From positions 1-62,762 of the forward strand of contig NZ_JALZWP010000017.1 in NCBI RefSeq assembly GCF_023336755.1: a DNA stretch of 62,762 nucleotides, given 5' to 3'. Positions 1 to 62,762 of this stretch are shown piece after piece. Positions within the stretch are counted from its first letter, which is position 1. Each line of letters begins with the position of its first letter. Under the pieces are notes generated by a model. The model was not told the origin of the DNA, did not search any database, and saw only the letters and a program-made list of their open reading frames with translations. The stretch comes from Roseinatronobacter domitianus. GTDB lineage: Bacteria; Pseudomonadota; Alphaproteobacteria; Rhodobacterales; Rhodobacteraceae. Made by a program: the position numbers and the translations under genes.

Positions 1-72
1 CGAAATGTCCGGGAATGGTTTGCCGCCCGCAACCATTTCGCCATAATGTTCGAGGATCGCTTCAATGCGTAA
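1..72 (+). CDS. possible 3-prime end of a gene cut by the window edge
   Basis: Reading from base 1, 23 sense codons end at a TAA at 70-72, giving a tail ending in FEDRFNA that is rich in aromatic and charged residues. The minus strand over the same bases is also open (reading RIEAILEHYGEMVAGG), so the coding strand is not settled. No product can be named from so little sequence. Confidence 0.25.
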   Translation, partial: RNVREWFAARNHFAIMFEDRFNA

Positions 73-89
73 CCGTATCTGAAACCCGC

Positions 90-320
90 ATGGGCCAGAC
101 CAGATACACAAAGTTCATGACACTCCCCGCCTTGGTAAACTTTCTGTTTATTCCTTACATCGCAGGTTCAATCCTTATCTGGATTGTATATCCCTACACG
201 CTTTCACGGGCTGACTTTTTCCGAACCAGCCCGTTCTCTTACTGGTCGGGACGGTTGATTTCAGCGATCACAGGGCTTGGACTGGTTGCCTTCATCATAG
301 TCATGATGCTTCCAGAATAA
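90..320 (+). CDS. small two-segment membrane protein, unknown function
   Basis: A 76-residue protein (start MGQTRY; an alternative ATG at 117 gives 67 residues beginning MTLPALVNFL). Two hydrophobic stretches, around residues 12-30 and 55-75, are separated by a short polar loop containing RADFFRTSPFSYWSGR, so an inner-membrane protein with two spanning segments is likely. No convincing ribosome binding site decides between the starts. The gene ends 7 bases from the stop of the convergent ubiG gene. I do not recognise the family and assign no function; it could be a lineage-specific small membrane protein. Confidence 0.45.
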   Translation: MGQTRYTKFMTLPALVNFLFIPYIAGSILIWIVYPYTLSRADFFRTSPFSYWSGRLISAITGLGLVAFIIVMMLPE

Positions 321-327
321 CTTACGC

Positions 328-1071
328 TCAGTTGACCGGCTTCACCGACGCGGTAACGTAATTCACCGACAGGTCACGCTCTGACAGAGACCAGCTCCAC
401 CGTAGTTTGTCGAACACGAACCCGGTGCGGTCCACCGGGTCCAGCCCGGCGCGGCGGATCAGGTCGTATAGCTCATCCGGGGTGATGAATTTTGACCATT
501 CATGCGTGCCCTTCGGCAGCCAGCGCATGACATATTCCGCCCCGATAATCGCCATCAGGTAGCTTTTCGGGTTGCGGTTGAGAGTGGAGCAGATCATCAA
601 CCCGCCCGGCTTCAGAAGATGCTGGCAGGCGGTCAGATAGGCCAGTGGGTCGGCGACATGCTCGACCACTTCCATGTTCAGCACCACGTCGAATTGTTCG
701 CCCGCTGCCGCCATATCTTCGGCGGTGGTGTGGCGGTAGTCGATCTGCAAGCCTTCCTGCTCGGCATGAATTTGCGCGACCGGGATGTTGCGGGGTGCCG
801 CATCTGCGCCCACCACCTCGGCCCCAAGCCGCGCCATGGGTTCCGACAGCAACCCGCCCCCGCAGCCAATATCCAGCAAGCGCAACCCCTTGAACGGCGC
901 AGGCGCGGTCAGGTCGCGGTCGAATTCGGCGGCAATCTGCCGCGTGATGTAGTCCAAACGGCAAGGGTTGAGCATGTGCAGCGGCTTGAACTTGCCGTTC
1001 GGGTTCCACCATTCGGCGGCCATCGCCTCGAATTTCGCCACTTCTGCCGGGTCAATCGTGGTTGTGGTCAT
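328..1071 (-). CDS. ubiG: ubiquinone biosynthesis O-methyltransferase UbiG
   Basis: A 247-residue class I SAM-dependent methyltransferase, the usual UbiG length. It carries out the two O-methylations of the ubiquinone ring precursor in the cytoplasm. The N-terminus ([20 protein letters not shown] followed by [16 protein letters not shown]) is characteristic of UbiG, as is the SAM-binding loop [20 protein letters not shown] and the later [10 protein letters not shown] motif. An open frame extends upstream, but the start at 1071 is chosen because the UbiG family signature begins there. It diverges from the iminopeptidase gene with only 65 bases between starts. Confidence 0.93.
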
Positions 1072-1136
1072 GGTCTCCTCGGTTTTTCCAATCTGCCCCA
1101 TGGCGGGCACGCGTTGTGATCTATATAGTCCGCAGC

Positions 1137-2117
1137 ATGGACAAACCAATCGGACACGATAACGCACATAAAGGGCTTTACCCTTACATCGAACCCTACG
1201 ACCAGAGGTTGCTGGACGTGGGCGATGGTCATCGGGTGTATGTCGAACAATGCGGCAATCCCGACGGAATGCCGGTTGTGGTGCTGCATGGCGGCCCTGG
1301 TGGCGGGTGCAGCCCGACCATGCGGCGCTTTTTCGACCCGGCACATTACCGCGTTATCCTGTTCGATCAGCGCGGCTGCGGGCGGTCCAAGCCTTCTGCC
1401 TCGACCCATGAAAACACCACCGCGCATCTGCTGGCGGATATAGAGCTGATCCGCAACACGCTGGAGATTTCGCGCTGGGTTGTGTTCGGCGGGTCTTGGG
1501 GGGCAACGCTCGCGCTTGCTTATACGCAAGCCCAGCCGCAAGCGGTGGCGCATGTGGTGTTGCGCGGTGTGTTCATGGGAACGCGCGCCGAACTGGACTG
1601 GTTTTATGGTGGCGGTGCAGCGCGGTTTTTCCCCGAACTCTGGGCGCAATTCACACGGGCCATACCTGAAGACGAGCACGGCGACCTGATCGCGGCCTAT
1701 TCCAAACGTCTGTTCAGTGGCGACATCCATGAGGAGAATCGGTTCGCCCGCGCATGGACGCGGTGGGAAAACGCGCTGGCCTCGATTGAAACGCGCGGCT
1801 TGCTAGGGGCCGACGCCCCAAGCGACTACGCCCGCGCCTTTGCCCGGTTGGAAAACCACTATTTCTCGAACGGATGTTTCCTGGGCGAGGATGGCGCGCT
1901 GATGAACGGGCTTTGGAAAATGACCAACGTGCCCGGCACCATCGTGCAGGGCAGGTATGACATGATCTGTCCACCCACCACGGCATGGGAGCTGCACCGC
2001 AATTGGGGCCGCTCGCGCCTTGAAATGGTGGGTTTATCAGGCCATGCGCTGTCTGAACCCGCCATCGCCCGCGAATTGGTGCGGGTGATGAACCAGATGC
2101 GCCACGTCGAAATGTGA
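1137..2117 (+). CDS. pip: proline iminopeptidase (alpha/beta hydrolase)
   Basis: A 326-residue alpha/beta-hydrolase that releases N-terminal proline from peptides. Family marks are [11 protein letters not shown] (oxyanion loop), [12 protein letters not shown], and the nucleophile elbow [14 protein letters not shown] with Ser in GGSWG. The C-terminal part holds the GRYDMICPP segment (acid) and LSGHALSEP (His). Length fits the family (about 315-330). The start at 1137 (MDKPIGHDN) is chosen over an upstream in-frame codon because the homologous region YPYIEPYD lies just after it and the longer form would overlap divergent ubiG. It is probably cytoplasmic; no signal peptide is visible. Confidence 0.9.
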
Positions 2118-2122
2118 AGCTA

Positions 2123-2139
2123 CATAAGTTTATCTTATG
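2123..2139. promoter_or_regulatory. palindrome upstream of katG, OxyR-like candidate
   Basis: CATAAG-TTTAT-CTTATG is a perfect 6-bp inverted repeat about 80 bases before the katG start. Its core has the T-N11-A arrangement typical of LysR-type regulators, and OxyR is the usual LysR-type activator of katG. No oxyR gene lies in the window, so the regulator assignment is an inference. Confidence 0.4.
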
Positions 2140-2203
2140 GAACGCATCAGAATAAAGAACTATTCCTGATTGAGCTTGCATGTTAGACCCATTCCAGATG
2201 TAA

Positions 2204-4384
<2,181 letters not shown>

Positions 4385-4403
4385 TCGCTTGCATCAACCA
4401 ACA

Positions 4404-4432
4404 AAAAAGGGGCGCCGCGTGCGCCCCTTTTT
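4404..4432. terminator. bidirectional rho-independent terminator
   Basis: A perfect stem GGGGCGC / GCGCCCC with loop CGCGT is flanked by A5 on the left and T5 on the right, so it can terminate both katG (plus) and the convergent HAD gene (minus), which ends at 4437. Confidence 0.85.
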
Positions 4433-4436
4433 CATG

Positions 4437-5084
4437 TTACAAGCCCAACAAATCCGGCAGATCATCCATCGACCGGAATACATGCGCGCCCTCTGTCGCC
4501 AGTTTTGCACCATCACCTTCAGGCGCATACCCAAAACAGCGCATCCCCGCCGCTTTTGCCGCGCGCGCGCCGGTTTGGCTGTCCTCGATCACAACGCAAT
4601 GCGCTTGTTCTACGCCCAAACTCCGCGCCGCATACAGGAAAAGGTCCGGCGCAGGTTTCGGCACACCCACATGCTCGACAGAGAAGATGCGCCCTTGCAA
4701 CCGCGCCCATGTGTTTGGGTGCTGGCCCAGCGTCACCTGCATTTTGGCAACGCGCCCGTTGGACGCCACGCAATAGCCGATGCCCGCCGCATCCAACCGG
4801 TCCAACAGGGGAACAACACCGGGCATCAGATCGGTCTTTGCGGCCAATCGCTCATATAAGCGCGCATAAAAGGCATCGACCCACCCCTCTGGCAGATTGG
4901 CCCCCATACCGCGCGCTTTTTGCGCGACACCTGAAAGTGTGCCGCCGATGAACTGATCGATCACCTCTGCCAAGGTCAGATCCAGACCACGCAGCGCAAG
5001 CTCATCTCGCAGGAAACTCAGCGTCACGGGTTCGCTGTCGACCAGCACGCCGTCACAGTCGAAAATTACAAGTTCAGGCGTCAT
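4437..5084 (-). CDS. HAD-family phosphatase (subfamily IA)
   Basis: A 215-residue haloacid-dehalogenase-like hydrolase. Motif I is IFDCDGVLVDSEP (both catalytic Asp), motif II is the Ser in CVASNG, motif III is the Lys in GVPKPAPDLF, and motif IV is IEDSQTGARAAKAAGM. The helical cap lies between motif I and II, as in beta-phosphoglucomutase and phosphoglycolate-phosphatase-like enzymes. The substrate cannot be told from sequence. It overlaps the 3-prime end of rsmD by 11 bases and is probably cotranscribed with rsmD and the flavoprotein gene upstream. Confidence 0.88.
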   Translation of the reverse strand: MTPELVIFDCDGVLVDSEPVTLSFLRDELALRGLDLTLAEVIDQFIGGTLSGVAQKARGMGANLPEGWVDAFYARLYERLAAKTDLMPGVVPLLDRLDAAGIGYCVASNGRVAKMQVTLGQHPNTWARLQGRIFSVEHVGVPKPAPDLFLYAARSLGVEQAHCVVIEDSQTGARAAKAAGMRCFGYAPEGDGAKLATEGAHVFRSMDDLPDLLGL

Positions 5085-5646
5085 TCGGGTTATATTCCAT
5101 CATGGTCACATACGTGTCGCCGTAGCGGCGTTGGTCGATCAGGGTGAAGCCTTCGGGCGCGGCTTGCGGCAGGCTTTCCTCCCAGACCACACGCGCGCCG
5201 GGCTTCAGCCAGCCGCCTGCACGTGCCGAGGTCAGCGCCGTCGCGCCGAAGCCCTTACCATAAGGCGGGTCCAAGAAGACCAGATCGAACCCCGCGCCGT
5301 GGTTCGCGCCCAAGGTGGTTGCATCGCGGCGAAACACCTTGGTGCGCCCCATAGCGCGCATTTTCTCGATATTTTCACGCAACAGCGCGCGGGCGCTCGC
5401 GCCATCGTCGATGAAACAGGCAAAGGACGCACCGCGCGACAGGGCTTCCAGCCCCAAAGCGCCAGTGCCCGCGAACAGGTCCAGCACGCGAATGCCGTCC
5501 ATCGGGATCGCGTTTGCGCCGTTTATCAGCAAGTTGAACATGGATTCGCGCACGCGGTCAGAGGTCGGGCGCAAATGCGCCGCCGCGTCCCCCGCGCCAA
5601 CATCAGCCAATTTCAGGCCCCGGAACGTGCCGCCAACGATTCTCAT
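5074..5646 (-). CDS. rsmD: 16S rRNA (guanine(966)-N2)-methyltransferase RsmD
   Basis: A 190-residue methyltransferase that modifies G966 of 16S rRNA on assembled 30S particles. The N-terminal MRIVGGTFRGLKL, the RPTSDRVRESMFNLL signature, the SAM loop VLDLFAGTGALGLEALSRGA and the catalytic LDPPYGKG motif are all present. Length is normal for RsmD. It overlaps the upstream flavoprotein gene by 4 bases (ATGA arrangement) and the downstream HAD gene by 11 bases, so translation of the three is likely coupled. Confidence 0.94.
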   Translation of the reverse strand: MRIVGGTFRGLKLADVGAGDAAAHLRPTSDRVRESMFNLLINGANAIPMDGIRVLDLFAGTGALGLEALSRGASFACFIDDGASARALLRENIEKMRAMGRTKVFRRDATTLGANHGAGFDLVFLDPPYGKGFGATALTSARAGGWLKPGARVVWEESLPQAAPEGFTLIDQRRYGDTYVTMMEYNPNDA

Positions 5647-6845
5647 GCGCGCAACAGTGCTTTAAGGTCGGTCGCCGGGTCGGCCAGGGCGTTTGCGTCC
5701 GGTGTCATCCCTTGCTCAATCATCCGTTTGCCAACCATATAGGCGCGCGGGTCGCCCAGCGCATCGACTGAGATCAGCGCATCCCCTTTGAAATACCAAT
5801 GGCTGCGCGCCTGCGCCTGCCGCACCACCACGCGATCATAGCCCATATTCAACCCAGCGATTTGCAGTTTCATGTCGTATTGATCCGACCAGAACCACGG
5901 CATCGGCACATAATCGCAGCACGCGCCCAACATGTTGTCAGCCACGCATTCAGCTTGGTCGATGGCGTTCTGCACGCTTTCCAGCCGCAACCGCCCGCCC
6001 TGCCACGGGAAGGATGCGCAATCGCCCGCTGCCCAGATGGCCGGATCGCTGCTGCGGCCCTGCGCGTCGGTGGCAATGCCGTTGTCCAGCGTCAGGCCCG
6101 CTGCTTCGGCAAGGTCTGTCGCGGGCGCAATGCCGATGCCCACAATCACGAAATCGGCGGGCAATTGGCTGTCATCCGCAAGCGTCACGCCAGTCACGCG
6201 GTCAGTTCCGTCGATCTGGGCCAAAGCGGTTTCCGTCAGAATACGCACGCCATGGGCTGCATGCAGCGTATGAATGGCCTCTGCGGTTTCCGGCGCAGCC
6301 ACGCGCGCCAATATGCGCGGGGCCATTTCCAGAACCGTCACATCCAGCCCGCGTTTGGCGGCGACCGCCGCCGCTTCCAACCCGATATAGCCACCGCCCA
6401 CGATAACCACGCGCGCGCCGGGGCGGAAGTCCTCTGCCATAGCATCGACATCGGCTAAACCACGCACGGTATGGACGCCGGGCAAATCTCCGCCAATGCT
6501 GGCAGGCAGGCGACGCGGCGCAGAGCCGGTGGTCAGCGCCAGCGCGTCGTAGGGCAGCGTTTCACCCTCCAGGACAACCGTTTTCGCTGCACGATCTATG
6601 GCGCGCACCCGTGCATCCATCCGCAAGTCAATACCTTGATCGGCGTAGAAGCTTTCTGGCCGCAGGAACAGCCGTTCCAGCGCCATGTCGCCCAGCAGGT
6701 AACCTTTGGACAAAGGCGGGCGCTGATAGGGCGGCACGGGTTCTTCGCCCAGCAGGGTGATGGCCCCGTCAAAGCCCTTCGCCCGAAGCCGCGCAACAAG
6801 CGACGCGCCGGCCTGCCCCGCCCCCACGACGACGATATTCTTCAT
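5643..6845 (-). CDS. FAD-dependent ferredoxin/rubredoxin-reductase-like oxidoreductase
   Basis: A 400-residue pyridine nucleotide-disulfide-type flavoprotein. It has an N-terminal FAD-binding loop (VVVGAGQAGASLVARLR), the PPYQRPPLSKGYL signature of the ferredoxin-reductase group used with Rieske oxygenases and P450s, a second Rossmann loop for NAD(P)H (VVIVGGGYIGLEAAAVA), the IWAAGDCA motif that contacts FAD, and a C-terminal reductase domain with WFWSDQYDMKLQIAG. No ferredoxin or oxygenase partner is next to it, so its electron acceptor is unknown. The start MKNIVVVGAG at 6845 is chosen because the fold begins there. It diverges from the peroxiredoxin gene. Confidence 0.87.
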   Translation of the reverse strand: MKNIVVVGAGQAGASLVARLRAKGFDGAITLLGEEPVPPYQRPPLSKGYLLGDMALERLFLRPESFYADQGIDLRMDARVRAIDRAAKTVVLEGETLPYDALALTTGSAPRRLPASIGGDLPGVHTVRGLADVDAMAEDFRPGARVVIVGGGYIGLEAAAVAAKRGLDVTVLEMAPRILARVAAPETAEAIHTLHAAHGVRILTETALAQIDGTDRVTGVTLADDSQLPADFVIVGIGIAPATDLAEAAGLTLDNGIATDAQGRSSDPAIWAAGDCASFPWQGGRLRLESVQNAIDQAECVADNMLGACCDYVPMPWFWSDQYDMKLQIAGLNMGYDRVVVRQAQARSHWYFKGDALISVDALGDPRAYMVGKRMIEQGMTPDANALADPATDLKALLRA

Positions 6846-6925
6846 TCTGCCCCCACTGGCCATGTTGTCCATGCATCCTATATGCCGGGTCAGACGAAAG
6901 ACAACAAACCGAAAGGGACAGGACC

Positions 6926-7414
6926 ATGACAATCACCACCGGGGACACGCTGCCAGAGGCCAGCTTTTCGCGCATCGGCGCAGAGGGGCCGGAACAGGTC
7001 GCTCTGTCTGACCTGACCAAAGGGCGCAAAGTCGTGATCTTTGCCGTTCCGGGGGCGTTTACCCCGACCTGTCATTCTGCCCATGTGCCCAGCTTTATCC
7101 GCACCAAGGATGATCTGGCGGCCAAGGGTGTCGAAGAGATCATCTGCCTGTCCGTCAACGATCCTTTCGTGATGAAAGCATGGGGTGAGGCAACCGGCGC
7201 CACCGATGCGGGCCTGACCTTGCTGTCAGATGGAACCGGCGCGTTTACCGCCGAAATCGGCATGAATTTCGACGCGCCGCCCGTTGGCCTGATGGGCCGT
7301 TCAAAGCGGTATGCGATGCTGGTCGAAGATGGCGTGGTCAAGCTATTGCACGCAGAAGAAAGCCCCGGCACCTGCGAAATTTCGGGTGGCGAGGCCTTGC
7401 TGGCGGCACTGTAA
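6926..7414 (+). CDS. peroxiredoxin, Prx5 (AhpC/TSA-redoxin) type
   Basis: A 162-residue thiol peroxidase that reduces hydrogen peroxide and organic peroxides in the cytoplasm. The active-site motif is PGAFTPTCHSAH, with the peroxidatic Cys in PTC and its Thr and Pro partners. A second Cys lies near the C-terminus in SPGTCEISGG and could resolve the sulfenate, as in atypical two-Cys Prx5 enzymes. Its stop codon overlaps the start of the next gene (TAATG), so the two are translationally linked. Divergent from a flavoprotein reductase. Confidence 0.93.
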   Translation: MTITTGDTLPEASFSRIGAEGPEQVALSDLTKGRKVVIFAVPGAFTPTCHSAHVPSFIRTKDDLAAKGVEEIICLSVNDPFVMKAWGEATGATDAGLTLLSDGTGAFTAEIGMNFDAPPVGLMGRSKRYAMLVEDGVVKLLHAEESPGTCEISGGEALLAAL

Positions 7415-8583
7415 TGGCGGATGGCGGGGCGCTTTCTGTCACGCTGGTTGCGTCACTGGACGACGTGACGGCGCAGGATTGGGATGCCTGCGCCTGCCCG
7501 GAAAGCGCGACAGGCCGCCCCGCCGACCCCTTCACCACCTACCGCTTTCTTCATGCGCTGGAAGCGTCCGGGTCCGTCGGCACCGGCACGGGGTGGGAGC
7601 CGCGTTACATAACGGTAGAGCAGGACGGCACGCTGATCGCGGTCGCCCCGCATTATGTGAAATCGCATTCTCAGGGCGAATACATCTTCGACCATGCCTT
7701 TGCCCAAGCCTATACACGCGCGGGCGGGCAGTATTATCCAAAGCTGCAAAGCGCCGTGCCCTTCACCCCCGCAACCGGCCGGCGCTTCCTGTGCAAACCG
7801 GGGTTCGAGGAGGCGGGCACCGCCGCCATTCTGCAAGCCATGGCGCAGGTCGCGCGCGACAACAGGCTATCTTCTGCGCATGTCACCTTTTGCACTGCCG
7901 AGGAAGCCGCGCGTGGCACAGAGCATGGGTTCCTGCACCGGGTGACGGAACAGTTCCACTGGGAGAATCCCGGTTATGCCAGCTTTGACGACTTTCTGGC
8001 GGCGCTGTCCTCGCGCAAGCGCAAGACCATCCGCAAGGAACGCGCCACCGCGCAAGATTTTGGCGGCGTGATTCGCGCCTATACCGGCGATGATCTGCAA
8101 CCCGAGCATTGGGATGCGTTCTGGGAGTTCTATCAGGACACTGGCGCGCGCAAATGGGGCACGCCTTACCTGACGCGGGCGTTTTTTGACATCGTGCAAG
8201 ACACCATGCGCAATGATGTGCTTTTGGTGCTGGCGGAACGCGATGGCGAACCGATCGCGGGCGCGCTGAATTTCATTGGCCGCGATTGCCTGTATGGCCG
8301 CTACTGGGGCTGCTCGGAGGATCATTCCTGCCTGCATTTCGAACTGTGTTACTATCAGGCGATGGATTTCGCCATTGAACACGGGCTGGGGCGGGTTGAA
8401 GCGGGCGCGCAAGGCACGCACAAACTGGCGCGCGGCTATATGCCGAGTGAAATCCACTCGCTGCACCATTTCCCTGAACCGGGATTTCATCAAGCCGTCG
8501 CAGGCTACCTGCGCGAAGAGCGTGCGGCGATTGATTACGAAATGATGGCGCTCGCAAATTACGCGCCGTTCCGCAAAAGCTAA
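7414..8583 (+). CDS. FemAB-like / GNAT-fold acyltransferase (DUF482, COG3146 type)
   Basis: A 389-residue protein of the family once called DUF482 and now linked to FemAB-like acyltransferases (peptidoglycan-recognition type). Visible marks are the N-terminal WDACACPE...PFTTYRFLHALE segment, SSRKRKTIRKER, WEFYQDTGARKWGTPYLTRAFFD, and the C-terminal GLGRVEAGAQGTHKLARGY and PSEIHSLHHF. The start is the ATG that overlaps the stop of the peroxiredoxin gene. The substrate is not established for the family; the gene recurs in alphaproteobacteria as a housekeeping neighbour. Confidence 0.82.
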   Translation: MADGGALSVTLVASLDDVTAQDWDACACPESATGRPADPFTTYRFLHALEASGSVGTGTGWEPRYITVEQDGTLIAVAPHYVKSHSQGEYIFDHAFAQAYTRAGGQYYPKLQSAVPFTPATGRRFLCKPGFEEAGTAAILQAMAQVARDNRLSSAHVTFCTAEEAARGTEHGFLHRVTEQFHWENPGYASFDDFLAALSSRKRKTIRKERATAQDFGGVIRAYTGDDLQPEHWDAFWEFYQDTGARKWGTPYLTRAFFDIVQDTMRNDVLLVLAERDGEPIAGALNFIGRDCLYGRYWGCSEDHSCLHFELCYYQAMDFAIEHGLGRVEAGAQGTHKLARGYMPSEIHSLHHFPEPGFHQAVAGYLREERAAIDYEMMALANYAPFRKS

Positions 8584-8592
8584 GAGGACACT

Positions 8593-8880
8593 ATGGCTGA
8601 CAAACTGACTGACCGCACCGCACTTGATCCGCTGCTGGCCAATGGCTGGGCGCTGGCCGATGGGCGCGATGCGCTGGAAAAAACCTATACCTTTGCCAAT
8701 TTCATAGACGCCTTTGGCTGGATGACCCGCGCAGCCATTGTCGCGGAAAAAATGAACCATCACCCCGAATGGTTCAACGTGTATAAAACCGTCAAGGTTA
8801 CGCTGACCACGCATGATGTGGACGGCCTGAGCGATCTGGATATCAAGCTGGCGCAGGCGATGGATAAGCTGGCGGGGTAA
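8593..8880 (+). CDS. phhB: 4a-hydroxytetrahydrobiopterin (pterin-4-alpha-carbinolamine) dehydratase
   Basis: A 95-residue dehydratase that regenerates the pterin cofactor after aromatic hydroxylation. The signature [18 protein letters not shown] carries the two conserved His and the Trp, followed by [14 protein letters not shown]. Length is typical. It lies 9 bases after the preceding gene, with AGAGGA before the ATG, so it is probably in the same transcript as the peroxiredoxin. No phenylalanine hydroxylase gene is visible here. Confidence 0.93.
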
Positions 8881-8925
8881 CATCCCCCCTCGCCAAGCGC
8901 CACGTTTCACCGTATCGCAGGCGGC

Positions 8926-10008
8926 ATGGATGATTACACGATTTTCATGGCCTGCCTGCCGGGGTTTGAGCCGCTCTTGCTGGCAGAGACGCAAGAGCTT
9001 GGCTTTGACACAAGCGCCCTGCCCGGCGGGGTGGAATTTACAGGCGGCATGGCAGAGATCGCCCGCGCCAACCGCGAAAGCCGCTTGGCAAGCCGCGTGC
9101 TGGTGCGCATTGGCGAATTTCGCGCGCTGCATCTGGCGCAACTGGACAAGCGGTTGCGCAAGCTGCCTTGGTCCGATTGGCTGCGCGCCGATGTGCCGGT
9201 GCGGGTGGAGGCAAGCTGCACCCGGTCGCGCATTTACCACCAGAAAGCGGCAGCGCAACGGGTGGAACGCGCGATAACGGATATTGTCGGCGCCCCGCTT
9301 GCGACAGATGGCCTGCGGATGATGCTGCGCATCGACGATGATCTGGCGACGATCTCTATGGATACCTCGGGCGAGGGGCTGCACAAACGCGGCTTCAAGC
9401 AGTTCACCGGCAAGGCCCCCTTGCGCGAAACCATGGCTGCCGGGTTCATGAGACAGATGGGCTATGACGGCAGCCAGCCAGTGCTGGACCCGATGTGCGG
9501 ATCAGGCACATTCCTGCTGGAAGCCGCCGAGATTGCCGCCGGTCTGGCACCGGGGCGCGGGCGTGATTTCGCGTTCGAACAGTTCGCAGGTGCGGCCAAG
9601 CTGCATCCCGTCCCGCCGGTATCGCGCACGCCCGAGCTACGCTATTTCGGCTATGACCGCGACCAAGGCGCAATCCACGGCGCGCGCGCCAATGCCGAGC
9701 GAGCCGGGCTGGGGGATTGGTGCCAGTTCACCTGCCAGCCCATCAGCGCGCTGACCCGGCCTGATATGACGCCGGGGCTGGTCATGGTGAACCCACCTTA
9801 TGGCGGTCGGATCGGCAATATCGGGCAGCTTTACGGACTGTATGCCAGCTTGGGCAAAGTGTTGGCCGAACAATTCCAAGGCTGGCGCGTCGGGCTTGTG
9901 ACAACCGAAACCAAGCTGGCCCATGCCACGGGGCTAAAGCTGGAAGCAGGCCCGGTCATCCCGCATGGCGGGTTAAAGGTCCGGTTATTCCAATCCGCGC
10001 CGCTGTAG
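8926..10008 (+). CDS. THUMP-domain class I rRNA methyltransferase, RlmL-like
   Basis: A 360-residue protein with an N-terminal ferredoxin-like plus THUMP RNA-binding region (roughly residues 1-155) and a C-terminal Rossmann methyltransferase. Motifs include LDPMCGSGTFLLEAAEIAAG (SAM binding) and the NPPYGGRIG catalytic loop (N-P-P-Y, N2-methylguanine type). This resembles the RlmL half of the fused RlmKL enzyme that methylates G2445 of 23S rRNA; the RlmK half is absent, as in many alphaproteobacteria. The start MDDYTIFMACLPGFEPLL agrees with the family. Confidence 0.88.
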   Translation: MDDYTIFMACLPGFEPLLLAETQELGFDTSALPGGVEFTGGMAEIARANRESRLASRVLVRIGEFRALHLAQLDKRLRKLPWSDWLRADVPVRVEASCTRSRIYHQKAAAQRVERAITDIVGAPLATDGLRMMLRIDDDLATISMDTSGEGLHKRGFKQFTGKAPLRETMAAGFMRQMGYDGSQPVLDPMCGSGTFLLEAAEIAAGLAPGRGRDFAFEQFAGAAKLHPVPPVSRTPELRYFGYDRDQGAIHGARANAERAGLGDWCQFTCQPISALTRPDMTPGLVMVNPPYGGRIGNIGQLYGLYASLGKVLAEQFQGWRVGLVTTETKLAHATGLKLEAGPVIPHGGLKVRLFQSAPL

Positions 10009-10074
10009 ATTGATGCGATTGCACTGGCCAAACGCCATATTTCAGAGTATAATGCTCGGGAATATGGTGGTCCC

Positions 10075-10503
10075 ATGCAAACACATCGCAAATTCGACAT
10101 AAGCCCACAACCAAATCACAGCGATGCCGCGTTGGCCTTGCTTCGGGTTTTAATGCGCACTTGTCGCGCCAAGGCCCATATGCCAGTCTTCGAAGCGTGC
10201 GCGCTACTGCACCACAGCCCCGGACAGTCAGCCCAAGTTTACGCCGATGCGCTGTTGAGGTCACTGGTTCAAGCCTTGCCCAAACCGCCGGTGATCCATG
10301 CGGTCGCGGCTCCAGAGCGGTCCTTCGATGAGAACTGGCTGCTGGCGCTTCTGGCCGCGATCTCTCGCGAAGACCACATAAGCGCGACATTCCTGCTGCG
10401 CGCGCGCTTGCCGTTGCATTATCGCCGGTCGGTAGGCTGGCTTGCCGCCCAACTTGCCGCGCGTCTGGACGAAGGTGAGACCAACAGTTTCTCTCGGATT
10501 TAG
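10075..10503 (+). CDS. hypothetical protein
   Basis: A 142-residue protein with no motif I recognise. It is moderately basic, rich in Ala and Leu, and predicted mostly helical, with segments ALALLRVLMRTCRAKAHMP and DENWLLALLAAISREDHI. There is no signal peptide or membrane segment. Codon use resembles that of the neighbours, which supports it being real. It stands alone between the RlmL-like gene and dps, with about 65 and 120 bases on either side. Confidence 0.6.
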   Translation: MQTHRKFDISPQPNHSDAALALLRVLMRTCRAKAHMPVFEACALLHHSPGQSAQVYADALLRSLVQALPKPPVIHAVAAPERSFDENWLLALLAAISREDHISATFLLRARLPLHYRRSVGWLAAQLAARLDEGETNSFSRI

Positions 10504-10624
10504 AATATTTCTAAAAACTTCTTGAACGCTCCAGGGCCTTCGCATATCTAAGGGATAGCGGGCCGCCAGCTATGCGCCAGCCAGTCCCGCGCCCCAATCC
10601 AATCATATGACAGGAGGGTTGCGC

Positions 10625-11095
10625 ATGACCCAGACCGCCGCTCAATTAACCACGTCCGCCCAAGAAGCCATTTGCGACGCACTGACGCAAAGCGTTTCAG
10701 AAACCGCCATCACGACCATGCTGGCGCAGAATTTTCACTGGAATGTCAAAGGCATGGCCTTTGGGCCGCTGCATGATCTGTTCCAGAAGATCTACGAAGA
10801 TCACTTCACCGCACAGGATGACTTGGCCGAACGCGTCAAGATGCTGGGTGGCCATGCCGAAGGGCGCCTGTCGGAAATGCTGAAGCGCTCCAAGGTGGCC
10901 GAGCATGACGGCCATGCGACCGCAGAGGACATGGTGGCCCTGCTTGCCAAGGCAGAAGAAACGCTTGCAGCAACATTGGCGGGCACCGCGACCATCGCCG
11001 AAGAACACGGCGACCTGCTGACGCAGGATCTGGCCATTTCGCGTGGGCAAGTGCATGAGAAATTCGCGTGGCTGCTGCGCGCCCATCTGGGCTAG
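10625..11095 (+). CDS. dps: Dps/ferritin-like DNA-protection protein
   Basis: A 156-residue four-helix-bundle protein of the Dps family, which oxidises ferrous iron with hydrogen peroxide in a 12-subunit shell. The ferroxidase residues are visible in NFHWNVKG (His) and HDLFQKIYEDHFTAQDDLAERV (His, Asp, Glu). The ATG at 10625 has AGGAGG at 10612-10617 with a 7-base gap, which decides against the ATG at 10607. It is likely induced by oxidative stress or starvation, as usual for the family, in line with katG and the peroxiredoxin nearby. Confidence 0.92.
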   Translation: MTQTAAQLTTSAQEAICDALTQSVSETAITTMLAQNFHWNVKGMAFGPLHDLFQKIYEDHFTAQDDLAERVKMLGGHAEGRLSEMLKRSKVAEHDGHATAEDMVALLAKAEETLAATLAGTATIAEEHGDLLTQDLAISRGQVHEKFAWLLRAHLG

Positions 11096-11154
11096 ATCGT
11101 GTCGCGCCAAAGTGGAAACCGGATCTGTGCAAACAGATAAGCGACGGCTCCGGT

Positions 11155-11394
11155 TCAGATCGGCGCTTTGACGCCCTTCTTATCGCAGCGTTTGCGGTAG
11201 GCCACCGGCCAGTGCGTATATTTCCCCAGATCGCTTTGCTGATGCACCAACATGTCCAGAAAGGCGTGTTGGTGTTTTTCTTTTTTCAATGTCTTGAACA
11301 GTGATTTCTGGCTTTTGGTCATCGAACAGCCAATGCAGTGACCTTCGCGCTTGAACTTGCATACATTGATGCAGGGGGATGGGAGCTTGCTCAT
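11155..11394 (-). CDS. DUF1289 domain protein
   Basis: A 79-residue protein with the four-Cys DUF1289 pattern: SPCINVCKF near the start and GHCIGCSMT after it, then a basic helical tail. The paired Cys suggest metal or cluster binding, but the family has no established function. It lies 28 bases downstream of hemP on the same strand and converges on dps. Confidence 0.85.
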   Translation of the reverse strand: MSKLPSPCINVCKFKREGHCIGCSMTKSQKSLFKTLKKEKHQHAFLDMLVHQQSDLGKYTHWPVAYRKRCDKKGVKAPI

Positions 11395-11422
11395 CTTTGT
11401 TCCGGGCTTGTGATGGCTGGGG

Positions 11423-11584
11423 TTATTTGGTCAGGATCAGCTTGCGGCCACGGGTAATGCGCAGAGTATAGACCTGCCCATCCAGCACGATCTGTGCCGT
11501 GCTGCCTTGGGCAGTCAGGGCTTCGGCCTGATGCACCGGCAAAGGCGCACCCCCCTGCACTACGGTTTTTTCGTCTTTCACCAT
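11423..11584 (-). CDS. hemP: hemin uptake protein HemP
   Basis: A 53-residue protein ending in LDGQVYTLRITRGRKLILTK, the hallmark of the HemP/HmuP family. In alphaproteobacteria and betaproteobacteria this small protein is needed for expression of the TonB-dependent heme receptor and behaves as a regulator. The start at 11584 (MVKDEKTVVQGG) gives the usual HemP length; the frame is open further upstream but the extra residues do not look like coding sequence. No heme receptor or ABC heme transporter lies in the window, so its partner genes must be elsewhere. Confidence 0.85.
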   Translation of the reverse strand: MVKDEKTVVQGGAPLPVHQAEALTAQGSTAQIVLDGQVYTLRITRGRKLILTK

Positions 11585-11673
11585 ACCGCACCAAGGGCGG
11601 CAGAGCAGTGCGGCTGGCGTGTCATGGCGGCCCGGCTTGCTGATCAGAATGTGACGCCGGGCTGACAAAGGTT

Positions 11674-11726
11674 GGCTAGGCTGAAACCTTTTCTGACAAG
11701 TTCTGTCGGAATAGTCAAGCCTAGCC
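11674..11726. promoter_or_regulatory. nested inverted repeats between suyZ and hemP
   Basis: GGCTAGGC at 11674-11681 is matched by GCCTAGCC at 11719-11726, overlapping the suyZ stop. Inside lies a near-perfect inner repeat TTCTGACA-AGTTC-TGTCGGAA (11691-11711, one mismatch). The outer repeat could act as a weak terminator for suyZ; the inner one sits where a hemP operator would be expected. No T-tract is seen. Confidence 0.35.
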
Positions 11727-12737
11727 CTGAATCGGATGGAAGGCCAGTAGCAGCCCCATGGCCAGTGCCAACAAAACCAGCGTTTCGATAACCACAATCG
11801 CCATATGCCCCGGACCAACCGCCGCCAGTGCTTTCAGCGAAGTCTTGACACCCAGTGCCGCAATGGCCGTCACAAGACAAATGCGCGACAGCGTGTTGAC
11901 CTGATCGACCAAGGCTGCCGGCAAATCCACGACGCTACCCAAAGCGACCAGCGCCAAGAACAGCACCATGAACCACGGCAATAGCGCTACGCGCCCGCTG
12001 CCCTGCCCAGCACCGCTGGCGCGCAGCACCAAGCCGACTATAATCAAGACAACAGGCAGCATGGCCACGCGGAACAGCTTGGTGATGGTCGCAGTCTCGC
12101 CCGCCGTATCAGACACGGTGAACCCCGCGCCAACCACTTGCGCCACGTCATGGATGGTAGCCCCGATCAGGAAGCCCTGTTCCACGTCCGAGAAGCCCAG
12201 CGCGCCGAACAGCAGCGGATAGATCACCATGGCGATTGTCGAAAGTGCAGTCACGGCCATGACGGTAAACAGCGTGTTGCGCTCGGTCTTGTCGTTATGC
12301 GGAATAACGGCGGCGATGGCCAAAGCGGCAGAGGCTCCGCAAATTGCGACCGCCCCGCCCGTCAGCAATGCAAAACGCCATTGGCGCTTGAACAGGGGCG
12401 CGGCGATAAACCCCGTGGCAATCGTCGCCGCAATCAGCCCGACCAGCAGCGCCGCGCCCGAGATACCGATCTGCGCCAAGTCCTCGACCGCGATGCGAAT
12501 GCCCAGCAGTCCTACACCCAGCCGCAGCACGACTTTCGCGGCAAAATCGACCCCCGCGCCGCATGGACCTTCGGTATGCATGAAGTTGAAAGCCATACCC
12601 AGCAGCAGCGCGAACAGCATGACCGGCGCGCCGTAATGCGCACCCAGAAAGCTGGCGGCGGCGGCGATGGTCGCACTTAGCATCAGCCCCGGCAGAAGCG
12701 GCTTCGCGCGGGCGGTCAGGTCGGTCAGTTTGGGCAT
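11721..12737 (-). CDS. suyZ: YeiH/PSE-family exporter, probable sulfite/sulfate exporter SuyZ
   Basis: A 338-residue polytopic membrane protein with about 10-11 hydrophobic segments and the YeiH family marks LGVGLLGIRI, GGAVAICGASAALAIAAV and GATIHDVAQVVGAGF. In Paracoccus pantotrophus a member of this putative sulfate exporter family, SuyZ, is encoded next to suyAB and is thought to remove the inorganic sulfur freed from sulfolactate. The same order (suyA, suyB, then this gene) is seen here, so the same role is inferred. The start at 12737 (MPKLTDLTARAKPLLPG) is chosen as the family-like N-terminus. A terminator hairpin separates it from suyB. Confidence 0.85.
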   Translation of the reverse strand: MPKLTDLTARAKPLLPGLMLSATIAAAASFLGAHYGAPVMLFALLLGMAFNFMHTEGPCGAGVDFAAKVVLRLGVGLLGIRIAVEDLAQIGISGAALLVGLIAATIATGFIAAPLFKRQWRFALLTGGAVAICGASAALAIAAVIPHNDKTERNTLFTVMAVTALSTIAMVIYPLLFGALGFSDVEQGFLIGATIHDVAQVVGAGFTVSDTAGETATITKLFRVAMLPVVLIIVGLVLRASGAGQGSGRVALLPWFMVLFLALVALGSVVDLPAALVDQVNTLSRICLVTAIAALGVKTSLKALAAVGPGHMAIVVIETLVLLALAMGLLLAFHPIQG

Positions 12738-12753
12738 GATGGTATTCCGCATG

Positions 12754-12782
12754 AAAAAGGGGCGCACGAAACTGCGCGCCCC
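12754..12782 (-). terminator. rho-independent terminator after suyB
   Basis: On the minus strand GGGGCGC and GCGCCCC form a 7-bp stem followed by T5, 20 bases after the suyB stop and overlapping the leader of suyZ. It should reduce or regulate read-through from suyAB into suyZ. Confidence 0.7.
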
Positions 12783-12801
12783 CGTTTGGCTATTGCCGCG
12801 A

Positions 12802-13983
12802 TCAGGCCGAGCGGTAAAGCTTGGTCATCGAGAATTCGCGGTGGCCAAGTGCTTCGGCGCAGGTCAGACGACCGTTTGCCGTGCGCTTTATCATCTCGAT
12901 CAGGCTGTCGCCCGCCTGGTCAATGGTCATGTCGCGGCGCAATACGCCGGTCACGTCCACGTCGATATGTTCGGACATGGTGCGCAGCGTGCGCGGGTTG
13001 CCCGAAATCTTGATGACCGGCACAATCGGGTTGCCGACCACGTTGCCTTGCCCGGTGGGGAAGGTGTGGATGACATAGCCCGCTGCCGCCATCAGCGTCA
13101 CGCATTCCGCCGCCGCCGAGGACGTGTCCATGAAATACAGCCCGTTGCCCTTGGCCGGCGCTTCTGCCGGTTCCAGCACGTCGATATAGGTGCTGGTGCG
13201 ACCGATCTTTTCCAGATTGCCCAGCGCCTTTTCCTCGATGGTCGATAGACCACCCAGAATATTGCCCTTGGTCGGCTGGCTGTCGGACAGATCAGAGGTT
13301 TTGAACTGTTCGATCACGTCATCGGTATAGGCCTGCCAGGTTTTCATGAACTTGGCCGCCGCTTCCGGGTTCGCCGCGCGCTTCTCGCAGATATGTTCAG
13401 CGCCGGTGATTTCGGACGTTTCGCCGAACACGCCATACAGGCCATGCGGCAGCAGCTTGTCATACATGTTACCCACGGTCGGGCAGGACGAGAGGCCGGT
13501 GGTCGTGTCAGATTCGCCGCATTTGGTCGAGACCCACAGGTCCGTGACCGGGCAATCCTCTTTCTGCAACTCGGTCGCCCATTGCACGTATTCCTTGGCC
13601 TTCCAGCTTGCCCGGCGGATGGTCTCGAAATCGCCGTTCTGTTCGATCCAGAAGCCTTCGACGGGCTTGCCGGTTGCGGCAATGCCATCGACGATGATCT
13701 TGGTCCATTCCGGTTCAATCCCGATCACGACCACAGCGGCCACGTTGGGGTTTGCCCCGGTGCCGATGATGGTGCGGAAATGCAGGTCCAGATCCTCGCC
13801 GAACTGCAAACGCCCATAGGCATGCGGAATGGCCATGGTGCCTTTGACGTTATTCGCCACAGCCTCGCAGGCCGCGTTGGAAATGTCATCCACCGGCAGG
13901 ATCAGAACGTGGTTGCGCACGCCGACGCGGCCGTTTTCGCGGCGCCATGCCTTGACCGTATCTTGTGAAAAATCGAATGCCAT
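12802..13983 (-). CDS. suyB: (2R)-sulfolactate sulfo-lyase subunit beta
   Basis: A 393-residue UxaA-family large subunit. SuyAB cleaves (R)-sulfolactate to pyruvate and bisulfite, an iron-dependent lyase reaction. Family marks are [39 protein letters not shown] (Cys, Cys region), and the C-terminal [20 protein letters not shown]. UxaA-family proteins also include altronate dehydratase, but that enzyme is usually one chain carrying the SAF domain, whereas here the SAF part is a separate gene (suyA) 12 bases upstream, as in the sulfo-lyase. The neighbouring sulfonate genes support this reading. Confidence 0.9.
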
Positions 13984-13995
13984 GATCGGTCCCCC

Positions 13996-14292
13996 TTACC
14001 AGCGCTTGGTTTTCATATTGTGGGTGTGGACATGGCCGCCGACCTCGGCGCCGCCCACCATACGGCCAATATCTTCGCCATATTTGATGACGGTATCGCC
14101 CTCTGCCATATCCTTCAGCGCGACCTTGTGACCGATGGGAATATCGGACTTGGCGGTCAGGCGGAAATCAGAGTTGTCTTCGGTGCAGACACACAGCATG
14201 TCGGTGCCTGCGGTCAGCCCCTCGACCACGACAACGCCGACATTGTCGACCTTGTCATGGACAAGAAGTTGGGGGTGGGTGTTTGCGGTCAT
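13996..14292 (-). CDS. suyA: (2R)-sulfolactate sulfo-lyase subunit alpha (SAF domain)
   Basis: A 98-residue protein made of a single SAF domain (HDKVDNVGVVVVEGLTAGT, then the IPIGHKVALKDMAEGD core and VIKYGEDIGR). This is the small subunit that pairs with SuyB. Length and the late VHTHNMKTKRW tail match known SuyA proteins. It is 27 bases downstream of the comC-like gene and 12 bases upstream of suyB, so the three form one operon. Confidence 0.9.
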   Translation of the reverse strand: MTANTHPQLLVHDKVDNVGVVVVEGLTAGTDMLCVCTEDNSDFRLTAKSDIPIGHKVALKDMAEGDTVIKYGEDIGRMVGGAEVGGHVHTHNMKTKRW

Positions 14293-14319
14293 GTCCTCTC
14301 TCCCTTTTAGATGAGGTTG

Positions 14320-15318
14320 TCAGCCACGGGCCAGACCCGTGAGCGTGTCGTAAAGCTGTTGTGCAATTTCGATCTGGGCCGCCCGCCCCGCGCGCTCGGC
14401 CATGCGCCGCGCGCCCGGCAGGCGCGCGCCATCCTGCGCCTCAACCGCTGCGAACATGGCCTCTGCCCGATCGGTGAAACCGGGGGCAAATCGCGCCGGG
14501 TCCAGCACCAGCATGAAATGCGCAAGGTTCGGGGCCGGGCCTTTGTCATCGAACAGTGAACTGGCCTGATAGGCAAAATTCGCCCCTGCAAGCCCGGCGG
14601 TCAGCAACTCGACCATCAGCGCCAAAGCGGCTCCCTTGGCCCCACCCGACGGCACCATCGTGCCCGCCATCGCGGCATCGGCATTGGTCGTCGGGTTGCC
14701 ATCTACATCCAGCGCCCAACCTTCGGGGATGGGATCGCCCGACTTTTGCGCCAGCATCACCTTGCCGCGCGCGACATGGGACAGCGACAGATCAATCAGC
14801 AGCGGGTCGCCCTGCGCGCGGGGCGCGGCAAAGGCTATCGGGTTGGTGCCGTAAAGCGGTTTGTTCCCACCCCAAGGCGCCATCGCGGCAGGGGCGTTGG
14901 CGAAGGCCAGCGCAATCAGCCCTTCGCGCGCGAAAGGTTCCACCGCTTGCCCCGCCACGCCGAAATGGTGCGAGCGGGTCACGCTGACAACAGCCACGCC
15001 CAACTCGCGCACCACGGCGCGGGCAGCGGTTGCGGCGGCATCAATCGCCGCAAATGCCAAGCCCAGCCCGGCATCCACGCGGATAACTGCACCGTCACGG
15101 GTAACGGTCGGGGCCGCATCTGCCACGACCTTGCCCGCCTTCATCTGTGCCGCGTAAAACGGCGCGCGCGCCAGACCATGCGAAGGCAAGCCTTCCCGCT
15201 CTGCCATGACCAGCGCGCGGGCTGCGGGTTGCGCAACACTCGCTGGCATACCCGCTTTTCCGAACAGATCGACCACAAGGCGCTCGGCCTCTGCAATGCT
15301 GATCGTGACTTTCGACAT
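14320..15318 (-). CDS. comC: Ldh2/ComC-type dehydrogenase, probable (R)-sulfolactate dehydrogenase
   Basis: A 332-residue NAD(P)-dependent malate/L-lactate/ureidoglycolate dehydrogenase-family enzyme. Marks include the catalytic-His region VSVTRSHHFGVAG, FANAPAAMAPWGGNKPLYGTNP and the closing MVPSGGAKGAALALMVE. ComC in this family interconverts sulfopyruvate and (R)-sulfolactate. Placement directly before suyAB makes sulfolactate the likely substrate, although plain malate or lactate cannot be excluded from sequence. The start MSKVTISIAEAE at 15318 is preferred; an upstream ATG at 15348 adds ten polar residues. Transcription starts from the divergent region shared with the GntR gene. Confidence 0.75.
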   Translation of the reverse strand: MSKVTISIAEAERLVVDLFGKAGMPASVAQPAARALVMAEREGLPSHGLARAPFYAAQMKAGKVVADAAPTVTRDGAVIRVDAGLGLAFAAIDAAATAARAVVRELGVAVVSVTRSHHFGVAGQAVEPFAREGLIALAFANAPAAMAPWGGNKPLYGTNPIAFAAPRAQGDPLLIDLSLSHVARGKVMLAQKSGDPIPEGWALDVDGNPTTNADAAMAGTMVPSGGAKGAALALMVELLTAGLAGANFAYQASSLFDDKGPAPNLAHFMLVLDPARFAPGFTDRAEAMFAAVEAQDGARLPGARRMAERAGRAAQIEIAQQLYDTLTGLARG

Positions 15319-15361
15319 GGGGCTACGTTCCGATTCTGGTGCCGTCATTCTTTGGCTTCAC

Positions 15362-15378
15362 TTCTATATAGTTTATAT
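15362..15378. promoter_or_regulatory. candidate operator shared with the hps/TRAP promoter
   Basis: TTCTATATAGTTTATAT lies in the short comC-gntR divergent region. A copy with one change (T to C) occurs at 23132-23148 in front of the TRAP operon, 7.8 kb away. It contains ATATA-GTT-TATAT, a short inverted repeat. One regulator acting on both operons is the natural reading. Confidence 0.5.
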
Positions 15379-15470
15379 GATAAAGTAAGGTCAATGCCCT
15401 TACCGCTTTCTCGTTGGGTTTTCGGCATTTTACGGATAAATACATGAAATCGTTTCGTTCGGAGGTGTCC

Positions 15471-16190
15471 ATGTCCTTGCGCCCAGTTTCTCAACCACTC
15501 CACCAGCAGTTGCGCGACCTCATGCTGGGACGCATCGAATCCGGGGAATGGTCGCCGGGCACCTTCTTGCCATCCGAAACCCGGTTGGCAGAGGAATACG
15601 GCGTCGCGGTCGGCACATTGCGCAAGGCATTGCTGGACATGGCCGCCGAAGGTCTGGTTCAACGCAGGCAAGGCAAGGGCACGGTCGTGTCCAGCCATGA
15701 CAGCGACGCGGTGTTGTTTCGCTTCTTCAACCTGCGCCGCGCGGATGGCACCACCTTCCACCCCGAAAGCCGGGTTCTGGACCGGGCGCGCCGCATGACG
15801 ACCCCGGCAGAAGCAGTCGCGCTAGGTCTAGCGACAGTGTCCGATGTGGTCTGCATAACCCGCGTGCGCGATGGCGACGGGGTGCCGCTGATCTATGAGC
15901 GTATCATGCTGGACGCCGCCCGCTTCGGCAGTCTGCTGACCGCCCCCGACCCGCTGCCCAATACGCTTTATCAGCTTTACCAGACTGAATTCGGCGCAAG
16001 CGTTTTTCGTGCGGTGGAAAAGATCACAGCCTGCGCGGCGAATGCCGATTGCGCCCGCGAACTGGGACTGGAGCTTGGCACACCAATCTTGCGCGTGCAT
16101 CGTGTGGCCGTGGACTATAATGGCGCGCCGCTAGAATTGCGGATTTCCTACATCAACACCAAGGCCATGCATTACCATGCCGAAGTCTGA
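15471..16190 (+). CDS. GntR-family regulator with UTRA ligand domain
   Basis: A 239-residue HutC-type GntR regulator. The N-terminal winged helix ([47 protein letters not shown]) occupies about residues 10-75, and a UTRA domain follows, ending in [22 protein letters not shown]. The ATG at 15471 has GGAGGTG at 15461-15467 and is preferred to the ATG at 15444. It diverges from comC-suyAB, so it probably controls sulfolactate or DHPS use; the effector is unknown. Its 3-prime end overlaps yaiI by 14 bases. Confidence 0.87.
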
Positions 16191-16641
16191 CCCGGTCATC
16201 TATGTCGATGCCGATGCCTGCCCAGTCAAGGCAGAGGTCGAACGCGTCGGCACTCGCCACCGCGCGCGCATGGTGATCGTGTCGAACGGGGGCATTCGCC
16301 CGTCGCAGAACCCGCTGGTCGAAACCGTGATCGTCAGCGCGGGCGCGGATGAGGCCGACAAATGGATCGCGGATCTCGCCGGGCCGGGTGATGTGGTGGT
16401 GACAAGTGACATTCCACTCGCCGCGAAATGCGTGGAAGCCGGCGCGCAAGTGCTCCGGCATGACGGGTCAGAACTGTCAGAGGCAAATATCGGCACCGTT
16501 CTGGCCACACGCGACCTGATGGCCGATATGCGCGCCGCAGACCCATTCCACCAAGGGCGCGGGCGCAGTTTTTCCAAGGCCGACCGGTCCCGGTTTCTGG
16601 ACGCGCTGGAACGCGCGATGCAGCGCGCCAAACGCGCCTAA
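16177..16641 (+). CDS. YaiI/YqxD family (UPF0178) protein
   Basis: A 154-residue PIN-like-fold protein of the UPF0178 family, with [17 protein letters not shown] at the start, [20 protein letters not shown] in the middle, and [24 protein letters not shown] near the end. The conserved Asp residues suggest metal-dependent nuclease chemistry, but the family lacks an established role. It overlaps the GntR gene by 14 bases and is cotranscribed with it; a link to sulfonate use is not implied by the family. Its stop is 6 bases from that of the convergent dehydrogenase gene. Confidence 0.88.
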
Positions 16642-16647
16642 GCCACC

Positions 16648-17637
16648 TCAGACCACCTGCAACACGATCTTGGCCGCATCCACGTTCCCTGCATCCAGAT
16701 CCGCAAAGGCTTGCGCGCCGTCATCTAGCGCGCGGGTTTCGACCCAACCCAAAGCGCCCAACGCCCCTTGCCCAAGCGCCGCCAAGGCATCGGTAAAGTC
16801 TTGCGGTGTGTAGCAATACGACCCTGTCACACAGATTTCCTGTAGCGTGATCCGGCGAATGTCGTAGCCATCCTGCCCCGGCAGAAGCCCGACATGCACG
16901 ATCACCCCACCGGGCCGAACAAGGCGCGAGGCATCGGCGCGGGTGGCCTTTGCGCCCACGGCATCGATCACCAGATCGAAGGCATCCGGGCCGGGGTCAC
17001 GAGAGGCAGGATCAAACGTGTCGATCCCCGCCTCTGGCGCAAGAGTGGCGCGTCGCCCCGCGTGCGGTTCGGCCACGTGAATACTGGCCGCGCCCATATG
17101 ACGCGCCACCAGCGCGGCGGCCACGCCAATTGCCCCCGCGCCCTGCACCAGCACGCGCGGGGCGGATTGTTTCAAACGCTCCAGCCCAATGCGCACCGCG
17201 TGCCATGACACCGCCATGGGTTCGGCCAGCGCCGCATCGCGCATGGATAACCCTTCGGGGATTGGCAGCAGATTGCGCTCCGGGATGGTGACATACTCCG
17301 CAAACGCACCGGGGCGCGGTGGCATGGAGATTATCGCACGCGTGGGTGACAAATGCGGACGGCCTGCCTTTGCGGCGGGGCAATCGGGGTCTACCACCAG
17401 CGGGTTGATGGCTACCGCCTGCCCTGTGCGCGGGCCATCAGCGACAATGCCAGCCGCCTCATGCCCCAGAACCAGCGGTGCAGGGCGGCGGTCGTCATAC
17501 CCGTGATAGGCGTGCATGTCGGAGCCACAAATGCCCACGGCGTGCACGGCGACAAGCACCTCGCCTTCGGCCGACTGTGGCACGGGCAGGTCAGCCAGTT
17601 CCATCTGGTTTGGCCCGGTATAGAGAAGCGCACGCAT
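16648..17637 (-). CDS. zinc-type medium-chain dehydrogenase, probable DHPS 2-dehydrogenase (HpsO/HpsP role)
   Basis: A 329-residue medium-chain dehydrogenase of the threonine/sorbitol dehydrogenase type. The catalytic zinc ligands are visible in GICGSDMHAYHG and LGHEAAGIV, and the NAD loop in VQGAGAIGVAAALVA. The lobe that normally holds four Cys around a structural zinc reads DPDCPAAKAGRPHLSP, so three of the four Cys are missing. It is the last gene of the hps operon. In Cupriavidus pinatubonensis two dehydrogenases, HpsO and HpsP, interconvert the DHPS enantiomers; this gene and the SDR next to it are the natural candidates, but which letter applies is not clear. Confidence 0.72.
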   Translation of the reverse strand: MRALLYTGPNQMELADLPVPQSAEGEVLVAVHAVGICGSDMHAYHGYDDRRPAPLVLGHEAAGIVADGPRTGQAVAINPLVVDPDCPAAKAGRPHLSPTRAIISMPPRPGAFAEYVTIPERNLLPIPEGLSMRDAALAEPMAVSWHAVRIGLERLKQSAPRVLVQGAGAIGVAAALVARHMGAASIHVAEPHAGRRATLAPEAGIDTFDPASRDPGPDAFDLVIDAVGAKATRADASRLVRPGGVIVHVGLLPGQDGYDIRRITLQEICVTGSYCYTPQDFTDALAALGQGALGALGWVETRALDDGAQAFADLDAGNVDAAKIVLQVV

Positions 17638-17646
17638 GGTCTGTCC

Positions 17647-18401
17647 TTATTTCGCGGTAAAGCCGCCATCGACGAAAAGCGTCTGCCCAGTGATATAGCC
17701 AGATGCGTCAGAGCATAGAAACACGGTCGCGCCGTGTAGGTCTTCCAACCTGCCGTTACGGCCAATCGCTGTGCGCGCGGCATTGGCGGCAGCCAGTTCC
17801 GGGTTGCCGAACACGGGGGCGGTCAATGGCGTGGGGAAGAACCCCGGCGCGATGGCGTTGCAGGTGATGCCTTGGCTTGAGAATTCTTCCGCCATGGCGC
17901 GGGTCAGTTGCACCACACCACCCTTGGCCGCCCCGTAAGGCGCGGAATTGGCGAAAGCACGGGCAGATTGCAACGAGGCAAGGTTCAACACCCGCCCCCA
18001 GCCGCGCGCGGCCATGCCGGGAGCCAGATGTTGGACCAGCAAGAACGGCGCGCGCAGGTGCAGCGCCATGTGCAGGTCAAATGCTTCCGGCGTGACTTGG
18101 CCGTAAGGTTCGCGCAAGTTGACGCCTGCGGCGTTGACCAAGATGTCCACCTCGCCTGCCGCCTGTGCCAGCCCCGCTACTGCGGCTGCATCGGCCAGAT
18201 CGGTCGGGTGGGCGCTGGCGTCGATGCCATCCGCCGCCAGCTCTTCGACCGCCGCCGCCAGCTTATCGGGCGCGCGGGCGGCAAGGGCGACAGACGCCCC
18301 GGCCAACCCAACCGCGCGCGCCATGGCCAGACCGATGCCCGAATTTCCCCCTGTCACCAGCGCGCGCCGACCGGTCAGGTCGAACAGATGCGCCAACCGC
18401 A

Positions 18402-18402
<1 letters not shown>
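17647..18402 (-). CDS. short-chain dehydrogenase, probable DHPS 2-dehydrogenase (HpsO/HpsP role)
   Basis: A 251-residue classical SDR. It has the cofactor loop [17 protein letters not shown], the NAAG motif, the catalytic Ser in [11 protein letters not shown], the YGAAKG Tyr-Lys pair and the C-terminal GQTLFVDGG. It would oxidise or reduce a secondary hydroxyl with NAD(P). Its start overlaps the hpsN stop by one base and the zinc-type dehydrogenase follows 9 bases later, so the three are coupled. In known DHPS degraders the (S)-enantiomer is converted to (R)-DHPS by a pair of 2-dehydrogenases before HpsN acts, which fits this arrangement. Confidence 0.75.
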
Positions 18403-19739
<1,337 letters not shown>

Positions 19740-19753
19740 TTAGGCAGCCGCGC

Positions 19754-21082
19754 TCAGCGCATGAGCGGCGGCAAGAAGGTTGTAGAGATCGCGGGGATGA
19801 AGGCGATCATCAGAACGACGATCAACATCAGAACCATGAAGGGAATGGCGCGGTAGGCGATTTTCAGGATCGATTCACCCGTCAGTCCCGACACCACGAA
19901 CAGGTTCAGCCCCAAGGGCGGTGTTATGAACCCGACCCCCAACGTGGTAATCATCATGATGCAGAACTGCACGTCATTCATGCCGATTTCCTGTGCCAGC
20001 GGGAACATCAGCGGCGCAAGGATCACGATATTCGGGGTCGTTTCCATAACGCAGCCCGCGACGATCAGGATGCCGATCATCAGAAGGATGATGATGGCCG
20101 GATTTTCCGACACGGTCGTCATGGCATAGACAAAACCCTGCGGCACACCGATGATCGCCATCGCCTGCGACAGCGGCAGCGAAAACGCCACGATGGGCAG
20201 GATCACACCGTTGACCTTGGCGGATGAAATCATCATCGACGGGAAGTCGGAAATCTTCAGCGTGCCCAGCAAAAAGCCCATGGCGATGGTCACGGTCACG
20301 GCGGCCGCGCCTGCTTCGGTTGGCGTCAGACGGCCAGAGAAGATGCCGTAGAAAATGATGCCGGGGATCATGAACGCATACCAGCCCTTCGCCAGCACCC
20401 GACCCAGATTGGCGGCCCATTCCCCAAAGCTCATCAACTGCCCTTCGGCCTTGGCCATCTTGCGGCTGACGATGATGTTGGTGACAAGGATCGACCCAAG
20501 AATAAGCAGACCCGGAATGATCGCGGCCTTAAAGAGCGTGCTGGCGGATATGCCCAGCACAAGGCCAATGACGATATAGGCAATCGAGGGCGGGATCAGG
20601 ATGCCAGTGCAAGCCCCTGCTGCGACCAGTGCGCAAGCGTAGGGGCGAGCGTAGCCAGACTCGACCAGACGGTCGATGGTCATACGGCCCACGGCGGCAG
20701 CGCCCGCCGCGTCCGACCCGGAAATGGCCGAGAACATGCCGCACACGAGCACGGTGGCCGAGCCAAAGCCGCCACGCGCCCAGCAGGTCAGCGCATCGGC
20801 CACGTCCAGAAACTTGCGCGACAGCCCGGTGCGCACCAGCACGTCACCCGTCAGGATAAACAGAGGCACAGCCGTCAGCGCGAAATGGTCGATGCCGCCG
20901 AACAGCGTCTCGCCTACTATGCCAACTGGCAAGGCTTGCGACATCACCAGGATGCCGATGGACGCCACCCCGATACAGGCCCAGATCGGCACACCAAGCG
21001 CGATCAGGACGAAGAAAACGATCAGAGGCAGGTAGAAATCCCAACCAAGCTCGACCGTGAATTGTTCCAGTGTCCAAAGCAT
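19754..21082 (-). CDS. TRAP transporter large permease (DctM type)
   Basis: A 442-residue membrane protein with about twelve hydrophobic segments and the DctM signatures GVPIWACIGVASIG, GMFSAISGSDAAGAAAVG, AGACTGILIPPSIAYIV and LGVGFITPPLGLNLFVVSG. It drives sodium- or proton-coupled uptake of the ligand delivered by the binding protein. Position between the DctQ subunit and hpsN points to DHPS or a related C3 sulfonate; in Roseovarius nubinhibens a TRAP system (HpsKLM) is associated with DHPS use. It lies 10 bases after dctQ. Confidence 0.92.
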   Translation of the reverse strand: MLWTLEQFTVELGWDFYLPLIVFFVLIALGVPIWACIGVASIGILVMSQALPVGIVGETLFGGIDHFALTAVPLFILTGDVLVRTGLSRKFLDVADALTCWARGGFGSATVLVCGMFSAISGSDAAGAAAVGRMTIDRLVESGYARPYACALVAAGACTGILIPPSIAYIVIGLVLGISASTLFKAAIIPGLLILGSILVTNIIVSRKMAKAEGQLMSFGEWAANLGRVLAKGWYAFMIPGIIFYGIFSGRLTPTEAGAAAVTVTIAMGFLLGTLKISDFPSMMISSAKVNGVILPIVAFSLPLSQAMAIIGVPQGFVYAMTTVSENPAIIILLMIGILIVAGCVMETTPNIVILAPLMFPLAQEIGMNDVQFCIMMITTLGVGFITPPLGLNLFVVSGLTGESILKIAYRAIPFMVLMLIVVLMIAFIPAISTTFLPPLMR

Positions 21083-21092
21083 GGAAGCCTCC

Positions 21093-21599
21093 TCAGTCGA
21101 ACAGTTTTTCGCCAGTGAATGGCGGCTCGTTGCGTCGCAAGCTACCGATGTCGCGCCAGATGGATTGCAACAGCCGCGCGCTGACCATGGTAAAGCCTAT
21201 GGGCACGGCGAGCAGGAAATAGACCATCGACACCCGCAACCCGTGGCTGACCGACCCGAACCGCATGGAAGTTTCGACCGCGTGCCATGACCAGATGACC
21301 ACAGCCACCGCGACCGCCAGCATGATCAGGTCGCCCAGCAGGTAGAGCAGCGTTTGCGCCCGGTGCGGCAGTGCATGAAAGATAACGTCAATGCGGATAT
21401 GCGCGCGATCCTTGATGGCAGCCGAGGCCCCGATCCAGACAAGGTAGATGAAGGAATATCGCACCAGTTCCTCGCCCCAGATGGACGAATAAGCCAGAAC
21501 CTCGCGGCGGATCACCTCGACCACCATGGTGGTGACAAGCAGAATGTAGAAGAAAAGCAATGCCCAGCGTTCAGCATTGCGGTCCAATGCGCGCAGCAT
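21093..21599 (-). CDS. TRAP transporter small permease (DctQ type)
   Basis: A 168-residue protein with four hydrophobic segments, the DctQ fold that partners DctM. Marks are VTTMVVEVIRREVLAYSSIWGEELVRYSFIYLVWIGASAAIKDRAHIRIDV, typical of the first half of the family, here given by its key WGEELVR and the KDRAHIRIDV stretch. It lies between a hairpin that follows the binding-protein gene and dctM. Confidence 0.9.
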   Translation of the reverse strand: MLRALDRNAERWALLFFYILLVTTMVVEVIRREVLAYSSIWGEELVRYSFIYLVWIGASAAIKDRAHIRIDVIFHALPHRAQTLLYLLGDLIMLAVAVAVVIWSWHAVETSMRFGSVSHGLRVSMVYFLLAVPIGFTMVSARLLQSIWRDIGSLRRNEPPFTGEKLFD

Positions 21600-21638
21600 G
21601 GCCGGTCCTTTCGGTCGGTCTGTGGTCGGGGAATGGTT

Positions 21639-21662
21639 CGGTGGGCCAAGTTAGGCCCACCG
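21639..21662 (-). promoter_or_regulatory. intercistronic hairpin after the TRAP binding-protein gene
   Basis: CGGTGGGCC / GGCCCACCG form a perfect 9-bp stem with loop AAGTTA, 12 bases after the dctP stop. There is no T-tract, so it is more likely an mRNA-protecting or attenuating element that lets the binding protein be made in excess over the permeases. Confidence 0.6.
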
Positions 21663-21673
21663 GTGGCAAATGC

Positions 21674-22828
21674 TTAGGCGTCGTGAACCGGGATACCGGC
21701 ATAGGTATCGGCAGCTTCGGCCAGACCGTTGAAGGTATCCATGTCGCCAGCAAGCTCGGTCTTGAAATTGTCCCACTCGCTGCGCTGGTAACCGACCGTT
21801 TCGCGCCATTCGTTCAGCTGATCTTCGCTCAAGCTGTGGAACTGAACGCCAGCCTTGCGCATTTCGGCCATCGCGTAGTTGCGTGCCGAGGGCACCTTGG
21901 CCAAGTTCTGCATCATGGTGATGCGGCCTGCTTCCTCGATCCCGGCCTGCACGTCTTCGGGCATTGAATTGAACCATTCCAGGTTCATCGAATAGACTTG
22001 GCTGTCCGGCACCGGCTGGTTGAAGGTGACATGGCTGAGGATGTCGCGGAAGCCGAACACGTTCAGCGCGCCGACCGATGGATCAAGCCCATCCGCCACG
22101 CCCTGCGTGATAGCCGATGGGGTCTCGCCCCAGGCGACCGGGGTCGGGTTCGCGCCTGCCATCGAATAATACTGCTGCAGCATCTGCGAGCCGGGCACGC
22201 GGAATTTGACGCCAGCCAGATCGGACGGCACCAGAACCGGGTTCTCGATCCCTTTGCGCAGTGCGATCACGCGCGGATCGATCACGATGTAGAACAGTGG
22301 CTTGAAGCCACGCTCTTCGACTTTGGGGTGAACATTGTTGATCCAGGTTTCGGAATTCACAAGGTTCACGAAACGCTGGTTTGACCCGCAGAGATAAGGC
22401 AGGTTGATCAGGTCCACAACCGGCGCGAAGGGCGCGAAGTTCGACAGCGAGTGCTGCGCGCACTGGATCGCACCGTTCTGCACGCCGCTGACAAGCTCAC
22501 CGCCGGACCCAAGCTGACCGCCCGGCGCCAGACGCACATAGACCTTGCCGTTGGTTGCGTTCTGGATGTTTTCCTTCAGGTCCAGCTGCATGATGGGGTA
22601 GCTGCGCGTCGCGCCCAGAACATAGGCGGTGGCGATGGTCATGACATGCTCGGCAGCGGCCTGACGCTCGCGCTCTTCTGCCGCCGTCTGTGCCGCCGCT
22701 TCCGAGGACCAGAGCGTGCCCGCCGCACCCGCAACCACGGCAGCGGTAAAGCTGCCCGTTGTGGCCAGTTTCAGGAAATTGCGCCGCTCCGCGCTTTTGA
22801 GTTCTACCTGCGTTTTCTTATCCGTCAT
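21674..22828 (-). CDS. TRAP transporter substrate-binding protein (DctP type), Tat-exported
   Basis: A 384-residue periplasmic binding protein. The N-terminus ERRNFLKLATTGSF followed by a hydrophobic Ala/Gly stretch and SSEAAA is a twin-arginine signal, so export is likely in folded form. The mature part has the DctP features GGQLGSGGELVSGVQNGAIQ, IENPVLVPSDLAGVKFRVPG with the ligand-binding Arg, and WGETPSAITQGVADGLD. The ATG at 22828 follows GGGAGGAG and is chosen over an upstream start. The ligand is inferred to be DHPS or a close C3 sulfonate from the hps context only. Confidence 0.9.
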   Translation of the reverse strand: MTDKKTQVELKSAERRNFLKLATTGSFTAAVVAGAAGTLWSSEAAAQTAAEERERQAAAEHVMTIATAYVLGATRSYPIMQLDLKENIQNATNGKVYVRLAPGGQLGSGGELVSGVQNGAIQCAQHSLSNFAPFAPVVDLINLPYLCGSNQRFVNLVNSETWINNVHPKVEERGFKPLFYIVIDPRVIALRKGIENPVLVPSDLAGVKFRVPGSQMLQQYYSMAGANPTPVAWGETPSAITQGVADGLDPSVGALNVFGFRDILSHVTFNQPVPDSQVYSMNLEWFNSMPEDVQAGIEEAGRITMMQNLAKVPSARNYAMAEMRKAGVQFHSLSEDQLNEWRETVGYQRSEWDNFKTELAGDMDTFNGLAEAADTYAGIPVHDA

Positions 22829-22853
22829 GACCTGTCTCCTCCCTTGATGTTGG

Positions 22854-23051
22854 TCAGTTTTTCTTGCGCTCGCGCGCTTCGCGCCCAAGGCCACCAGCCG
22901 CAAAGCACAGCACCGAAACGCCCAGCAAGATTGCTTCCTGTTTCAGGCTGATGATCGGGCTTCGCGTGCTGGCGGCGTAGATCACATGGCCGAAATAGCC
23001 AGAAAACAACCCCAAGGACGCCAGCAAAGCCAGATTTTCCCATCGCGACAT
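22854..23051 (-). CDS. small two-segment membrane protein leading the TRAP/hps operon
   Basis: A 65-residue protein (MSRWENLALLASLG...) with two hydrophobic segments, about residues 6-26 and 38-56, and a charged tail GREARERKKN. A strong GGGGGAGAGG site precedes the ATG at 23051. It is the first gene of the TRAP-hps operon, 25 bases before the binding-protein gene. I do not recognise the family; an accessory subunit of the TRAP system is a reasonable guess from position only. Confidence 0.65.
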   Translation of the reverse strand: MSRWENLALLASLGLFSGYFGHVIYAASTRSPIISLKQEAILLGVSVLCFAAGGLGREARERKKN

Positions 23052-23092
23052 GACGCCTCTCCCCCTGCGTTTCATGTAGATCCTTGGCCTTG

Positions 23093-23106
23093 TGTAAACG
23101 CTTACA
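23093..23106. promoter_or_regulatory. LacI-type operator
   Basis: TGTAAACGCTTACA has the TGTAA / TTACA arms around a central CG step that is typical of LacI/GalR-family operators. It lies 42 bases upstream of the first gene of the TRAP-hps operon and opposite the lacI-type gene, so that regulator is the likely ligand. Confidence 0.6.
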
Positions 23107-23131
23107 TAGGCGCACGCATGAGTCAAATCAT

Positions 23132-23148
23132 TTCTATATAGTTTACAT
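23132..23148. promoter_or_regulatory. candidate operator shared with the comC/gntR promoter
   Basis: TTCTATATAGTTTACAT matches 16 of 17 positions of the sequence at 15362-15378. It lies in the middle of the divergent region between the TRAP operon and the lacI-type gene. Confidence 0.5.
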
Positions 23149-23180
23149 AAAATATTTGAACGCGCGGGCGCGATCATGCT

Positions 23181-23195
23181 ATGTAAATTTTACAT
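23181..23195. promoter_or_regulatory. perfect palindrome before the LacI-family gene
   Basis: ATGTAAA-T-TTTACAT is a perfect 7-bp inverted repeat around one base, 15 bases before the ATG of the regulator gene. Its TGTAA/TTACA halves match those of the operator at 23093, which suggests autoregulation. Confidence 0.5.
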
Positions 23196-23209
23196 TTCCA
23201 GATGAAACC

Positions 23210-24238
23210 ATGACAAAACGCTCCAAACCCACGCTTATCGACATCGCTGCCGCCTGCGATACGTCCATCGCCACGGTGTCGCGCGCCTTGTCAAAACCCG
23301 GGCTTGTGCAACCCGAAACGCTGGAACGCGTGCGCGCCGTCGCCGCCAGCATGGGGTATGTCCCGAATCGCCGGGCGCGCGCCTTGGTCTCCGGTCGGTC
23401 GAACACGGTCGGCGTGGCAGTTCCGACTCTGGCCAGCCCGATCTTCTCGGCCTGTTTGCAGGAAATGCAGAAAGCGCTTTCCGTCAATGGCTACCAACTG
23501 TTGATCGCCTCGCATGAATACGACCCCGCAGCAGAGGCTGCGGCGCTGGCGCAACTTATCTCGCATGGGGTGGATGCGCTGGTCGTGGTCGGGGCCGGAC
23601 GTCCGCAAGCCACATGGGCCTTGATCGACAGTGCAGAGGTGCCGCTGGTGCAATTATGGGAAGGGCGCGCCGGGTTCGACAGCGTGCTGGTCGATAATCG
23701 GCACGCGGGCGAACTCGCCGCTCGGCACCTGCTGGAGCTTGGGCATAGCCGTATCGGGGTCATCTGCGGCGAAAGGACGATCAACGACCGTCAGGCCGCA
23801 CGGGTGGCCGGAATTCGTGACACGCTGAATGCGGCAGGGCTGGACCTGCCCGAGCGGCTGATTTCGGAACAAGCCCCCAATGTCATGGCTGGGCGCAGCG
23901 GCTGCGCGGCACTGCTGGAACAGGCGCCCCGCCCCACGGCTATCATCGGTGCCATGGACATGCTGGCCATGGGGGCCATGCTGGAAGCGCAGGCGCGGGG
24001 CCTTGATGTGCCCGGCAAGATGTCCCTTGTCGGGATAGACAATATTGATGTCAGCGCGCACCTCTCGCCCGCGCTGACAACAGTGGATATTCCAGCAACC
24101 CTCATTGGGGCGGAAGCCGCCGCCATGGTGTTGCGGCGGCTTGCGTCAGACAATCATGAGCACGAGAAGGTCGTCCTGCCCATCGGCATTGTCGCGCGGC
24201 GGTCAACCGGACCCTACCCCATGCGTTCCGATGCATAA
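23210..24238 (+). CDS. LacI-family transcriptional regulator
   Basis: A 342-residue regulator. The N-terminal helix-turn-helix (TLIDIAAACDTSIATVSRAL) and hinge lie in residues 6-60, followed by a periplasmic-binding-like sensor domain (NTVGVAVPTLASPIFSACLQ, LVDNRHAGELAARHLLELGH, IIGAMDMLAMGAM, SLVGIDNIDVSAHLSPALTT). The GVDAL and MSLVGIDN features resemble GntR/IdnR-type LacI proteins. It diverges from the TRAP-hps operon and is probably its repressor, with a DHPS-pathway compound as inducer. The ATG at 23210 opens the DNA-binding domain. Its last 25 bases overlap the convergent purU gene. Confidence 0.9.
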   Translation: MTKRSKPTLIDIAAACDTSIATVSRALSKPGLVQPETLERVRAVAASMGYVPNRRARALVSGRSNTVGVAVPTLASPIFSACLQEMQKALSVNGYQLLIASHEYDPAAEAAALAQLISHGVDALVVVGAGRPQATWALIDSAEVPLVQLWEGRAGFDSVLVDNRHAGELAARHLLELGHSRIGVICGERTINDRQAARVAGIRDTLNAAGLDLPERLISEQAPNVMAGRSGCAALLEQAPRPTAIIGAMDMLAMGAMLEAQARGLDVPGKMSLVGIDNIDVSAHLSPALTTVDIPATLIGAEAAAMVLRRLASDNHEHEKVVLPIGIVARRSTGPYPMRSDA

Positions 24239-25098
24239 GACCCCGGAGAGGCCGGGAACACCACTGTCTTATTCCCGTTCAGGAACACCCGGCGGTGAAT
24301 ATGGGCATGGATTGCACGGGCCAGAACCTGGCTTTCGACATCGCGCCCAAGGCTGACATAATCACTGGGCGATTGCGCATGGGTAACGCGCACGATGTCT
24401 TGTTCGATGATCGGGCCTTCGTCCAGATCGGCGGTCACATAATGCGAGGTCGCGCCGATCAGCTTCACCCCACGTTGATACGCCTGCTTGTAAGGGTTCG
24501 CGCCCTTGAAGCTGGGCAAGAAACTGTGATGGATGTTGATGATCCGGCCCGACATTTTCTGGCACATCGCATCCGACAGAACCTGCATATAGCGCGCCAG
24601 CACGATCAGGTCAGCGCCGGTTTCTTCGACCACGTCCATGATGCGGGCTTCGGCCTGAGGCTTGTTGGCCTTGGTCACGGGAATGCAGTGGAACGGAATG
24701 TCGTGGTTCACGACCACCTTCTGGTAATCCATGTGGTTCGAGATCACCGCCACGATGTCGATGGGCAGCGCCCCGATCCGCCACCGATACAGCAGATCGT
24801 TCAGGCAATGGCCGAAACGCGACACCATGATGATGACCTTCATGCGCTCTGCTTCATCATGGAAGGCATACTCCATCCCGAAGCGGGCACCGATCTCTGC
24901 AAAGCCTGTCTGTAGGCTGTCCAGCGTGGCCGCTTCTTCGCTGGCAAAGCTGACCCGCATGAAGAAGCGGCCGGTTTCCATATCGTCGAATTGGGAAGAG
25001 TCAGTAATGTTGCAGCCATGATCGGCCAGAAAGGCGGCAATGGCGGCAACAATCCCACGCGTGCTGGCGCAGGTGACAGTCAGGGCAAAGCTGTGCAT
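24214..25098 (-). CDS. purU: formyltetrahydrofolate deformylase PurU
   Basis: A 294-residue enzyme that hydrolyses 10-formyl-tetrahydrofolate to formate and tetrahydrofolate. It has an N-terminal ACT domain (CASTRGIVAAIAAFLADHGCNI) and a C-terminal formyltransferase fold with the catalytic Asn/His in GRIINIHHSFLPSFKGANPY and the Asp in HYVTADLDEGPII. It lies downstream of gmaS and the mgs genes on the same strand, where it would help dispose of C1 units produced by amine demethylation. In Roseobacter-type bacteria purU is often found with methylated-amine or glycine betaine genes. Confidence 0.93.
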   Translation of the reverse strand: MHSFALTVTCASTRGIVAAIAAFLADHGCNITDSSQFDDMETGRFFMRVSFASEEAATLDSLQTGFAEIGARFGMEYAFHDEAERMKVIIMVSRFGHCLNDLLYRWRIGALPIDIVAVISNHMDYQKVVVNHDIPFHCIPVTKANKPQAEARIMDVVEETGADLIVLARYMQVLSDAMCQKMSGRIINIHHSFLPSFKGANPYKQAYQRGVKLIGATSHYVTADLDEGPIIEQDIVRVTHAQSPSDYVSLGRDVESQVLARAIHAHIHRRVFLNGNKTVVFPASPGSYASERMG

Positions 25099-25139
25099 CG
25101 GTGGTCCTTTGATATGCCCGATGGAGGGCGATTCGCGCC

Positions 25140-26468
25140 TCAGATATCAAGCGTGTTGTCTTTTTCCCAGCGGCTGAAATGCGACACAAAGGAATTCCAT
25201 TCCTTGTGTTTCAGTTTCAGATAGGAGCGCGAGAAATCATACCCCATCGCCGCCATCAATTCCGGGTCGGCTTCATAGGCGCGCAGGGCATCCAGCATGT
25301 TCAGGGGCAGCTTTGGAGCATCCGTGATCGTGTGACCTTCCGAATACATGTCGATATCGCGGCGCGGGCCGGGATCGGCCTGCGTGCGGATACCGCTCAG
25401 GCCCGCCGCAATGATGACGGCCTGCAACAAATAGGGATTGGCCGCGCCATCCGGCAGGCGCAATTCGAACCGCCCTGGCCCCGGCACACGCACCATATGG
25501 GTGCGGTTGTTGCCGGTCCATGTCACCGAATTAGGCGCCCATGTTGCGCCCGACATGGTGCGCGGCGCGTTGATCCGCTTGTAGCTGTTCACCGTAGGGT
25601 TGGTGATCGCGGCCAAGGCGCTGGCGTGCTTCATGATCCCGCCAAGGAAATGCTTGCCCCGCTCTGACAGCCCGACCTCCCCGGTCTGGCCCGTGCCGGC
25701 CCCGGCAAAGACATTGACCTTGGTATCCTTGCCCGGTGCGTCCCACACGGAAATATGCACATGGCAGCCATTCCCGGTCAGTCCTTCGATGGGCTTGGGC
25801 ATGAAAGTCGCGCGCAGCCCGTGTTTTTCGGCAACCGACTTGACCATGAACTTGAAGAAACTGTGCTTGTCGGCGGTTTTCAGGATATCATCGAATTCCC
25901 AGTTCATCTCGAACTGGCCATTCGCGTCCTCATGGTCGTTCTGATACGGACCCCAGCCCATATCCAGCATGTAATCGCAGACCTCGCGCACCACGTCGTA
26001 GCGGCGCATGACGGCTTGCTGGTCGTAGCAAGGTTTCTCGGCGGTATCGAACGGGTCAGAAATAGCATCGCCTTCGGGGGTCAGCAGGAAATACTCTGCC
26101 TCGACCCCGGTTTTCACATGCAGCCCTTCCTGCGCGGCCTCTGCGATCAGACGGCGCAGCACGTTGCGCGGGGCTTGTGCCACGTCCTGGCCTTCCATCA
26201 CGCAATTTCCGGCGACCCACGCGACCTCTGGCTTCCACGGCAGTTGGATGACCGAGTCCGGGTCCGGCACCGCCAGCATGTCCGGATCGGCGGGGGTCAT
26301 GTCCAACCACGTCGCAAAACCCGCGAAGCCCGCGCCATCTTCCTGCATGCCGGCAATGGCCTGCGCCGGCACCAGCTTGGCACGCTGCCCGCCGAACAGG
26401 TCGGTAAAGGAAATCATGAAATACTTGATGTCGCGGTCGGCCGCGAATTGTGCCAGATCGAGTGTCAT
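25140..26468 (-). CDS. gmaS: glutamine-synthetase-family ligase, probable gamma-glutamylmethylamide synthetase (GmaS)
   Basis: A 442-residue GS-type ATP-dependent ligase of the short GlnT/GmaS kind. GS marks are present: GVEAEYFLL, NDHEDANGQFEMNWEFDD, GNGCHVHISVWD (His of the ATP site), NSYKRINAPRTMSGA and GPGRFELRLPDGAANPYL. GmaS joins methylamine to glutamate; GlnT uses ammonia, and the two are hard to separate by eye. Its position after mgsABC and near dmm, tmm and mgd genes favours GmaS. The ATG at 26468 (MTLDLAQFAADRDIKYFMIS) gives the usual length. A hairpin separates it from mgsC. Confidence 0.82.
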   Translation of the reverse strand: MTLDLAQFAADRDIKYFMISFTDLFGGQRAKLVPAQAIAGMQEDGAGFAGFATWLDMTPADPDMLAVPDPDSVIQLPWKPEVAWVAGNCVMEGQDVAQAPRNVLRRLIAEAAQEGLHVKTGVEAEYFLLTPEGDAISDPFDTAEKPCYDQQAVMRRYDVVREVCDYMLDMGWGPYQNDHEDANGQFEMNWEFDDILKTADKHSFFKFMVKSVAEKHGLRATFMPKPIEGLTGNGCHVHISVWDAPGKDTKVNVFAGAGTGQTGEVGLSERGKHFLGGIMKHASALAAITNPTVNSYKRINAPRTMSGATWAPNSVTWTGNNRTHMVRVPGPGRFELRLPDGAANPYLLQAVIIAAGLSGIRTQADPGPRRDIDMYSEGHTITDAPKLPLNMLDALRAYEADPELMAAMGYDFSRSYLKLKHKEWNSFVSHFSRWEKDNTLDI

Positions 26469-26506
26469 GCGTCTGTCCCCTGTTGGTCTTGTTCTTGAAC
26501 GAAAAG

Positions 26507-26532
26507 CGCGGGCCAGCATGTGCCGGCCCGCG
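26507..26532 (-). promoter_or_regulatory. intercistronic hairpin between mgsC and gmaS
   Basis: CGCGGGCC / GGCCCGCG give a perfect 8-bp stem that can extend through GC pairs in the loop region, 8 bases after the mgsC stop on the minus strand. There is no clear T-tract, so an attenuating or stabilising role is more likely than full termination. Confidence 0.45.
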
Positions 26533-26539
26533 TCGAATA

Positions 26540-27889
26540 TTAGTAGCCTGCGCCCGGTTTGCCCGGATACCAATCCGTCCCGGCCAATGGAATTTGCGCC
26601 ATTGCTGCCGCCTCCATGGTTAGGGCACACAGGTCTTCGGGTTCCAGATTGTGCAAGTGGTTGTGCCCGCAAGCCCGCGCGATGGTCTGGGCTTCCAGCG
26701 TCATCACCTTCAAGTAGTTGCGCAAGCGCCGCCCGGCCTCGACCGGGTCCAGCCGTGCGGCCAATTCCGGGTCTTGCGTGGTAATACCCGCCGGGTCCCG
26801 GCCTTCGTGCCAGTCGTCATAGGCGCCCGCAGTGGTGCCAAGGGCGTTATACTCGTCCTCGTATTTCGGGTCATTGTCGCCCAACGCGATCATGGCCGCG
26901 GTCCCGATGCTGACCGCATCCGCGCCCAGTGCCAACGCCTTGGCCACATCTGCCCCGGTCCGAATACCGCCAGAGACAATCAGCTGCACTTCGCGATGCA
27001 CACCCAGATCCTGCAACGCGCGCACGGCAGGCCGAAGGCAAGCCAGCGTGGGCAGACCCACGTTTTCAATGAACACATCCTGCGTTGCTGCGGTCCCGCC
27101 CTGCATTCCGTCCAGAACCACCACATCCGCCCCGGCCTTGACCGCAAGCGCCACGTCGTAATAGGGCCGCGTACCACCGACCTTGACATAGATCGGCACC
27201 TGCCAGCCGGTGATCTCGCGCAATTCAAGAATCTTGATTTCCAGATCATCCGGGCCGGTCCAATCCGGGTGACGGCAGGCCGACCGCTGGTCAATCCCTT
27301 TGGGCAAGGTGCGCATTTCCGCCACACGGTCGGAAATCTTCTGGCCCAGCAACATGCCGCCGCCACCGGGTTTCGCGCCTTGGCCTACGACAATCTCAAT
27401 CGCATCTGCTCTGCGCAGGTCGTCGGGGTTCATACCGTAGCGCGAGGGCAGGTATTGATAGACCAGCGTCTTGGAATGCCCGCGCTCTTCGGCGGTCATG
27501 CCGCCGTCGCCTGTCGTGGTGGACGTTCCCGCTTCCGACGCACCGCGCCCCAAGGCTTCCTTGGCTTGCGCGGATAGCGCGCCAAAGCTCATCCCCGCAA
27601 TGGTGATCGGGATATCCAGCTTGATCGGCTTTTTCGCGAACCGCGTGCCCAGCGTGACGCTGGTGTCGCATTTCTCGCGGTAGCCCTCTAGCGGGTAGCG
27701 GCTGACCGACGCGCCCAGAAACAGCAGGTCGTCGAAATGCGGGACCCGCCGTTTTGCACCGCCGCCGCGGATGTCATAAATCCCGGTGGCCGCAGCCCGA
27801 CGGATTTCGGCGTTGATCGGGTTCGAAAACGTTGCCGATTGAAGCGGCATTGTGCGCGGTGTGCGGCGTTCATCGTCTTTCATGGTCAT
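26540..27889 (-). CDS. mgsC: N-methylglutamate synthase subunit MgsC (FMN-binding glutamate synthase domain)
   Basis: A 449-residue protein equal to the FMN/Fe-S synthase domain of glutamate synthase (GlxD/GltB2 type). Marks are ITIAGMSFGALSAQAKEALGRGA, TTTGDGGMTAEER, EIVVGQGAKPGGGGMLLGQKIS and VIVSGGIRTGADVAKALALGADAVSIGTA-type core (here LIVSGGIRTGADVAKALALG). MgsABC makes N-methylglutamate from gamma-glutamylmethylamide or methylamine and glutamate-family donors. Homologous glxBCD genes exist outside amine clusters, but the neighbours here support Mgs. A second ATG at 27883 has better spacing to the AAGGGG site, so the true start may be 6 bases downstream. Confidence 0.86.
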   Translation of the reverse strand: MTMKDDERRTPRTMPLQSATFSNPINAEIRRAAATGIYDIRGGGAKRRVPHFDDLLFLGASVSRYPLEGYREKCDTSVTLGTRFAKKPIKLDIPITIAGMSFGALSAQAKEALGRGASEAGTSTTTGDGGMTAEERGHSKTLVYQYLPSRYGMNPDDLRRADAIEIVVGQGAKPGGGGMLLGQKISDRVAEMRTLPKGIDQRSACRHPDWTGPDDLEIKILELREITGWQVPIYVKVGGTRPYYDVALAVKAGADVVVLDGMQGGTAATQDVFIENVGLPTLACLRPAVRALQDLGVHREVQLIVSGGIRTGADVAKALALGADAVSIGTAAMIALGDNDPKYEDEYNALGTTAGAYDDWHEGRDPAGITTQDPELAARLDPVEAGRRLRNYLKVMTLEAQTIARACGHNHLHNLEPEDLCALTMEAAAMAQIPLAGTDWYPGKPGAGY

Positions 27890-27894
27890 ACCCC

Positions 27895-28578
27895 TTAGTA
27901 GGCCGCAGCATTATCGATGTCGAAATTGTAGAGCTTGCGAGCAGAGCCGTAACGCCGGAACTCTTCTGGCTGGGCATCAACCCCCGCGCGCGCCAAAAGA
28001 TCGCGCAGAATCTCCAGATGTTCGGAACGCATCTCTTTCTCTATGCAGTCTGCGCCAAGGCTTTTGACGGACCCGCGCACGAACAACCGCGCCTCATACA
28101 GCGAATCACCCAACGCGTCGCCTGCATCGCCACAGACAACCAGATTGCCCGCCTGCCCCATAAACGCCGACATATGCCCGATATTGCCCTGCACCACGAT
28201 GTCGATCCCCTTCATCGAAATGCCGCAGCGGCTGGACGCATTGCCCTTGATAACCAACAAACCGCCGCGCCCCGTGGCCCCTGCGTATTGGCTGGCATCA
28301 CCGTCGATGACGACAGTGCCAGACATCATGTTTTCGGCAACGCCCGGCCCGGCGGAGCCGGTGACGTGTATATTCGCCTGCTTGTTCATGCCGCCGCAAT
28401 AATAGCCGGTGGACCCGCGCACGGTGACGTCAATCGGCGCATCCAGACCCACGGCAATGGCGTGCGCCCCGCGTGGGTTCAGAACTTCCCATTCTGTGGC
28501 GTTGGTCTGCGCCGCTTGTGATTGCAGCGTTGCATTCAACTCGCGCAGGGGCTGGGTGGCAAGGTCTATGGTCTGCAT
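27895..28578 (-). CDS. mgsB: N-methylglutamate synthase subunit MgsB (GXGXG domain)
   Basis: A 227-residue protein made of the right-handed beta-helix that forms the C-terminal GXGXG domain of glutamate synthase. Repeats of G-x-x-G-x-x-G type are visible (GDASQYAGATGRGGLLVIKGNAS, MKGIDIVVQGNIGHMS, GQAGNLVVCGDAGDALGDSLYEA). It is a structural subunit between the amidotransferase (mgsA, 3 bases upstream) and the FMN subunit (mgsC, 5 bases downstream). Confidence 0.87.
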   Translation of the reverse strand: MQTIDLATQPLRELNATLQSQAAQTNATEWEVLNPRGAHAIAVGLDAPIDVTVRGSTGYYCGGMNKQANIHVTGSAGPGVAENMMSGTVVIDGDASQYAGATGRGGLLVIKGNASSRCGISMKGIDIVVQGNIGHMSAFMGQAGNLVVCGDAGDALGDSLYEARLFVRGSVKSLGADCIEKEMRSEHLEILRDLLARAGVDAQPEEFRRYGSARKLYNFDIDNAAAY

Positions 28579-28581
28579 GGC

Positions 28582-29478
28582 TCAGTGGCTCCAGAAATAA
28601 ACGGTTGCGGGTTCGGGTTCCCAGACGCGGGCAGAATCGATCCCCGGCAGGTTAACCAGCGCGCGGTATTCGGACCCAAAGGCAACATATTGGTCGGTTT
28701 CGGCCATAACCGCAGGCTTGCAAGCAATCGGGTCACGCACCACGCCAAACCCGTCCTTGGTGCCAACAACGAAGGTAAAGAACCCGTCCAGGTCGTCGAT
28801 GGAGGATTCGAGCGCCTCGCCAAGCGTGGCCCCTTCACGCATTCGCCAGCTTAGGTAAGCGGCTCCGACTTCGGTGTCGTTTTCGCTTTCGATCCGCATC
28901 CCCGCCGCGCGCAGCTTGCGGCGCAGGCTGTTATGGTTGGACAACGACCCGTTATGCACAAGGCACTGGTCGGCCCCGGTGGAAAACGGGTGCGCCCCTT
29001 GCGTTGTCACCGCCGATTCGGTCGCCATTCGGGTATGGCCAATGCCGTGGCTTCCTGACATGGCCGACAGGCTGAACCGCGCGGCCACGTCCTTGGGTAG
29101 CCCAACTTCCTTGAAGATCTCGATCCGCTCGCCGTCACTCATGACGCGCAATCCGGGGCGCAATTCGGCAAGCGCGGCCCGCGCCGATTCTGCTTTGTCT
29201 GCGGGCAGGTCGATCACCGCATGGGTGTCGACGGCCCGCACAGAGGCCGAAGTGCCAAGCACCGCCGACAAATCCTCTGCCAAGGTTGCAAAATCATTGT
29301 CGGGCTGCGCGGATTGCACCGTCATCTTGGCGCGTCCGCCCTGCCCGGCGCCGTAAATTGCGATACCGGCACTGTCGGGACCACGGTCCGTCATGGTGAT
29401 AAGCATATCGGTCAGCATCGCCCCCAACTGGGGTTCGAGCGATTTGTCTTTCAGGAATAATCCGACAATCCCGCACAT
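28582..29478 (-). CDS. mgsA: N-methylglutamate synthase subunit MgsA (class II glutamine amidotransferase)
   Basis: A 298-residue Ntn-type glutamine amidotransferase. The catalytic Cys follows the initiator Met (MCGIVGLFLKDKSLEPQ), and TDRGPDSAGIAIY, GIGHTRMATESAV, AHPFSTGADQCLVHNGSLSN and ENDTEVGAAYL are the usual glutaminase motifs. It is the first gene of the mgsABC-gmaS-purU operon and starts at the left edge of a 405-base divergent region facing dmmD. Confidence 0.9.
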   Translation of the reverse strand: MCGIVGLFLKDKSLEPQLGAMLTDMLITMTDRGPDSAGIAIYGAGQGGRAKMTVQSAQPDNDFATLAEDLSAVLGTSASVRAVDTHAVIDLPADKAESARAALAELRPGLRVMSDGERIEIFKEVGLPKDVAARFSLSAMSGSHGIGHTRMATESAVTTQGAHPFSTGADQCLVHNGSLSNHNSLRRKLRAAGMRIESENDTEVGAAYLSWRMREGATLGEALESSIDDLDGFFTFVVGTKDGFGVVRDPIACKPAVMAETDQYVAFGSEYRALVNLPGIDSARVWEPEPATVYFWSH

Positions 29479-29883
29479 GGCTTGTGTCCTCTTGGTCTTG
29501 GGGTTGTGGTGACGCTAGCAGCAAACAAAACGGCCATCAACTGTTAAGAATTATTTTTTCCTAAGCGGAAATATCTTTCCGGAAGCAGCCCAAGATTTAA
29601 GCGCCGACGCTCCGCAAGCAGCCGCGCCCCCATTGCGGCGCGATTCGAGGCAAGCCGAAGACCACCCAAACCCAATTTGAACCAATTATGCACCGCGATG
29701 CGGCAACTCCAAGCCTGTACAGCTCAACTTTTTGCCTGTTGGGAAAATTATTTTCTTTTTGTGTTGATTTTTTGGCTCAATGTGGTCTGCTTTCTGAAGC
29801 AAGGCGCGGATACTGGCTCAGGGCTTCAGGCCCGTGAAACCAATTCAGACCAAAACGCGCTACCTAATTGATGGGAGAGAGAG
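29479..29883. promoter_or_regulatory. 405-base divergent control region, mgsA / dmmD
   Basis: No gene is supported here. It is more A+T-rich than its surroundings, with T-runs near 29553 and 29768. It holds a palindrome CGGAAA-TATC-TTTCCG (29566-29581) and AACCAATTCAGACCAA (29838-29853), whose TTCAGACCAA core recurs before tmm. A GGGAGAGAG ribosome site precedes dmmD. Confidence 0.6.
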
Positions 29884-31020
29884 ATGACGCAATCCTGGCG
29901 CTTTTCAGCATTGGCCGACCGGCACCGCGCGATGGGGTCGGGGCTGGAGGACTGGTCCGGCATGGGCACGGCGTGGAGCTATGACAAGGATCAGGAAGAG
30001 GAATATCTTGCGATCCGCACCAAGGCGGGGTTCATGGATGTGTCCGGTCTGAAGAAAGTGCATGTGGTGGGGCCGCATGCGTTTCATGTGATCGACCGCG
30101 CGACCACGCGCAACGCCGACAAGATCAAGCCGGGGCGCAGTTCCTACGCGACCATGCTGAACGACGACGGCAAGTTCATCGACGATTGCGTGATCTACCG
30201 CACCGGGCCGAACGCCTATATGGTTGTGCATGGCGCGGGTCAGGGGCATGAGCAACTGACCATGGCGGCGATGGGGCGGGACGTGGATATCCGCTTCGAC
30301 GACAACCTGCATGACATCTCATTGCAAGGTCCGCTGGCGGTGGATTTCCTGGAACAGCAGGGCGTGCCGGGCATTCGTGACCTGGCCTATTTCTCGCATA
30401 TCCAGACCATGCTGTGGGACAAGCCGGTGATGATCTCTCGCACCGGCTACACGGGCGAGCGCGGATATGAGATTTTCTGCCGCGCGCAAGATGCCGTGTC
30501 AATCTGGGATGCGCTTGTCGAACAGGGCGCGCCGATGGGGATTATCCCGACCCGCTTTACCACGCTCGACTGGCTGCGCGCCGAAAGCTACCTGCTGTTC
30601 TATCCGTATGACAATTCTGAACAATATCCGTTCGAGGATGAGAAAGCCGGCGACACGCTGTGGGAGCTGGGGCTGGATTTCACCGTGTCCAAGGGCAAAA
30701 CGGGGTTCCGCGGGGCCGAGGAACATTACCGGCTGAAGGGCAAGGAACGCTTCAAGATTTACGGCGTGAAGCTGGAAGGCACCACGCCCGCCGAAGAAGG
30801 TGCCGCGCTGATGAAAGACGGCCAACAGGTCGGTGTGGTCACGATCGGCATGTATTCCTCGCTGAACACGCATAATGTGGGGATTGCCCGGATGCCGGTG
30901 GACTGCGCCATCGATGGCACGGCGATGAGTGTCAAAAACGCCGATGCCGAAATTCCCTGCGTGGCCCATTCCATGCCCTTCTACGACCCGGACAAAAAGC
31001 GCCGCACCGCCAAGGGCTAA
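29884..31020 (+). CDS. dmmD: dimethylamine monooxygenase-associated GcvT-like protein DmmD
   Basis: A 378-residue folate-binding aminomethyltransferase-fold protein (GcvT family). Marks include YLAIRTKAGFMDVSGLKKVHV, ISRTGYTGERGYEIFC, FTTLDWLRAESYLLFY and the late VGVVTIGMYSSLNTHNVGIARM. In Ruegeria pomeroyi dmmDABC is the cluster needed for dimethylamine oxidation, with DmmD the GcvT-like member that is thought to take the formaldehyde unit onto tetrahydrofolate. Gene order here (D, A, B, C) matches. A GGGAGAGAG ribosome site precedes the ATG. Confidence 0.88.
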   Translation: MTQSWRFSALADRHRAMGSGLEDWSGMGTAWSYDKDQEEEYLAIRTKAGFMDVSGLKKVHVVGPHAFHVIDRATTRNADKIKPGRSSYATMLNDDGKFIDDCVIYRTGPNAYMVVHGAGQGHEQLTMAAMGRDVDIRFDDNLHDISLQGPLAVDFLEQQGVPGIRDLAYFSHIQTMLWDKPVMISRTGYTGERGYEIFCRAQDAVSIWDALVEQGAPMGIIPTRFTTLDWLRAESYLLFYPYDNSEQYPFEDEKAGDTLWELGLDFTVSKGKTGFRGAEEHYRLKGKERFKIYGVKLEGTTPAEEGAALMKDGQQVGVVTIGMYSSLNTHNVGIARMPVDCAIDGTAMSVKNADAEIPCVAHSMPFYDPDKKRRTAKG

Positions 31021-31029
31021 GACCGGAAC

Positions 31030-31053
31030 CGGGCATGCGGCTGCGCATGCCCG
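31030..31053 (+). promoter_or_regulatory. intercistronic hairpin between dmmD and dmmA
   Basis: CGGGCATGCG and CGCATGCCCG form a perfect 10-bp stem with a 4-base loop (GCTG), 10 bases after the dmmD stop. No T-tract follows; AAAGGAG and dmmA come next. It may set the ratio of DmmD to the monooxygenase subunits. Confidence 0.6.
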
Positions 31054-31078
31054 CCCAGCTAAAGGAGTCGCCTTCAGG

Positions 31079-31687
31079 ATGAGCCGTTTCCACTTTCCCC
31101 CATCTATACACAGCCGCCCCGTTTACGGCACACTCGCCCCCCGCGCCGGTGCCGCCCAGATCATGCTTGCCGATGCCGAAGGGGCCGAGGCGATTTTATC
31201 TGTGGCACAGGCTGACCCAGAGCTGATGCGCCGGGCGCATGTCATCTATATTCCGAAGGGCACGGGTGACAGATTCACCGACCCGCTTCGCGCCGCCGCC
31301 CCCGATATTCTGCATATCGCGCCCAGCTACGGCGCCTGCACGCAGCGCCTGCACCGTGTGTTCAGCGCCGCCCCGATGGGCGCGCAGATCTATCTGGCCG
31401 GAACCGAAGGGCTGATCGGGCAGGCCATGGCGCTGGCCTTGCAGATCGGTATTCCGAAATCCGCCATCCAGACCGAACATCGCGGGTCCGTCGCGCGACG
31501 GGTGCAATGCGTGCATTGCAAGGGCATCACCGAGGACGTGATGACCGACCCGTTCCAATGCGGCCATTGCGGGCTGAACCTGTTTGTGCGCGACCACTAC
31601 TCGCGCAGGTTGGCCGCGTTTCAGGGTGTCTGCATAGATGCCGAAGACCCCGGCAATGTGCCTGCCCCGGTGGAGTTGTATTCATGA
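31079..31687 (+). CDS. dmmA: dimethylamine monooxygenase subunit DmmA
   Basis: A 202-residue protein of the DmmA family. The N-terminal two thirds have a Rossmann-like pattern (VIYIPKGTGD, IYLAGTEGLIGQAMALALQIG), and the C-terminus carries four Cys in VQCVHCKGITED and FQCGHCGLNLFVRDHYSRR, which look like a rubredoxin- or zinc-ribbon-like metal site. The ATG at 31079 follows AAAGGAG (11-base gap). Its stop overlaps the dmmB start (ATGA). The exact role of this subunit in electron transfer or assembly is not evident from sequence. Confidence 0.85.
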   Translation: MSRFHFPPSIHSRPVYGTLAPRAGAAQIMLADAEGAEAILSVAQADPELMRRAHVIYIPKGTGDRFTDPLRAAAPDILHIAPSYGACTQRLHRVFSAAPMGAQIYLAGTEGLIGQAMALALQIGIPKSAIQTEHRGSVARRVQCVHCKGITEDVMTDPFQCGHCGLNLFVRDHYSRRLAAFQGVCIDAEDPGNVPAPVELYS

Positions 31688-32646
31688 GCGCCGGTCCGGG
31701 AAAGCTGCCCGTTATCGTCACCGCCAAGGTCAAGCTGAACGATCTGGTCACGCGGTTTGAATTCGCCCATGCCGACGGCAAGCCGCTGCCGCCGTTTTCT
31801 GGCGGCGCGCATACGGTGGTTGAAATGCGCGATGGCGATGTGACCCGGCTGAACCCCTATTCGCTGATGTCCGACCCGGTGGACCCCACGCATTACGCCA
31901 TTTCCGTGCGGCGCGACGCTGCCGGGCGCGGCGGGTCGATGTTCTTGCATGACAAGGTGCAGGTGGGTGACAGGCTGGTGCTGGGCACCCCGGTCAACCT
32001 GTTCGCGCTGGACCTGACCGCGCGCAAGCATCTGATGATCGCGGGCGGTATCGGGGTCACGCCGTTTGTGGCGCAGATCAAGCAATTGCAGACCACGGGC
32101 GGCGCGTTCGAATTGCATTATTCGGCCCGGTCGCAGGCTTTGGCCAGCTATGCCGACGACTTGCGCGCGGCGCATCCCAAACGGGTGAAGCTGTATCTGG
32201 ACGACCAGAGCCAGCAAATCCCGCTGGAACGCCTGCTGTCGGGCCAGCCACCCGGAACCCATGTCTATGTCTGCGGGCCGCGCGGGATGATCGACTGGGT
32301 TCTGGCCACCGCCGAACGCCTTGGCTGGCCGCCCGAGGCCGTGCATTCCGAAGAATTCCTCGCCCCGCAATCGGGCAAGCCGTTCGATGTGGAATTGGCA
32401 CAATCGGGCAAGACCATTACCGTGGGCGAACATGAAAGCCTGTTGGAAGCCATGGAGCGCGAGGGCGTTGATGCCCCCTATCTGTGCCGTGGCGGGGCCT
32501 GCGGGCAATGCGAAACCGGCGTGATCGCGCATGACGGCACGTTCCAGCATCACGATCATTGGTTGGAAGATGACGAGCGCGACGGCAGCAAGATCATGCC
32601 CTGTGTCAGCCGGTTCGAAGGAACCCGGTTGGTGCTGGACAGGTAA
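31684..32646 (+). CDS. dmmB: dimethylamine monooxygenase reductase subunit DmmB (VanB/PDR type)
   Basis: A 320-residue phthalate-dioxygenase-reductase-type protein: an FMN domain (LNPYSLMSDP), an NAD domain (IAGGIGVTPFVAQIKQL, VYVCGPRGMIDWV) and a C-terminal plant-type 2Fe-2S ferredoxin with Cys ligands in YLCRGGACGQCETG and IMPCVS. It moves electrons from NAD(P)H to the oxygenase. It overlaps dmmA by 4 bases and lies 13 bases before dmmC, so the three subunits are likely made together. Confidence 0.9.
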   Translation: MSAGPGKLPVIVTAKVKLNDLVTRFEFAHADGKPLPPFSGGAHTVVEMRDGDVTRLNPYSLMSDPVDPTHYAISVRRDAAGRGGSMFLHDKVQVGDRLVLGTPVNLFALDLTARKHLMIAGGIGVTPFVAQIKQLQTTGGAFELHYSARSQALASYADDLRAAHPKRVKLYLDDQSQQIPLERLLSGQPPGTHVYVCGPRGMIDWVLATAERLGWPPEAVHSEEFLAPQSGKPFDVELAQSGKTITVGEHESLLEAMEREGVDAPYLCRGGACGQCETGVIAHDGTFQHHDHWLEDDERDGSKIMPCVSRFEGTRLVLDR

Positions 32647-32659
32647 AGGAGACGGGACC

Positions 32660-33727
32660 ATGACGATCCAGTTCAATGACGAAACTTTCCGCGACGATTA
32701 CACCTTCCGCAACTCGGAATGGGCGATCAAACGCTTTCCCTTCCCCTTCCACGAAGACAGCTACATGTATTCGGTCAACATGGAACGCCACCGGGGCGGG
32801 CCGGACGGGTCCGTCTATGCCAAGCGCTTCGATGTGGACGAACATTATATCGCGGAAATGCGCGACCGCGCGCTGGTCTTGGCGGATGACCCGCTGCGCT
32901 GCCAGTCCTTGCCGCATATGACGCTGGCGGGGTGGGACTTGCTGGAACTTATCATGGTCAGCAAATCCGAGGATTACCCCGATCTGTTCGAATTGCACCG
33001 CGACGGCACCACATGGCGCTGGGTCAACAAGCCCTTGGGCATTGACGACACCTTCACCTTCATGGACGAGGCCAGCCTGCCCTATGGCCCGATGGAATAC
33101 ATCACCCGCCAGACCCAAGGCGATTTCGCGGTGCTGGACCAGCGCGAGAATAACCTGTGGATGGATGCGGGTATGGTCACAACCCAGGCCGATTGGTCGC
33201 TGGATTTCGACATCGGGATGAACTTTTTCGAATGGCACGCGCCGGTGCCGCTGGCGCATGAAATGGGCGTGTTCAAACGCGCGCTGAAATTCCTGCTGAA
33301 CGTGCAGCAAGACAGCCCGGCGCGGCGCTTGAACTGGACCATGACCGTCAACCCGCTGCTGGATACCAGCCCGGAAAACTACCATAAATGGGGCATCCAA
33401 AAGACCACGCTCACGCCAGAAAACGTCGGCCGCAAGCAACATCTGCGCGTCGAATTGCAGACCTTCTACCGCCTGCCGCGATCAAACGCGCTTGTCTTCC
33501 CGATCCGCTGCTACCTGATCGCGCTGGAAGACCTTGTGACCGTGCCGAAATGGGGCCGCCGCCTGCACCGGGTGATCCGCGATCTGCCGGCTGAACTTGC
33601 CACCTACAAAGGCTTCATCGACAACCGCCCGATCATCCTGGACTACCTGTCGCGCTTCGATGACGGCCTGCCCACATCACCCGGAATATGGCCCGACATC
33701 CACAGCGAACCCCCACTGCAAACCTGA
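32660..33727 (+). CDS. dmmC: dimethylamine monooxygenase catalytic subunit DmmC (DUF3445, heme-dependent N-demethylase type)
   Basis: A 355-residue DUF3445 protein, the family of heme-dependent oxidative N-demethylases. Marks are WAIKRFPFPFHEDSYMYSVN, LAGWDLLELIMVSKSEDYPDLFEL, WSLDFDIGMNFFEWHAPVP and VELQTFYRLPRSNALVFPIRCYLI, with several conserved His and Arg that could bind heme or substrate. It would demethylate dimethylamine to methylamine and formaldehyde with electrons from DmmB. An AAAGGAG site precedes the ATG at 32660. It ends 2 bases from the stop of the convergent XRE gene. Confidence 0.87.
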   Translation: MTIQFNDETFRDDYTFRNSEWAIKRFPFPFHEDSYMYSVNMERHRGGPDGSVYAKRFDVDEHYIAEMRDRALVLADDPLRCQSLPHMTLAGWDLLELIMVSKSEDYPDLFELHRDGTTWRWVNKPLGIDDTFTFMDEASLPYGPMEYITRQTQGDFAVLDQRENNLWMDAGMVTTQADWSLDFDIGMNFFEWHAPVPLAHEMGVFKRALKFLLNVQQDSPARRLNWTMTVNPLLDTSPENYHKWGIQKTTLTPENVGRKQHLRVELQTFYRLPRSNALVFPIRCYLIALEDLVTVPKWGRRLHRVIRDLPAELATYKGFIDNRPIILDYLSRFDDGLPTSPGIWPDIHSEPPLQT

Positions 33728-33729
33728 TG

Positions 33730-34392
33730 TCACACGTTCTGCGGATACGCGATGATCGACAAATATCGCGCAGGGAGCTTTTCCAGAACTTCTGGCCCGT
33801 GCGGCGCATCCGCATCGAAAAACAAAGTGTCGCCGGGTTTAAGGGCATACAGCGTGTCATTGTGGCGATACTGCAATGCGCCTTCCAGCATGTAGATCGT
33901 CTCTATCCCGCCGTGCTGAAAGGTCGGGAATATATCGGACTCCAGCGTCAGCGTAATCAGGTAGGGTTCCACCATGACCCCGCTGGCATTGGACCCGATA
34001 TGCCCAAGCAAGTTGTATTGATGCCCGGCGCGGGTGCCCGCGCGTTCGGTTTCAACCCCTGCGCCTGCCGGGGTGTGAACCGCCTCTCGATGCTCTTCGA
34101 ACCCACGGAAAAACGCGGTCAGAGGCACGCTCAGCGCATGCGACAAAGCCTGAAGCGTGGTCAGCGAGGGCGAGGTGTTACCATTCTCGATCTTGGACAG
34201 CATGCCAATGGACAACCCGGTCAATTCCGCCAAGTCCGCCACCGTGATACCCTTTTGACGACGAAAAGCGCGCACTTCGCGCCCGATCGCCACTTCCAGC
34301 ACCTTTTCGCGCTCCTCGCGCGTGCTGTGGGGGTCTTGGCGCAACGGAGCAGCGCGCCCGGCAAGCTCGGATGGTTTCACGGTGGTTGTCAT
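33730..34392 (-). CDS. XRE-family regulator with C-terminal cupin
   Basis: A 220-residue regulator. The helix-turn-helix (VRAFRRQKGITVADLAELTG, LSIGMLSKIENGNTSPSLTT) spans about residues 38-95 and a cupin domain (IYMLEGALQYRHNDTLYALKPGDTLFF) follows. Such proteins often control uptake or breakdown of amines, amino acids or polyamines. It lies in the gap between dmmC and the GlxA-type regulator, divergent from the latter, and is probably a regulator of the amine island; the ligand is unknown. Confidence 0.87.
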   Translation of the reverse strand: MTTTVKPSELAGRAAPLRQDPHSTREEREKVLEVAIGREVRAFRRQKGITVADLAELTGLSIGMLSKIENGNTSPSLTTLQALSHALSVPLTAFFRGFEEHREAVHTPAGAGVETERAGTRAGHQYNLLGHIGSNASGVMVEPYLITLTLESDIFPTFQHGGIETIYMLEGALQYRHNDTLYALKPGDTLFFDADAPHGPEVLEKLPARYLSIIAYPQNV

Positions 34393-34457
34393 CTGATCCC
34401 TTTCGGCATGGGCACGACCTTGGATTTCGACAAACAGGTCATCAAGGAGCCTGCGAA

Positions 34458-35486
34458 ATGTTTAACCGCAGTATACAGAATATGACTGAAAATGAAAATA
34501 TCCAGCTCGGTTTCCTGATTTTCCCGGGCTTTCCGATGGCTTGCCTGACCTCGATGATCGAACCGTTGCGCGCGGCGAATGAAATCGCAGGGACGCGCGC
34601 CTTCGCATGGAGCCTTATTTCAGAGGATGGCGCACCGGTGGAAAGCAGCGCAGCGGTGGCCTTTCACCCGAATTGTGCGCTCGCCGGGGCAGGGCATCTG
34701 GATTACCTGTTTCTGCTATCCCCGCCCAATGGCCATTTCGCGGAACCGCGCAAGGGCTATGGCGCATTGCGCAACCGCGCCCGCCACGGTGCGACGCTGG
34801 GGGGCGTTAGCGGCGGGGTGTTTCCATTGGCGCGTGCGGGCCTTCTGGATGGGCATGTAACCTCTGTTCATTGGTGCTACGCAACCGCCTTCAGCGACGA
34901 ATTCCCCGAGCATCGCACCACGGATGATGTCATCATGGTAGACCGCCGTCGTGTCACGATATCTGGCGCGGCTGCCGGGTTCGACCTTGCCTTGCGTCTT
35001 ATCAAGAACCGCTTCGGCGATGCGGTGACGACCGAAGTGGCCTGCTGGTTCCAACACCCCTTCGTGCGCGGCGACGGTGTGCGGCAGCGCATCCCCGCGC
35101 TGCGCTCTACCGCGGCATCTGACATGTTGCCCGAGCCGGTTGCCGAGGCGCTCCGCATTATGGATGACCACCTTGAAGACCCGATCGCCGTGGGTGATAT
35201 CTGCGAGCAGATCGGGATTTCACCACGCCATCTGGAACGGTTGTTCAAGATGCAACTGGGCAAAAGCCCCAAGCTTTACTACCGCGCGAAACGGCTGGAT
35301 GCCGCGCGGCAACTGGTGATGTATTCCAATCGCCCACTGCGCGAGATTGCTCTGTCCTCTGGCTTTTCCAGTCCCGCCGCACTGCGCCGTCGCTATGCCG
35401 AAGCCTATGGCCTCACCCCCGAAGATGATCGGGACCGCATAAACATGTTCCGCGTGCAGCAAAACGCGCCAGTACCGTCCAGTTGA
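34458..35486 (+). CDS. GlxA-type regulator (DJ-1/PfpI-like domain plus AraC DNA-binding domain)
   Basis: A 342-residue protein with an N-terminal class I amidotransferase-like sensor (LGFLIFPGFPMACLTSMIEP, DYLFLLSPPNG) and a C-terminal AraC DNA-binding domain (VGDICEQIGISPRHLERLFK, LREIALSSGFSSPAALRRRY). The usual nucleophile position in the elbow reads VSGGVFPLA, without Cys, so the sensor is not catalytic, as is normal for GlxA/CdhR-type activators of amine and betaine genes. The ATG at 34458 follows AAGGAG at 34444. It stands between the dmm genes and the Amt gene and is the best candidate activator of the island. Confidence 0.87.
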   Translation: MFNRSIQNMTENENIQLGFLIFPGFPMACLTSMIEPLRAANEIAGTRAFAWSLISEDGAPVESSAAVAFHPNCALAGAGHLDYLFLLSPPNGHFAEPRKGYGALRNRARHGATLGGVSGGVFPLARAGLLDGHVTSVHWCYATAFSDEFPEHRTTDDVIMVDRRRVTISGAAAGFDLALRLIKNRFGDAVTTEVACWFQHPFVRGDGVRQRIPALRSTAASDMLPEPVAEALRIMDDHLEDPIAVGDICEQIGISPRHLERLFKMQLGKSPKLYYRAKRLDAARQLVMYSNRPLREIALSSGFSSPAALRRRYAEAYGLTPEDDRDRINMFRVQQNAPVPSS

Positions 35487-35813
35487 CAGAAAAGTGATTC
35501 GTTTGGCCGATTCGGCGCGCTCACGGCGAACAGATGATGGGACCACAGCCTTAACCAAATTGGACCAAAATTTCCGCATTCCTGAAAATGCCAGACCCGA
35601 ACTGGACCAATATCACACCAAAAGGAAAGTTTTATTCTCAAAAGGCAATTTTATGCTTTGTAAAACCTTAACCTAAGGTCATCCTTTTCTTGTCGCGGCA
35701 ACCGGTTGCCAGATTGGTTCAGAGTGCTGTCGACGGACAACAGGGATCAAGACCCTTCAGCGAAGGCAGGCCCAACCCGGTCCTTGGCTTCGCAACAGGT
35801 CATGGAGAATGAA
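35487..35813. promoter_or_regulatory. 327-base leader/promoter region of the Amt-family gene
   Basis: No gene is supported. It holds CCTTA-ACC-TAAGG (35666-35678), a perfect 14-bp palindrome GGCAACCGGTTGCC (35697-35710), and directly after it ATTGGTTCAGA (35713-35723), which is shared with the tmm promoter. A+T-rich stretches lie around 35620-35665. The Amt ATG at 35814 is preceded by GGAG at 35804-35807. Confidence 0.6.
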
Positions 35814-37175
35814 ATGTCACTAAATCTGGAAACCGTCTTTGCCGAGCAGGTCACACTGAACTCGCTTGTGCAAAATCTTGTTTACGCATCCGGCACAGTC
35901 GGGGCGATCATGGTTGTCGTCGGCCTGCTGATGATCGACGCAGGCACGACCCGCAGCAACAACCTGCTAAATTCGACCCTTGAAAAGCTGATGGGCTTCT
36001 TCATCGGGTTTGCAACCTATTTCATCATAGGGTTCGGCTTCTGGGCCGCGCAATACTACATCATGGAAGGCGCGACGCTAACCGATTCCATCAAGGATTG
36101 GTGGCTGGCGGGCGGCATGTCGAACGCTCGTGCGCATGAGGTCGATCCTGGGGTGTTTCCGGGGCTGAACACGTTCCAGATCTTCATCTTCTTCCTTGCG
36201 TGCTTTGCTGGCATCATCAACGTGCTGTTCCATTTCGCGGTCGCAGAGCGGATGAAGGCAGCGGCCTATTTCATCTTTTGCGCGGTCGCGACGGTGGTAT
36301 CCTCGGCGCTAAGCTGGGCAACATGGGGGTCTGTCGGCCCGCTGACCAATCCCGGCTTTCACGACTTCTTCGGCGTGGGCTTTGTCTATCTGTTCCCGGC
36401 TGGCATGGCGCTTGTCATGGTGCCGAAACTGGGCGCACGCCCCGGCATGTTCGGGCCGCACGCCAAGGTTGCCAGCTATGACGCGCCCAGCATCGGGCTT
36501 GCGGCAACCGGGCTTATGACGATCTTCGCGGCGTTGCCGATGGTCATCTTGTCCTGCCTGTTCTTCTTCGACCCCGAAGCACTTGCCGTCAGCGTGACCA
36601 TGGCGAACACCAGCGTTGGCATTGCCTTCAACAATTACGGGTTGGCTTGGGCTGGCGGCGCAATTTCGGGCCTTCTGATCGCTTACAAAACCCGCAGCTA
36701 CGCCTACACGCTTCTTGGCCCACTTGCGGGTTATGTCGCCGGAGCCTCGGGCTTTGACGTGTATTTGCCTTGGCAAATGTTCCTCGTGGCCCTTGGCGCG
36801 CCTTTCGTCGCCTATGCGGTCTACGAATTCACGCTTAAGCGCGGCATTGATGAACACAAGCTGTTCCCGCTGTTCTTGGGCGCGGGCAGCTATGGGCTTA
36901 TCATGCTGGGCATCTTCAAGGCCGGAACCCCGCGCGGCGGCTACCTTGGATTCGAGGACGGCGCCTATGCGTTCCAGCACGGCGAAATCGGCATAGTCAT
37001 GCAGCTTGCCGGCATTGCGGCCTGCGTCGGCGCAGGTGTCGTCACCGCTCTGGTGCTGGGTTTCATTCTGGAGAAGACCATCGGTCTTAAGGTGGATGAG
37101 AACGATCAGGCCGATGGTCTGGACCAGAAAGTCTGGGACATCGCGCCAGCACCGGCCGCAACCCCTGCGGAATAA
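35814..37175 (+). CDS. divergent Amt-family (methyl)ammonium transporter-like protein
   Basis: A 453-residue membrane protein with eleven or so hydrophobic segments and recognisable Amt/Rh architecture (AVAERM, matching the ALAERI motif of AmtB, about residue 145; a C-terminal GLKVDENDQADGLD like the AmtB tail). Where AmtB has DFAGGTVVH (pore His168) this protein reads DFFGVGFVY, and where AmtB has GVHGVCGI (His318) it reads LFLGAGSY. Both pore histidines are therefore missing. Context between amine regulators suggests methylammonium or another amine as ligand, or a sensing role. The GGAG-preceded ATG at 35814 is chosen over a much longer open frame. Confidence 0.8.
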   Translation: MSLNLETVFAEQVTLNSLVQNLVYASGTVGAIMVVVGLLMIDAGTTRSNNLLNSTLEKLMGFFIGFATYFIIGFGFWAAQYYIMEGATLTDSIKDWWLAGGMSNARAHEVDPGVFPGLNTFQIFIFFLACFAGIINVLFHFAVAERMKAAAYFIFCAVATVVSSALSWATWGSVGPLTNPGFHDFFGVGFVYLFPAGMALVMVPKLGARPGMFGPHAKVASYDAPSIGLAATGLMTIFAALPMVILSCLFFFDPEALAVSVTMANTSVGIAFNNYGLAWAGGAISGLLIAYKTRSYAYTLLGPLAGYVAGASGFDVYLPWQMFLVALGAPFVAYAVYEFTLKRGIDEHKLFPLFLGAGSYGLIMLGIFKAGTPRGGYLGFEDGAYAFQHGEIGIVMQLAGIAACVGAGVVTALVLGFILEKTIGLKVDENDQADGLDQKVWDIAPAPAATPAE

Positions 37176-37186
37176 ACCGACACAGT

Positions 37187-37212
37187 GCGCCACGCCGGTT
37201 TGAGCGTGGCGC
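37187..37212 (+). terminator. stem-loop after the Amt gene
   Basis: GCGCCACGC and GCGTGGCGC form a perfect 9-bp stem with an 8-base loop, 11 bases after the stop codon, followed by GCTTTC. The T-run is weak, so termination may be incomplete. Confidence 0.55.
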
Positions 37213-37309
37213 GCTTTCATCGTACCAACATTTCTGGCCATTTCCCGCTACAGTCACTATGTAAGCTGATGGACGCTCAGCCGCGCTGGCGGTCAAGGGA
37301 ACAGGCGAA

Positions 37310-38041
37310 ATGGGACTTGTAATGAATTCACGGCTGGAAGCAGGGCTTGTGCTGGATCAAGCCGTGGGCGGCACCGTGCAAGTCGTAATCGACACGCTGT
37401 TTGCGAAAATCCAGTCAGAGGAATACCCGGCAGATTCGCGCCTTCCCAGCGAGCGCGCCTTGGCCGCGGAACTGGGCGTATCTCGGAACACGGTGCGCGA
37501 GGCGCTTGATGTGCTGGCCACGCATAACATTATCCGGCGACGCGCAGGCAGCGGCAGTTTCGTGACCTATCGCGCACGCACGGTTGAGCATATGAGCAGT
37601 GGCTCTATCGCCGAGCGCACAAGCCCACTCGATCATCTGGTGGTTCGCAGCATCATCGAACCCGAAATGGTGCGGCTGGCCACCATCAATATGAGCCCGC
37701 GCGAGCTGGATGAACTTGATGACATCGTGTCGCGCATTGAACGCGTGCGCAGCGATGTGACGGAATTCATCAAATGCGAAGAAGAACTATACCGCAAGAT
37801 CGCGCAAGGCACCCGCAACCCCCTGCTTGAAGCCTGCTACGAGATGACAATCGAAGTGTGTCGCCAAAGTTTTCGGACCGCGCTGATGCGCCGCCACCTG
37901 ACGCCCGACCGCATTCAAAGCTACCAGACCCGCTATAATACGTTGTTCAATGCAATTGCCGCCCGCGACGTGGAAGCGGCGGTGGAATTCGTCAAACTGC
38001 ATCTGGTGGATGAGCAAAAACTGCTGTTGCACGAAGGCTAA
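37310..38041 (+). CDS. FadR-type GntR regulator (FCD domain)
   Basis: A 243-residue regulator with an N-terminal winged helix (LPSERALAAELGVSRNTVREAL, RAGSGSFV) and an all-helical FCD ligand domain (IIEPEMVRLATINM, DELDDIVSRIERV, HLVDEQKLLLHEG). FCD domains usually bind small carboxylates through a metal. It follows the Amt gene after a stem-loop and converges on the orphan binding-protein gene. A nearby ATG at 37322 is an alternative start. Its target is unknown but probably lies in this amine island. Confidence 0.87.
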   Translation: MGLVMNSRLEAGLVLDQAVGGTVQVVIDTLFAKIQSEEYPADSRLPSERALAAELGVSRNTVREALDVLATHNIIRRRAGSGSFVTYRARTVEHMSSGSIAERTSPLDHLVVRSIIEPEMVRLATINMSPRELDELDDIVSRIERVRSDVTEFIKCEEELYRKIAQGTRNPLLEACYEMTIEVCRQSFRTALMRRHLTPDRIQSYQTRYNTLFNAIAARDVEAAVEFVKLHLVDEQKLLLHEG

Positions 38042-38049
38042 CGCAAGGT

Positions 38050-39357
38050 TCAGTCCGCCCCGCCCGGCACACGCGGATGCAGGCTTTGCGGCACGGTCGG
38101 CGCAGCCAGTTTTTGGTGCCACAACTGACCAAGCTGGCGCATTTCAGCCTCTAGCAACGCTTCGTGTTGGTCCAGCCAGCCGCGCACCGATCCGAATTCG
38201 ACGATGCGCGCCTTGCCTTTGTCGATCCGCACCACGGGCCAGTCGCCAACAAGCGCATGGCTGATTCCGAAAATCTCTTCTCCCCACCATTCGGCAGGGC
38301 CAAAGGCATGGTTGACCTGTCCCATTTGCTTCATGGCCGCCAGAACCGCCGATGCGTTCAGCGCGCCGACTTTCTCGACCGCCGCGTGCCAGATGTCGAG
38401 GATGGCGACATATTCCCAGCTGACCGCGCTCCAGCTATCGGGGAACCGGTCCTGATATTCGGCATAAAAACTATGCGGCTGGTTGAAGAAAAACGCCTTC
38501 TCTGCCAAAGCCGGATCGTCGAAATCAGGAAACTGGAAGATCGCGCCTTCCATGAACTCGACCGATGTGCGCGCAACCAATCTCTCATATTGGTCCAGCG
38601 TGCAGGACAGAATCTTGCCTCGAAACCCCTTCGCATGGGCATATTCGGTCATGGCATGAACCATAGGTGTGTAGCTGGTGCACCAGCATAGCAAGTCAGG
38701 GTCTTCTTCCAGCATGGGCTGGACGATGGCGGCCACATCCGTATCCTCTGGGGCGTATTGCACATCCTTGCAAATTGCATGGCCGGACGCGGCAAAAGCC
38801 GCGCGATACGTGGCGAGTGACGGCAGCCCGAATCCATCCCTTTGGCTGCAAAGCGCAACCCGCCGGACCTGCGGGCAGTTCCGCCCGATCCAGTCCACCC
38901 CAGTCACGTTGTAAACCGGATGCACCTCTGACGGCGCAATCAGATAGCGCATATCTGGCGACAGGTCGCTCGGCAGCAAGGTCGAGGCAAGAACGCGGCT
39001 GTCATTCAGCAGATCACGCAGATGCGCGACATAATCTCCGCCCAGCAGCATCAGCAACGAGACCTGATCTTGCCAGATCAATTCGCGCGCCAGAACAAGC
39101 GCCTGATCCGGATCATCGCCACAATCCCGCGCGATGATTCGCACAGGGTAGCGCCGTCCCTGGATCAGCAAGCCCCCCGCACGGTTGAGCCAATCCTCCC
39201 AGATCTGGCACCCCTGATAACCCGGCAAGCCCCAAGATTGCACAGACCCGCTTAGCGGCACCAACATGCCGATCTTGACCTCTTGCGTCATGCCCACGCC
39301 AAAGCTGGGCAGCAAACTGCGCATAGCCATGCGGTGAGCAAAACTGGTGTCGATCAT
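38050..39357 (-). CDS. signal-less periplasmic-binding-fold protein (Leu/Ile/Val- or AmiC-type)
   Basis: A 435-residue protein of the branched-chain amino acid/amide binding family (type I fold). Marks are KIGMLVPLSGSVQSWGLPGYQG, GGLLIQGRRYPVRIIARDCGDDPDQALVLARELI and LLMLLGGDYVAHLRDLLND. The N-terminus (MIDTSFAHRMAMRSLLPSFG, or MTQEVKIGML from 39291) has no signal peptide, and no permease or ATPase gene is beside it. AmiC of Pseudomonas is a cytoplasmic protein of this fold that senses amides and controls an antiterminator. A sensing role here is a guess. It diverges from tmm over 169 bases. Confidence 0.75.
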   Translation of the reverse strand: MIDTSFAHRMAMRSLLPSFGVGMTQEVKIGMLVPLSGSVQSWGLPGYQGCQIWEDWLNRAGGLLIQGRRYPVRIIARDCGDDPDQALVLARELIWQDQVSLLMLLGGDYVAHLRDLLNDSRVLASTLLPSDLSPDMRYLIAPSEVHPVYNVTGVDWIGRNCPQVRRVALCSQRDGFGLPSLATYRAAFAASGHAICKDVQYAPEDTDVAAIVQPMLEEDPDLLCWCTSYTPMVHAMTEYAHAKGFRGKILSCTLDQYERLVARTSVEFMEGAIFQFPDFDDPALAEKAFFFNQPHSFYAEYQDRFPDSWSAVSWEYVAILDIWHAAVEKVGALNASAVLAAMKQMGQVNHAFGPAEWWGEEIFGISHALVGDWPVVRIDKGKARIVEFGSVRGWLDQHEALLEAEMRQLGQLWHQKLAAPTVPQSLHPRVPGGAD

Positions 39358-39467
39358 GGCCAAAGATTAGCAGGTCCACCGCCCTGCGCGATGGGAAAAA
39401 CGCCCTGCCCAAGAAAACATTTATTACTGTGGTGAAATTTATTGACAGATTGGATTGAAGTGGCGCA

Positions 39468-39498
39468 GCATTGGTTCAGACCAATTCTAGCATTGGTT
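39468..39498. promoter_or_regulatory. candidate operator cluster before tmm
   Basis: ATTGGTTCAGACCAAT (39470-39485) is an inverted repeat ATTGGT/ACCAAT, and GCATTGGTT recurs at 39490-39498, a spacing of 21 bases. It lies 42 bases before the tmm start and also in front of the divergent binding-protein gene. Partial copies are found before the Amt gene (35713) and dmmD (29844). Confidence 0.5.
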
Positions 39499-39526
39499 CC
39501 CTTTCCTCGCTGACGGAGACATCACA

Positions 39527-40897
39527 ATGACCCAGAAGAAAGTCGCAATCATTGGCGCCGGCCCCTCTGGTCTGGCCCAGCTGCGCGCCTTCCAATCCGC
39601 TGCAGCCCAGGGCGACGCAATCCCCGAAATCGTCTGCTTTGAAAAGCAGGACAACTGGGGCGGACTCTGGAATTACACATGGCGCACGGGTCTGGATGAA
39701 AACGGCGAACCGGTTCATTGCTCTATGTATCGTTACCTGTGGTCCAACGGCCCCAAGGAGGGGCTGGAATTCGCCGATTATTCTTTCGAGGAGCATTTCG
39801 GCAAGCAGATCGCTTCCTATCCGCCCCGCGCCGTGCTGTTCGACTATATCGAGGGCCGCGTGCAAAAGGCAGGCGTGCGCGACATGATCCGCTTCAGCAC
39901 CGTGGTGCGCTGGATCAACTATGATCCAGATACGGAAAAATTCACCGTCACCGTGCATGACCACGCGCAAGACCATGTCTATTCCGAAGAATTCGACAAT
40001 GTGATCGTGGCCTCGGGGCATTTCTCTGTCCCGAATGTGCCGCATTATCCGGGTTTCGAATCCTTCAATGGCCGCCTTCTGCACGCGCATGATTTTCGCG
40101 ATGCGCGCGAATTCAGCGGCAAGGATATTCTGGTTATGGGGTCATCCTATTCCGCCGAGGATATCGGCTCACAATGCTGGAAATACGGCGCGAAATCGGT
40201 CACGTCCTGCTACAGGTCTGGCCCAATGGGGTTCGACTGGCCTGACAATTGGGAAGAAAAGCCCGCGCTGGAACGCTTGGAGGATAACACCGCCTATTTC
40301 AAGGACGGCACATCCAAACATGTCGATGCGATCATCCTGTGCACAGGTTACAAGCACAGCTTCAACTTCCTGCCCGATGACCTGCGCCTGAAAACCGCGA
40401 ACCGCTTGGCCTCCGCCGATCTGTATAAGGGCGTGGTCTGGGTGCATAATCCCAAGCTGTTCTATCTTGGCATGCAGGACCAGTGGTTCACCTTCAACAT
40501 GTTTGATGCGCAAGCCTGGTGGGTGCGCGACGCAATCATGGGGAAGCTGGATATTCCGTCCGACCTAGAAACAATGCTGGCCGATGTCGCTGAACGCGAG
40601 GCGCGAGAAGAAGCCAGCGACGACACCAAATACGCCATCAAGTATCAGGGCGATTATGTGAAGGAACTGATCGCCGAAACCGACTACCCATCCTTCGACG
40701 TAGACGGCGCCTGCGAGGCTTTCTACCAGTGGAAAAAGCACAAGTCGCAAAACATCATGGCGTTCCGCGACAACAGTTACCGGTCGGTCATCACAGGCAC
40801 CATGGCACCGGTCCATCATACACCCTGGAAAGATGCGCTGGATGACAGCATGGCAAGTTACTTGCAGAACGAGGCAGAGACCACGCCCGCCGAATAA
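39527..40897 (+). CDS. tmm: trimethylamine monooxygenase Tmm
   Basis: A 456-residue flavin-containing monooxygenase that oxidises trimethylamine to trimethylamine N-oxide with NADPH and oxygen. It has the FAD loop [17 protein letters not shown], the FMO-type [23 protein letters not shown] site, the HDFRDAREF segment close to the FMO signature FxGxxxHxxxY/F region, and [13 protein letters not shown]. Length and the [20 protein letters not shown] stretch match bacterial Tmm. The ATG at 39527 has GGAG at 39515. A strong stem-loop follows, so it is probably monocistronic. Confidence 0.93.
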
Positions 40898-40925
40898 CCC
40901 CCGGCGACCTGCGTGAGCCTTGTGC

Positions 40926-40965
40926 GCCCGGCCCTTTCCACGAGGGCCGGGCGTGTCGCTTTTTG
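40926..40965 (+). terminator. rho-independent terminator after tmm
   Basis: GCCCGGCCCT and AGGGCCGGGC make a perfect 10-bp stem with a 7-base loop, 28 bases after the tmm stop, followed by GTGTCGCTTTTTG. Confidence 0.8.
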
Positions 40966-41107
40966 TGGCTCATGTCGCAAACGTGCTGCTTGTATTATTG
41001 GCGTTTTTTATGAAGAGAGTCGCATTTGAGCGGGTCTGTGTCCGATTCCCTCGTGACCTCCCCAGTGCATCGGCGCTATCCCGAATGGGCCCTTATGGAG
41101 AAGTCCG

Positions 41108-42358
41108 ATGCGCTATTCCGGCTTTCGCGTTCTGCAACAGGCCATGACAGGCCACAAAGGCTGGCAGCCTGCTTGGCGCGACCCCGACCCTAAACCGCAT
41201 TACGACATTGTCATCATCGGCGGTGGCGGGCACGGGCTGGCCACCGCCTATTACCTTGCGCGCCAATTCGGGCAGGCGAATATCGCGGTGCTGGAAAAGG
41301 GCTGGATCGGTGGCGGCAATGTGGGCCGCAACACCACCATCATCCGCTCCAACTACATGCTGGACGGCAATGAGCCCTTCTACGAATTCTCGCTCAAGCT
41401 GTGGGAAGGGTTGGAGCAGGATTTCAACTATAATGCGATGGTCAGCCAGCGTGGTATCCTGAACCTTATCCACTCCGACGCGCAGCGCGATGCTTTCACC
41501 CGGCGCGGCAATGCCATGATCCTGAATGGCGCGGATGCCGAATTGCTGACCGCCGAACAGGTGCGCCGCGAATACCCATTCCTGAATTTCAACAATGCGC
41601 GCTTTCCCATCAAAGGCGGACTGGCGCAGCGCCGCGGCGGCACCGTCCGCCATGATGCGGTTGCCTGGGGCTATGCGCGCGGGGCTGACAGGCGCGGGGT
41701 CGACATTATCCAACATTGCGAAGTCACGGGCTTTCGCATCGAAAACGGCATCTGCCGCGGCGTCGAGACCTCGCGCGGCTTCATCGGCGCGGGTAAGGTT
41801 GGCGTGGCAGTTGCGGGCAATTCCGGGCGCATGATGGCCAAGGCGGGTATGCGCCTGCCCATCGAATCCCATGTTCTGCAAGCCTTTGTCAGCGAAGGGC
41901 TGAAACCGGTCCTGCCCGGCGTTATCACCTTCGGCGCGGGGCATTTCTATTGCAGCCAATCCGACAAGGGCGGGCTGGTCTTCGGCGGCGATATCGACGG
42001 CTACAATTCCTACGCCCAGCGCGGCAACTTGCCTGTGGTCGAGGACGTGGCCGAAGGCGGCATGGCGCTTTTTCCCGGTCTTGGCCGCGTGCGCCTGCTG
42101 CGCATGTGGGGCGGCATCATGGATATGAGCATGGACGGCTCTCCCATCATAGACCGCACGCATATCGACGGGCTCTATTTCAACGGTGGCTGGTGCTATG
42201 GCGGGTTCAAAGCCACGCCTGCCTCTGGCTGGTGTTTCGCACATCTGCTGGCCACCGATACCCCGCACCCGACCGCCACCGCTTACCGCTTCGACCGGTT
42301 CGAGCGCGGGCGGATGATCGACGAAAAAGGCATGGGTGCGCAGCCCAACCTGCATTGA
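41108..42358 (+). CDS. mgdA: N-methylglutamate dehydrogenase subunit MgdA (SoxB-like FAD subunit)
   Basis: A 416-residue DAO-family flavoprotein equal to the beta subunit of heterotetrameric sarcosine oxidase. The FAD loop is IIGGGGHGLATAYYLARQ, with RSNYMLDGNEPFYEFSLKLWEGL and FGAGHFYCSQSDKGGLVFGGDIDGY typical of SoxB. MgdABCD oxidises N-methylglutamate to glutamate and passes C1 to folate; sarcosine oxidase (SoxBDAG) has the same subunits and order. The presence of gmaS and mgsABC in the same window favours Mgd, though sarcosine as a substrate is possible. GGAG at 41097 precedes the ATG. Confidence 0.82.
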   Translation: MRYSGFRVLQQAMTGHKGWQPAWRDPDPKPHYDIVIIGGGGHGLATAYYLARQFGQANIAVLEKGWIGGGNVGRNTTIIRSNYMLDGNEPFYEFSLKLWEGLEQDFNYNAMVSQRGILNLIHSDAQRDAFTRRGNAMILNGADAELLTAEQVRREYPFLNFNNARFPIKGGLAQRRGGTVRHDAVAWGYARGADRRGVDIIQHCEVTGFRIENGICRGVETSRGFIGAGKVGVAVAGNSGRMMAKAGMRLPIESHVLQAFVSEGLKPVLPGVITFGAGHFYCSQSDKGGLVFGGDIDGYNSYAQRGNLPVVEDVAEGGMALFPGLGRVRLLRMWGGIMDMSMDGSPIIDRTHIDGLYFNGGWCYGGFKATPASGWCFAHLLATDTPHPTATAYRFDRFERGRMIDEKGMGAQPNLH

Positions 42359-42443
42359 AAGCCCGACCAATGCCAACTTCATCTTGCCATAAATACTCAA
42401 AATCCGGCAATCGCCGCGTGGCGCAACGTTCGGGAGAACGCGC

Positions 42444-42731
42444 ATGATTATCCACCACCCCTTCCTCGGCCCCTGCGACGCACAGGAATTCACCTATCTG
42501 GGTGATGCGTCTCTGATCGACCGGCCCGATGGCGTGACTGAAGGCGCAGAGGCGGCGTTCTATAACTACCAGTATCTGCGTGACAACCCGGCGGGGCTGC
42601 ACCGCGAATTGTGGTTCCACGAACAAGGGGATCGGTCCTGGCTGGTCGTCACCCGCGACACGGTCACGCATGAAATTACATCGGTCGAACTGGCGCGCGA
42701 TGTCGCGCGGGCGAAAGGGCGCAGCGCATGA
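42444..42731 (+). CDS. mgdB: N-methylglutamate dehydrogenase subunit MgdB (SoxD-like)
   Basis: A 95-residue small subunit of the sarcosine-oxidase delta family, with HHPFLGPCDAQEFTYLGDA near the start and HRELWFHEQGDRSWLVVTRDTVTHEI near the end. In the enzyme this subunit carries a zinc site, but here only one of the usual Cys (GPCDAQEF) is present. Its stop overlaps the start of mgdC by 4 bases. It is 85 bases after mgdA. Confidence 0.84.
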   Translation: MIIHHPFLGPCDAQEFTYLGDASLIDRPDGVTEGAEAAFYNYQYLRDNPAGLHRELWFHEQGDRSWLVVTRDTVTHEITSVELARDVARAKGRSA

Positions 42732-45673
42732 GACTTCCCTCCGGCGGACAGATCGACCGCAGCAAGACCCTGCGTTTCACCTTCGACGGTGCGCATTATC
42801 GCGGCCATCCGGGCGACACGCTTGCGTCAGCACTTCTGGCCAATGGCGTGCGGCTGATGGGGCGGTCCTTCAAGTATCACCGCCCGCGCGGGCCTATCGC
42901 AGCAGGCAGCGAGGAACCCAACGCGCTTGTCACGCTTGGGCGTGGCGGGCGACAGGACCCCAACACCCGCGCCACGGTCGCGGAACTGTTTGACGGGCTG
43001 GAGGCGCGCTCACAAAACGCATGGCCCAGCCTGCGCTTTGATGCGATGGCCATCAATGACGGCCTGTCGCCTTTCCTGACAGCCGGGTTTTATTACAAGA
43101 CCTTCATGTGGCCCGCTGCCTTTTGGGAAAAGCTCTATGAGCCGGTGATCCGCCGTGCCGCAGGTCTGGGAGCCATCAGCACAGACCCCGATCCGGACAG
43201 CTACGACAAGGGTTTCCTGCATTGCGATCTGCTGGTCATCGGCGCAGGGCCGTCCGGCCTGATGGCTGCGCTGACAGCAGCGCGCGGGGGCGCAAGGGTG
43301 ATCCTCGCGGATGAAGATTTTACGCCCGGCGGACGGCTGAACGCTTCGGCGGAACACATTGACGGACAACACGCAACCGAATGGGCGGCAGAGGTGCTGG
43401 CCGAACTGTCAACCCTCCCCAATGTTCGCATATTGCCCCGCACCACCGTGTTCGGCGCGTTCGACCATGGCATCTATGGCGCTGTCGAACGGGTCTCGGA
43501 CCACCTGCCCCAACCGGAGCCGGGCAAGCCGCGTCAAACCCTGTGGCGCATCTATTCCAAACGCGCGGTGCTTTGTGCGGGTGCCTTGGAACGCCCGATA
43601 GCCTTTGCCGACAATGACCGCCCCGGCATCATGCTGGCGGGCGCGCTGGCCGCCTATGCCCATCGCTGGGCGGTCAGCCCCGCAAGCCGCGTGGCAATCT
43701 TTACCAACAATGACAGCGGCCACACCACCGCGCGCGACCTGCTCGCGCTGGGTGTCGATGTGCGCGCCGTCATCGACACCCGCGCCGATGCCCCCAAGCT
43801 GGACGGAGCCGAGGTTATCGCGGGCGGCCAGATCACTGGCACGCGCGGGCGGCTGGGCCTGAGCGCCGTGCAGATCACCCGCACAGACGGGCGCAGGTAT
43901 TGGCTGGAGGTGGGCGCGCTCGGCGTCTCTGGTGGGTGGAACCCCAATGTCGCGCTGTCGTGCCATCAGCGCGGGCGGCCCGTCTGGCAAGACGATATTG
44001 CTGGCTTCGTGCCGGGCGGCAATCCGCCCGTCGGCATGACCGTTGCCGGTGCGGCGGCGGGGCAGTTCGGCACACATGCCGCGCTCTCAAATGGCGCCGC
44101 GCAAGCCCTTGCCGCGCTCGGTGATCTGGGCATCCCAGCGCCTAAACCCGACCTGCCAAAAGCCGAGGATGCCCCCTACCGCATCACCCCTTTCTGGCAT
44201 GTCGGCAGCACCAAGCGGGCTTGGCTGGATTTCCAGAATGATGTGACGGTCAAGGACGTGAAGCTGGCGCATCAGGAAGGGTTCCGCTCGGTCGAGCATC
44301 TGAAACGCTACACCACACTGGGCATGGCGACGGATCAGGGCAAGACCTCTAACCTTGGTGGTCTGGCTGTCATGGCCGAACTGACCGGCCAAAGCATAGA
44401 GGCCACCGGCACCACCATCTTTCGCCCGCCCTATACACCGGTGGCGATGGGAGCATTGGCGGGGCGATCCACCGGCGCGGATTTCAAACCAACCCGCAAG
44501 ACCCCCAGCCATGTCTGGGCGTCGGAACAAGGCGCGACTTTTGTCGAGGTTGGCCAATGGCTGCGCGCGCAATATTTCCCGCAATCCGGGGAAACCCATT
44601 GGCGGCAAACCGTGGATCGAGAGGTCAACGCCACCCGCACCGGCGTTGGTATTTGCGACGTGACGACGCTTGGCAAAATCGACGTGCAGGGCGCGGATGC
44701 TGCGGCTTTCCTGAACCGCATATATTGCAACGCCTTTGCGAAGCTGGCTGTGGGCCGCGTGCGCTACGGGCTAATGCTGCGCGAGGACGGGATCGCCATG
44801 GATGATGGCACCGCCGCGCGTCTGGCTGAAGATCATTTCGTCGTCACAACCACCACCGCCAATGCCGTGCCGGTCTACCGCCACATGGAATTCGCGCGCC
44901 AGTGCCTGTGGCCGGATATGGATGTGCAGCTTATCTCGACGACCGAGGCTTGGGCACAGGTTGCCATCGCCGGGCCAAAATCGCGCGAGCTGCTAGAGCG
45001 TATTGTTGATCCCGCGCATGACCTGTCAAATGACGCCTTCCCCTTCATGGGCTGTGCAGACATCACCGTGTGTGGCGGGCTGCGGGCACGGTTGTTCCGC
45101 ATCTCTTTCTCGGGCGAGTTGGCGTATGAGCTGGCCGTGCCCACCCGCTACGGCGACGCGCTGATGCGCCGCCTGATGGACAAGGGTGCCGATCTGGGCG
45201 TCACGCCTTATGGCACTGAAGCCCTTGGCGTCATGCGCATTGAGAAGGGGCATGCTGCGGGCAACGAGTTGAATGGCACCACCACCGCGCGCAATCTTGG
45301 GCTTGGCCGCATGGTCAGCACCAAGAAAGACAGCATCGGCGCGGTGCTGTCCCGCCGCGAGGGGCTGACCCAAGAGGACGGGCTGGAACTTGTCGGCCTG
45401 CGCGCGGTGAACCCGCAAAGCCAGATCCCGGCGGGCGCGCATATTCTGGAACCCGGCGCAGAAACCATTGCGGCCAACGATCTGGGCTATGCGACATCGG
45501 CTTGCTATTCGCCCACACTGGGCAGCTACATCGCCCTGGCCTTCGTCAAGGCCGGCAGCACGCGGATGGGTGCGCGCTTACGTGCCGCATCACCCCTGAC
45601 CGGGGTGGATGTGCCTGTCGAAATCGTGTCGCCGCATTTTGTGGACCCGGAAGGAGAACGTCTCCGTGCATGA
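42728..45673 (+). CDS. mgdC: N-methylglutamate dehydrogenase subunit MgdC (SoxA-like, with GcvT domain)
   Basis: A 981-residue large subunit. In order it shows a 2Fe-2S-like N-terminal module without cluster Cys (LRFTFDGAHYRGHPGDTLAS, FKYHRPRG), a nucleotide-binding domain ([21 protein letters not shown]), a central SoxA domain, and a folate-binding GcvT-like C-terminal third from about residue 600 (GVGICDVTTLGKIDVQGADA, ISFSGELAYELAVP, GTEALGVMRIEKGHAAG). It would channel the released methylene group to tetrahydrofolate. The same caveat between Mgd and sarcosine oxidase applies as for its partner subunits. Confidence 0.85.
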   Translation: MRLPSGGQIDRSKTLRFTFDGAHYRGHPGDTLASALLANGVRLMGRSFKYHRPRGPIAAGSEEPNALVTLGRGGRQDPNTRATVAELFDGLEARSQNAWPSLRFDAMAINDGLSPFLTAGFYYKTFMWPAAFWEKLYEPVIRRAAGLGAISTDPDPDSYDKGFLHCDLLVIGAGPSGLMAALTAARGGARVILADEDFTPGGRLNASAEHIDGQHATEWAAEVLAELSTLPNVRILPRTTVFGAFDHGIYGAVERVSDHLPQPEPGKPRQTLWRIYSKRAVLCAGALERPIAFADNDRPGIMLAGALAAYAHRWAVSPASRVAIFTNNDSGHTTARDLLALGVDVRAVIDTRADAPKLDGAEVIAGGQITGTRGRLGLSAVQITRTDGRRYWLEVGALGVSGGWNPNVALSCHQRGRPVWQDDIAGFVPGGNPPVGMTVAGAAAGQFGTHAALSNGAAQALAALGDLGIPAPKPDLPKAEDAPYRITPFWHVGSTKRAWLDFQNDVTVKDVKLAHQEGFRSVEHLKRYTTLGMATDQGKTSNLGGLAVMAELTGQSIEATGTTIFRPPYTPVAMGALAGRSTGADFKPTRKTPSHVWASEQGATFVEVGQWLRAQYFPQSGETHWRQTVDREVNATRTGVGICDVTTLGKIDVQGADAAAFLNRIYCNAFAKLAVGRVRYGLMLREDGIAMDDGTAARLAEDHFVVTTTTANAVPVYRHMEFARQCLWPDMDVQLISTTEAWAQVAIAGPKSRELLERIVDPAHDLSNDAFPFMGCADITVCGGLRARLFRISFSGELAYELAVPTRYGDALMRRLMDKGADLGVTPYGTEALGVMRIEKGHAAGNELNGTTTARNLGLGRMVSTKKDSIGAVLSRREGLTQEDGLELVGLRAVNPQSQIPAGAHILEPGAETIAANDLGYATSACYSPTLGSYIALAFVKAGSTRMGARLRAASPLTGVDVPVEIVSPHFVDPEGERLRA

Positions 45674-46220
45674 TCTAGCCCCCATGACCCCGCTTGGCGC
45701 GACCACCCCCCGGCGCGACACCATCGGCGCGATCACGATTGCGGAAAATCCAGGCGTGGCGCTGGCCTCTGTTGCAGCAAGGCGTGGCCAGTCCACTGCT
45801 TGCACCACCGCTTTGGCCGAATGGTTGGGCGCACCCGCACCGGGCGTGGCAGAACACACCGGCAACGACATGGCCGCGTTCTGGCTTGGCCCGGACATGT
45901 GGATGCTGGAAGCACCGTTCACCACGCATGAGACCATGGTGCATGACCTTGCCCAGCGCCTGCAAGGTTTAGCCAGCGTGACCGAGCAAACCGACGCATG
46001 GGCGCGGTTCGATCTGTCGGGCGATGGGCTGGACAACATGCTGGCGCAGCTGACCAATCTGGACCTTGCTACCCTGCCCAAGCGTTTCGCGCGGCGCACC
46101 GTGATGGAGCATATCGGCTGCTATCTGCTGCGGCGGGATACTGGCTATAGCGTCTATGGTCCCCGCTCGTCTGCCGCCAGCCTGCATCATGCGCTATGCC
46201 TTGCGGCGGGTGCTCTATAG
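45666..46220 (+). CDS. mgdD: N-methylglutamate dehydrogenase subunit MgdD (SoxG-like)
   Basis: A 184-residue gamma subunit of the sarcosine oxidase type, with LGPDMWMLEAP, DAWARFDLSGDGLDNMLAQL and RTVMEHIGCYLLRRDTGYSVYGPRS. The GTG at 45666 is chosen because AAGGAG lies at 45651-45656 and it overlaps the mgdC stop by 8 bases; an ATG at 45684 is an alternative. The last gene of the operon; its 3-prime end overlaps the convergent GntR gene by 6 bases, with no terminator visible. Confidence 0.83.
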   Translation: MHDLAPMTPLGATTPRRDTIGAITIAENPGVALASVAARRGQSTACTTALAEWLGAPAPGVAEHTGNDMAAFWLGPDMWMLEAPFTTHETMVHDLAQRLQGLASVTEQTDAWARFDLSGDGLDNMLAQLTNLDLATLPKRFARRTVMEHIGCYLLRRDTGYSVYGPRSSAASLHHALCLAAGAL

Positions 46221-46949
46221 CTCGCGCAATTCGCTGACGAAATCATAGCGGTCGCCACGATAGGCCGAGCGGGTGAATTCCACCATCGTTCCATCGCGCA
46301 GGTAGCCACGCCGCTCGATCCGCAAAATCGCGGCACCGGGGGGCACGCAGAGATGCCCTGCCTCTTCTTCGGTCGCCAGCGATGCGGTAATGCGCTGCAA
46401 GCCCGTCACAGGCTTGTTGCCAAGTTTGTCCAGCGCGTCATAGAGCGACATGCCAACGCGACTCAGATCAGGCAGGAATCGCGCCGGAACCGTAGCCTGC
46501 TCCAGCGCCAAGGGTTCGTCATTAGCGGTTCGAATACGCAGGAACCGGGCCACTTGCGATGCAACCGGAAGGCCGAAGACAAGCACGTCTTCAGAAGAGG
46601 CCGGGGCCATGGTCTTTTCCAGCCAGACAGAGCCCGGCGTCATCCCCCGCCGCGCAAGATCGGCCGAGAAGCCTGCCAATAGCGCAGACGGCTGTTCGAT
46701 GCGGGGCGCGACGAATGTGCCGGAGCCTTGCTTGCGCGACAGAACCCCCTCGCGCATCAGCAGTTCCAAAGCCTTTCGGACTGTCACGCGCGACACGCCC
46801 AGCTGTTCGGATAACTGCCGCTCGGATGGCAGCGCTTCGCCCACAGCGAAAGCCCCGCTGCGCAGTTGTTCGCGCAACAATGCGGCAAGGCGCACATAGA
46901 GCGGCGTTGAATCCGCCTTGCCCGATAAAAGTTCGGGCCGAAGCGTCAT
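46215..46949 (-). CDS. GntR/UTRA regulator, NagR-like
   Basis: A 244-residue HutC-type GntR regulator: winged helix (LREQLRSGAFAVGEALPSER, LSEQLGVSRVTVRKALELL, KQGSGTFV) then a UTRA domain (FLRIRTANDEPLALEQATVP, RRGYLRDGTMVEFTRSAYRGD). NagR/YvoA proteins of this kind bind GlcN-6-P or GlcNAc-6-P and repress amino-sugar genes. It is the last gene of the transporter operon, overlapping murQ by 4 bases. TGGTAT-type half-sites in the divergent region at 53255-53282 resemble operators of this family. Confidence 0.87.
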   Translation of the reverse strand: MTLRPELLSGKADSTPLYVRLAALLREQLRSGAFAVGEALPSERQLSEQLGVSRVTVRKALELLMREGVLSRKQGSGTFVAPRIEQPSALLAGFSADLARRGMTPGSVWLEKTMAPASSEDVLVFGLPVASQVARFLRIRTANDEPLALEQATVPARFLPDLSRVGMSLYDALDKLGNKPVTGLQRITASLATEEEAGHLCVPPGAAILRIERRGYLRDGTMVEFTRSAYRGDRYDFVSELREL

Positions 46950-47824
46950 GCCTTTGCCTCCTCGACATTGCGCAGAACGCCTTGCGCCTTGTCCAAGGCG
47001 CGTTCGGCGGTGGGCAGGTCATACCCTTGCGCAACCAGAATCGCGGGTTTGATCTTCCATCCCGTTTGCTCCAATGCGGCTTGGGCTATCGGCGTATCGA
47101 CCTGTGCCAGAGTTGCGACCATGCCGGTCGCGCGCCCCCGCAGCTTTATGTTCTGGGGCCGCATATCGACCATCAAGCCGCGATGGACATGGCCCAGCCG
47201 CAGCATGATTTGCGTGGATAACAGGTTCAGGATGGCCTTTTGCGCGGTGCCCGCCTTCATGCGGGTGGACCCGGCGACGGCCTCGGCCCCGGTTTCGGCC
47301 AGAATGCCATGATCGGCCACGGCGCACAGCACCGCATCCGGGTTGCAAGCAATGCCAACGGTCAGCGCGCCTGCCGCGCGTGCCGCCTTCACGACCTCTA
47401 TTGTAAAGGGCGTGCGCCCGCTGGCGGCCAGACCAATGACCACGTCATTGGGCCCGATGGTATTGCTCTCGACCTGCGCGCGACCATCTTCGGCATTGTC
47501 CTCTGCGCCTTCAATGCCCAGCATCAACGCAGCCTCGCCCCCGGCGATCAGATACAGGGTGCGCGCTTCCGGCCAGTCATAAGTCGGACCCAGTTCGATC
47601 CCGTCCTGCACCGCAACACGAATAGAGGTGCCAGCCCCGGCATAGACCAGCCGCCCCCCCGCGCGCAGACGCGGCACCGCCGCCGCCACAACATCGGCCA
47701 AGGCAGGCAGGGCGGGGGCAATCGCGGCAATCGCCGCCATCTGCCCTTCCAGCATGGCGCGCAGGGCCGTCACATCATCCCATGTGTCGATGTCGCGGTA
47801 GCGCGGGTCGGCAAGTTCGGTCAT
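46946..47824 (-). CDS. murQ: N-acetylmuramic acid 6-phosphate etherase, MurQ-like
   Basis: A 292-residue SIS-domain lyase that removes lactate from MurNAc-6-phosphate to give GlcNAc-6-phosphate. Family motifs are clear: LVYAGAGTSIRVAVQDGIEL (with the catalytic Glu position kept as DGIE), GLAASGRTPFTIEVVKAAR, VGIACNPDAVLCAVADHGI and GSTRMKAGTAQKAILNLLST. Most MurQ proteins read GAGTSGRLG at the first motif; here it is GAGTSIRVA. The gene lies in a sugar ABC transporter operon opposite a kinase and nagA, so it can complete a MurNAc route. Confidence 0.87.
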   Translation of the reverse strand: MTELADPRYRDIDTWDDVTALRAMLEGQMAAIAAIAPALPALADVVAAAVPRLRAGGRLVYAGAGTSIRVAVQDGIELGPTYDWPEARTLYLIAGGEAALMLGIEGAEDNAEDGRAQVESNTIGPNDVVIGLAASGRTPFTIEVVKAARAAGALTVGIACNPDAVLCAVADHGILAETGAEAVAGSTRMKAGTAQKAILNLLSTQIMLRLGHVHRGLMVDMRPQNIKLRGRATGMVATLAQVDTPIAQAALEQTGWKIKPAILVAQGYDLPTAERALDKAQGVLRNVEEAKA

Positions 47825-47834
47825 GTCTGGTCCT

Positions 47835-48845
47835 TCAAGCAGGGGTCGGGTGCAGGCGTTGCCCGTTATCATCGAAATGAAAGGCGCGCGCCATATCGGG
47901 GCGCATGATAAGGCGGTCATTGACCGAATAGGCGTGTTCGCCGAACAAGCGCACCGTGACAAGCCCATGCGGGTCGGCATTGATGTAGACCAGCGTTTCA
48001 CCGCCCAGATGCTCTACATGGCTGACCCGGCCGTCTATCCCCGCGCCGCTGTCGGACAGGGTAATGTGCTCGGGCCGAACGCCGACAGATTTGCCCGGCG
48101 CGCCAAGTGCAGAGGCATTCAGGAAATTCATTTTGGGGCTACCGATAAACCCGGCCACGAATTCGTTGGCGGGGTTGTTATACAGTTCCATCGGCGCGCC
48201 GACCTGTTCGATGCGACCGTCGCGCAGAACCACGATGCGGTCGGCCAATGTCATCGCCTCGACTTGGTCGTGGGTGACATAGACAATGGTTGCGCCCAAT
48301 TCCCGGTGCAGGTTGGCGATTTCAATGCGGGTTTGCACGCGCAGGGCCGCGTCTAGGTTCGAGAGCGGTTCATCGAACAGGAACAGCTTGGGTTTGCGCA
48401 CAATAGCGCGGCCAATGGCGACCCGCTGTCGCTGCCCGCCCGACAATTCGCCGGGACGGCGGGTCAGATAGGCCGATAGGTCCAGCATCTCGGCCGCACG
48501 GTCGACAGATTGCGCGACCTGCGCCTTGGGTTGGCCCGCCTGTTTCAGCCCCAGCCCCATATTGTCGCGCACGTTCAAGTGCGGGTAAAGCGCGTAGGAC
48601 TGGAACACCATCGCGATCTCGCGTTGCGACGGCGGCGTGGTGTTAACCACCTGTCCGTCGATCAGAATGTCGCCCGAACTGATATCCTCCAGCCCCGCAA
48701 TCATCCGCAACAGGGTGGACTTGCCGCAACCTGACGGCCCGACAAAGACGCAGAATTCCCCGTCCTTCACCTCTAGGTTCACGTCCCGGATCACATCGAC
48801 CGTGCCGAAGGACTTGCAGGCGTTTTCTAGCTTTAGCTGTCCCAT
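47835..48845 (-). CDS. sugar ABC transporter ATP-binding protein (UgpC/MalK type)
   Basis: A 336-residue ATPase of the carbohydrate-uptake group. It has Walker A ([17 protein letters not shown]), the signature [17 protein letters not shown], Walker B ([13 protein letters not shown]), the switch His in VTHDQVEAM, and a C-terminal TOBE regulatory region (GVRPEHITL). It energises the two permeases encoded upstream. It is 7 bases from the Gfo/Idh gene and 10 bases from murQ. Confidence 0.94.
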
Positions 48846-48852
48846 TCCGTCC

Positions 48853-49881
48853 TCATGGCTTCAGGCGCACGGGGGCACCGCTGCGCACGCTTTCATCTGC
48901 GGCAAGGCATATCGCAACCGAGCGCACGGCATCTTCGACATGTCGGCTTAGGTCGTCGCCTTGGTCAATCGCCCGCGCCATGGCGGCCGCTTGACGGTCG
49001 CACAAACCCTGATGGCCGGGGCTGTCGGGGAAGTTGCGTTTCACCTCCCCCTGCCCTGTGGGCGCGACAATGAGCTGGTCGGCGGCGGTGTGCCCTTCCA
49101 CATCGGCGGACCCGATATCCTGCGGTGCTCGCAGGCTGACCGCACCGCCGGGGCTGACCACGTCTTTCACGAAATGCGCTGTTTCGGACATCATCGGTCC
49201 CCAGCCAGCTTCATACCAACCGCAAGAGCCATCGTCGAAGATGACCTGGAAATGCCCGTAATTATACATATCCGGCGCGATCTCATCGCTCAGGCGCAAG
49301 CCCATGCCGCGCACCTCCACAGGAGCGGCATCGGTGATCTGGCACATCACATCGACATAATGCACCCCGCAATCCACGATCGGCGGGGTCGATTGCATAA
49401 GCGCTTTGTGAATATCCCATGCCGGGCCGCTGGAACGCTGATTCAGGTTCAGACGGAATACATAGGGACCATGCAGCGCCCGCGCCTCGGCAATCAGCGC
49501 TTGCCATGTCGGGTGGTGGCGCAGGATATGGCCGACCATCAGCTTGCGGTGCGTTTCCATTGCCACCTGCGCGACACGCTTGCAATCGGCCACAGTGGTC
49601 GCCAAGGGCTTTTCCACGAACACATGCGCGCCCGCCTGCATGGATTTGACAGCAAGTGCCGCATGGCTGTCCGAATAGGTGGCGATGGCAACCATATCGG
49701 GGTTCAGACGCGCCAAAGCCGTCTCGAAATCATGCTCCAGTTCGATATGGGCCAGCGCATCGGGCAACGCGACCGGGCTACGGTTGACCAAGCCCACCAG
49801 TTGATAGGCAGGGTCGGCAGCATAGGCCAGCGCATGGCTTTGCCCCATCTGCCCAAGACCCACGACAAGCACACGGATCAT
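48853..49881 (-). CDS. Gfo/Idh/MocA-family oxidoreductase
   Basis: A 342-residue NAD(P)-dependent oxidoreductase. The N-terminal Rossmann domain starts [17 protein letters not shown], and the EKP motif ([10 protein letters not shown]) is present; the C-terminal domain has [15 protein letters not shown] with a likely catalytic His. Members act on sugars and cyclitols at a secondary hydroxyl. It sits between the permeases and the ATPase of the amino-sugar transporter, overlapping the permease by 4 bases. Its substrate is unknown; oxidation of the imported glycoside before hydrolysis is one option. Confidence 0.86.
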
Positions 49882-50729
49882 TTGACGGCCCCTTTCGTAA
49901 TGCCCCGGATCAACTGACGCGAGAAGATCAGATACAGCACCACCACCGGGAAGATCGCCAAGGACAGCGCCGCCAGCACCGCGTTCCAGTCGGTCACGTA
50001 TTGACCAAGGAAGATCTGGCTGCCCAGCGTCAGGGTCTTGGTGGCTTCTCCCGGCGCCAGGATCAGCGGGAACCACAGGTCGTTCCAGATCGGTATCATG
50101 GTGAACACAGCAACAGTCGCCATGGCAGGCCGCACCAAGGGCAGCGCAATTGTAAAGAAAATGCGGTATTCACTCAGACCGTCGATCCGGGCGGCGTTCT
50201 TCAGATCATCCGACACCTGCCGCATGAATTCCTGCAAGATGAACACGGCCAACGGCAAGCCCTGCGCGGTATAGACCAACACAAGCGAGGTGAGCGTATT
50301 CACCAACCCCGCCGCGACCATGATTTCCAGAATGGCCACCGTGCCCAGACGAATGGGGATCATGATACCCAGCGCCAGATACAGACCCATCAGCAGATTA
50401 CCGCGAAACCGGTATTCCGCCAGCGCGAAGGCTGCCATCGCCCCGAACAGCAGCACAAAGAACAGCGATACCACGGTCACGATCATACTATTCTGAAAAT
50501 ACAGCAGGAAATTCCCCTGCTCCAGCACGGTCTGGAATCCGATAGGGTCAAAGGTTTCGGCCGTTGGCAACGCCAGCGGGTCGTTAAAGATCGCGCGGCG
50601 CTGCTTCACAGAGTTTATCAGGATCAGGAATACCGGATAAAGCGCAAGGATCGTATAGGCGATCAGGATGACATGCGCGGCGGCGGTGCGGCCAAGGTTT
50701 CCCCGCGCGGATGTGATCGGGTTGCTCAT
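49878..50729 (-). CDS. sugar ABC transporter permease (MalG type)
   Basis: A 283-residue inner-membrane permease with six hydrophobic segments and the EAA loop NAARIDGLSEYRIFFTIALPLVRPA that docks to the ATPase. It ends with [13 protein letters not shown], typical of the MalG group (GLTAGAVKG). It overlaps the Gfo/Idh gene by 4 bases and follows the first permease after 9 bases. Confidence 0.93.
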   Translation of the reverse strand: MSNPITSARGNLGRTAAAHVILIAYTILALYPVFLILINSVKQRRAIFNDPLALPTAETFDPIGFQTVLEQGNFLLYFQNSMIVTVVSLFFVLLFGAMAAFALAEYRFRGNLLMGLYLALGIMIPIRLGTVAILEIMVAAGLVNTLTSLVLVYTAQGLPLAVFILQEFMRQVSDDLKNAARIDGLSEYRIFFTIALPLVRPAMATVAVFTMIPIWNDLWFPLILAPGEATKTLTLGSQIFLGQYVTDWNAVLAALSLAIFPVVVLYLIFSRQLIRGITKGAVK

Positions 50730-50738
50730 GCTCGCCCC

Positions 50739-51668
50739 CTAGAACTGATACCGCCGCAGGCGCGTCTGCACCCCGAACAGGTAGATGGATACGCCCACAA
50801 GGATGATGGCGAACATCACGGTCGCCACGGTTGCGCCCATATGCGGGTCGCCCAGTTGCAACTGGAACCCAAAGAACGTGCGGAACAGGTATGATCCCAG
50901 AATATCGGTGGTGAAATTCGGGCCAGCCAGCGCGCCTTGGGTGACATAAATCAGGTCGAAGGCGTTGAAATTGCCAACGAAAGTCAGGATGGAAATGATC
51001 CCGATGGTGGGCAGGATCAGCGGCAGCTTGATCTTCCAGAACTGGCTTGCGCCGGTAATTCCATCCATCTCGGCGGCTTCCAGAACCTCGTCGGGGATAG
51101 ACAGAAGCGCCGCATAGATCAGCATCATCGGGATGCCCACGAATTGCCAGACAGAGATCAGCGCCAACGTAGTCAACGCCGATTCTTCCAGCCCCAACCA
51201 TGGCGCGAACCAATTGCCCAGCCCCAGCGCATCCATGAAGGTCGGGGCCACGCCCCAAAGCGGTGACAGGATCAGCTTCCAGACAAAACCCACGATCACG
51301 AAACTCAGGATTGCCGGGATGAAAATCGCGGTGCGGTAGAACGCGGCGAAGCGCAGTTTCGGTGTGGACAGGATGGCCGCCAGCGCAATGCCGATGGGGT
51401 TTTGCACCAGCATATGGATGATGAAAAACCACAGATTATTGCCAGTCGCGTTCCAGAATGCATCGGACCAGCGCCGATCACCAAACAAGGTCTGGAAGTT
51501 CTGCAAGCCCACGAAAATCCGCGAGCCGTCCTCTGCGCGGGTGAACAGCGACAGGTTCAGCGTGCCGAATAGCGGGATTATCATGATCGCGGTGTAGATC
51601 AGCACGGCAGGTGCCAAAAACACGACAATATGCCACCGAAACGGTCTTTTGCGGGCACGGTCGGACAT
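50739..51668 (-). CDS. sugar ABC transporter permease (MalF type)
   Basis: A 309-residue permease with six hydrophobic segments after a short basic N-terminus (MSDRARKRPFRWHIVVFLAP), and an EAA loop (EVLEAAEMDGITGASQFWKIKLPLI). It forms the membrane pore with the MalG-type partner. It lies 60 bases downstream of the binding-protein gene, beyond a stable hairpin. Confidence 0.93.
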   Translation of the reverse strand: MSDRARKRPFRWHIVVFLAPAVLIYTAIMIIPLFGTLNLSLFTRAEDGSRIFVGLQNFQTLFGDRRWSDAFWNATGNNLWFFIIHMLVQNPIGIALAAILSTPKLRFAAFYRTAIFIPAILSFVIVGFVWKLILSPLWGVAPTFMDALGLGNWFAPWLGLEESALTTLALISVWQFVGIPMMLIYAALLSIPDEVLEAAEMDGITGASQFWKIKLPLILPTIGIISILTFVGNFNAFDLIYVTQGALAGPNFTTDILGSYLFRTFFGFQLQLGDPHMGATVATVMFAIILVGVSIYLFGVQTRLRRYQF

Positions 51669-51695
51669 GTGGCAACCTATGGCTGGAAAAGGAAC

Positions 51696-51719
51696 GGGCA
51701 GCCCTGCGACGGGCTGCCC
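51696..51719 (-). promoter_or_regulatory. intercistronic hairpin after the ABC binding-protein gene
   Basis: GGGCAGCCC and GGGCTGCCC form a perfect 9-bp stem with a 6-base loop, 9 bases after the binding-protein stop on the minus strand. There is no T-tract. Similar elements after malE-type genes protect or attenuate mRNA so that the binding protein exceeds the permeases. Confidence 0.6.
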
Positions 51720-51728
51720 AAGGCCGGC

Positions 51729-52982
51729 TTACTGCTGCGGCGCATACCAAGAGGCAAGACCCGCCTGCATCTGGGCTGCCGCATCCGCCGGGGTTTGACC
51801 GCCCCGGATCACGTTGGCCGACGTGCCCCAGCTTTCGTTCGACAGGTTCGGCGTGCCGCGCGACAGGATCTGGTGGAAGGGCCGGATAGAGCTTTCGCAA
51901 TCGCCGCGCCAGCTAATGAATTCCTGCGCCAACGAGTCGTCGAGCGTGACTTCGGCATTCGACAGCGGGAAGAAACCCGGCACTGCATTGGCAAAGAGCG
52001 TGGCGAATTCGCTGCTGCCCAGCCAGTTCAGGAAGGTGCGGCCGGCTTCGGCATTTGGCGACGCTGCGTTCAGTCCCATGCCCATATCGGTATGGTCAGA
52101 GATGTAGCAGGTATCGCCCGCATTCTGCACCGGCGGCGGGAAGGCCCCCATCTCGAAATCGGCCAGTGAGCGGAAGCCGGCAATCTCCCACGACCCCGAT
52201 GGATAGATCGCCGCGCGGCCCAGCGTGAACAGGTTTTGGCTGTCCGGGTAGCTTTGCGATTCAAAGCCGCGGCCCAGATAGTCGGACCATCGCGCCAACT
52301 GCTCGAACGGAGCGACGAATTCGGCATCTGTCAGCTTGGCGTCGCCCGCGATCAGGGCGTTGCGGCCTTGTTCGCCCATCCAGTAGTTCGGCCCGATATT
52401 GGCATAGCCCATCGTCGCCGCTTCCCACTGGTCATTCACACCCATCGCCATGGGGATATACGACCCATCTGCCGCGATTGCATCCAGCACAGCGAAGAAT
52501 TCATCAACGGTGGTCGGCTCTTCAAGCCCCAACTCGTTGAAGGCGTCCGCGTTGTAGATGAAGCCATGAATGACCGACGCCATCGGCACGCAGAATTGCT
52601 GACTGCCGTCATCGGTGGACCAAGCCGATTTCGCCACGTCGGAATAATTGGCCATGCCGTCCAAGTCAGTCAGGTCGGCAAGCTGGCCTTTCTGAAACAA
52701 AGCCAGCGACGCGTCGAACGCGCGGCAGGTCACGATGTCACCCGCCGTGCCCGCATCCAGCTTGGAATTGAGCGCCGAGTTGTATTGCGCGGGCGCGGTC
52801 GGCTGGAAATCGAGTTTGATGCCCGGATGTGCCGCCTCGAAAGCCGGAATGATCTGGTTGCGCCAGATCGAGATATCGTCGTTGCGCCAGCTTTCGATCG
52901 TCAGCGTTACGTCTTGCGCCATAAGCGCGGTGCCGCTGAGCAGGAATGCCGCCGCGGTGAGAGTTGTCTTGCGTGCTGTCAT
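51729..52982 (-). CDS. sugar ABC transporter substrate-binding protein
   Basis: A 417-residue extracellular binding protein (family 1, MalE-like). The N-terminus MTARKTTLTAAAFLLSGTALMAQ is a Sec signal with cleavage likely after LMA, and the mature protein begins DVTLTIESWRNDD. Other marks are NSKLDAGTAGDIVTCRAFD, AAIYPSGSWEIAGF and GRTFLNWLGS. GGGAGG precedes the ATG at 52982. The ligand is inferred to be GlcNAc, MurNAc or an oligomer from the neighbouring kinase, nagA and murQ genes. Confidence 0.92.
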   Translation of the reverse strand: MTARKTTLTAAAFLLSGTALMAQDVTLTIESWRNDDISIWRNQIIPAFEAAHPGIKLDFQPTAPAQYNSALNSKLDAGTAGDIVTCRAFDASLALFQKGQLADLTDLDGMANYSDVAKSAWSTDDGSQQFCVPMASVIHGFIYNADAFNELGLEEPTTVDEFFAVLDAIAADGSYIPMAMGVNDQWEAATMGYANIGPNYWMGEQGRNALIAGDAKLTDAEFVAPFEQLARWSDYLGRGFESQSYPDSQNLFTLGRAAIYPSGSWEIAGFRSLADFEMGAFPPPVQNAGDTCYISDHTDMGMGLNAASPNAEAGRTFLNWLGSSEFATLFANAVPGFFPLSNAEVTLDDSLAQEFISWRGDCESSIRPFHQILSRGTPNLSNESWGTSANVIRGGQTPADAAAQMQAGLASWYAPQQ

Positions 52983-53147
52983 TGATTGGAACCTCCCTGT
53001 TACCAAGGACACCGCCACGCCCTGCCAAAGCATATGACAAGCTGGCAACACCCCCTACCCGCCATGTAATGCCAAATGAATACCACTTGTCTAGTCTTTT
53101 CTCTTCCGCAAGACTGAAAGGGTTTAAATCATACAGCGGAATAATAG

Positions 53148-53166
53148 CATATTATAGCATAATATG
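53148..53166. promoter_or_regulatory. 19-bp A+T-rich palindrome in the amino-sugar divergent region
   Basis: CATATTAT-AGC-ATAATATG is a perfect 8-bp inverted repeat in the A+T-rich centre of the 312-base region between the binding-protein gene and the kinase gene (52983-53294). It includes TATAAT on the minus strand, which could be a -10 element of the transporter operon. Confidence 0.4.
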
Positions 53167-53254
53167 TTGAATATATAAGAAAATAATTTACCCAACAGCC
53201 CAAAGATCAATCAGTCGGGCCAGCGATACCCTCTGTGCATATACCCTTCCCTTT

Positions 53255-53282
53255 TGGTATTACTATGGTATTAGTCATACCA
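53255..53282. promoter_or_regulatory. NagR-type operator cluster before the kinase gene
   Basis: TGGTAT occurs at 53255-53260 and 53266-53271, and its inverse ATACCA at 53277-53282, each exactly 11 bases from the last, so all lie on one helix face. GntR/HutC regulators of the NagR group bind TGGT...ACCA-type sites. An isolated ATACCA lies at 53080-53085 near the transporter start. Confidence 0.5.
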
Positions 53283-53294
53283 AAGAGGTAAGAC

Positions 53295-54179
53295 ATGACG
53301 CTGTTGATCGGCCTGGATGGAGGTGGCACTGGAAGCCGCGCGCGCGCTCTGCGTGACGGGGGCAAAGCAGGTGCCGTGTTTGAAGGCGGCAGCGCCAACA
53401 TCCATTCCGACCCTGACGGCGCAGAGCAGCGTATTGCCGAACTTTTGGCCCGCGTGCTCCAGGCAGAGGGGCATAACGATCCGTTGGACCCGGACTTGCA
53501 GATTGTGATGGGCCTTGCCGGAGCATCGGAATCAGGTGCGGCCGCGCGATTGAGCGCAGCGCTGCCCTACCTGAACGTGACAGTATTGGGCGATATCGAC
53601 ATATCGCTGTCAGGTGCATTCCAAGATAGCGATGGAATCGTGATGGCCGTTGGCACAGGCTCTGTCCTGGCGCGGCAGTCGCAAGGGCAGATGCAGCGTA
53701 TTGGCGGCTACGGCTTTGCACTGGGGGACGAAGCTGGCGGCGCTTGGCTGGGGCAGCGCGCCTTAGCCGCAGCTTTGCATGTGCGCGATGGTCTGACCGA
53801 AGACGGCCCCCTGGCGCGTGCAACATGGGCAAGGTTTGAAACCTTACCGGCGCTGCTGGACTTCACCAGCACAGCGCGCCCCTCGGATTACGCAACGCTT
53901 GCGCCGCAAGTGGTCGTGCTGGATGCCGCAGGCTGCCCGCTTGCGCGCGCTATCCTTGACGAGGGTTGCGCCTATCTGCTGCGCGCGATCCGCCACTTGC
54001 AGGCAGGCGACCCGGCTGTGCCGGTCGCGGCCACGGGCGGGCTGGGCGCGCTTTTGCTCGAACGAATTTCCCGCCATGCCAGCCCGGCGCTGAACGTGAC
54101 GACCCCGCGCGGAACCGCTTTGGACGGTGCGCTGTGGCGCGCCGGCCAGCTTGCCGCAACCAAAGGACAGACATCATGA
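53295..54179 (+). CDS. BadF/BcrA-type sugar kinase (GlcNAc/MurNAc/glucosamine kinase)
   Basis: A 294-residue ASKHA-fold kinase. The phosphate-1 loop LLIGLDGGGTGSRARALR, the GGSANIHSD segment, VLGDIDISLSGAF and VAVGTGSV-type phosphate-2 region (here MAVGTGSVLAR), GGYGFALGDEAGGAWLG and the late AATGGLGALL are those of N-acetylglucosamine kinase-like proteins. It would phosphorylate the imported amino sugar at O6. It starts 12 bases after a putative operator and overlaps the SIS gene by 4 bases. Confidence 0.87.
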   Translation: MTLLIGLDGGGTGSRARALRDGGKAGAVFEGGSANIHSDPDGAEQRIAELLARVLQAEGHNDPLDPDLQIVMGLAGASESGAAARLSAALPYLNVTVLGDIDISLSGAFQDSDGIVMAVGTGSVLARQSQGQMQRIGGYGFALGDEAGGAWLGQRALAAALHVRDGLTEDGPLARATWARFETLPALLDFTSTARPSDYATLAPQVVVLDAAGCPLARAILDEGCAYLLRAIRHLQAGDPAVPVAATGGLGALLLERISRHASPALNVTTPRGTALDGALWRAGQLAATKGQTS

Positions 54180-55198
54180 CCCAGACCCATATGGCGCGCG
54201 AGATCGCCGAGATACCCGGCCTTGTCGAAAGTCTGTTGACGCAGAACGCAGAGACCTTGACGGATATCGGCCGTGCCATGCGCGCACTCGATCCGCAGCT
54301 TTTGACCACGGTTGCACGCGGATCATCCGATCACGCGGCAACCTATCTGAAATATGCCTGCGAAATCCTGACAGGCGTGCCGGTTGGGTCTGTTGGCCCG
54401 TCAGTTGCGTCTGTCTATGGTGCAAAGTTGCGATTGCCGCGCACGGTCAGTGTCGGCATTTCGCAATCGGGCCGCAGCCCCGATATCGTGACCATGACAC
54501 GCGCAAGCGCAAGCGCGGGGGCCACAACCCTTGCCATCACCAACCACCCAGATGCACCGCTAGGGGCGGATGCAGATTTCTGCCTGCCGTTAGGATGCGG
54601 ACCAGAGCAAAGCGTGGCCGCGACCAAAACTTTCGTGACCTCGGTGGTTGCGGCGCTTGCAATGTTGGCCCATTGGGCCGAGGATTCCGCTTTGAAAGCC
54701 GCGCTGGCACGGCTTCCAGAGGCGTGCGAGGCGGCCCTGTTGCAGGATTGGGCGCCCTTGGCCGACCGCTTAGTGCGCGCGCCGGCGCTTTATGTCCTTG
54801 GGCGTGGTCCCGGCTACGCCATTGCGTCCGAGATCGCGCTGAAATTCAAGGAAACCAGCGCGCTCCATGCCGAAGCCTATTCGGCGGCAGAGGTATTGCA
54901 TGGGCCGTCCGCACTGGTTGAACGCGGCTTTCCGGTGCTGGGGCTGATCTTCGACGATGCCGCCCGCGACGGGTTCCGCGACACCGCTGCCCGTCTGGCG
55001 GGGCAAGGGGCCGATGTCTTTGTCACCGACAGCGTCCTGGGCACCACGGCCCTGCCACGCACCGCAGCAATACACCCGTTGCTGGACCCGCTTCTAAGCG
55101 TTGTCAGCTTTTATGTCTTCATCGAAGCCTTGGCACGGCGGCGCGGTCTGCAACCTGACACGCCACGCCATTTGCGCAAAGTGACAGAGACGGTCTGA
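54176..55198 (+). CDS. SIS-domain sugar isomerase/deaminase (GlmS C-domain-like, NagB-II type)
   Basis: A 340-residue protein with two SIS domains, equal to the isomerase half of GlmS without the glutaminase. Marks are VARGSSDHAATYLKYA, VGISQSGRSPDIV, EQSVAATKTFVTSVVA, LGRGPGYAIASEIALKFKET and AEAYSAAEVLHGPSALV. NagB-II enzymes of this shape deaminate glucosamine 6-phosphate to fructose 6-phosphate. The start at 54176 overlaps the kinase stop (ATGA). Its stop overlaps nagA by one base (TGATG). Confidence 0.88.
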   Translation: MTQTHMAREIAEIPGLVESLLTQNAETLTDIGRAMRALDPQLLTTVARGSSDHAATYLKYACEILTGVPVGSVGPSVASVYGAKLRLPRTVSVGISQSGRSPDIVTMTRASASAGATTLAITNHPDAPLGADADFCLPLGCGPEQSVAATKTFVTSVVAALAMLAHWAEDSALKAALARLPEACEAALLQDWAPLADRLVRAPALYVLGRGPGYAIASEIALKFKETSALHAEAYSAAEVLHGPSALVERGFPVLGLIFDDAARDGFRDTAARLAGQGADVFVTDSVLGTTALPRTAAIHPLLDPLLSVVSFYVFIEALARRRGLQPDTPRHLRKVTETV

Positions 55199-56337
55199 TG
55201 CAACGGGCATTGCGGGCAGAGCGGATATTCGATGGCTGGCGCATCTGGCACGGACACGCGCTGCTGCTGGATGGACCCGGTGTCATCGGCATCGTCAAGC
55301 ATGTTCCCAAGGATGTGCCCGTGACCGATCTGGGGGACGGGGTGCTGGCGCCCGGTTGCGTGGATTTGCAGGTCAATGGTGGTGGTGGCGAGATGGTCGG
55401 CGCGGACACCAATGTCGCGCAGCTTGCACGCATCTGCGCCACGCATCGCGCGCTTGGCGCAACCAGCATCCTGCCCACCCTGATTACCGACACGCCAGAG
55501 GTCACAGCCCGCGTCATAGACGCAGCGCGCCATGCCACCGCCAAGGGCCTTCCCGGGTTTGCAGGGCTGCACCTTGAAGGACCGCATCTGGACCCGGCCC
55601 GCCATGGCGCGCATGATCCGGCCCTGATCCGCCCCATGCAAGACGCTGACCTTGTTATTCTGGAACAAGCCGCCAAAGAACTGCCTGCCTTGCTTGTGAC
55701 GGTCGCGCCCGCTGCCGCCACTGCGCAACAGATTGCCCGCTTGCGGGCAGCAGGCGCGGTGGTCAGCCTTGGCCATGCCGACTGCACCGCAGAGCAGGCC
55801 CGCGCAGCCTTCGCCGCCGGGGCGCGCTGCGTCACGCATCTGTTCAACGCCATGAGCCAGCTTGCCAATCGCGCGCCCGGCCTTGTGGGGGCAACGCTGT
55901 GCAGCGAAGTGCACGCGGGGATCATTGCCGACGGCATTCATGTCGCGGCCGACCCCTTGCTGATCGCCCTTCGCATGATGGCACCTGACCGGCTGTTCCT
56001 GGTCAGCGATGCTATGGCCGCGGCAGGCAGCGCGGCTGAGTCATTCCCGCTGAACGGACGTCAGGTCTTTCGGCGGGATGGGCGCCTGACATTGGCCGAC
56101 GGCACGCTTGCAGGGGCGGATATCACCTTGCCGCAATCTGTGGCGCATCTGATCGGCTTGGGCGTTCCCATCGAGCGCGCGCTCGCAATGGCAGGCCGCA
56201 TCCCGGCCGATGTGATCGGGGCACAGCATCTGGGCCGGTTCAGCGCAGGCGCACAAGCCGATATCGTGCTGTTGGACCATACCGGTCAGCTGCAACAGGT
56301 CTGGACCGCACAAGAAGCGGCCCAACTAACCGCCTAA
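55198..56337 (+). CDS. nagA: N-acetylglucosamine-6-phosphate deacetylase
   Basis: A 379-residue amidohydrolase-superfamily enzyme that removes acetate from GlcNAc-6-phosphate. Motifs are CVDLQVNGGGGEMV, LHLEGPHLDPARHGAHD (metal Glu), SLGHADCTAEQ (His), CVTHLFNAMSQL (His) and LVSDAMAAAG (catalytic Asp), with a C-terminal ADIVLLD. It is the last gene of the kinase-deaminase-nagA operon and converges on the MocR gene with 25 bases between the stops. Confidence 0.93.
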   Translation: MQRALRAERIFDGWRIWHGHALLLDGPGVIGIVKHVPKDVPVTDLGDGVLAPGCVDLQVNGGGGEMVGADTNVAQLARICATHRALGATSILPTLITDTPEVTARVIDAARHATAKGLPGFAGLHLEGPHLDPARHGAHDPALIRPMQDADLVILEQAAKELPALLVTVAPAAATAQQIARLRAAGAVVSLGHADCTAEQARAAFAAGARCVTHLFNAMSQLANRAPGLVGATLCSEVHAGIIADGIHVAADPLLIALRMMAPDRLFLVSDAMAAAGSAAESFPLNGRQVFRRDGRLTLADGTLAGADITLPQSVAHLIGLGVPIERALAMAGRIPADVIGAQHLGRFSAGAQADIVLLDHTGQLQQVWTAQEAAQLTA

Positions 56338-56362
56338 GCCCGATTGACCCGCCAGAGCATAT

Positions 56363-57772
56363 CTAGACCACCATCCCCTCGGGTGGGTTGTCGAGCAGAT
56401 CACGAAGGCGGGCAATCGCGCTTTCGAACCGGGGCAGAGGAATTTGCGCGTTTATCCCGATCCGCACAGCATGGGGCAACCGAGCATCACGCAACGCAAA
56501 ATCCTCGGCAGAGCGCAATTGCACCCCCCGGCCAGCGGCAGCCTTGGTGAACGAACCAGCGCGCCACCCATCGGGCAGGTTCAACCACAGGAACGGAATG
56601 TCATCCCCCCAACGCAGATCATACCCGCCAAGCCCATTTACCGCCACGCGCGTATAGCGTTGCAACTGTGCGCGGATCTTCTCTGCAATCTCGGCCGTTT
56701 CAGGACGCAACAACACATCCTCTGTCAAATCGGCCAGCGGGCGGGCCAGCCCGAAAAACCCATGCTCTGCGGCCCGGCGCAAGGTGCTGGCATGCGCGCG
56801 CGGGGCAACCGCAAAACCAATCCGCAAGGCCGGGGTCAAGGATTTCGACAGCGACGAAACATACCACCCCAGATTGGGCAAGAGCGCGCGGTAGCTGGAT
56901 GCGCGCGCATCCCCGACACGGTAGCAATCGTCCTCCAGAATGTGCAAGCCAAGCTGCGCCGCGACCTCTGCTATCTGCACGCGTCGCGACTGTGGCGTGA
57001 AAATGCCGGTCGGGTTGTGAACCTCCGGGCAGGTGCATAAAAGCTGCGCATCATGCTTCTGTGCCAGTTCGGCCAACGCTTCGGGAATGATGCCCTGCGC
57101 ATCCATTGGAACAGAGACAACATCGGCCCGTAGCAACTGTGCTGCACGACGAAAACCGGGATAGGTCAGTTCTTCTAGCAAAACGACAGGCTTGCGCCCG
57201 TGCAAGACCGATTGCATCACCAGCGACACGCCCGATTGCCCGCCATGCGACAGCACAAGATCCTCGTGGTCGATAGGGCCGAGCGCGGCCCCCGACAGCC
57301 AGTGCAAGACGGCATGGCGTGCCGGCTCAAAGCCACTGCGTGAAGGGTAGGCCAGCAGGTCGCGCGGTGGGCGGCTTCCCAACCTTGCAAAGGCATCATG
57401 GATCAGCGCCACCTGTCCCATATCCGGCAACGCCGTGGCGAACAGACTGACTTGGTCATCTGCTTCGGCCTCTGCCGCCAAACCCGCATCAAACCAAGGC
57501 TCCGGCACGAATTGCACAGGCGGGCTGGGCTGCGCGATGAAGGTGCCGCGCCCGACCTGACCTTCGGTCATTCCTTCATCGGTCAAGGCCGCATAGGCAC
57601 GCGCAACCGTGCCCGGTGTCATATCCAGCTTCCAGGCCAGGTCGCGGACCGGCGGCAGTTGATCGCCCGGTGCAAGTGCGCCCTTTGCGATCGCAGCGTG
57701 GATGGCGGCGACCACATCGCGAAACTTGGAGCGCCCGCCGCCCGGCATGTAATGTGCCAAAATTGTATCCAT
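56363..57772 (-). CDS. MocR-type regulator (GntR DNA-binding domain fused to aminotransferase fold)
   Basis: A 469-residue MocR/PdxR-family protein. The N-terminal winged helix (KFRDVVAAIHAAIAKGALAP, LPPVRDLAWKLDMTPGTVARAYAALTDEG) is followed by a fold-type I PLP aminotransferase domain with the PLP Lys in SSLSKSLTPALRIGF and LLCTCPEVHNPTG. MocR proteins use bound PLP and an amino compound as effectors. It diverges from the DUF1127 gene over about 95 bases containing a perfect palindrome, so it probably controls that gene and itself. Confidence 0.9.
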   Translation of the reverse strand: MDTILAHYMPGGGRSKFRDVVAAIHAAIAKGALAPGDQLPPVRDLAWKLDMTPGTVARAYAALTDEGMTEGQVGRGTFIAQPSPPVQFVPEPWFDAGLAAEAEADDQVSLFATALPDMGQVALIHDAFARLGSRPPRDLLAYPSRSGFEPARHAVLHWLSGAALGPIDHEDLVLSHGGQSGVSLVMQSVLHGRKPVVLLEELTYPGFRRAAQLLRADVVSVPMDAQGIIPEALAELAQKHDAQLLCTCPEVHNPTGIFTPQSRRVQIAEVAAQLGLHILEDDCYRVGDARASSYRALLPNLGWYVSSLSKSLTPALRIGFAVAPRAHASTLRRAAEHGFFGLARPLADLTEDVLLRPETAEIAEKIRAQLQRYTRVAVNGLGGYDLRWGDDIPFLWLNLPDGWRAGSFTKAAAGRGVQLRSAEDFALRDARLPHAVRIGINAQIPLPRFESAIARLRDLLDNPPEGMVV

Positions 57773-57833
57773 AACAATGTTTCCTTGGACAGAGATGCGG
57801 ACTCTTTGTATCGTTTTAATATCGAAACACCTC

Positions 57834-57848
57834 GTATTGTGTCAATAC
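57834..57848. promoter_or_regulatory. palindromic operator candidate between mocR-type gene and DUF1127 gene
   Basis: GTATTG-TGT-CAATAC is a perfect 6-bp inverted repeat 19 bases before the DUF1127 ATG. A related TTGTATCG lies at 57806-57813 and TTGTATTG on the minus strand ends at 57843, which fits MocR proteins that bind several repeats in a divergent region. Confidence 0.5.
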
Positions 57849-57866
57849 AAATGAAGGAGCCACACC

Positions 57867-58094
57867 ATGACACAGACCATGAATCGCACCGCCCTGGCCT
57901 ATCTGACAGCAGCGACGACGCTGCCTGCCGGCTCTGTTCTGGCGCTGCGCGTGGCTGTGAACCTGGCGAAATGGTCCGAACGCCGCTGCACGCGCGCCGC
58001 GCTTGGCAAGCTGGATGCCCATGACTGGCGCGACATCGGCCTTACCGAAGGCCAAGCCCTGCGCGAAACACAAAAACCATTCTGGCGCGCCTAA
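57867..58094 (+). CDS. DUF1127 (YjiS-like) small protein
   Basis: A 75-residue protein ending in the DUF1127 motif LGKLDAHDWRDIGLTEGQAL, preceded by an Ala/Leu-rich helix and KWSERRCTRAA. In alphaproteobacteria DUF1127 proteins are small, Arg-rich and have been linked to RNA binding and to phosphate or carbon metabolism. AAGGAG lies 7 bases before the ATG. A terminator follows 25 bases after the stop, so it is a single-gene unit controlled from the mocR divergent region. Confidence 0.88.
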   Translation: MTQTMNRTALAYLTAATTLPAGSVLALRVAVNLAKWSERRCTRAALGKLDAHDWRDIGLTEGQALRETQKPFWRA

Positions 58095-58119
58095 GCGCCA
58101 CCCTGTTCTCTCTGACCTA

Positions 58120-58146
58120 GGCGCGGCATGTCCGCGCCATTTTTTT
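58120..58146 (+). terminator. rho-independent terminator after the DUF1127 gene
   Basis: GGCGCGG and CCGCGCC pair over 7 bp with a CATGT loop, followed by AT and a run of T7. Confidence 0.85.
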
Positions 58147-58185
58147 GGCGTGTCAGACCGCCGCGGAAAGAGTATAGCAGCGCCC

Positions 58186-59244
58186 ATGACACTGTCGCGC
58201 TACATGCCAAAGACCATTCACTCACTCACTGAAACTGCGTTCGACACGGTAATAGACGTGCGCGCGCCGTCGGAATTCGCACAAGATCATGTGCCCGGCG
58301 CCATCAACCTGCCGGTTCTGTCCGATGCCGAACGCGCACAAGTCGGCACGATCTACAAGCAAGATAGCCCATTCACAGCGCGCAAGCTTGGCGCGGCACT
58401 GGTTGCGCGCAACGCGGCCCATCACCTGCAAACCGCGCTGGCCGACAAGCCCGGAGGCTGGCAACCGCTGGTCTATTGCTGGCGCGGCGGGCAGCGATCG
58501 GGGTCATTCGCTACGATCCTGTCGCAGATCGGGTGGCGTGTTTCAGTGCTGGACGGCGGCTACAAATGCTGGCGCAGTATGGTCAGCGCAGAGCTGTATG
58601 ACACCCCCTTCCCCGCGCAGGTGGTGCTGCTCAGCGGGGGCACAGGCACCGGCAAAACCGACATCTTGCACCACGCCGCGACATACGGCGCACAGATAAT
58701 CGACCTAGAGGGGATGGCCGAGCATCGCGGATCGGTTTTCGGAGCGACAGGCGCGCAACCTTCGCAAAAATTGTTTGAGACGCGGTTAGCCATGGCAATC
58801 GCCGCACTCGACCCGGCCCGGCCAGTGCTGATCGAAGCCGAGTCGAATCGCATCGGCTCCATTCGCTTGCCGCCCGCCATCTGGGAGGCCATGCGCGACG
58901 CCAGCGTGATCGAGATAACCGCGTCGCTCGCAGACCGCGCCGCGTATATCGCCCATCGTTACGAGGAAATCGCCCAAGATCGCGCGCTGCTGGGGCAGAT
59001 TCTCACAAGTCTGCGCAAATACCATTCTGAAGCACAGATTGAGGAATGGCAGGTCATGGCCGCACACCCCACACAACTGGCCCAAAGCCTGATCGCCGAG
59101 CATTACGACCCGCGCTATGCCTGCGTGTCCCGGGCTCCATCGGAAACGCATCGTATTGTAATGGACAACCTATCGCTTGATGCCCTGAAAGACGCCGCAA
59201 ACCGAGTTTGCACCGCCCTCTCAATGATGGTGCCAAATTCTTGA
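58186..59244 (+). CDS. mnmH: tRNA 2-selenouridine synthase MnmH (SelU)
   Basis: A 352-residue enzyme that replaces sulfur by selenium (via a geranylated intermediate) on 2-thiouridine at the wobble position of tRNA. The N-terminal rhodanese domain has the catalytic Cys in YCWRGGQRSGSFA, and the C-terminal P-loop domain has GGTGTGKTDILH. DVRAPSEFAQDHVPGAINLPV is the usual opening. The start at 58186 (MTLSRYMPKTI) is preferred; upstream sequence is the terminator of the previous gene. selD is not seen in the window, so selenophosphate supply must come from elsewhere. Confidence 0.92.
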   Translation: MTLSRYMPKTIHSLTETAFDTVIDVRAPSEFAQDHVPGAINLPVLSDAERAQVGTIYKQDSPFTARKLGAALVARNAAHHLQTALADKPGGWQPLVYCWRGGQRSGSFATILSQIGWRVSVLDGGYKCWRSMVSAELYDTPFPAQVVLLSGGTGTGKTDILHHAATYGAQIIDLEGMAEHRGSVFGATGAQPSQKLFETRLAMAIAALDPARPVLIEAESNRIGSIRLPPAIWEAMRDASVIEITASLADRAAYIAHRYEEIAQDRALLGQILTSLRKYHSEAQIEEWQVMAAHPTQLAQSLIAEHYDPRYACVSRAPSETHRIVMDNLSLDALKDAANRVCTALSMMVPNS

Positions 59245-59305
59245 AAGCGGCCCTCCGTGGGGGCTTGACGCCCCCGGCGGGCTAACTTAAACGCACTCTC
59301 GATCT

Positions 59306-59382
59306 GGCGGAGTAGCTCAGTTGGTTAGAGCAGCGGAATCATAATCCGCGTGTCGGGGGTTCAAGTCCCTCCTCCGCTACCA
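59306..59382 (+). tRNA. tRNA-Met (anticodon CAT), elongator type
   Basis: A 77-base cloverleaf. The acceptor GGCGGAG pairs with CTCCGCT, followed by A73 and encoded CCA. The D arm is GCTC...GAGC, the anticodon stem GCGGA/TCCGC encloses loop ATCATAA with CAT, and the T arm has GGGGGTTCAAGTCCCTC. The sequence resembles the elongator methionine tRNA; tRNA-Ile with a lysidine-modified CAT is less likely. A GC-rich hairpin at 59259-59275 precedes it. Confidence 0.95.
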
Positions 59383-59541
59383 TCACTCCCCCCACATGGG
59401 CCGGCACAACACCGATAACGGATTGAATCCGTCCGGTTACTTTAATTTTAATTCCTTGATATACGATAGAAAAAGCTGCGGTCCTCACAATGATCCTGTG
59501 AAGCCTTTCAACCGGTCATTGGTCAAATTGGCACTCAGGTC

Positions 59542-60075
59542 GGCGTTGTCGCATAACTCACGCCCAATGGATGCTTTCCCTTTCCCCGTCGGTATCACGC
59601 CACGCGAACGATCTTGGCGGTGCCGACGTCGTAAAGCGGTTCATCCGGGCGACCTGTATCTGGATTTTTGCGGCTTGGCGAACGGCGACGATGCGTTCGC
59701 CAAAGGTCATGAGCCACCACATCGTCGCCTCGATCCAGCGTCGGACGTGCGTCCCAGTCCAGCACCGCCAACTCGAGCAAGCTGGCCAGTATTCCGGTGG
59801 TTTGACGAAGCGGCAGTTTGAACAGCACCCTGATGCTCAGGCAGAACTGGATCGCGGCATTCTAGACGACCGCAGGCCGACACCGCAGCTGCCGTTGGGT
59901 GGCGCGTGTTGGGTCATCTTCTTTTCCAGCCATATCAACAGCGAACCGCGCTTGCACAGAGAAGCTGTTTAGCTGGACCCGTTTGCGGGCGGGGGATGGC
60001 TTTTGCTCATGCAGATCATCCAACCGCTGGGCTCGCGATCTAAATCTGCCAACATCAGTGCTGTGCAACAACGCC
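59542..60075. mobile_element. internally deleted IS5-family (IS427/IS1031-like) element
   Basis: The ends read GGCGTTGTCGCATAA (59542-59556) and, inverted, GGCGTTGTTGCACA (60075-60062), matching terminal repeats of this IS group. The 534 bases between are too short for an intact copy (normally about 850-1000) and contain only the two ends of a transposase gene on the minus strand. The element lies 160 bases downstream of the tRNA-Met gene. Bases 59383-59541 show no gene. Confidence 0.7.
59595..60010 (-). pseudogene. transposase remnant (IS5 family), deleted and frameshifted
   Basis: Reading leftward from an ATG at 60010, fragments in different frames match IS5-family transposases: MSKSHPPP, KRGSLLIWLEKKMTQ, AAIQFCLSIRVLFKLPLRQT followed by TGILASLLELAVLDWDA, then, after a jump over the catalytic DDE core, WWLMTFGERIVAVRQAAKIQ and, in another frame, GTAKIVRVA with a TGA at 59595. 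There is a stop in the N-terminal part, several frameshifts and a deletion of roughly 500 bases, so it cannot make an active transposase. Confidence 0.75.
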
Positions 60076-60233
60076 GCTTCCGGCCCGTATCTTACCGCCT
60101 TTGATTGGCGAACCTCTTCCTCGGCGTCGACTGATGGAGACATATGAACCATCTGGGGCGTTGCACATGACCAGCAGACCGCCAGAGGCGCGGCTGCTTT
60201 TCATAACCATCATCACGACGCCCATGCTAAATA

Positions 60234-62135
60234 TCATGCCGGGACACGGAGCATAGAGGCTGGGGGTAAATGCAGCCCCTCCCACTCCAATGCGGATGCG
60301 CCATGGTTGAACCAGAACCGCGACTTTCCGTCGGACCTTGTGCGCAACGCGGATGGCAGATCGCGCGTGGCAATGCCTTGGGCTGCGCATAAATCGCTCA
60401 AGATCGAGAATAGCGTTGCATCGGACGGCCACCCGCCCAGATAATACAGCCCACCCGCGCGCACCATTGCTGCGCGGTTGTCTTCGCGCAAGAGCACAAC
60501 CACGGCCTTGCCCTCCAGTTCTTCTGCCCAATGCACGAATTGGCCACCATTCGCCAAGGGTAGCGCGCTGCCCGGCGGCAGGCTTTCCACCCGCGCGACG
60601 CGGGCATCCAGCCCCGGCAGGGATGGTCCAAGATCGGGCGGTATACTGAAATCGGGCCGCCGCGAATTTGCGCGGGGACCAAAAACCACCGCACCGGAAC
60701 AGCTTGGCAGCGCCGCGCGCAAAGTGTCGGGCAGTGTGAACAGACCCGGTGCCAGAACCAGCTTCCACTGCGACAGGTCATCCGTGTCGGGTGAGATAAT
60801 GTCGATGTTCAGGCCCATGCGCCGCAACGCCCGATACCATGCGAAGCAAAGGCGGAAGTAATCGAAATCCGCGCCTTGGGGCTGCGTGTCCCACGCCCAT
60901 GCGCTGGCATAATCAAAGACCAACGCAACATCGGCCGGTGCGGCTTGCGCCATGGGCGCATCAGCCAGTTCACGCGCGACCGTCTCGACCTCTGCCAGCC
61001 CCGGCGCGGGTTCGCTATCGGGGCGCAAGAGACCCGCATGCATTTGTTCTTGCCCAAAGGGGGCTTGACGCCAACGAAAATACAAGACGGCTTCGGCCCC
61101 GTGGGCAAATGCTTCCCATGTCCAAAGGCGGACCATGCCGGGCAGCGGTGCGGGGTTGTATGGAGCCCAGTTCACCGGGCCGGGTTGTTGCTCCATCACC
61201 CACCAGCGCCCGCGCCCAACGGCCCTGTAAAGGTCATGGTGAAAGGCCTGAAAATCGGGATCGCCTTGGCGCAGGAAATCTGCTTTATGCGCGTCCGTCG
61301 CTTCCAGTCGGTCCGATAAAAAACCGATCGGGTAGCTGTCCCAAGATGCGATATCCAGATCAGCACCAACCGCGTAATGATCGAACTCGGTGATCCGGCC
61401 CATATAGTTATGGGCAACGGGCGCGCGCGTATAACGGCGCAATATGTCGACCTGCGCGCGGTTGAAAGCAACCACCTGATCTGACGCAAAACGCCGAAAA
61501 TCCATCACATGCGCGGGGTTGGCTTCGGTTACGGTCAGGTTCGGCAGGTCGATCTGGTCGAAACCGGAATACTCCATCGACCAGAACACATTGCCCCAAG
61601 CCCGGTTCAGCGCGTCAGGGCTTTGGTAACGCTGCGCCAGCCAGTCGCGGAACGCAGCGCGCGCGGCGTCGGAATAACTGAGGATCGTATCGTGGCACCC
61701 ATATTCATTATCGGTCTGCCAGGCGGCCACATGCGGGTTCGCGCCGTAGCGTTCCGCCAGCAACGCCACGATCCGCTTGCACTCCGCCAGATATCCGCGA
61801 TGGCTGAAACAGTAATGCCGCCGTGATCCGAACTTACGGGGACGACCTGCTGCATCGACGGCCAGCATGTCGGGATGGCGGTCCAACATCCAGCGCGGAG
61901 GCGTGGCCGTGGGCGTGCCCAGAACAACCTTCAGCCCGGCGCGGCCCAGAACGTCAATGGCGCGGTCCAGCCAGTCGAAGTCCAGCTTGCCCGGCGCAGG
62001 TTCCAGCCGTGACCATGCAAATTCTCCGATGCGCACCCAAGTCAGACCGCTGGCAGCCATGCGTGCGGCATCCTCCGGCCATTGCGTTTCCGGCCAGTGT
62101 TCGGGGTAGTAGCAGACACCAAGGCTGCGGGTCAT
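60234..62135 (-). CDS. beta-galactosidase, glycoside hydrolase family 42
   Basis: A 633-residue enzyme of the GH42 group. The N-terminal TIM barrel starts LGVCYYPEHWPETQWPEDAA; the acid/base Glu is in AAWQTDNEYGCH and the nucleophile Glu in WWVMEQQPGPVNW. A trimerisation-like domain and a small beta domain follow. There is no signal peptide, so it is cytoplasmic. GGAG precedes the ATG at 62135. The gene ends 159 bases from the IS remnant and may be the end of a sugar operon whose other genes lie to the right of the window. Confidence 0.92.
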   Translation of the reverse strand: MTRSLGVCYYPEHWPETQWPEDAARMAASGLTWVRIGEFAWSRLEPAPGKLDFDWLDRAIDVLGRAGLKVVLGTPTATPPRWMLDRHPDMLAVDAAGRPRKFGSRRHYCFSHRGYLAECKRIVALLAERYGANPHVAAWQTDNEYGCHDTILSYSDAARAAFRDWLAQRYQSPDALNRAWGNVFWSMEYSGFDQIDLPNLTVTEANPAHVMDFRRFASDQVVAFNRAQVDILRRYTRAPVAHNYMGRITEFDHYAVGADLDIASWDSYPIGFLSDRLEATDAHKADFLRQGDPDFQAFHHDLYRAVGRGRWWVMEQQPGPVNWAPYNPAPLPGMVRLWTWEAFAHGAEAVLYFRWRQAPFGQEQMHAGLLRPDSEPAPGLAEVETVARELADAPMAQAAPADVALVFDYASAWAWDTQPQGADFDYFRLCFAWYRALRRMGLNIDIISPDTDDLSQWKLVLAPGLFTLPDTLRAALPSCSGAVVFGPRANSRRPDFSIPPDLGPSLPGLDARVARVESLPPGSALPLANGGQFVHWAEELEGKAVVVLLREDNRAAMVRAGGLYYLGGWPSDATLFSILSDLCAAQGIATRDLPSALRTRSDGKSRFWFNHGASALEWEGLHLPPASMLRVPA

Positions 62136-62762
62136 GTCAGGCTCCGTTGCGGTTGAAACTGTATCGCGTGATATGGCGATAGACATCGCGTGCACGCCAT
62201 GTGGCATCGGGTCGGATCAGGGTGGCGCGCTCAGAGCTGCGATCCTAGACCCTCCAGAGCTTGTCGAAAATGCCCTTGGCCCCGCGGTGCAAGCCATGCG
62301 CAAGGGGCGCGCAGCACGATAGCTGATGCGTTACGCCGTTCAACACGAAACGCGCCTTTGAAAAGCTGCTCGCACAGGGACCGACATTGGCCCCGAAATA
62401 GCGCACCGGCCCCGCATTTCACACAAGGTGGTCGCCCACCGCACCAGCGGATACACAAGCCTATTCCGGCGCGCATCCTGCACGAGTACACCAAGCGACA
62501 GCAGATAGGCACGCAGCCCGCGACCCCTCAGGCACAGGCGATGAACAGGTTGCCCCACTCCCACTTGACCGCAGGACTCAAAGGTCAAGATGCACCCGGT
62601 GCTCGGCCAGACCTCGTACCGGCACAGGCGCGGCAAAGCTTGCGCCGTCCAGTTTGGTTGGTTTTGTGCGGCCTTGTTGTGCGGTTGTGCAAAACAGGGT
62701 TTGCAGATCTGGTCCTCCGAAAGCGGGGCAGGATGTGTGCGGTGCGGGAAGTTCTACGGTGT
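62136..62762. other. 627 bases without a supported gene
   Basis: Open frames on both strands are short, Arg/Cys-rich and unlike any family I know. Codon choice in them does not resemble the neighbours. It may be a promoter region for the beta-galactosidase followed by decayed sequence, but I cannot show this. Confidence 0.4.

Follow-up and report, generated by a model that had tools for sequence, protein, structure and literature searches.

Background

Ammonium transporters of the Amt family share a pair of pore histidines, H168 and H318 in Escherichia coli AmtB, and this twin-His pair has been described in a review as a characteristic, highly conserved motif of the family (PMC10433425). AmtB without the twin-His pair becomes channel-like (PMC10433425). 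Double twin-His variants of Mep2 pass both NH4+ and K+, and twin-His variants of AmtB still discriminate NH4+ from MeA (PMC9040831). Since such variants still tell the two apart, a larger substrate is not accounted for by loss of the histidines alone. For AmtB H168F and H318F, structures are available (PMC3647058). The sensor protein Ks-Amt5, which carries a fused kinase and keeps the twin-His pair, binds NH4+ without moving it, and MMA or DMA gives background only (PMC5764959).

Genes labelled amt are also part of bacterial gene clusters for methylated amines. In Roseobacter, 'amt, unspecified ammonium transporter' is listed with tmm, tmoR and a periplasmic binding protein (PBP) gene (PMC4744692), 'amtB, ammonia transporter' appears in a Figure 1 legend (PMC5520151), and amt recurs in TMA, DMA and MMA clusters (PMC7574528). 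In the accessible text of these three papers, the product is labelled as an ammonium, ammonia or unspecified ammonium transporter and its pore residues pass without comment. In the literature text covered, and these amt genes aside, the transporters named for the TMA/DMA pathway serve TMAO (TmoXWV and TmoP). Among the titles and abstract openings covered, a scope outside which most subscription papers fall, no report of an Amt protein without twin His in such clusters was found. That these clusters contain amt has thus been published before, and as far as this literature reaches, the loss of the histidines has not.

An Amt-fold protein encoded by Roseinatronobacter domitianus

The window analysed here is a stretch of 62,762 nucleotides (contig NZ_JALZWP010000017.1), and the gene under study lies at 35814..37175 on its forward strand. 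The reading frame starts with ATG at 35814, just downstream of GGAG, stays open over its full length to a stop codon at 37175 and encodes 453 residues, so that the coordinates given in the initial annotation are correct. The recognition of an Amt fold also holds. The product has a single Pfam match, to PF00909, at 104.7 bits (cut-off 23.2), its predicted monomer model contains 11 long helices, and it shares with AmtB the AER segment and the C-terminal GLD. The F107, W148 and D160 equivalents are kept as in canonical Amt proteins. Unlike these, the window protein has Tyr and Phe at the twin-His positions, Val at the F215 position and Leu at the W212 position, and its loop 6-7 (residues 250-267, 36561..36614, forward strand; periplasmic by homology, with topology inferred from AmtB) is longer than that of AmtB. 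It stays far below the cut-offs of the ammonium transporter model TIGR00836 (109.7 vs 343.3 bits) and of the marine Amt subtype model TIGR03644 (74.6 vs 514 bits). A phmmer search of the PDB with the single sequence gives no match at E up to 10, and a profile is needed to reach the structures.

Structural comparison with the PDB gives the highest Z scores for the Sd-Amt1 entries (8qj3, 8qj4 and 8qpf), followed by Ks-Amt5 (6eu6), at 42.4-44.1, and AmtB scores 42.2. Two of the Sd-Amt1 entries are deposited as receptor. This ranking favours the idea of a non-conducting sensor or transceptor, in which a methylated amine would be bound at the outer site, the pore would be plugged by Tyr, Phe and Leu, and signalling would run through a partner, for instance a PII protein or a regulator. 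AmtB, however, lies within 2 units of the top score. Furthermore, the window protein has no fused output domain within its 453 residues and one Pfam match, whereas Ks-Amt5 carries a kinase and itself keeps the twin His. On all the evidence, including that given below on conservation and gene order, we regard a sensor as unlikely, although it is the strongest competitor of the import reading proposed below.

Replacement of the twin-His pair

Both pore histidines are replaced. MAFFT alignment with E. coli K-12 AmtB places Y192 (codon 36387..36389, forward strand) on H168 and F354 (codon 36873..36875, forward strand) on H318, and profile-profile alignment by hhalign against 11 other Amt proteins gives the same pairs. 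When the HMMER profile of the subfamily is aligned with PDB Amts, Y192 faces the first His in all five printed alignments. F354 faces position 318 in four of the five, one of these four being a variant that itself has Phe there. The top-scoring alignment, with 2b2f, is displaced by one residue at the second site, where Leu355 lies opposite the His. The subfamily has a one-residue gap right before this site. With the closest histidines at positions 348 and 389 (H348 and H389), none of the possible registers brings a His to the second site. A plain Amt protein with a misread alignment is thereby ruled out by the three methods, the one-residue shift in 2b2f being noted. The loss of both pore histidines, which the initial annotation had read from two segments, is thus borne out, and the comparison with AmtB at positions 168 and 318 places no His in the pore. 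Among animal Rh proteins, the Rh30 proteins RhD and RhCE also lack the twin His.

The Tyr/Phe pair is fixed among the relatives examined. It is found in 83 of 83 rows scoring over 560 bits, a set that includes two rows without the N-terminus and several near-identical copies, and it persists in 64/64 rows below 95% identity and 45/45 below 90%. The 83-row count does not include six loci that are broken or cut. Where these are covered, L102, L103 and L107 have both Tyr and Phe, L106 has the Tyr, and L108 and L110 have the Phe. All three copies found on plasmids carry the pair as well. By contrast, all 25 other Amts compared keep H/H, including the sole other Amt of the window genome, in which PF00909 matches two genes in total.

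Other pore positions differ in how they have fared. W171, D184 and F131, the equivalents of W148, D160 and F107, are kept in 83/83 rows. The F215 position, V244 in the window protein, is Val in 81 rows and Ile in 2, so the Phe gate F107/F215 is present by half, with F131 kept. The W212 position is Leu in 81 rows and Ile in 2, and at the S263 position 77 rows have Leu and 6 have Phe. At the S219 position, the subfamily has Cys, as do 23 of the 25 other Amts. Judged by alignment, the outer site is largely preserved, in contrast to a rebuilt gate and inner pore.

The subfamily and its conservation

Close relatives are present in 11 of 292 genomes of the order, at 70-100% identity and more than 700 bits, and the next matches in that search fall to 66 bits and 31% identity. 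A species-wide scan gives 79 loci at 63-96% identity, hosted by Rhodobacterales, Aminobacter, Methylophaga, Methylophilaceae, other Gammaproteobacteria and Actinomycetota MAGs. A search for intermediates in 398 Pseudomonadota genomes (E up to 1e-20) returned the gene itself and one partial match of 80.9 bits. In a tree of 69 rows with AmtB as the root, all 43 rows of the subfamily cluster together with support of 100/100. The window protein thus stands outside the ordinary Amt transporters tested, the placement that the initial annotation had left to a tree. The stem of the subfamily amounts to 10 changes per site and the tree program gives a long-branch warning, so that its deep position and sister group are not readable from this tree. 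One contig labelled Enemella evansiae (L097, Actinomycetota) carries a Roseobacter-like island (amt 75%, dmmC 87%), which is possibly assembly contamination.

Selection on the gene is purifying, with dN/dS of 0.026 to 0.224 against six relatives (dS exceeds 1 for five of the six). A degenerate copy that has lost its function might be suspected because two characteristic residues are gone and the relatives at L102, L103 and L107 are each split over two reading frames, by frameshift or assembly error. The same two replacements in 83/83 rows, dN/dS of 0.03-0.22 and the full-length open frame make decay scarcely credible, and for the family it is contradicted by this conservation.

Conservation was also compared by region. 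The measure was mean majority identity in 64 rows, and AmtB supplied the topology. Periplasmic loops average 0.85, helices 0.80 and cytoplasmic parts 0.71 (0.79 without the C-terminal tail). Loops 4-5 (0.96) and 6-7 (0.95), both periplasmic, flank the outer site. The outer side is uneven, loop 2-3 reaching no more than 0.72. On the cytoplasmic side, the short loops 3-4 and 9-10 are at 0.92 and 0.89, and the C-terminal tail, at 0.62, belongs to the most variable regions. This pattern leans towards recognition of something outside and does not settle a direction. The two very conserved loops would suit a sensor as well, but the poorly conserved tail speaks against one.

The methylated-amine island

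As the initial annotation had stated, the gene lies in an island of methylated-amine genes. Around it are gmaS/mgs, dmmDABC, tmm and mgd. On the reverse strand, purU, gmaS, mgsC, mgsB and mgsA occupy 24214..29478, the mgs names being given by homology and order. gmaS scores 653 bits on the type III glutamine synthetase model (cut-off 469.6). Forward-strand dmmDABC (29884..33727) comprises a GcvT-type dmmD, dmmA (115 bits, cut-off 60), the reductase gene dmmB and a HODM-type dmmC. It is followed by an XRE-cupin regulator gene (domain match; 33730..34392, reverse strand) and by a forward-strand gene for a GbdR-like AraC regulator (218 bits, cut-off 480; 34464..35486, start approximate), which is TmaR-like by position only. 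Downstream of amt, a GntR/FCD regulator gene (domain match; 37310..38041, forward strand), TmoR-like by position only, begins 134 bases away. A PBP gene (Peripla_BP_6 domain match; 38050..39363, reverse strand) lies between it and the trimethylamine monooxygenase gene tmm (39527..40897, forward strand; 837.6 bits, cut-off 675), and no permease gene adjoins this PBP gene in the window. The mgd genes follow at 41108..46220 on the forward strand, with mgdA and mgdD named by position and a soxA-type mgdC at 42728-45673 (forward strand; 1355 bits, cut-off 1164).

In their placement, the AraC and GntR regulators correspond to TmaR and TmoR of Ruegeria pomeroyi (PMC13390433), and the R. pomeroyi locus L047 has the order amt-GntR-PBP-tmm. 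Because the legend in PMC4744692 has amt, tmoR, PBP and tmm, the published 'amt' of Roseobacter TMA clusters probably includes the subfamily gene. The nearby regulator gene would fit a sensor, but a GntR-type neighbour is found at only 29 of the 79 loci. The PBP neighbour is present at 28/79. A binding site for the AraC regulator was considered and rejected. A perfect CAAAAGG direct repeat with 20-base spacing (35619-35645), ending 168 bases before the amt start, had looked common to the amt upstream region and the dmm promoter. The perfect repeat is missing upstream of 34/34 relatives examined, L082 and L084 having a weaker match in which the spacing differs. The loose pattern, taken by itself, is at chance level in the window (6 matches vs 4.9 expected).

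Across the 79 loci, scanned with neighbour thresholds of our own choosing and with Tdm and TMADH queries included, at least one methylated-amine gene is on the retrieved stretch at 48, with tmm at 35, and none is at 31. Of the 11 genomes of the order with the gene, 7 carry it no more than 12 kb from tmm or dmmA, and in the other four (G285, G181, G037 and G092) it is far from both. A search of 72,556 plasmid records found three copies, annotated 'ammonium transporter', and tmm at 80-83% identity is on the retrieved stretch of all three. On Paracoccus plasmids, a group II truncated haemoglobin gene adjoins the subfamily gene (L115) or lies one gene off (L117). Tdm is close by at two Actinomycetota loci (L096 and L105), and L075 has a TMAO permease and a TMADH-like flavoprotein, a likeness that is our reading of an old-yellow-enzyme match. 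Eleven Leisingera loci (L039, L040, L042-L045, L048, L058 and L060-L062) have no methylated-amine gene on the retrieved stretch, and transposase genes lie near the subfamily gene in L040. In the Leisingera genomes tested (L039, L040 and L042), tmm, dmmA, Tdm and GmaS are found elsewhere in the genome.

Co-occurrence with methylated-amine enzymes

Among the 292 genomes of the order, 58 have DmmA, 57 have Tmm over cut-off and 94 have GmaS, and each of these enzymes is found in 11/11 genomes with the subfamily gene. By enzyme class, the gene is present in 11 of 49 genomes with all three enzymes, in 0/30 with GmaS alone, in 0/9 with GmaS and DmmA and in 0/6 with GmaS and Tmm. Since 38 of the 49 full-route genomes are without the gene, it is not required. 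Fisher values of 8e-9 and 7e-9 for the 79-locus neighbour scan and of 0.0004 for the class counts ignore shared ancestry and overstate the association. A whole-genome set built from the 79 loci covers 26 of them, 17 of these without a methylated-amine neighbour. DmmA is over cut-off in 12, Tdm in 13, GmaS in 22 and Tmm in 13 of the 26, and 25 have at least one of the four. The exception is a Thiotrichaceae MAG (L087). In four MAGs (L074, L094, L098 and L099), GmaS is the single enzyme of the four, an indication of MMA there. L074 nonetheless has a TMADH-like gene and a TMAO permease nearby. On these counts, neither MMA alone nor DMA/TMA alone holds up as a clean rule beyond the order.

Co-occurrence, a matter of gene content, favours a methylated-amine role. 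The initial annotation had offered a changed substrate, a different mechanism or a sensor. The link to methylated amines is what these data strengthen, and none of the three options is singled out by them.

The same counts bear on two further explanations. An importer of ammonium or monomethylamine only, which would serve the usual substrates by means of compensating pore residues, is compatible with GmaS being the commonest of the four enzymes (22/26 genomes). Two precedents may point the same way: a gmas-mgsABC-amt operon of Pseudomonas C5pp read as a methylamine transporter (PMC8292978), and urea/ammonium transporter homologues of Methyloversatilis that respond to methylamine (PMC5023235). 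However, the gene is missing from all 30 sampled genomes of the order with GmaS alone, and the protein falls far under the ammonium transporter model (109.7 vs 343.3 bits), which makes this reading quite improbable. It is very doubtful, too, that the protein is an efflux or leak channel for ammonium released on demethylation of methylated amines. The channel-like behaviour of AmtB without twin His (PMC10433425) and the passage of NH4+ and K+ by Mep2 double variants (PMC9040831) would allow such a channel, and methylamine-degrading Rhodobacteraceae feed ammonium to diatoms (PMC7574528). But those AmtB and Mep2 variants carry Ala or acidic residues rather than Tyr and Phe, a K+ leak would presumably be costly, and the gene is found in 0/30 GmaS-only genomes, where ammonium release is expected too.

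A second Amt lineage linked to methylated amines

Outside the subfamily, the top-scoring Amts of the order (L014-L032) retain H/H, and 16 of these 19 lie 1.8-4.0 kb from dmmA (15 at 1.8-1.9 kb). Like the window protein, they are tied to methylated-amine genes and have a loop 6-7 longer than that of AmtB. Unlike it, they keep both histidines and both gate Phe residues, share 23-26% identity with it and fall outside its group in the tree. The window genome has no member of this lineage. Both kinds are found on one stretch at L009, L053, L067 and L076. In Ponticoccus alexandrii, the second Amt keeps H/H and is encoded next to the dmm genes. Because the two kinds are found on the same stretch or in the same genome, they are probably not redundant, which would argue against a plain ammonium role of the window protein.

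Proposed function and mechanism

Taken together, the protein would belong to a separate Amt-fold subfamily dedicated to methylated-amine use, most likely as a putative importer, above all of DMA+ and TMA+ and possibly of MMA+, that works without the twin-His relay; we consider this proposal about evenly balanced between right and wrong. In such an importer, the cation would be caught at the outer site by Trp171 and Phe131 beneath the two very conserved loops. It would then pass a Phe gate reduced to a single Phe and cross the membrane without the twin-His proton relay. The drive would come from the membrane potential and from trapping through Tmm, Dmm or GmaS.

The precedents of AmtB, Mep2 and Ks-Amt5 make both a conductor of intact cations and a sensor conceivable. 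Import is the better bet because of the catabolic context, the lack of an output domain and the poorly conserved tail. Against import, Tyr, Phe and Leu could plug the pore, which keeps the plugged sensor alive as an option. AmtB variants H168F and H318F are said to conduct poorly. The import and DMA/TMA readings are slightly weakened because conservation of the outer face is uneven and the 2b2f alignment is shifted.

Conclusions

A more far-reaching reading, which we put forward tentatively and hold to be possible but doubtful, is that this is the first Amt-fold protein with a methylated amine beyond methylammonium as its natural substrate, taking up DMA+ and TMA+ as intact cations through an aromatic, His-free pore and providing the missing entry step of the bacterial TMA/DMA pathway. 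A natural group with fixed Tyr and Phe offers a direct test of what the twin-His pair is for and of how the fold controls substrate size. The subfamily also provides a concrete candidate for DMA and TMA uptake in marine, soda-lake and soil bacteria that use these compounds, and the window protein may be the missing uptake route for methylated amines.
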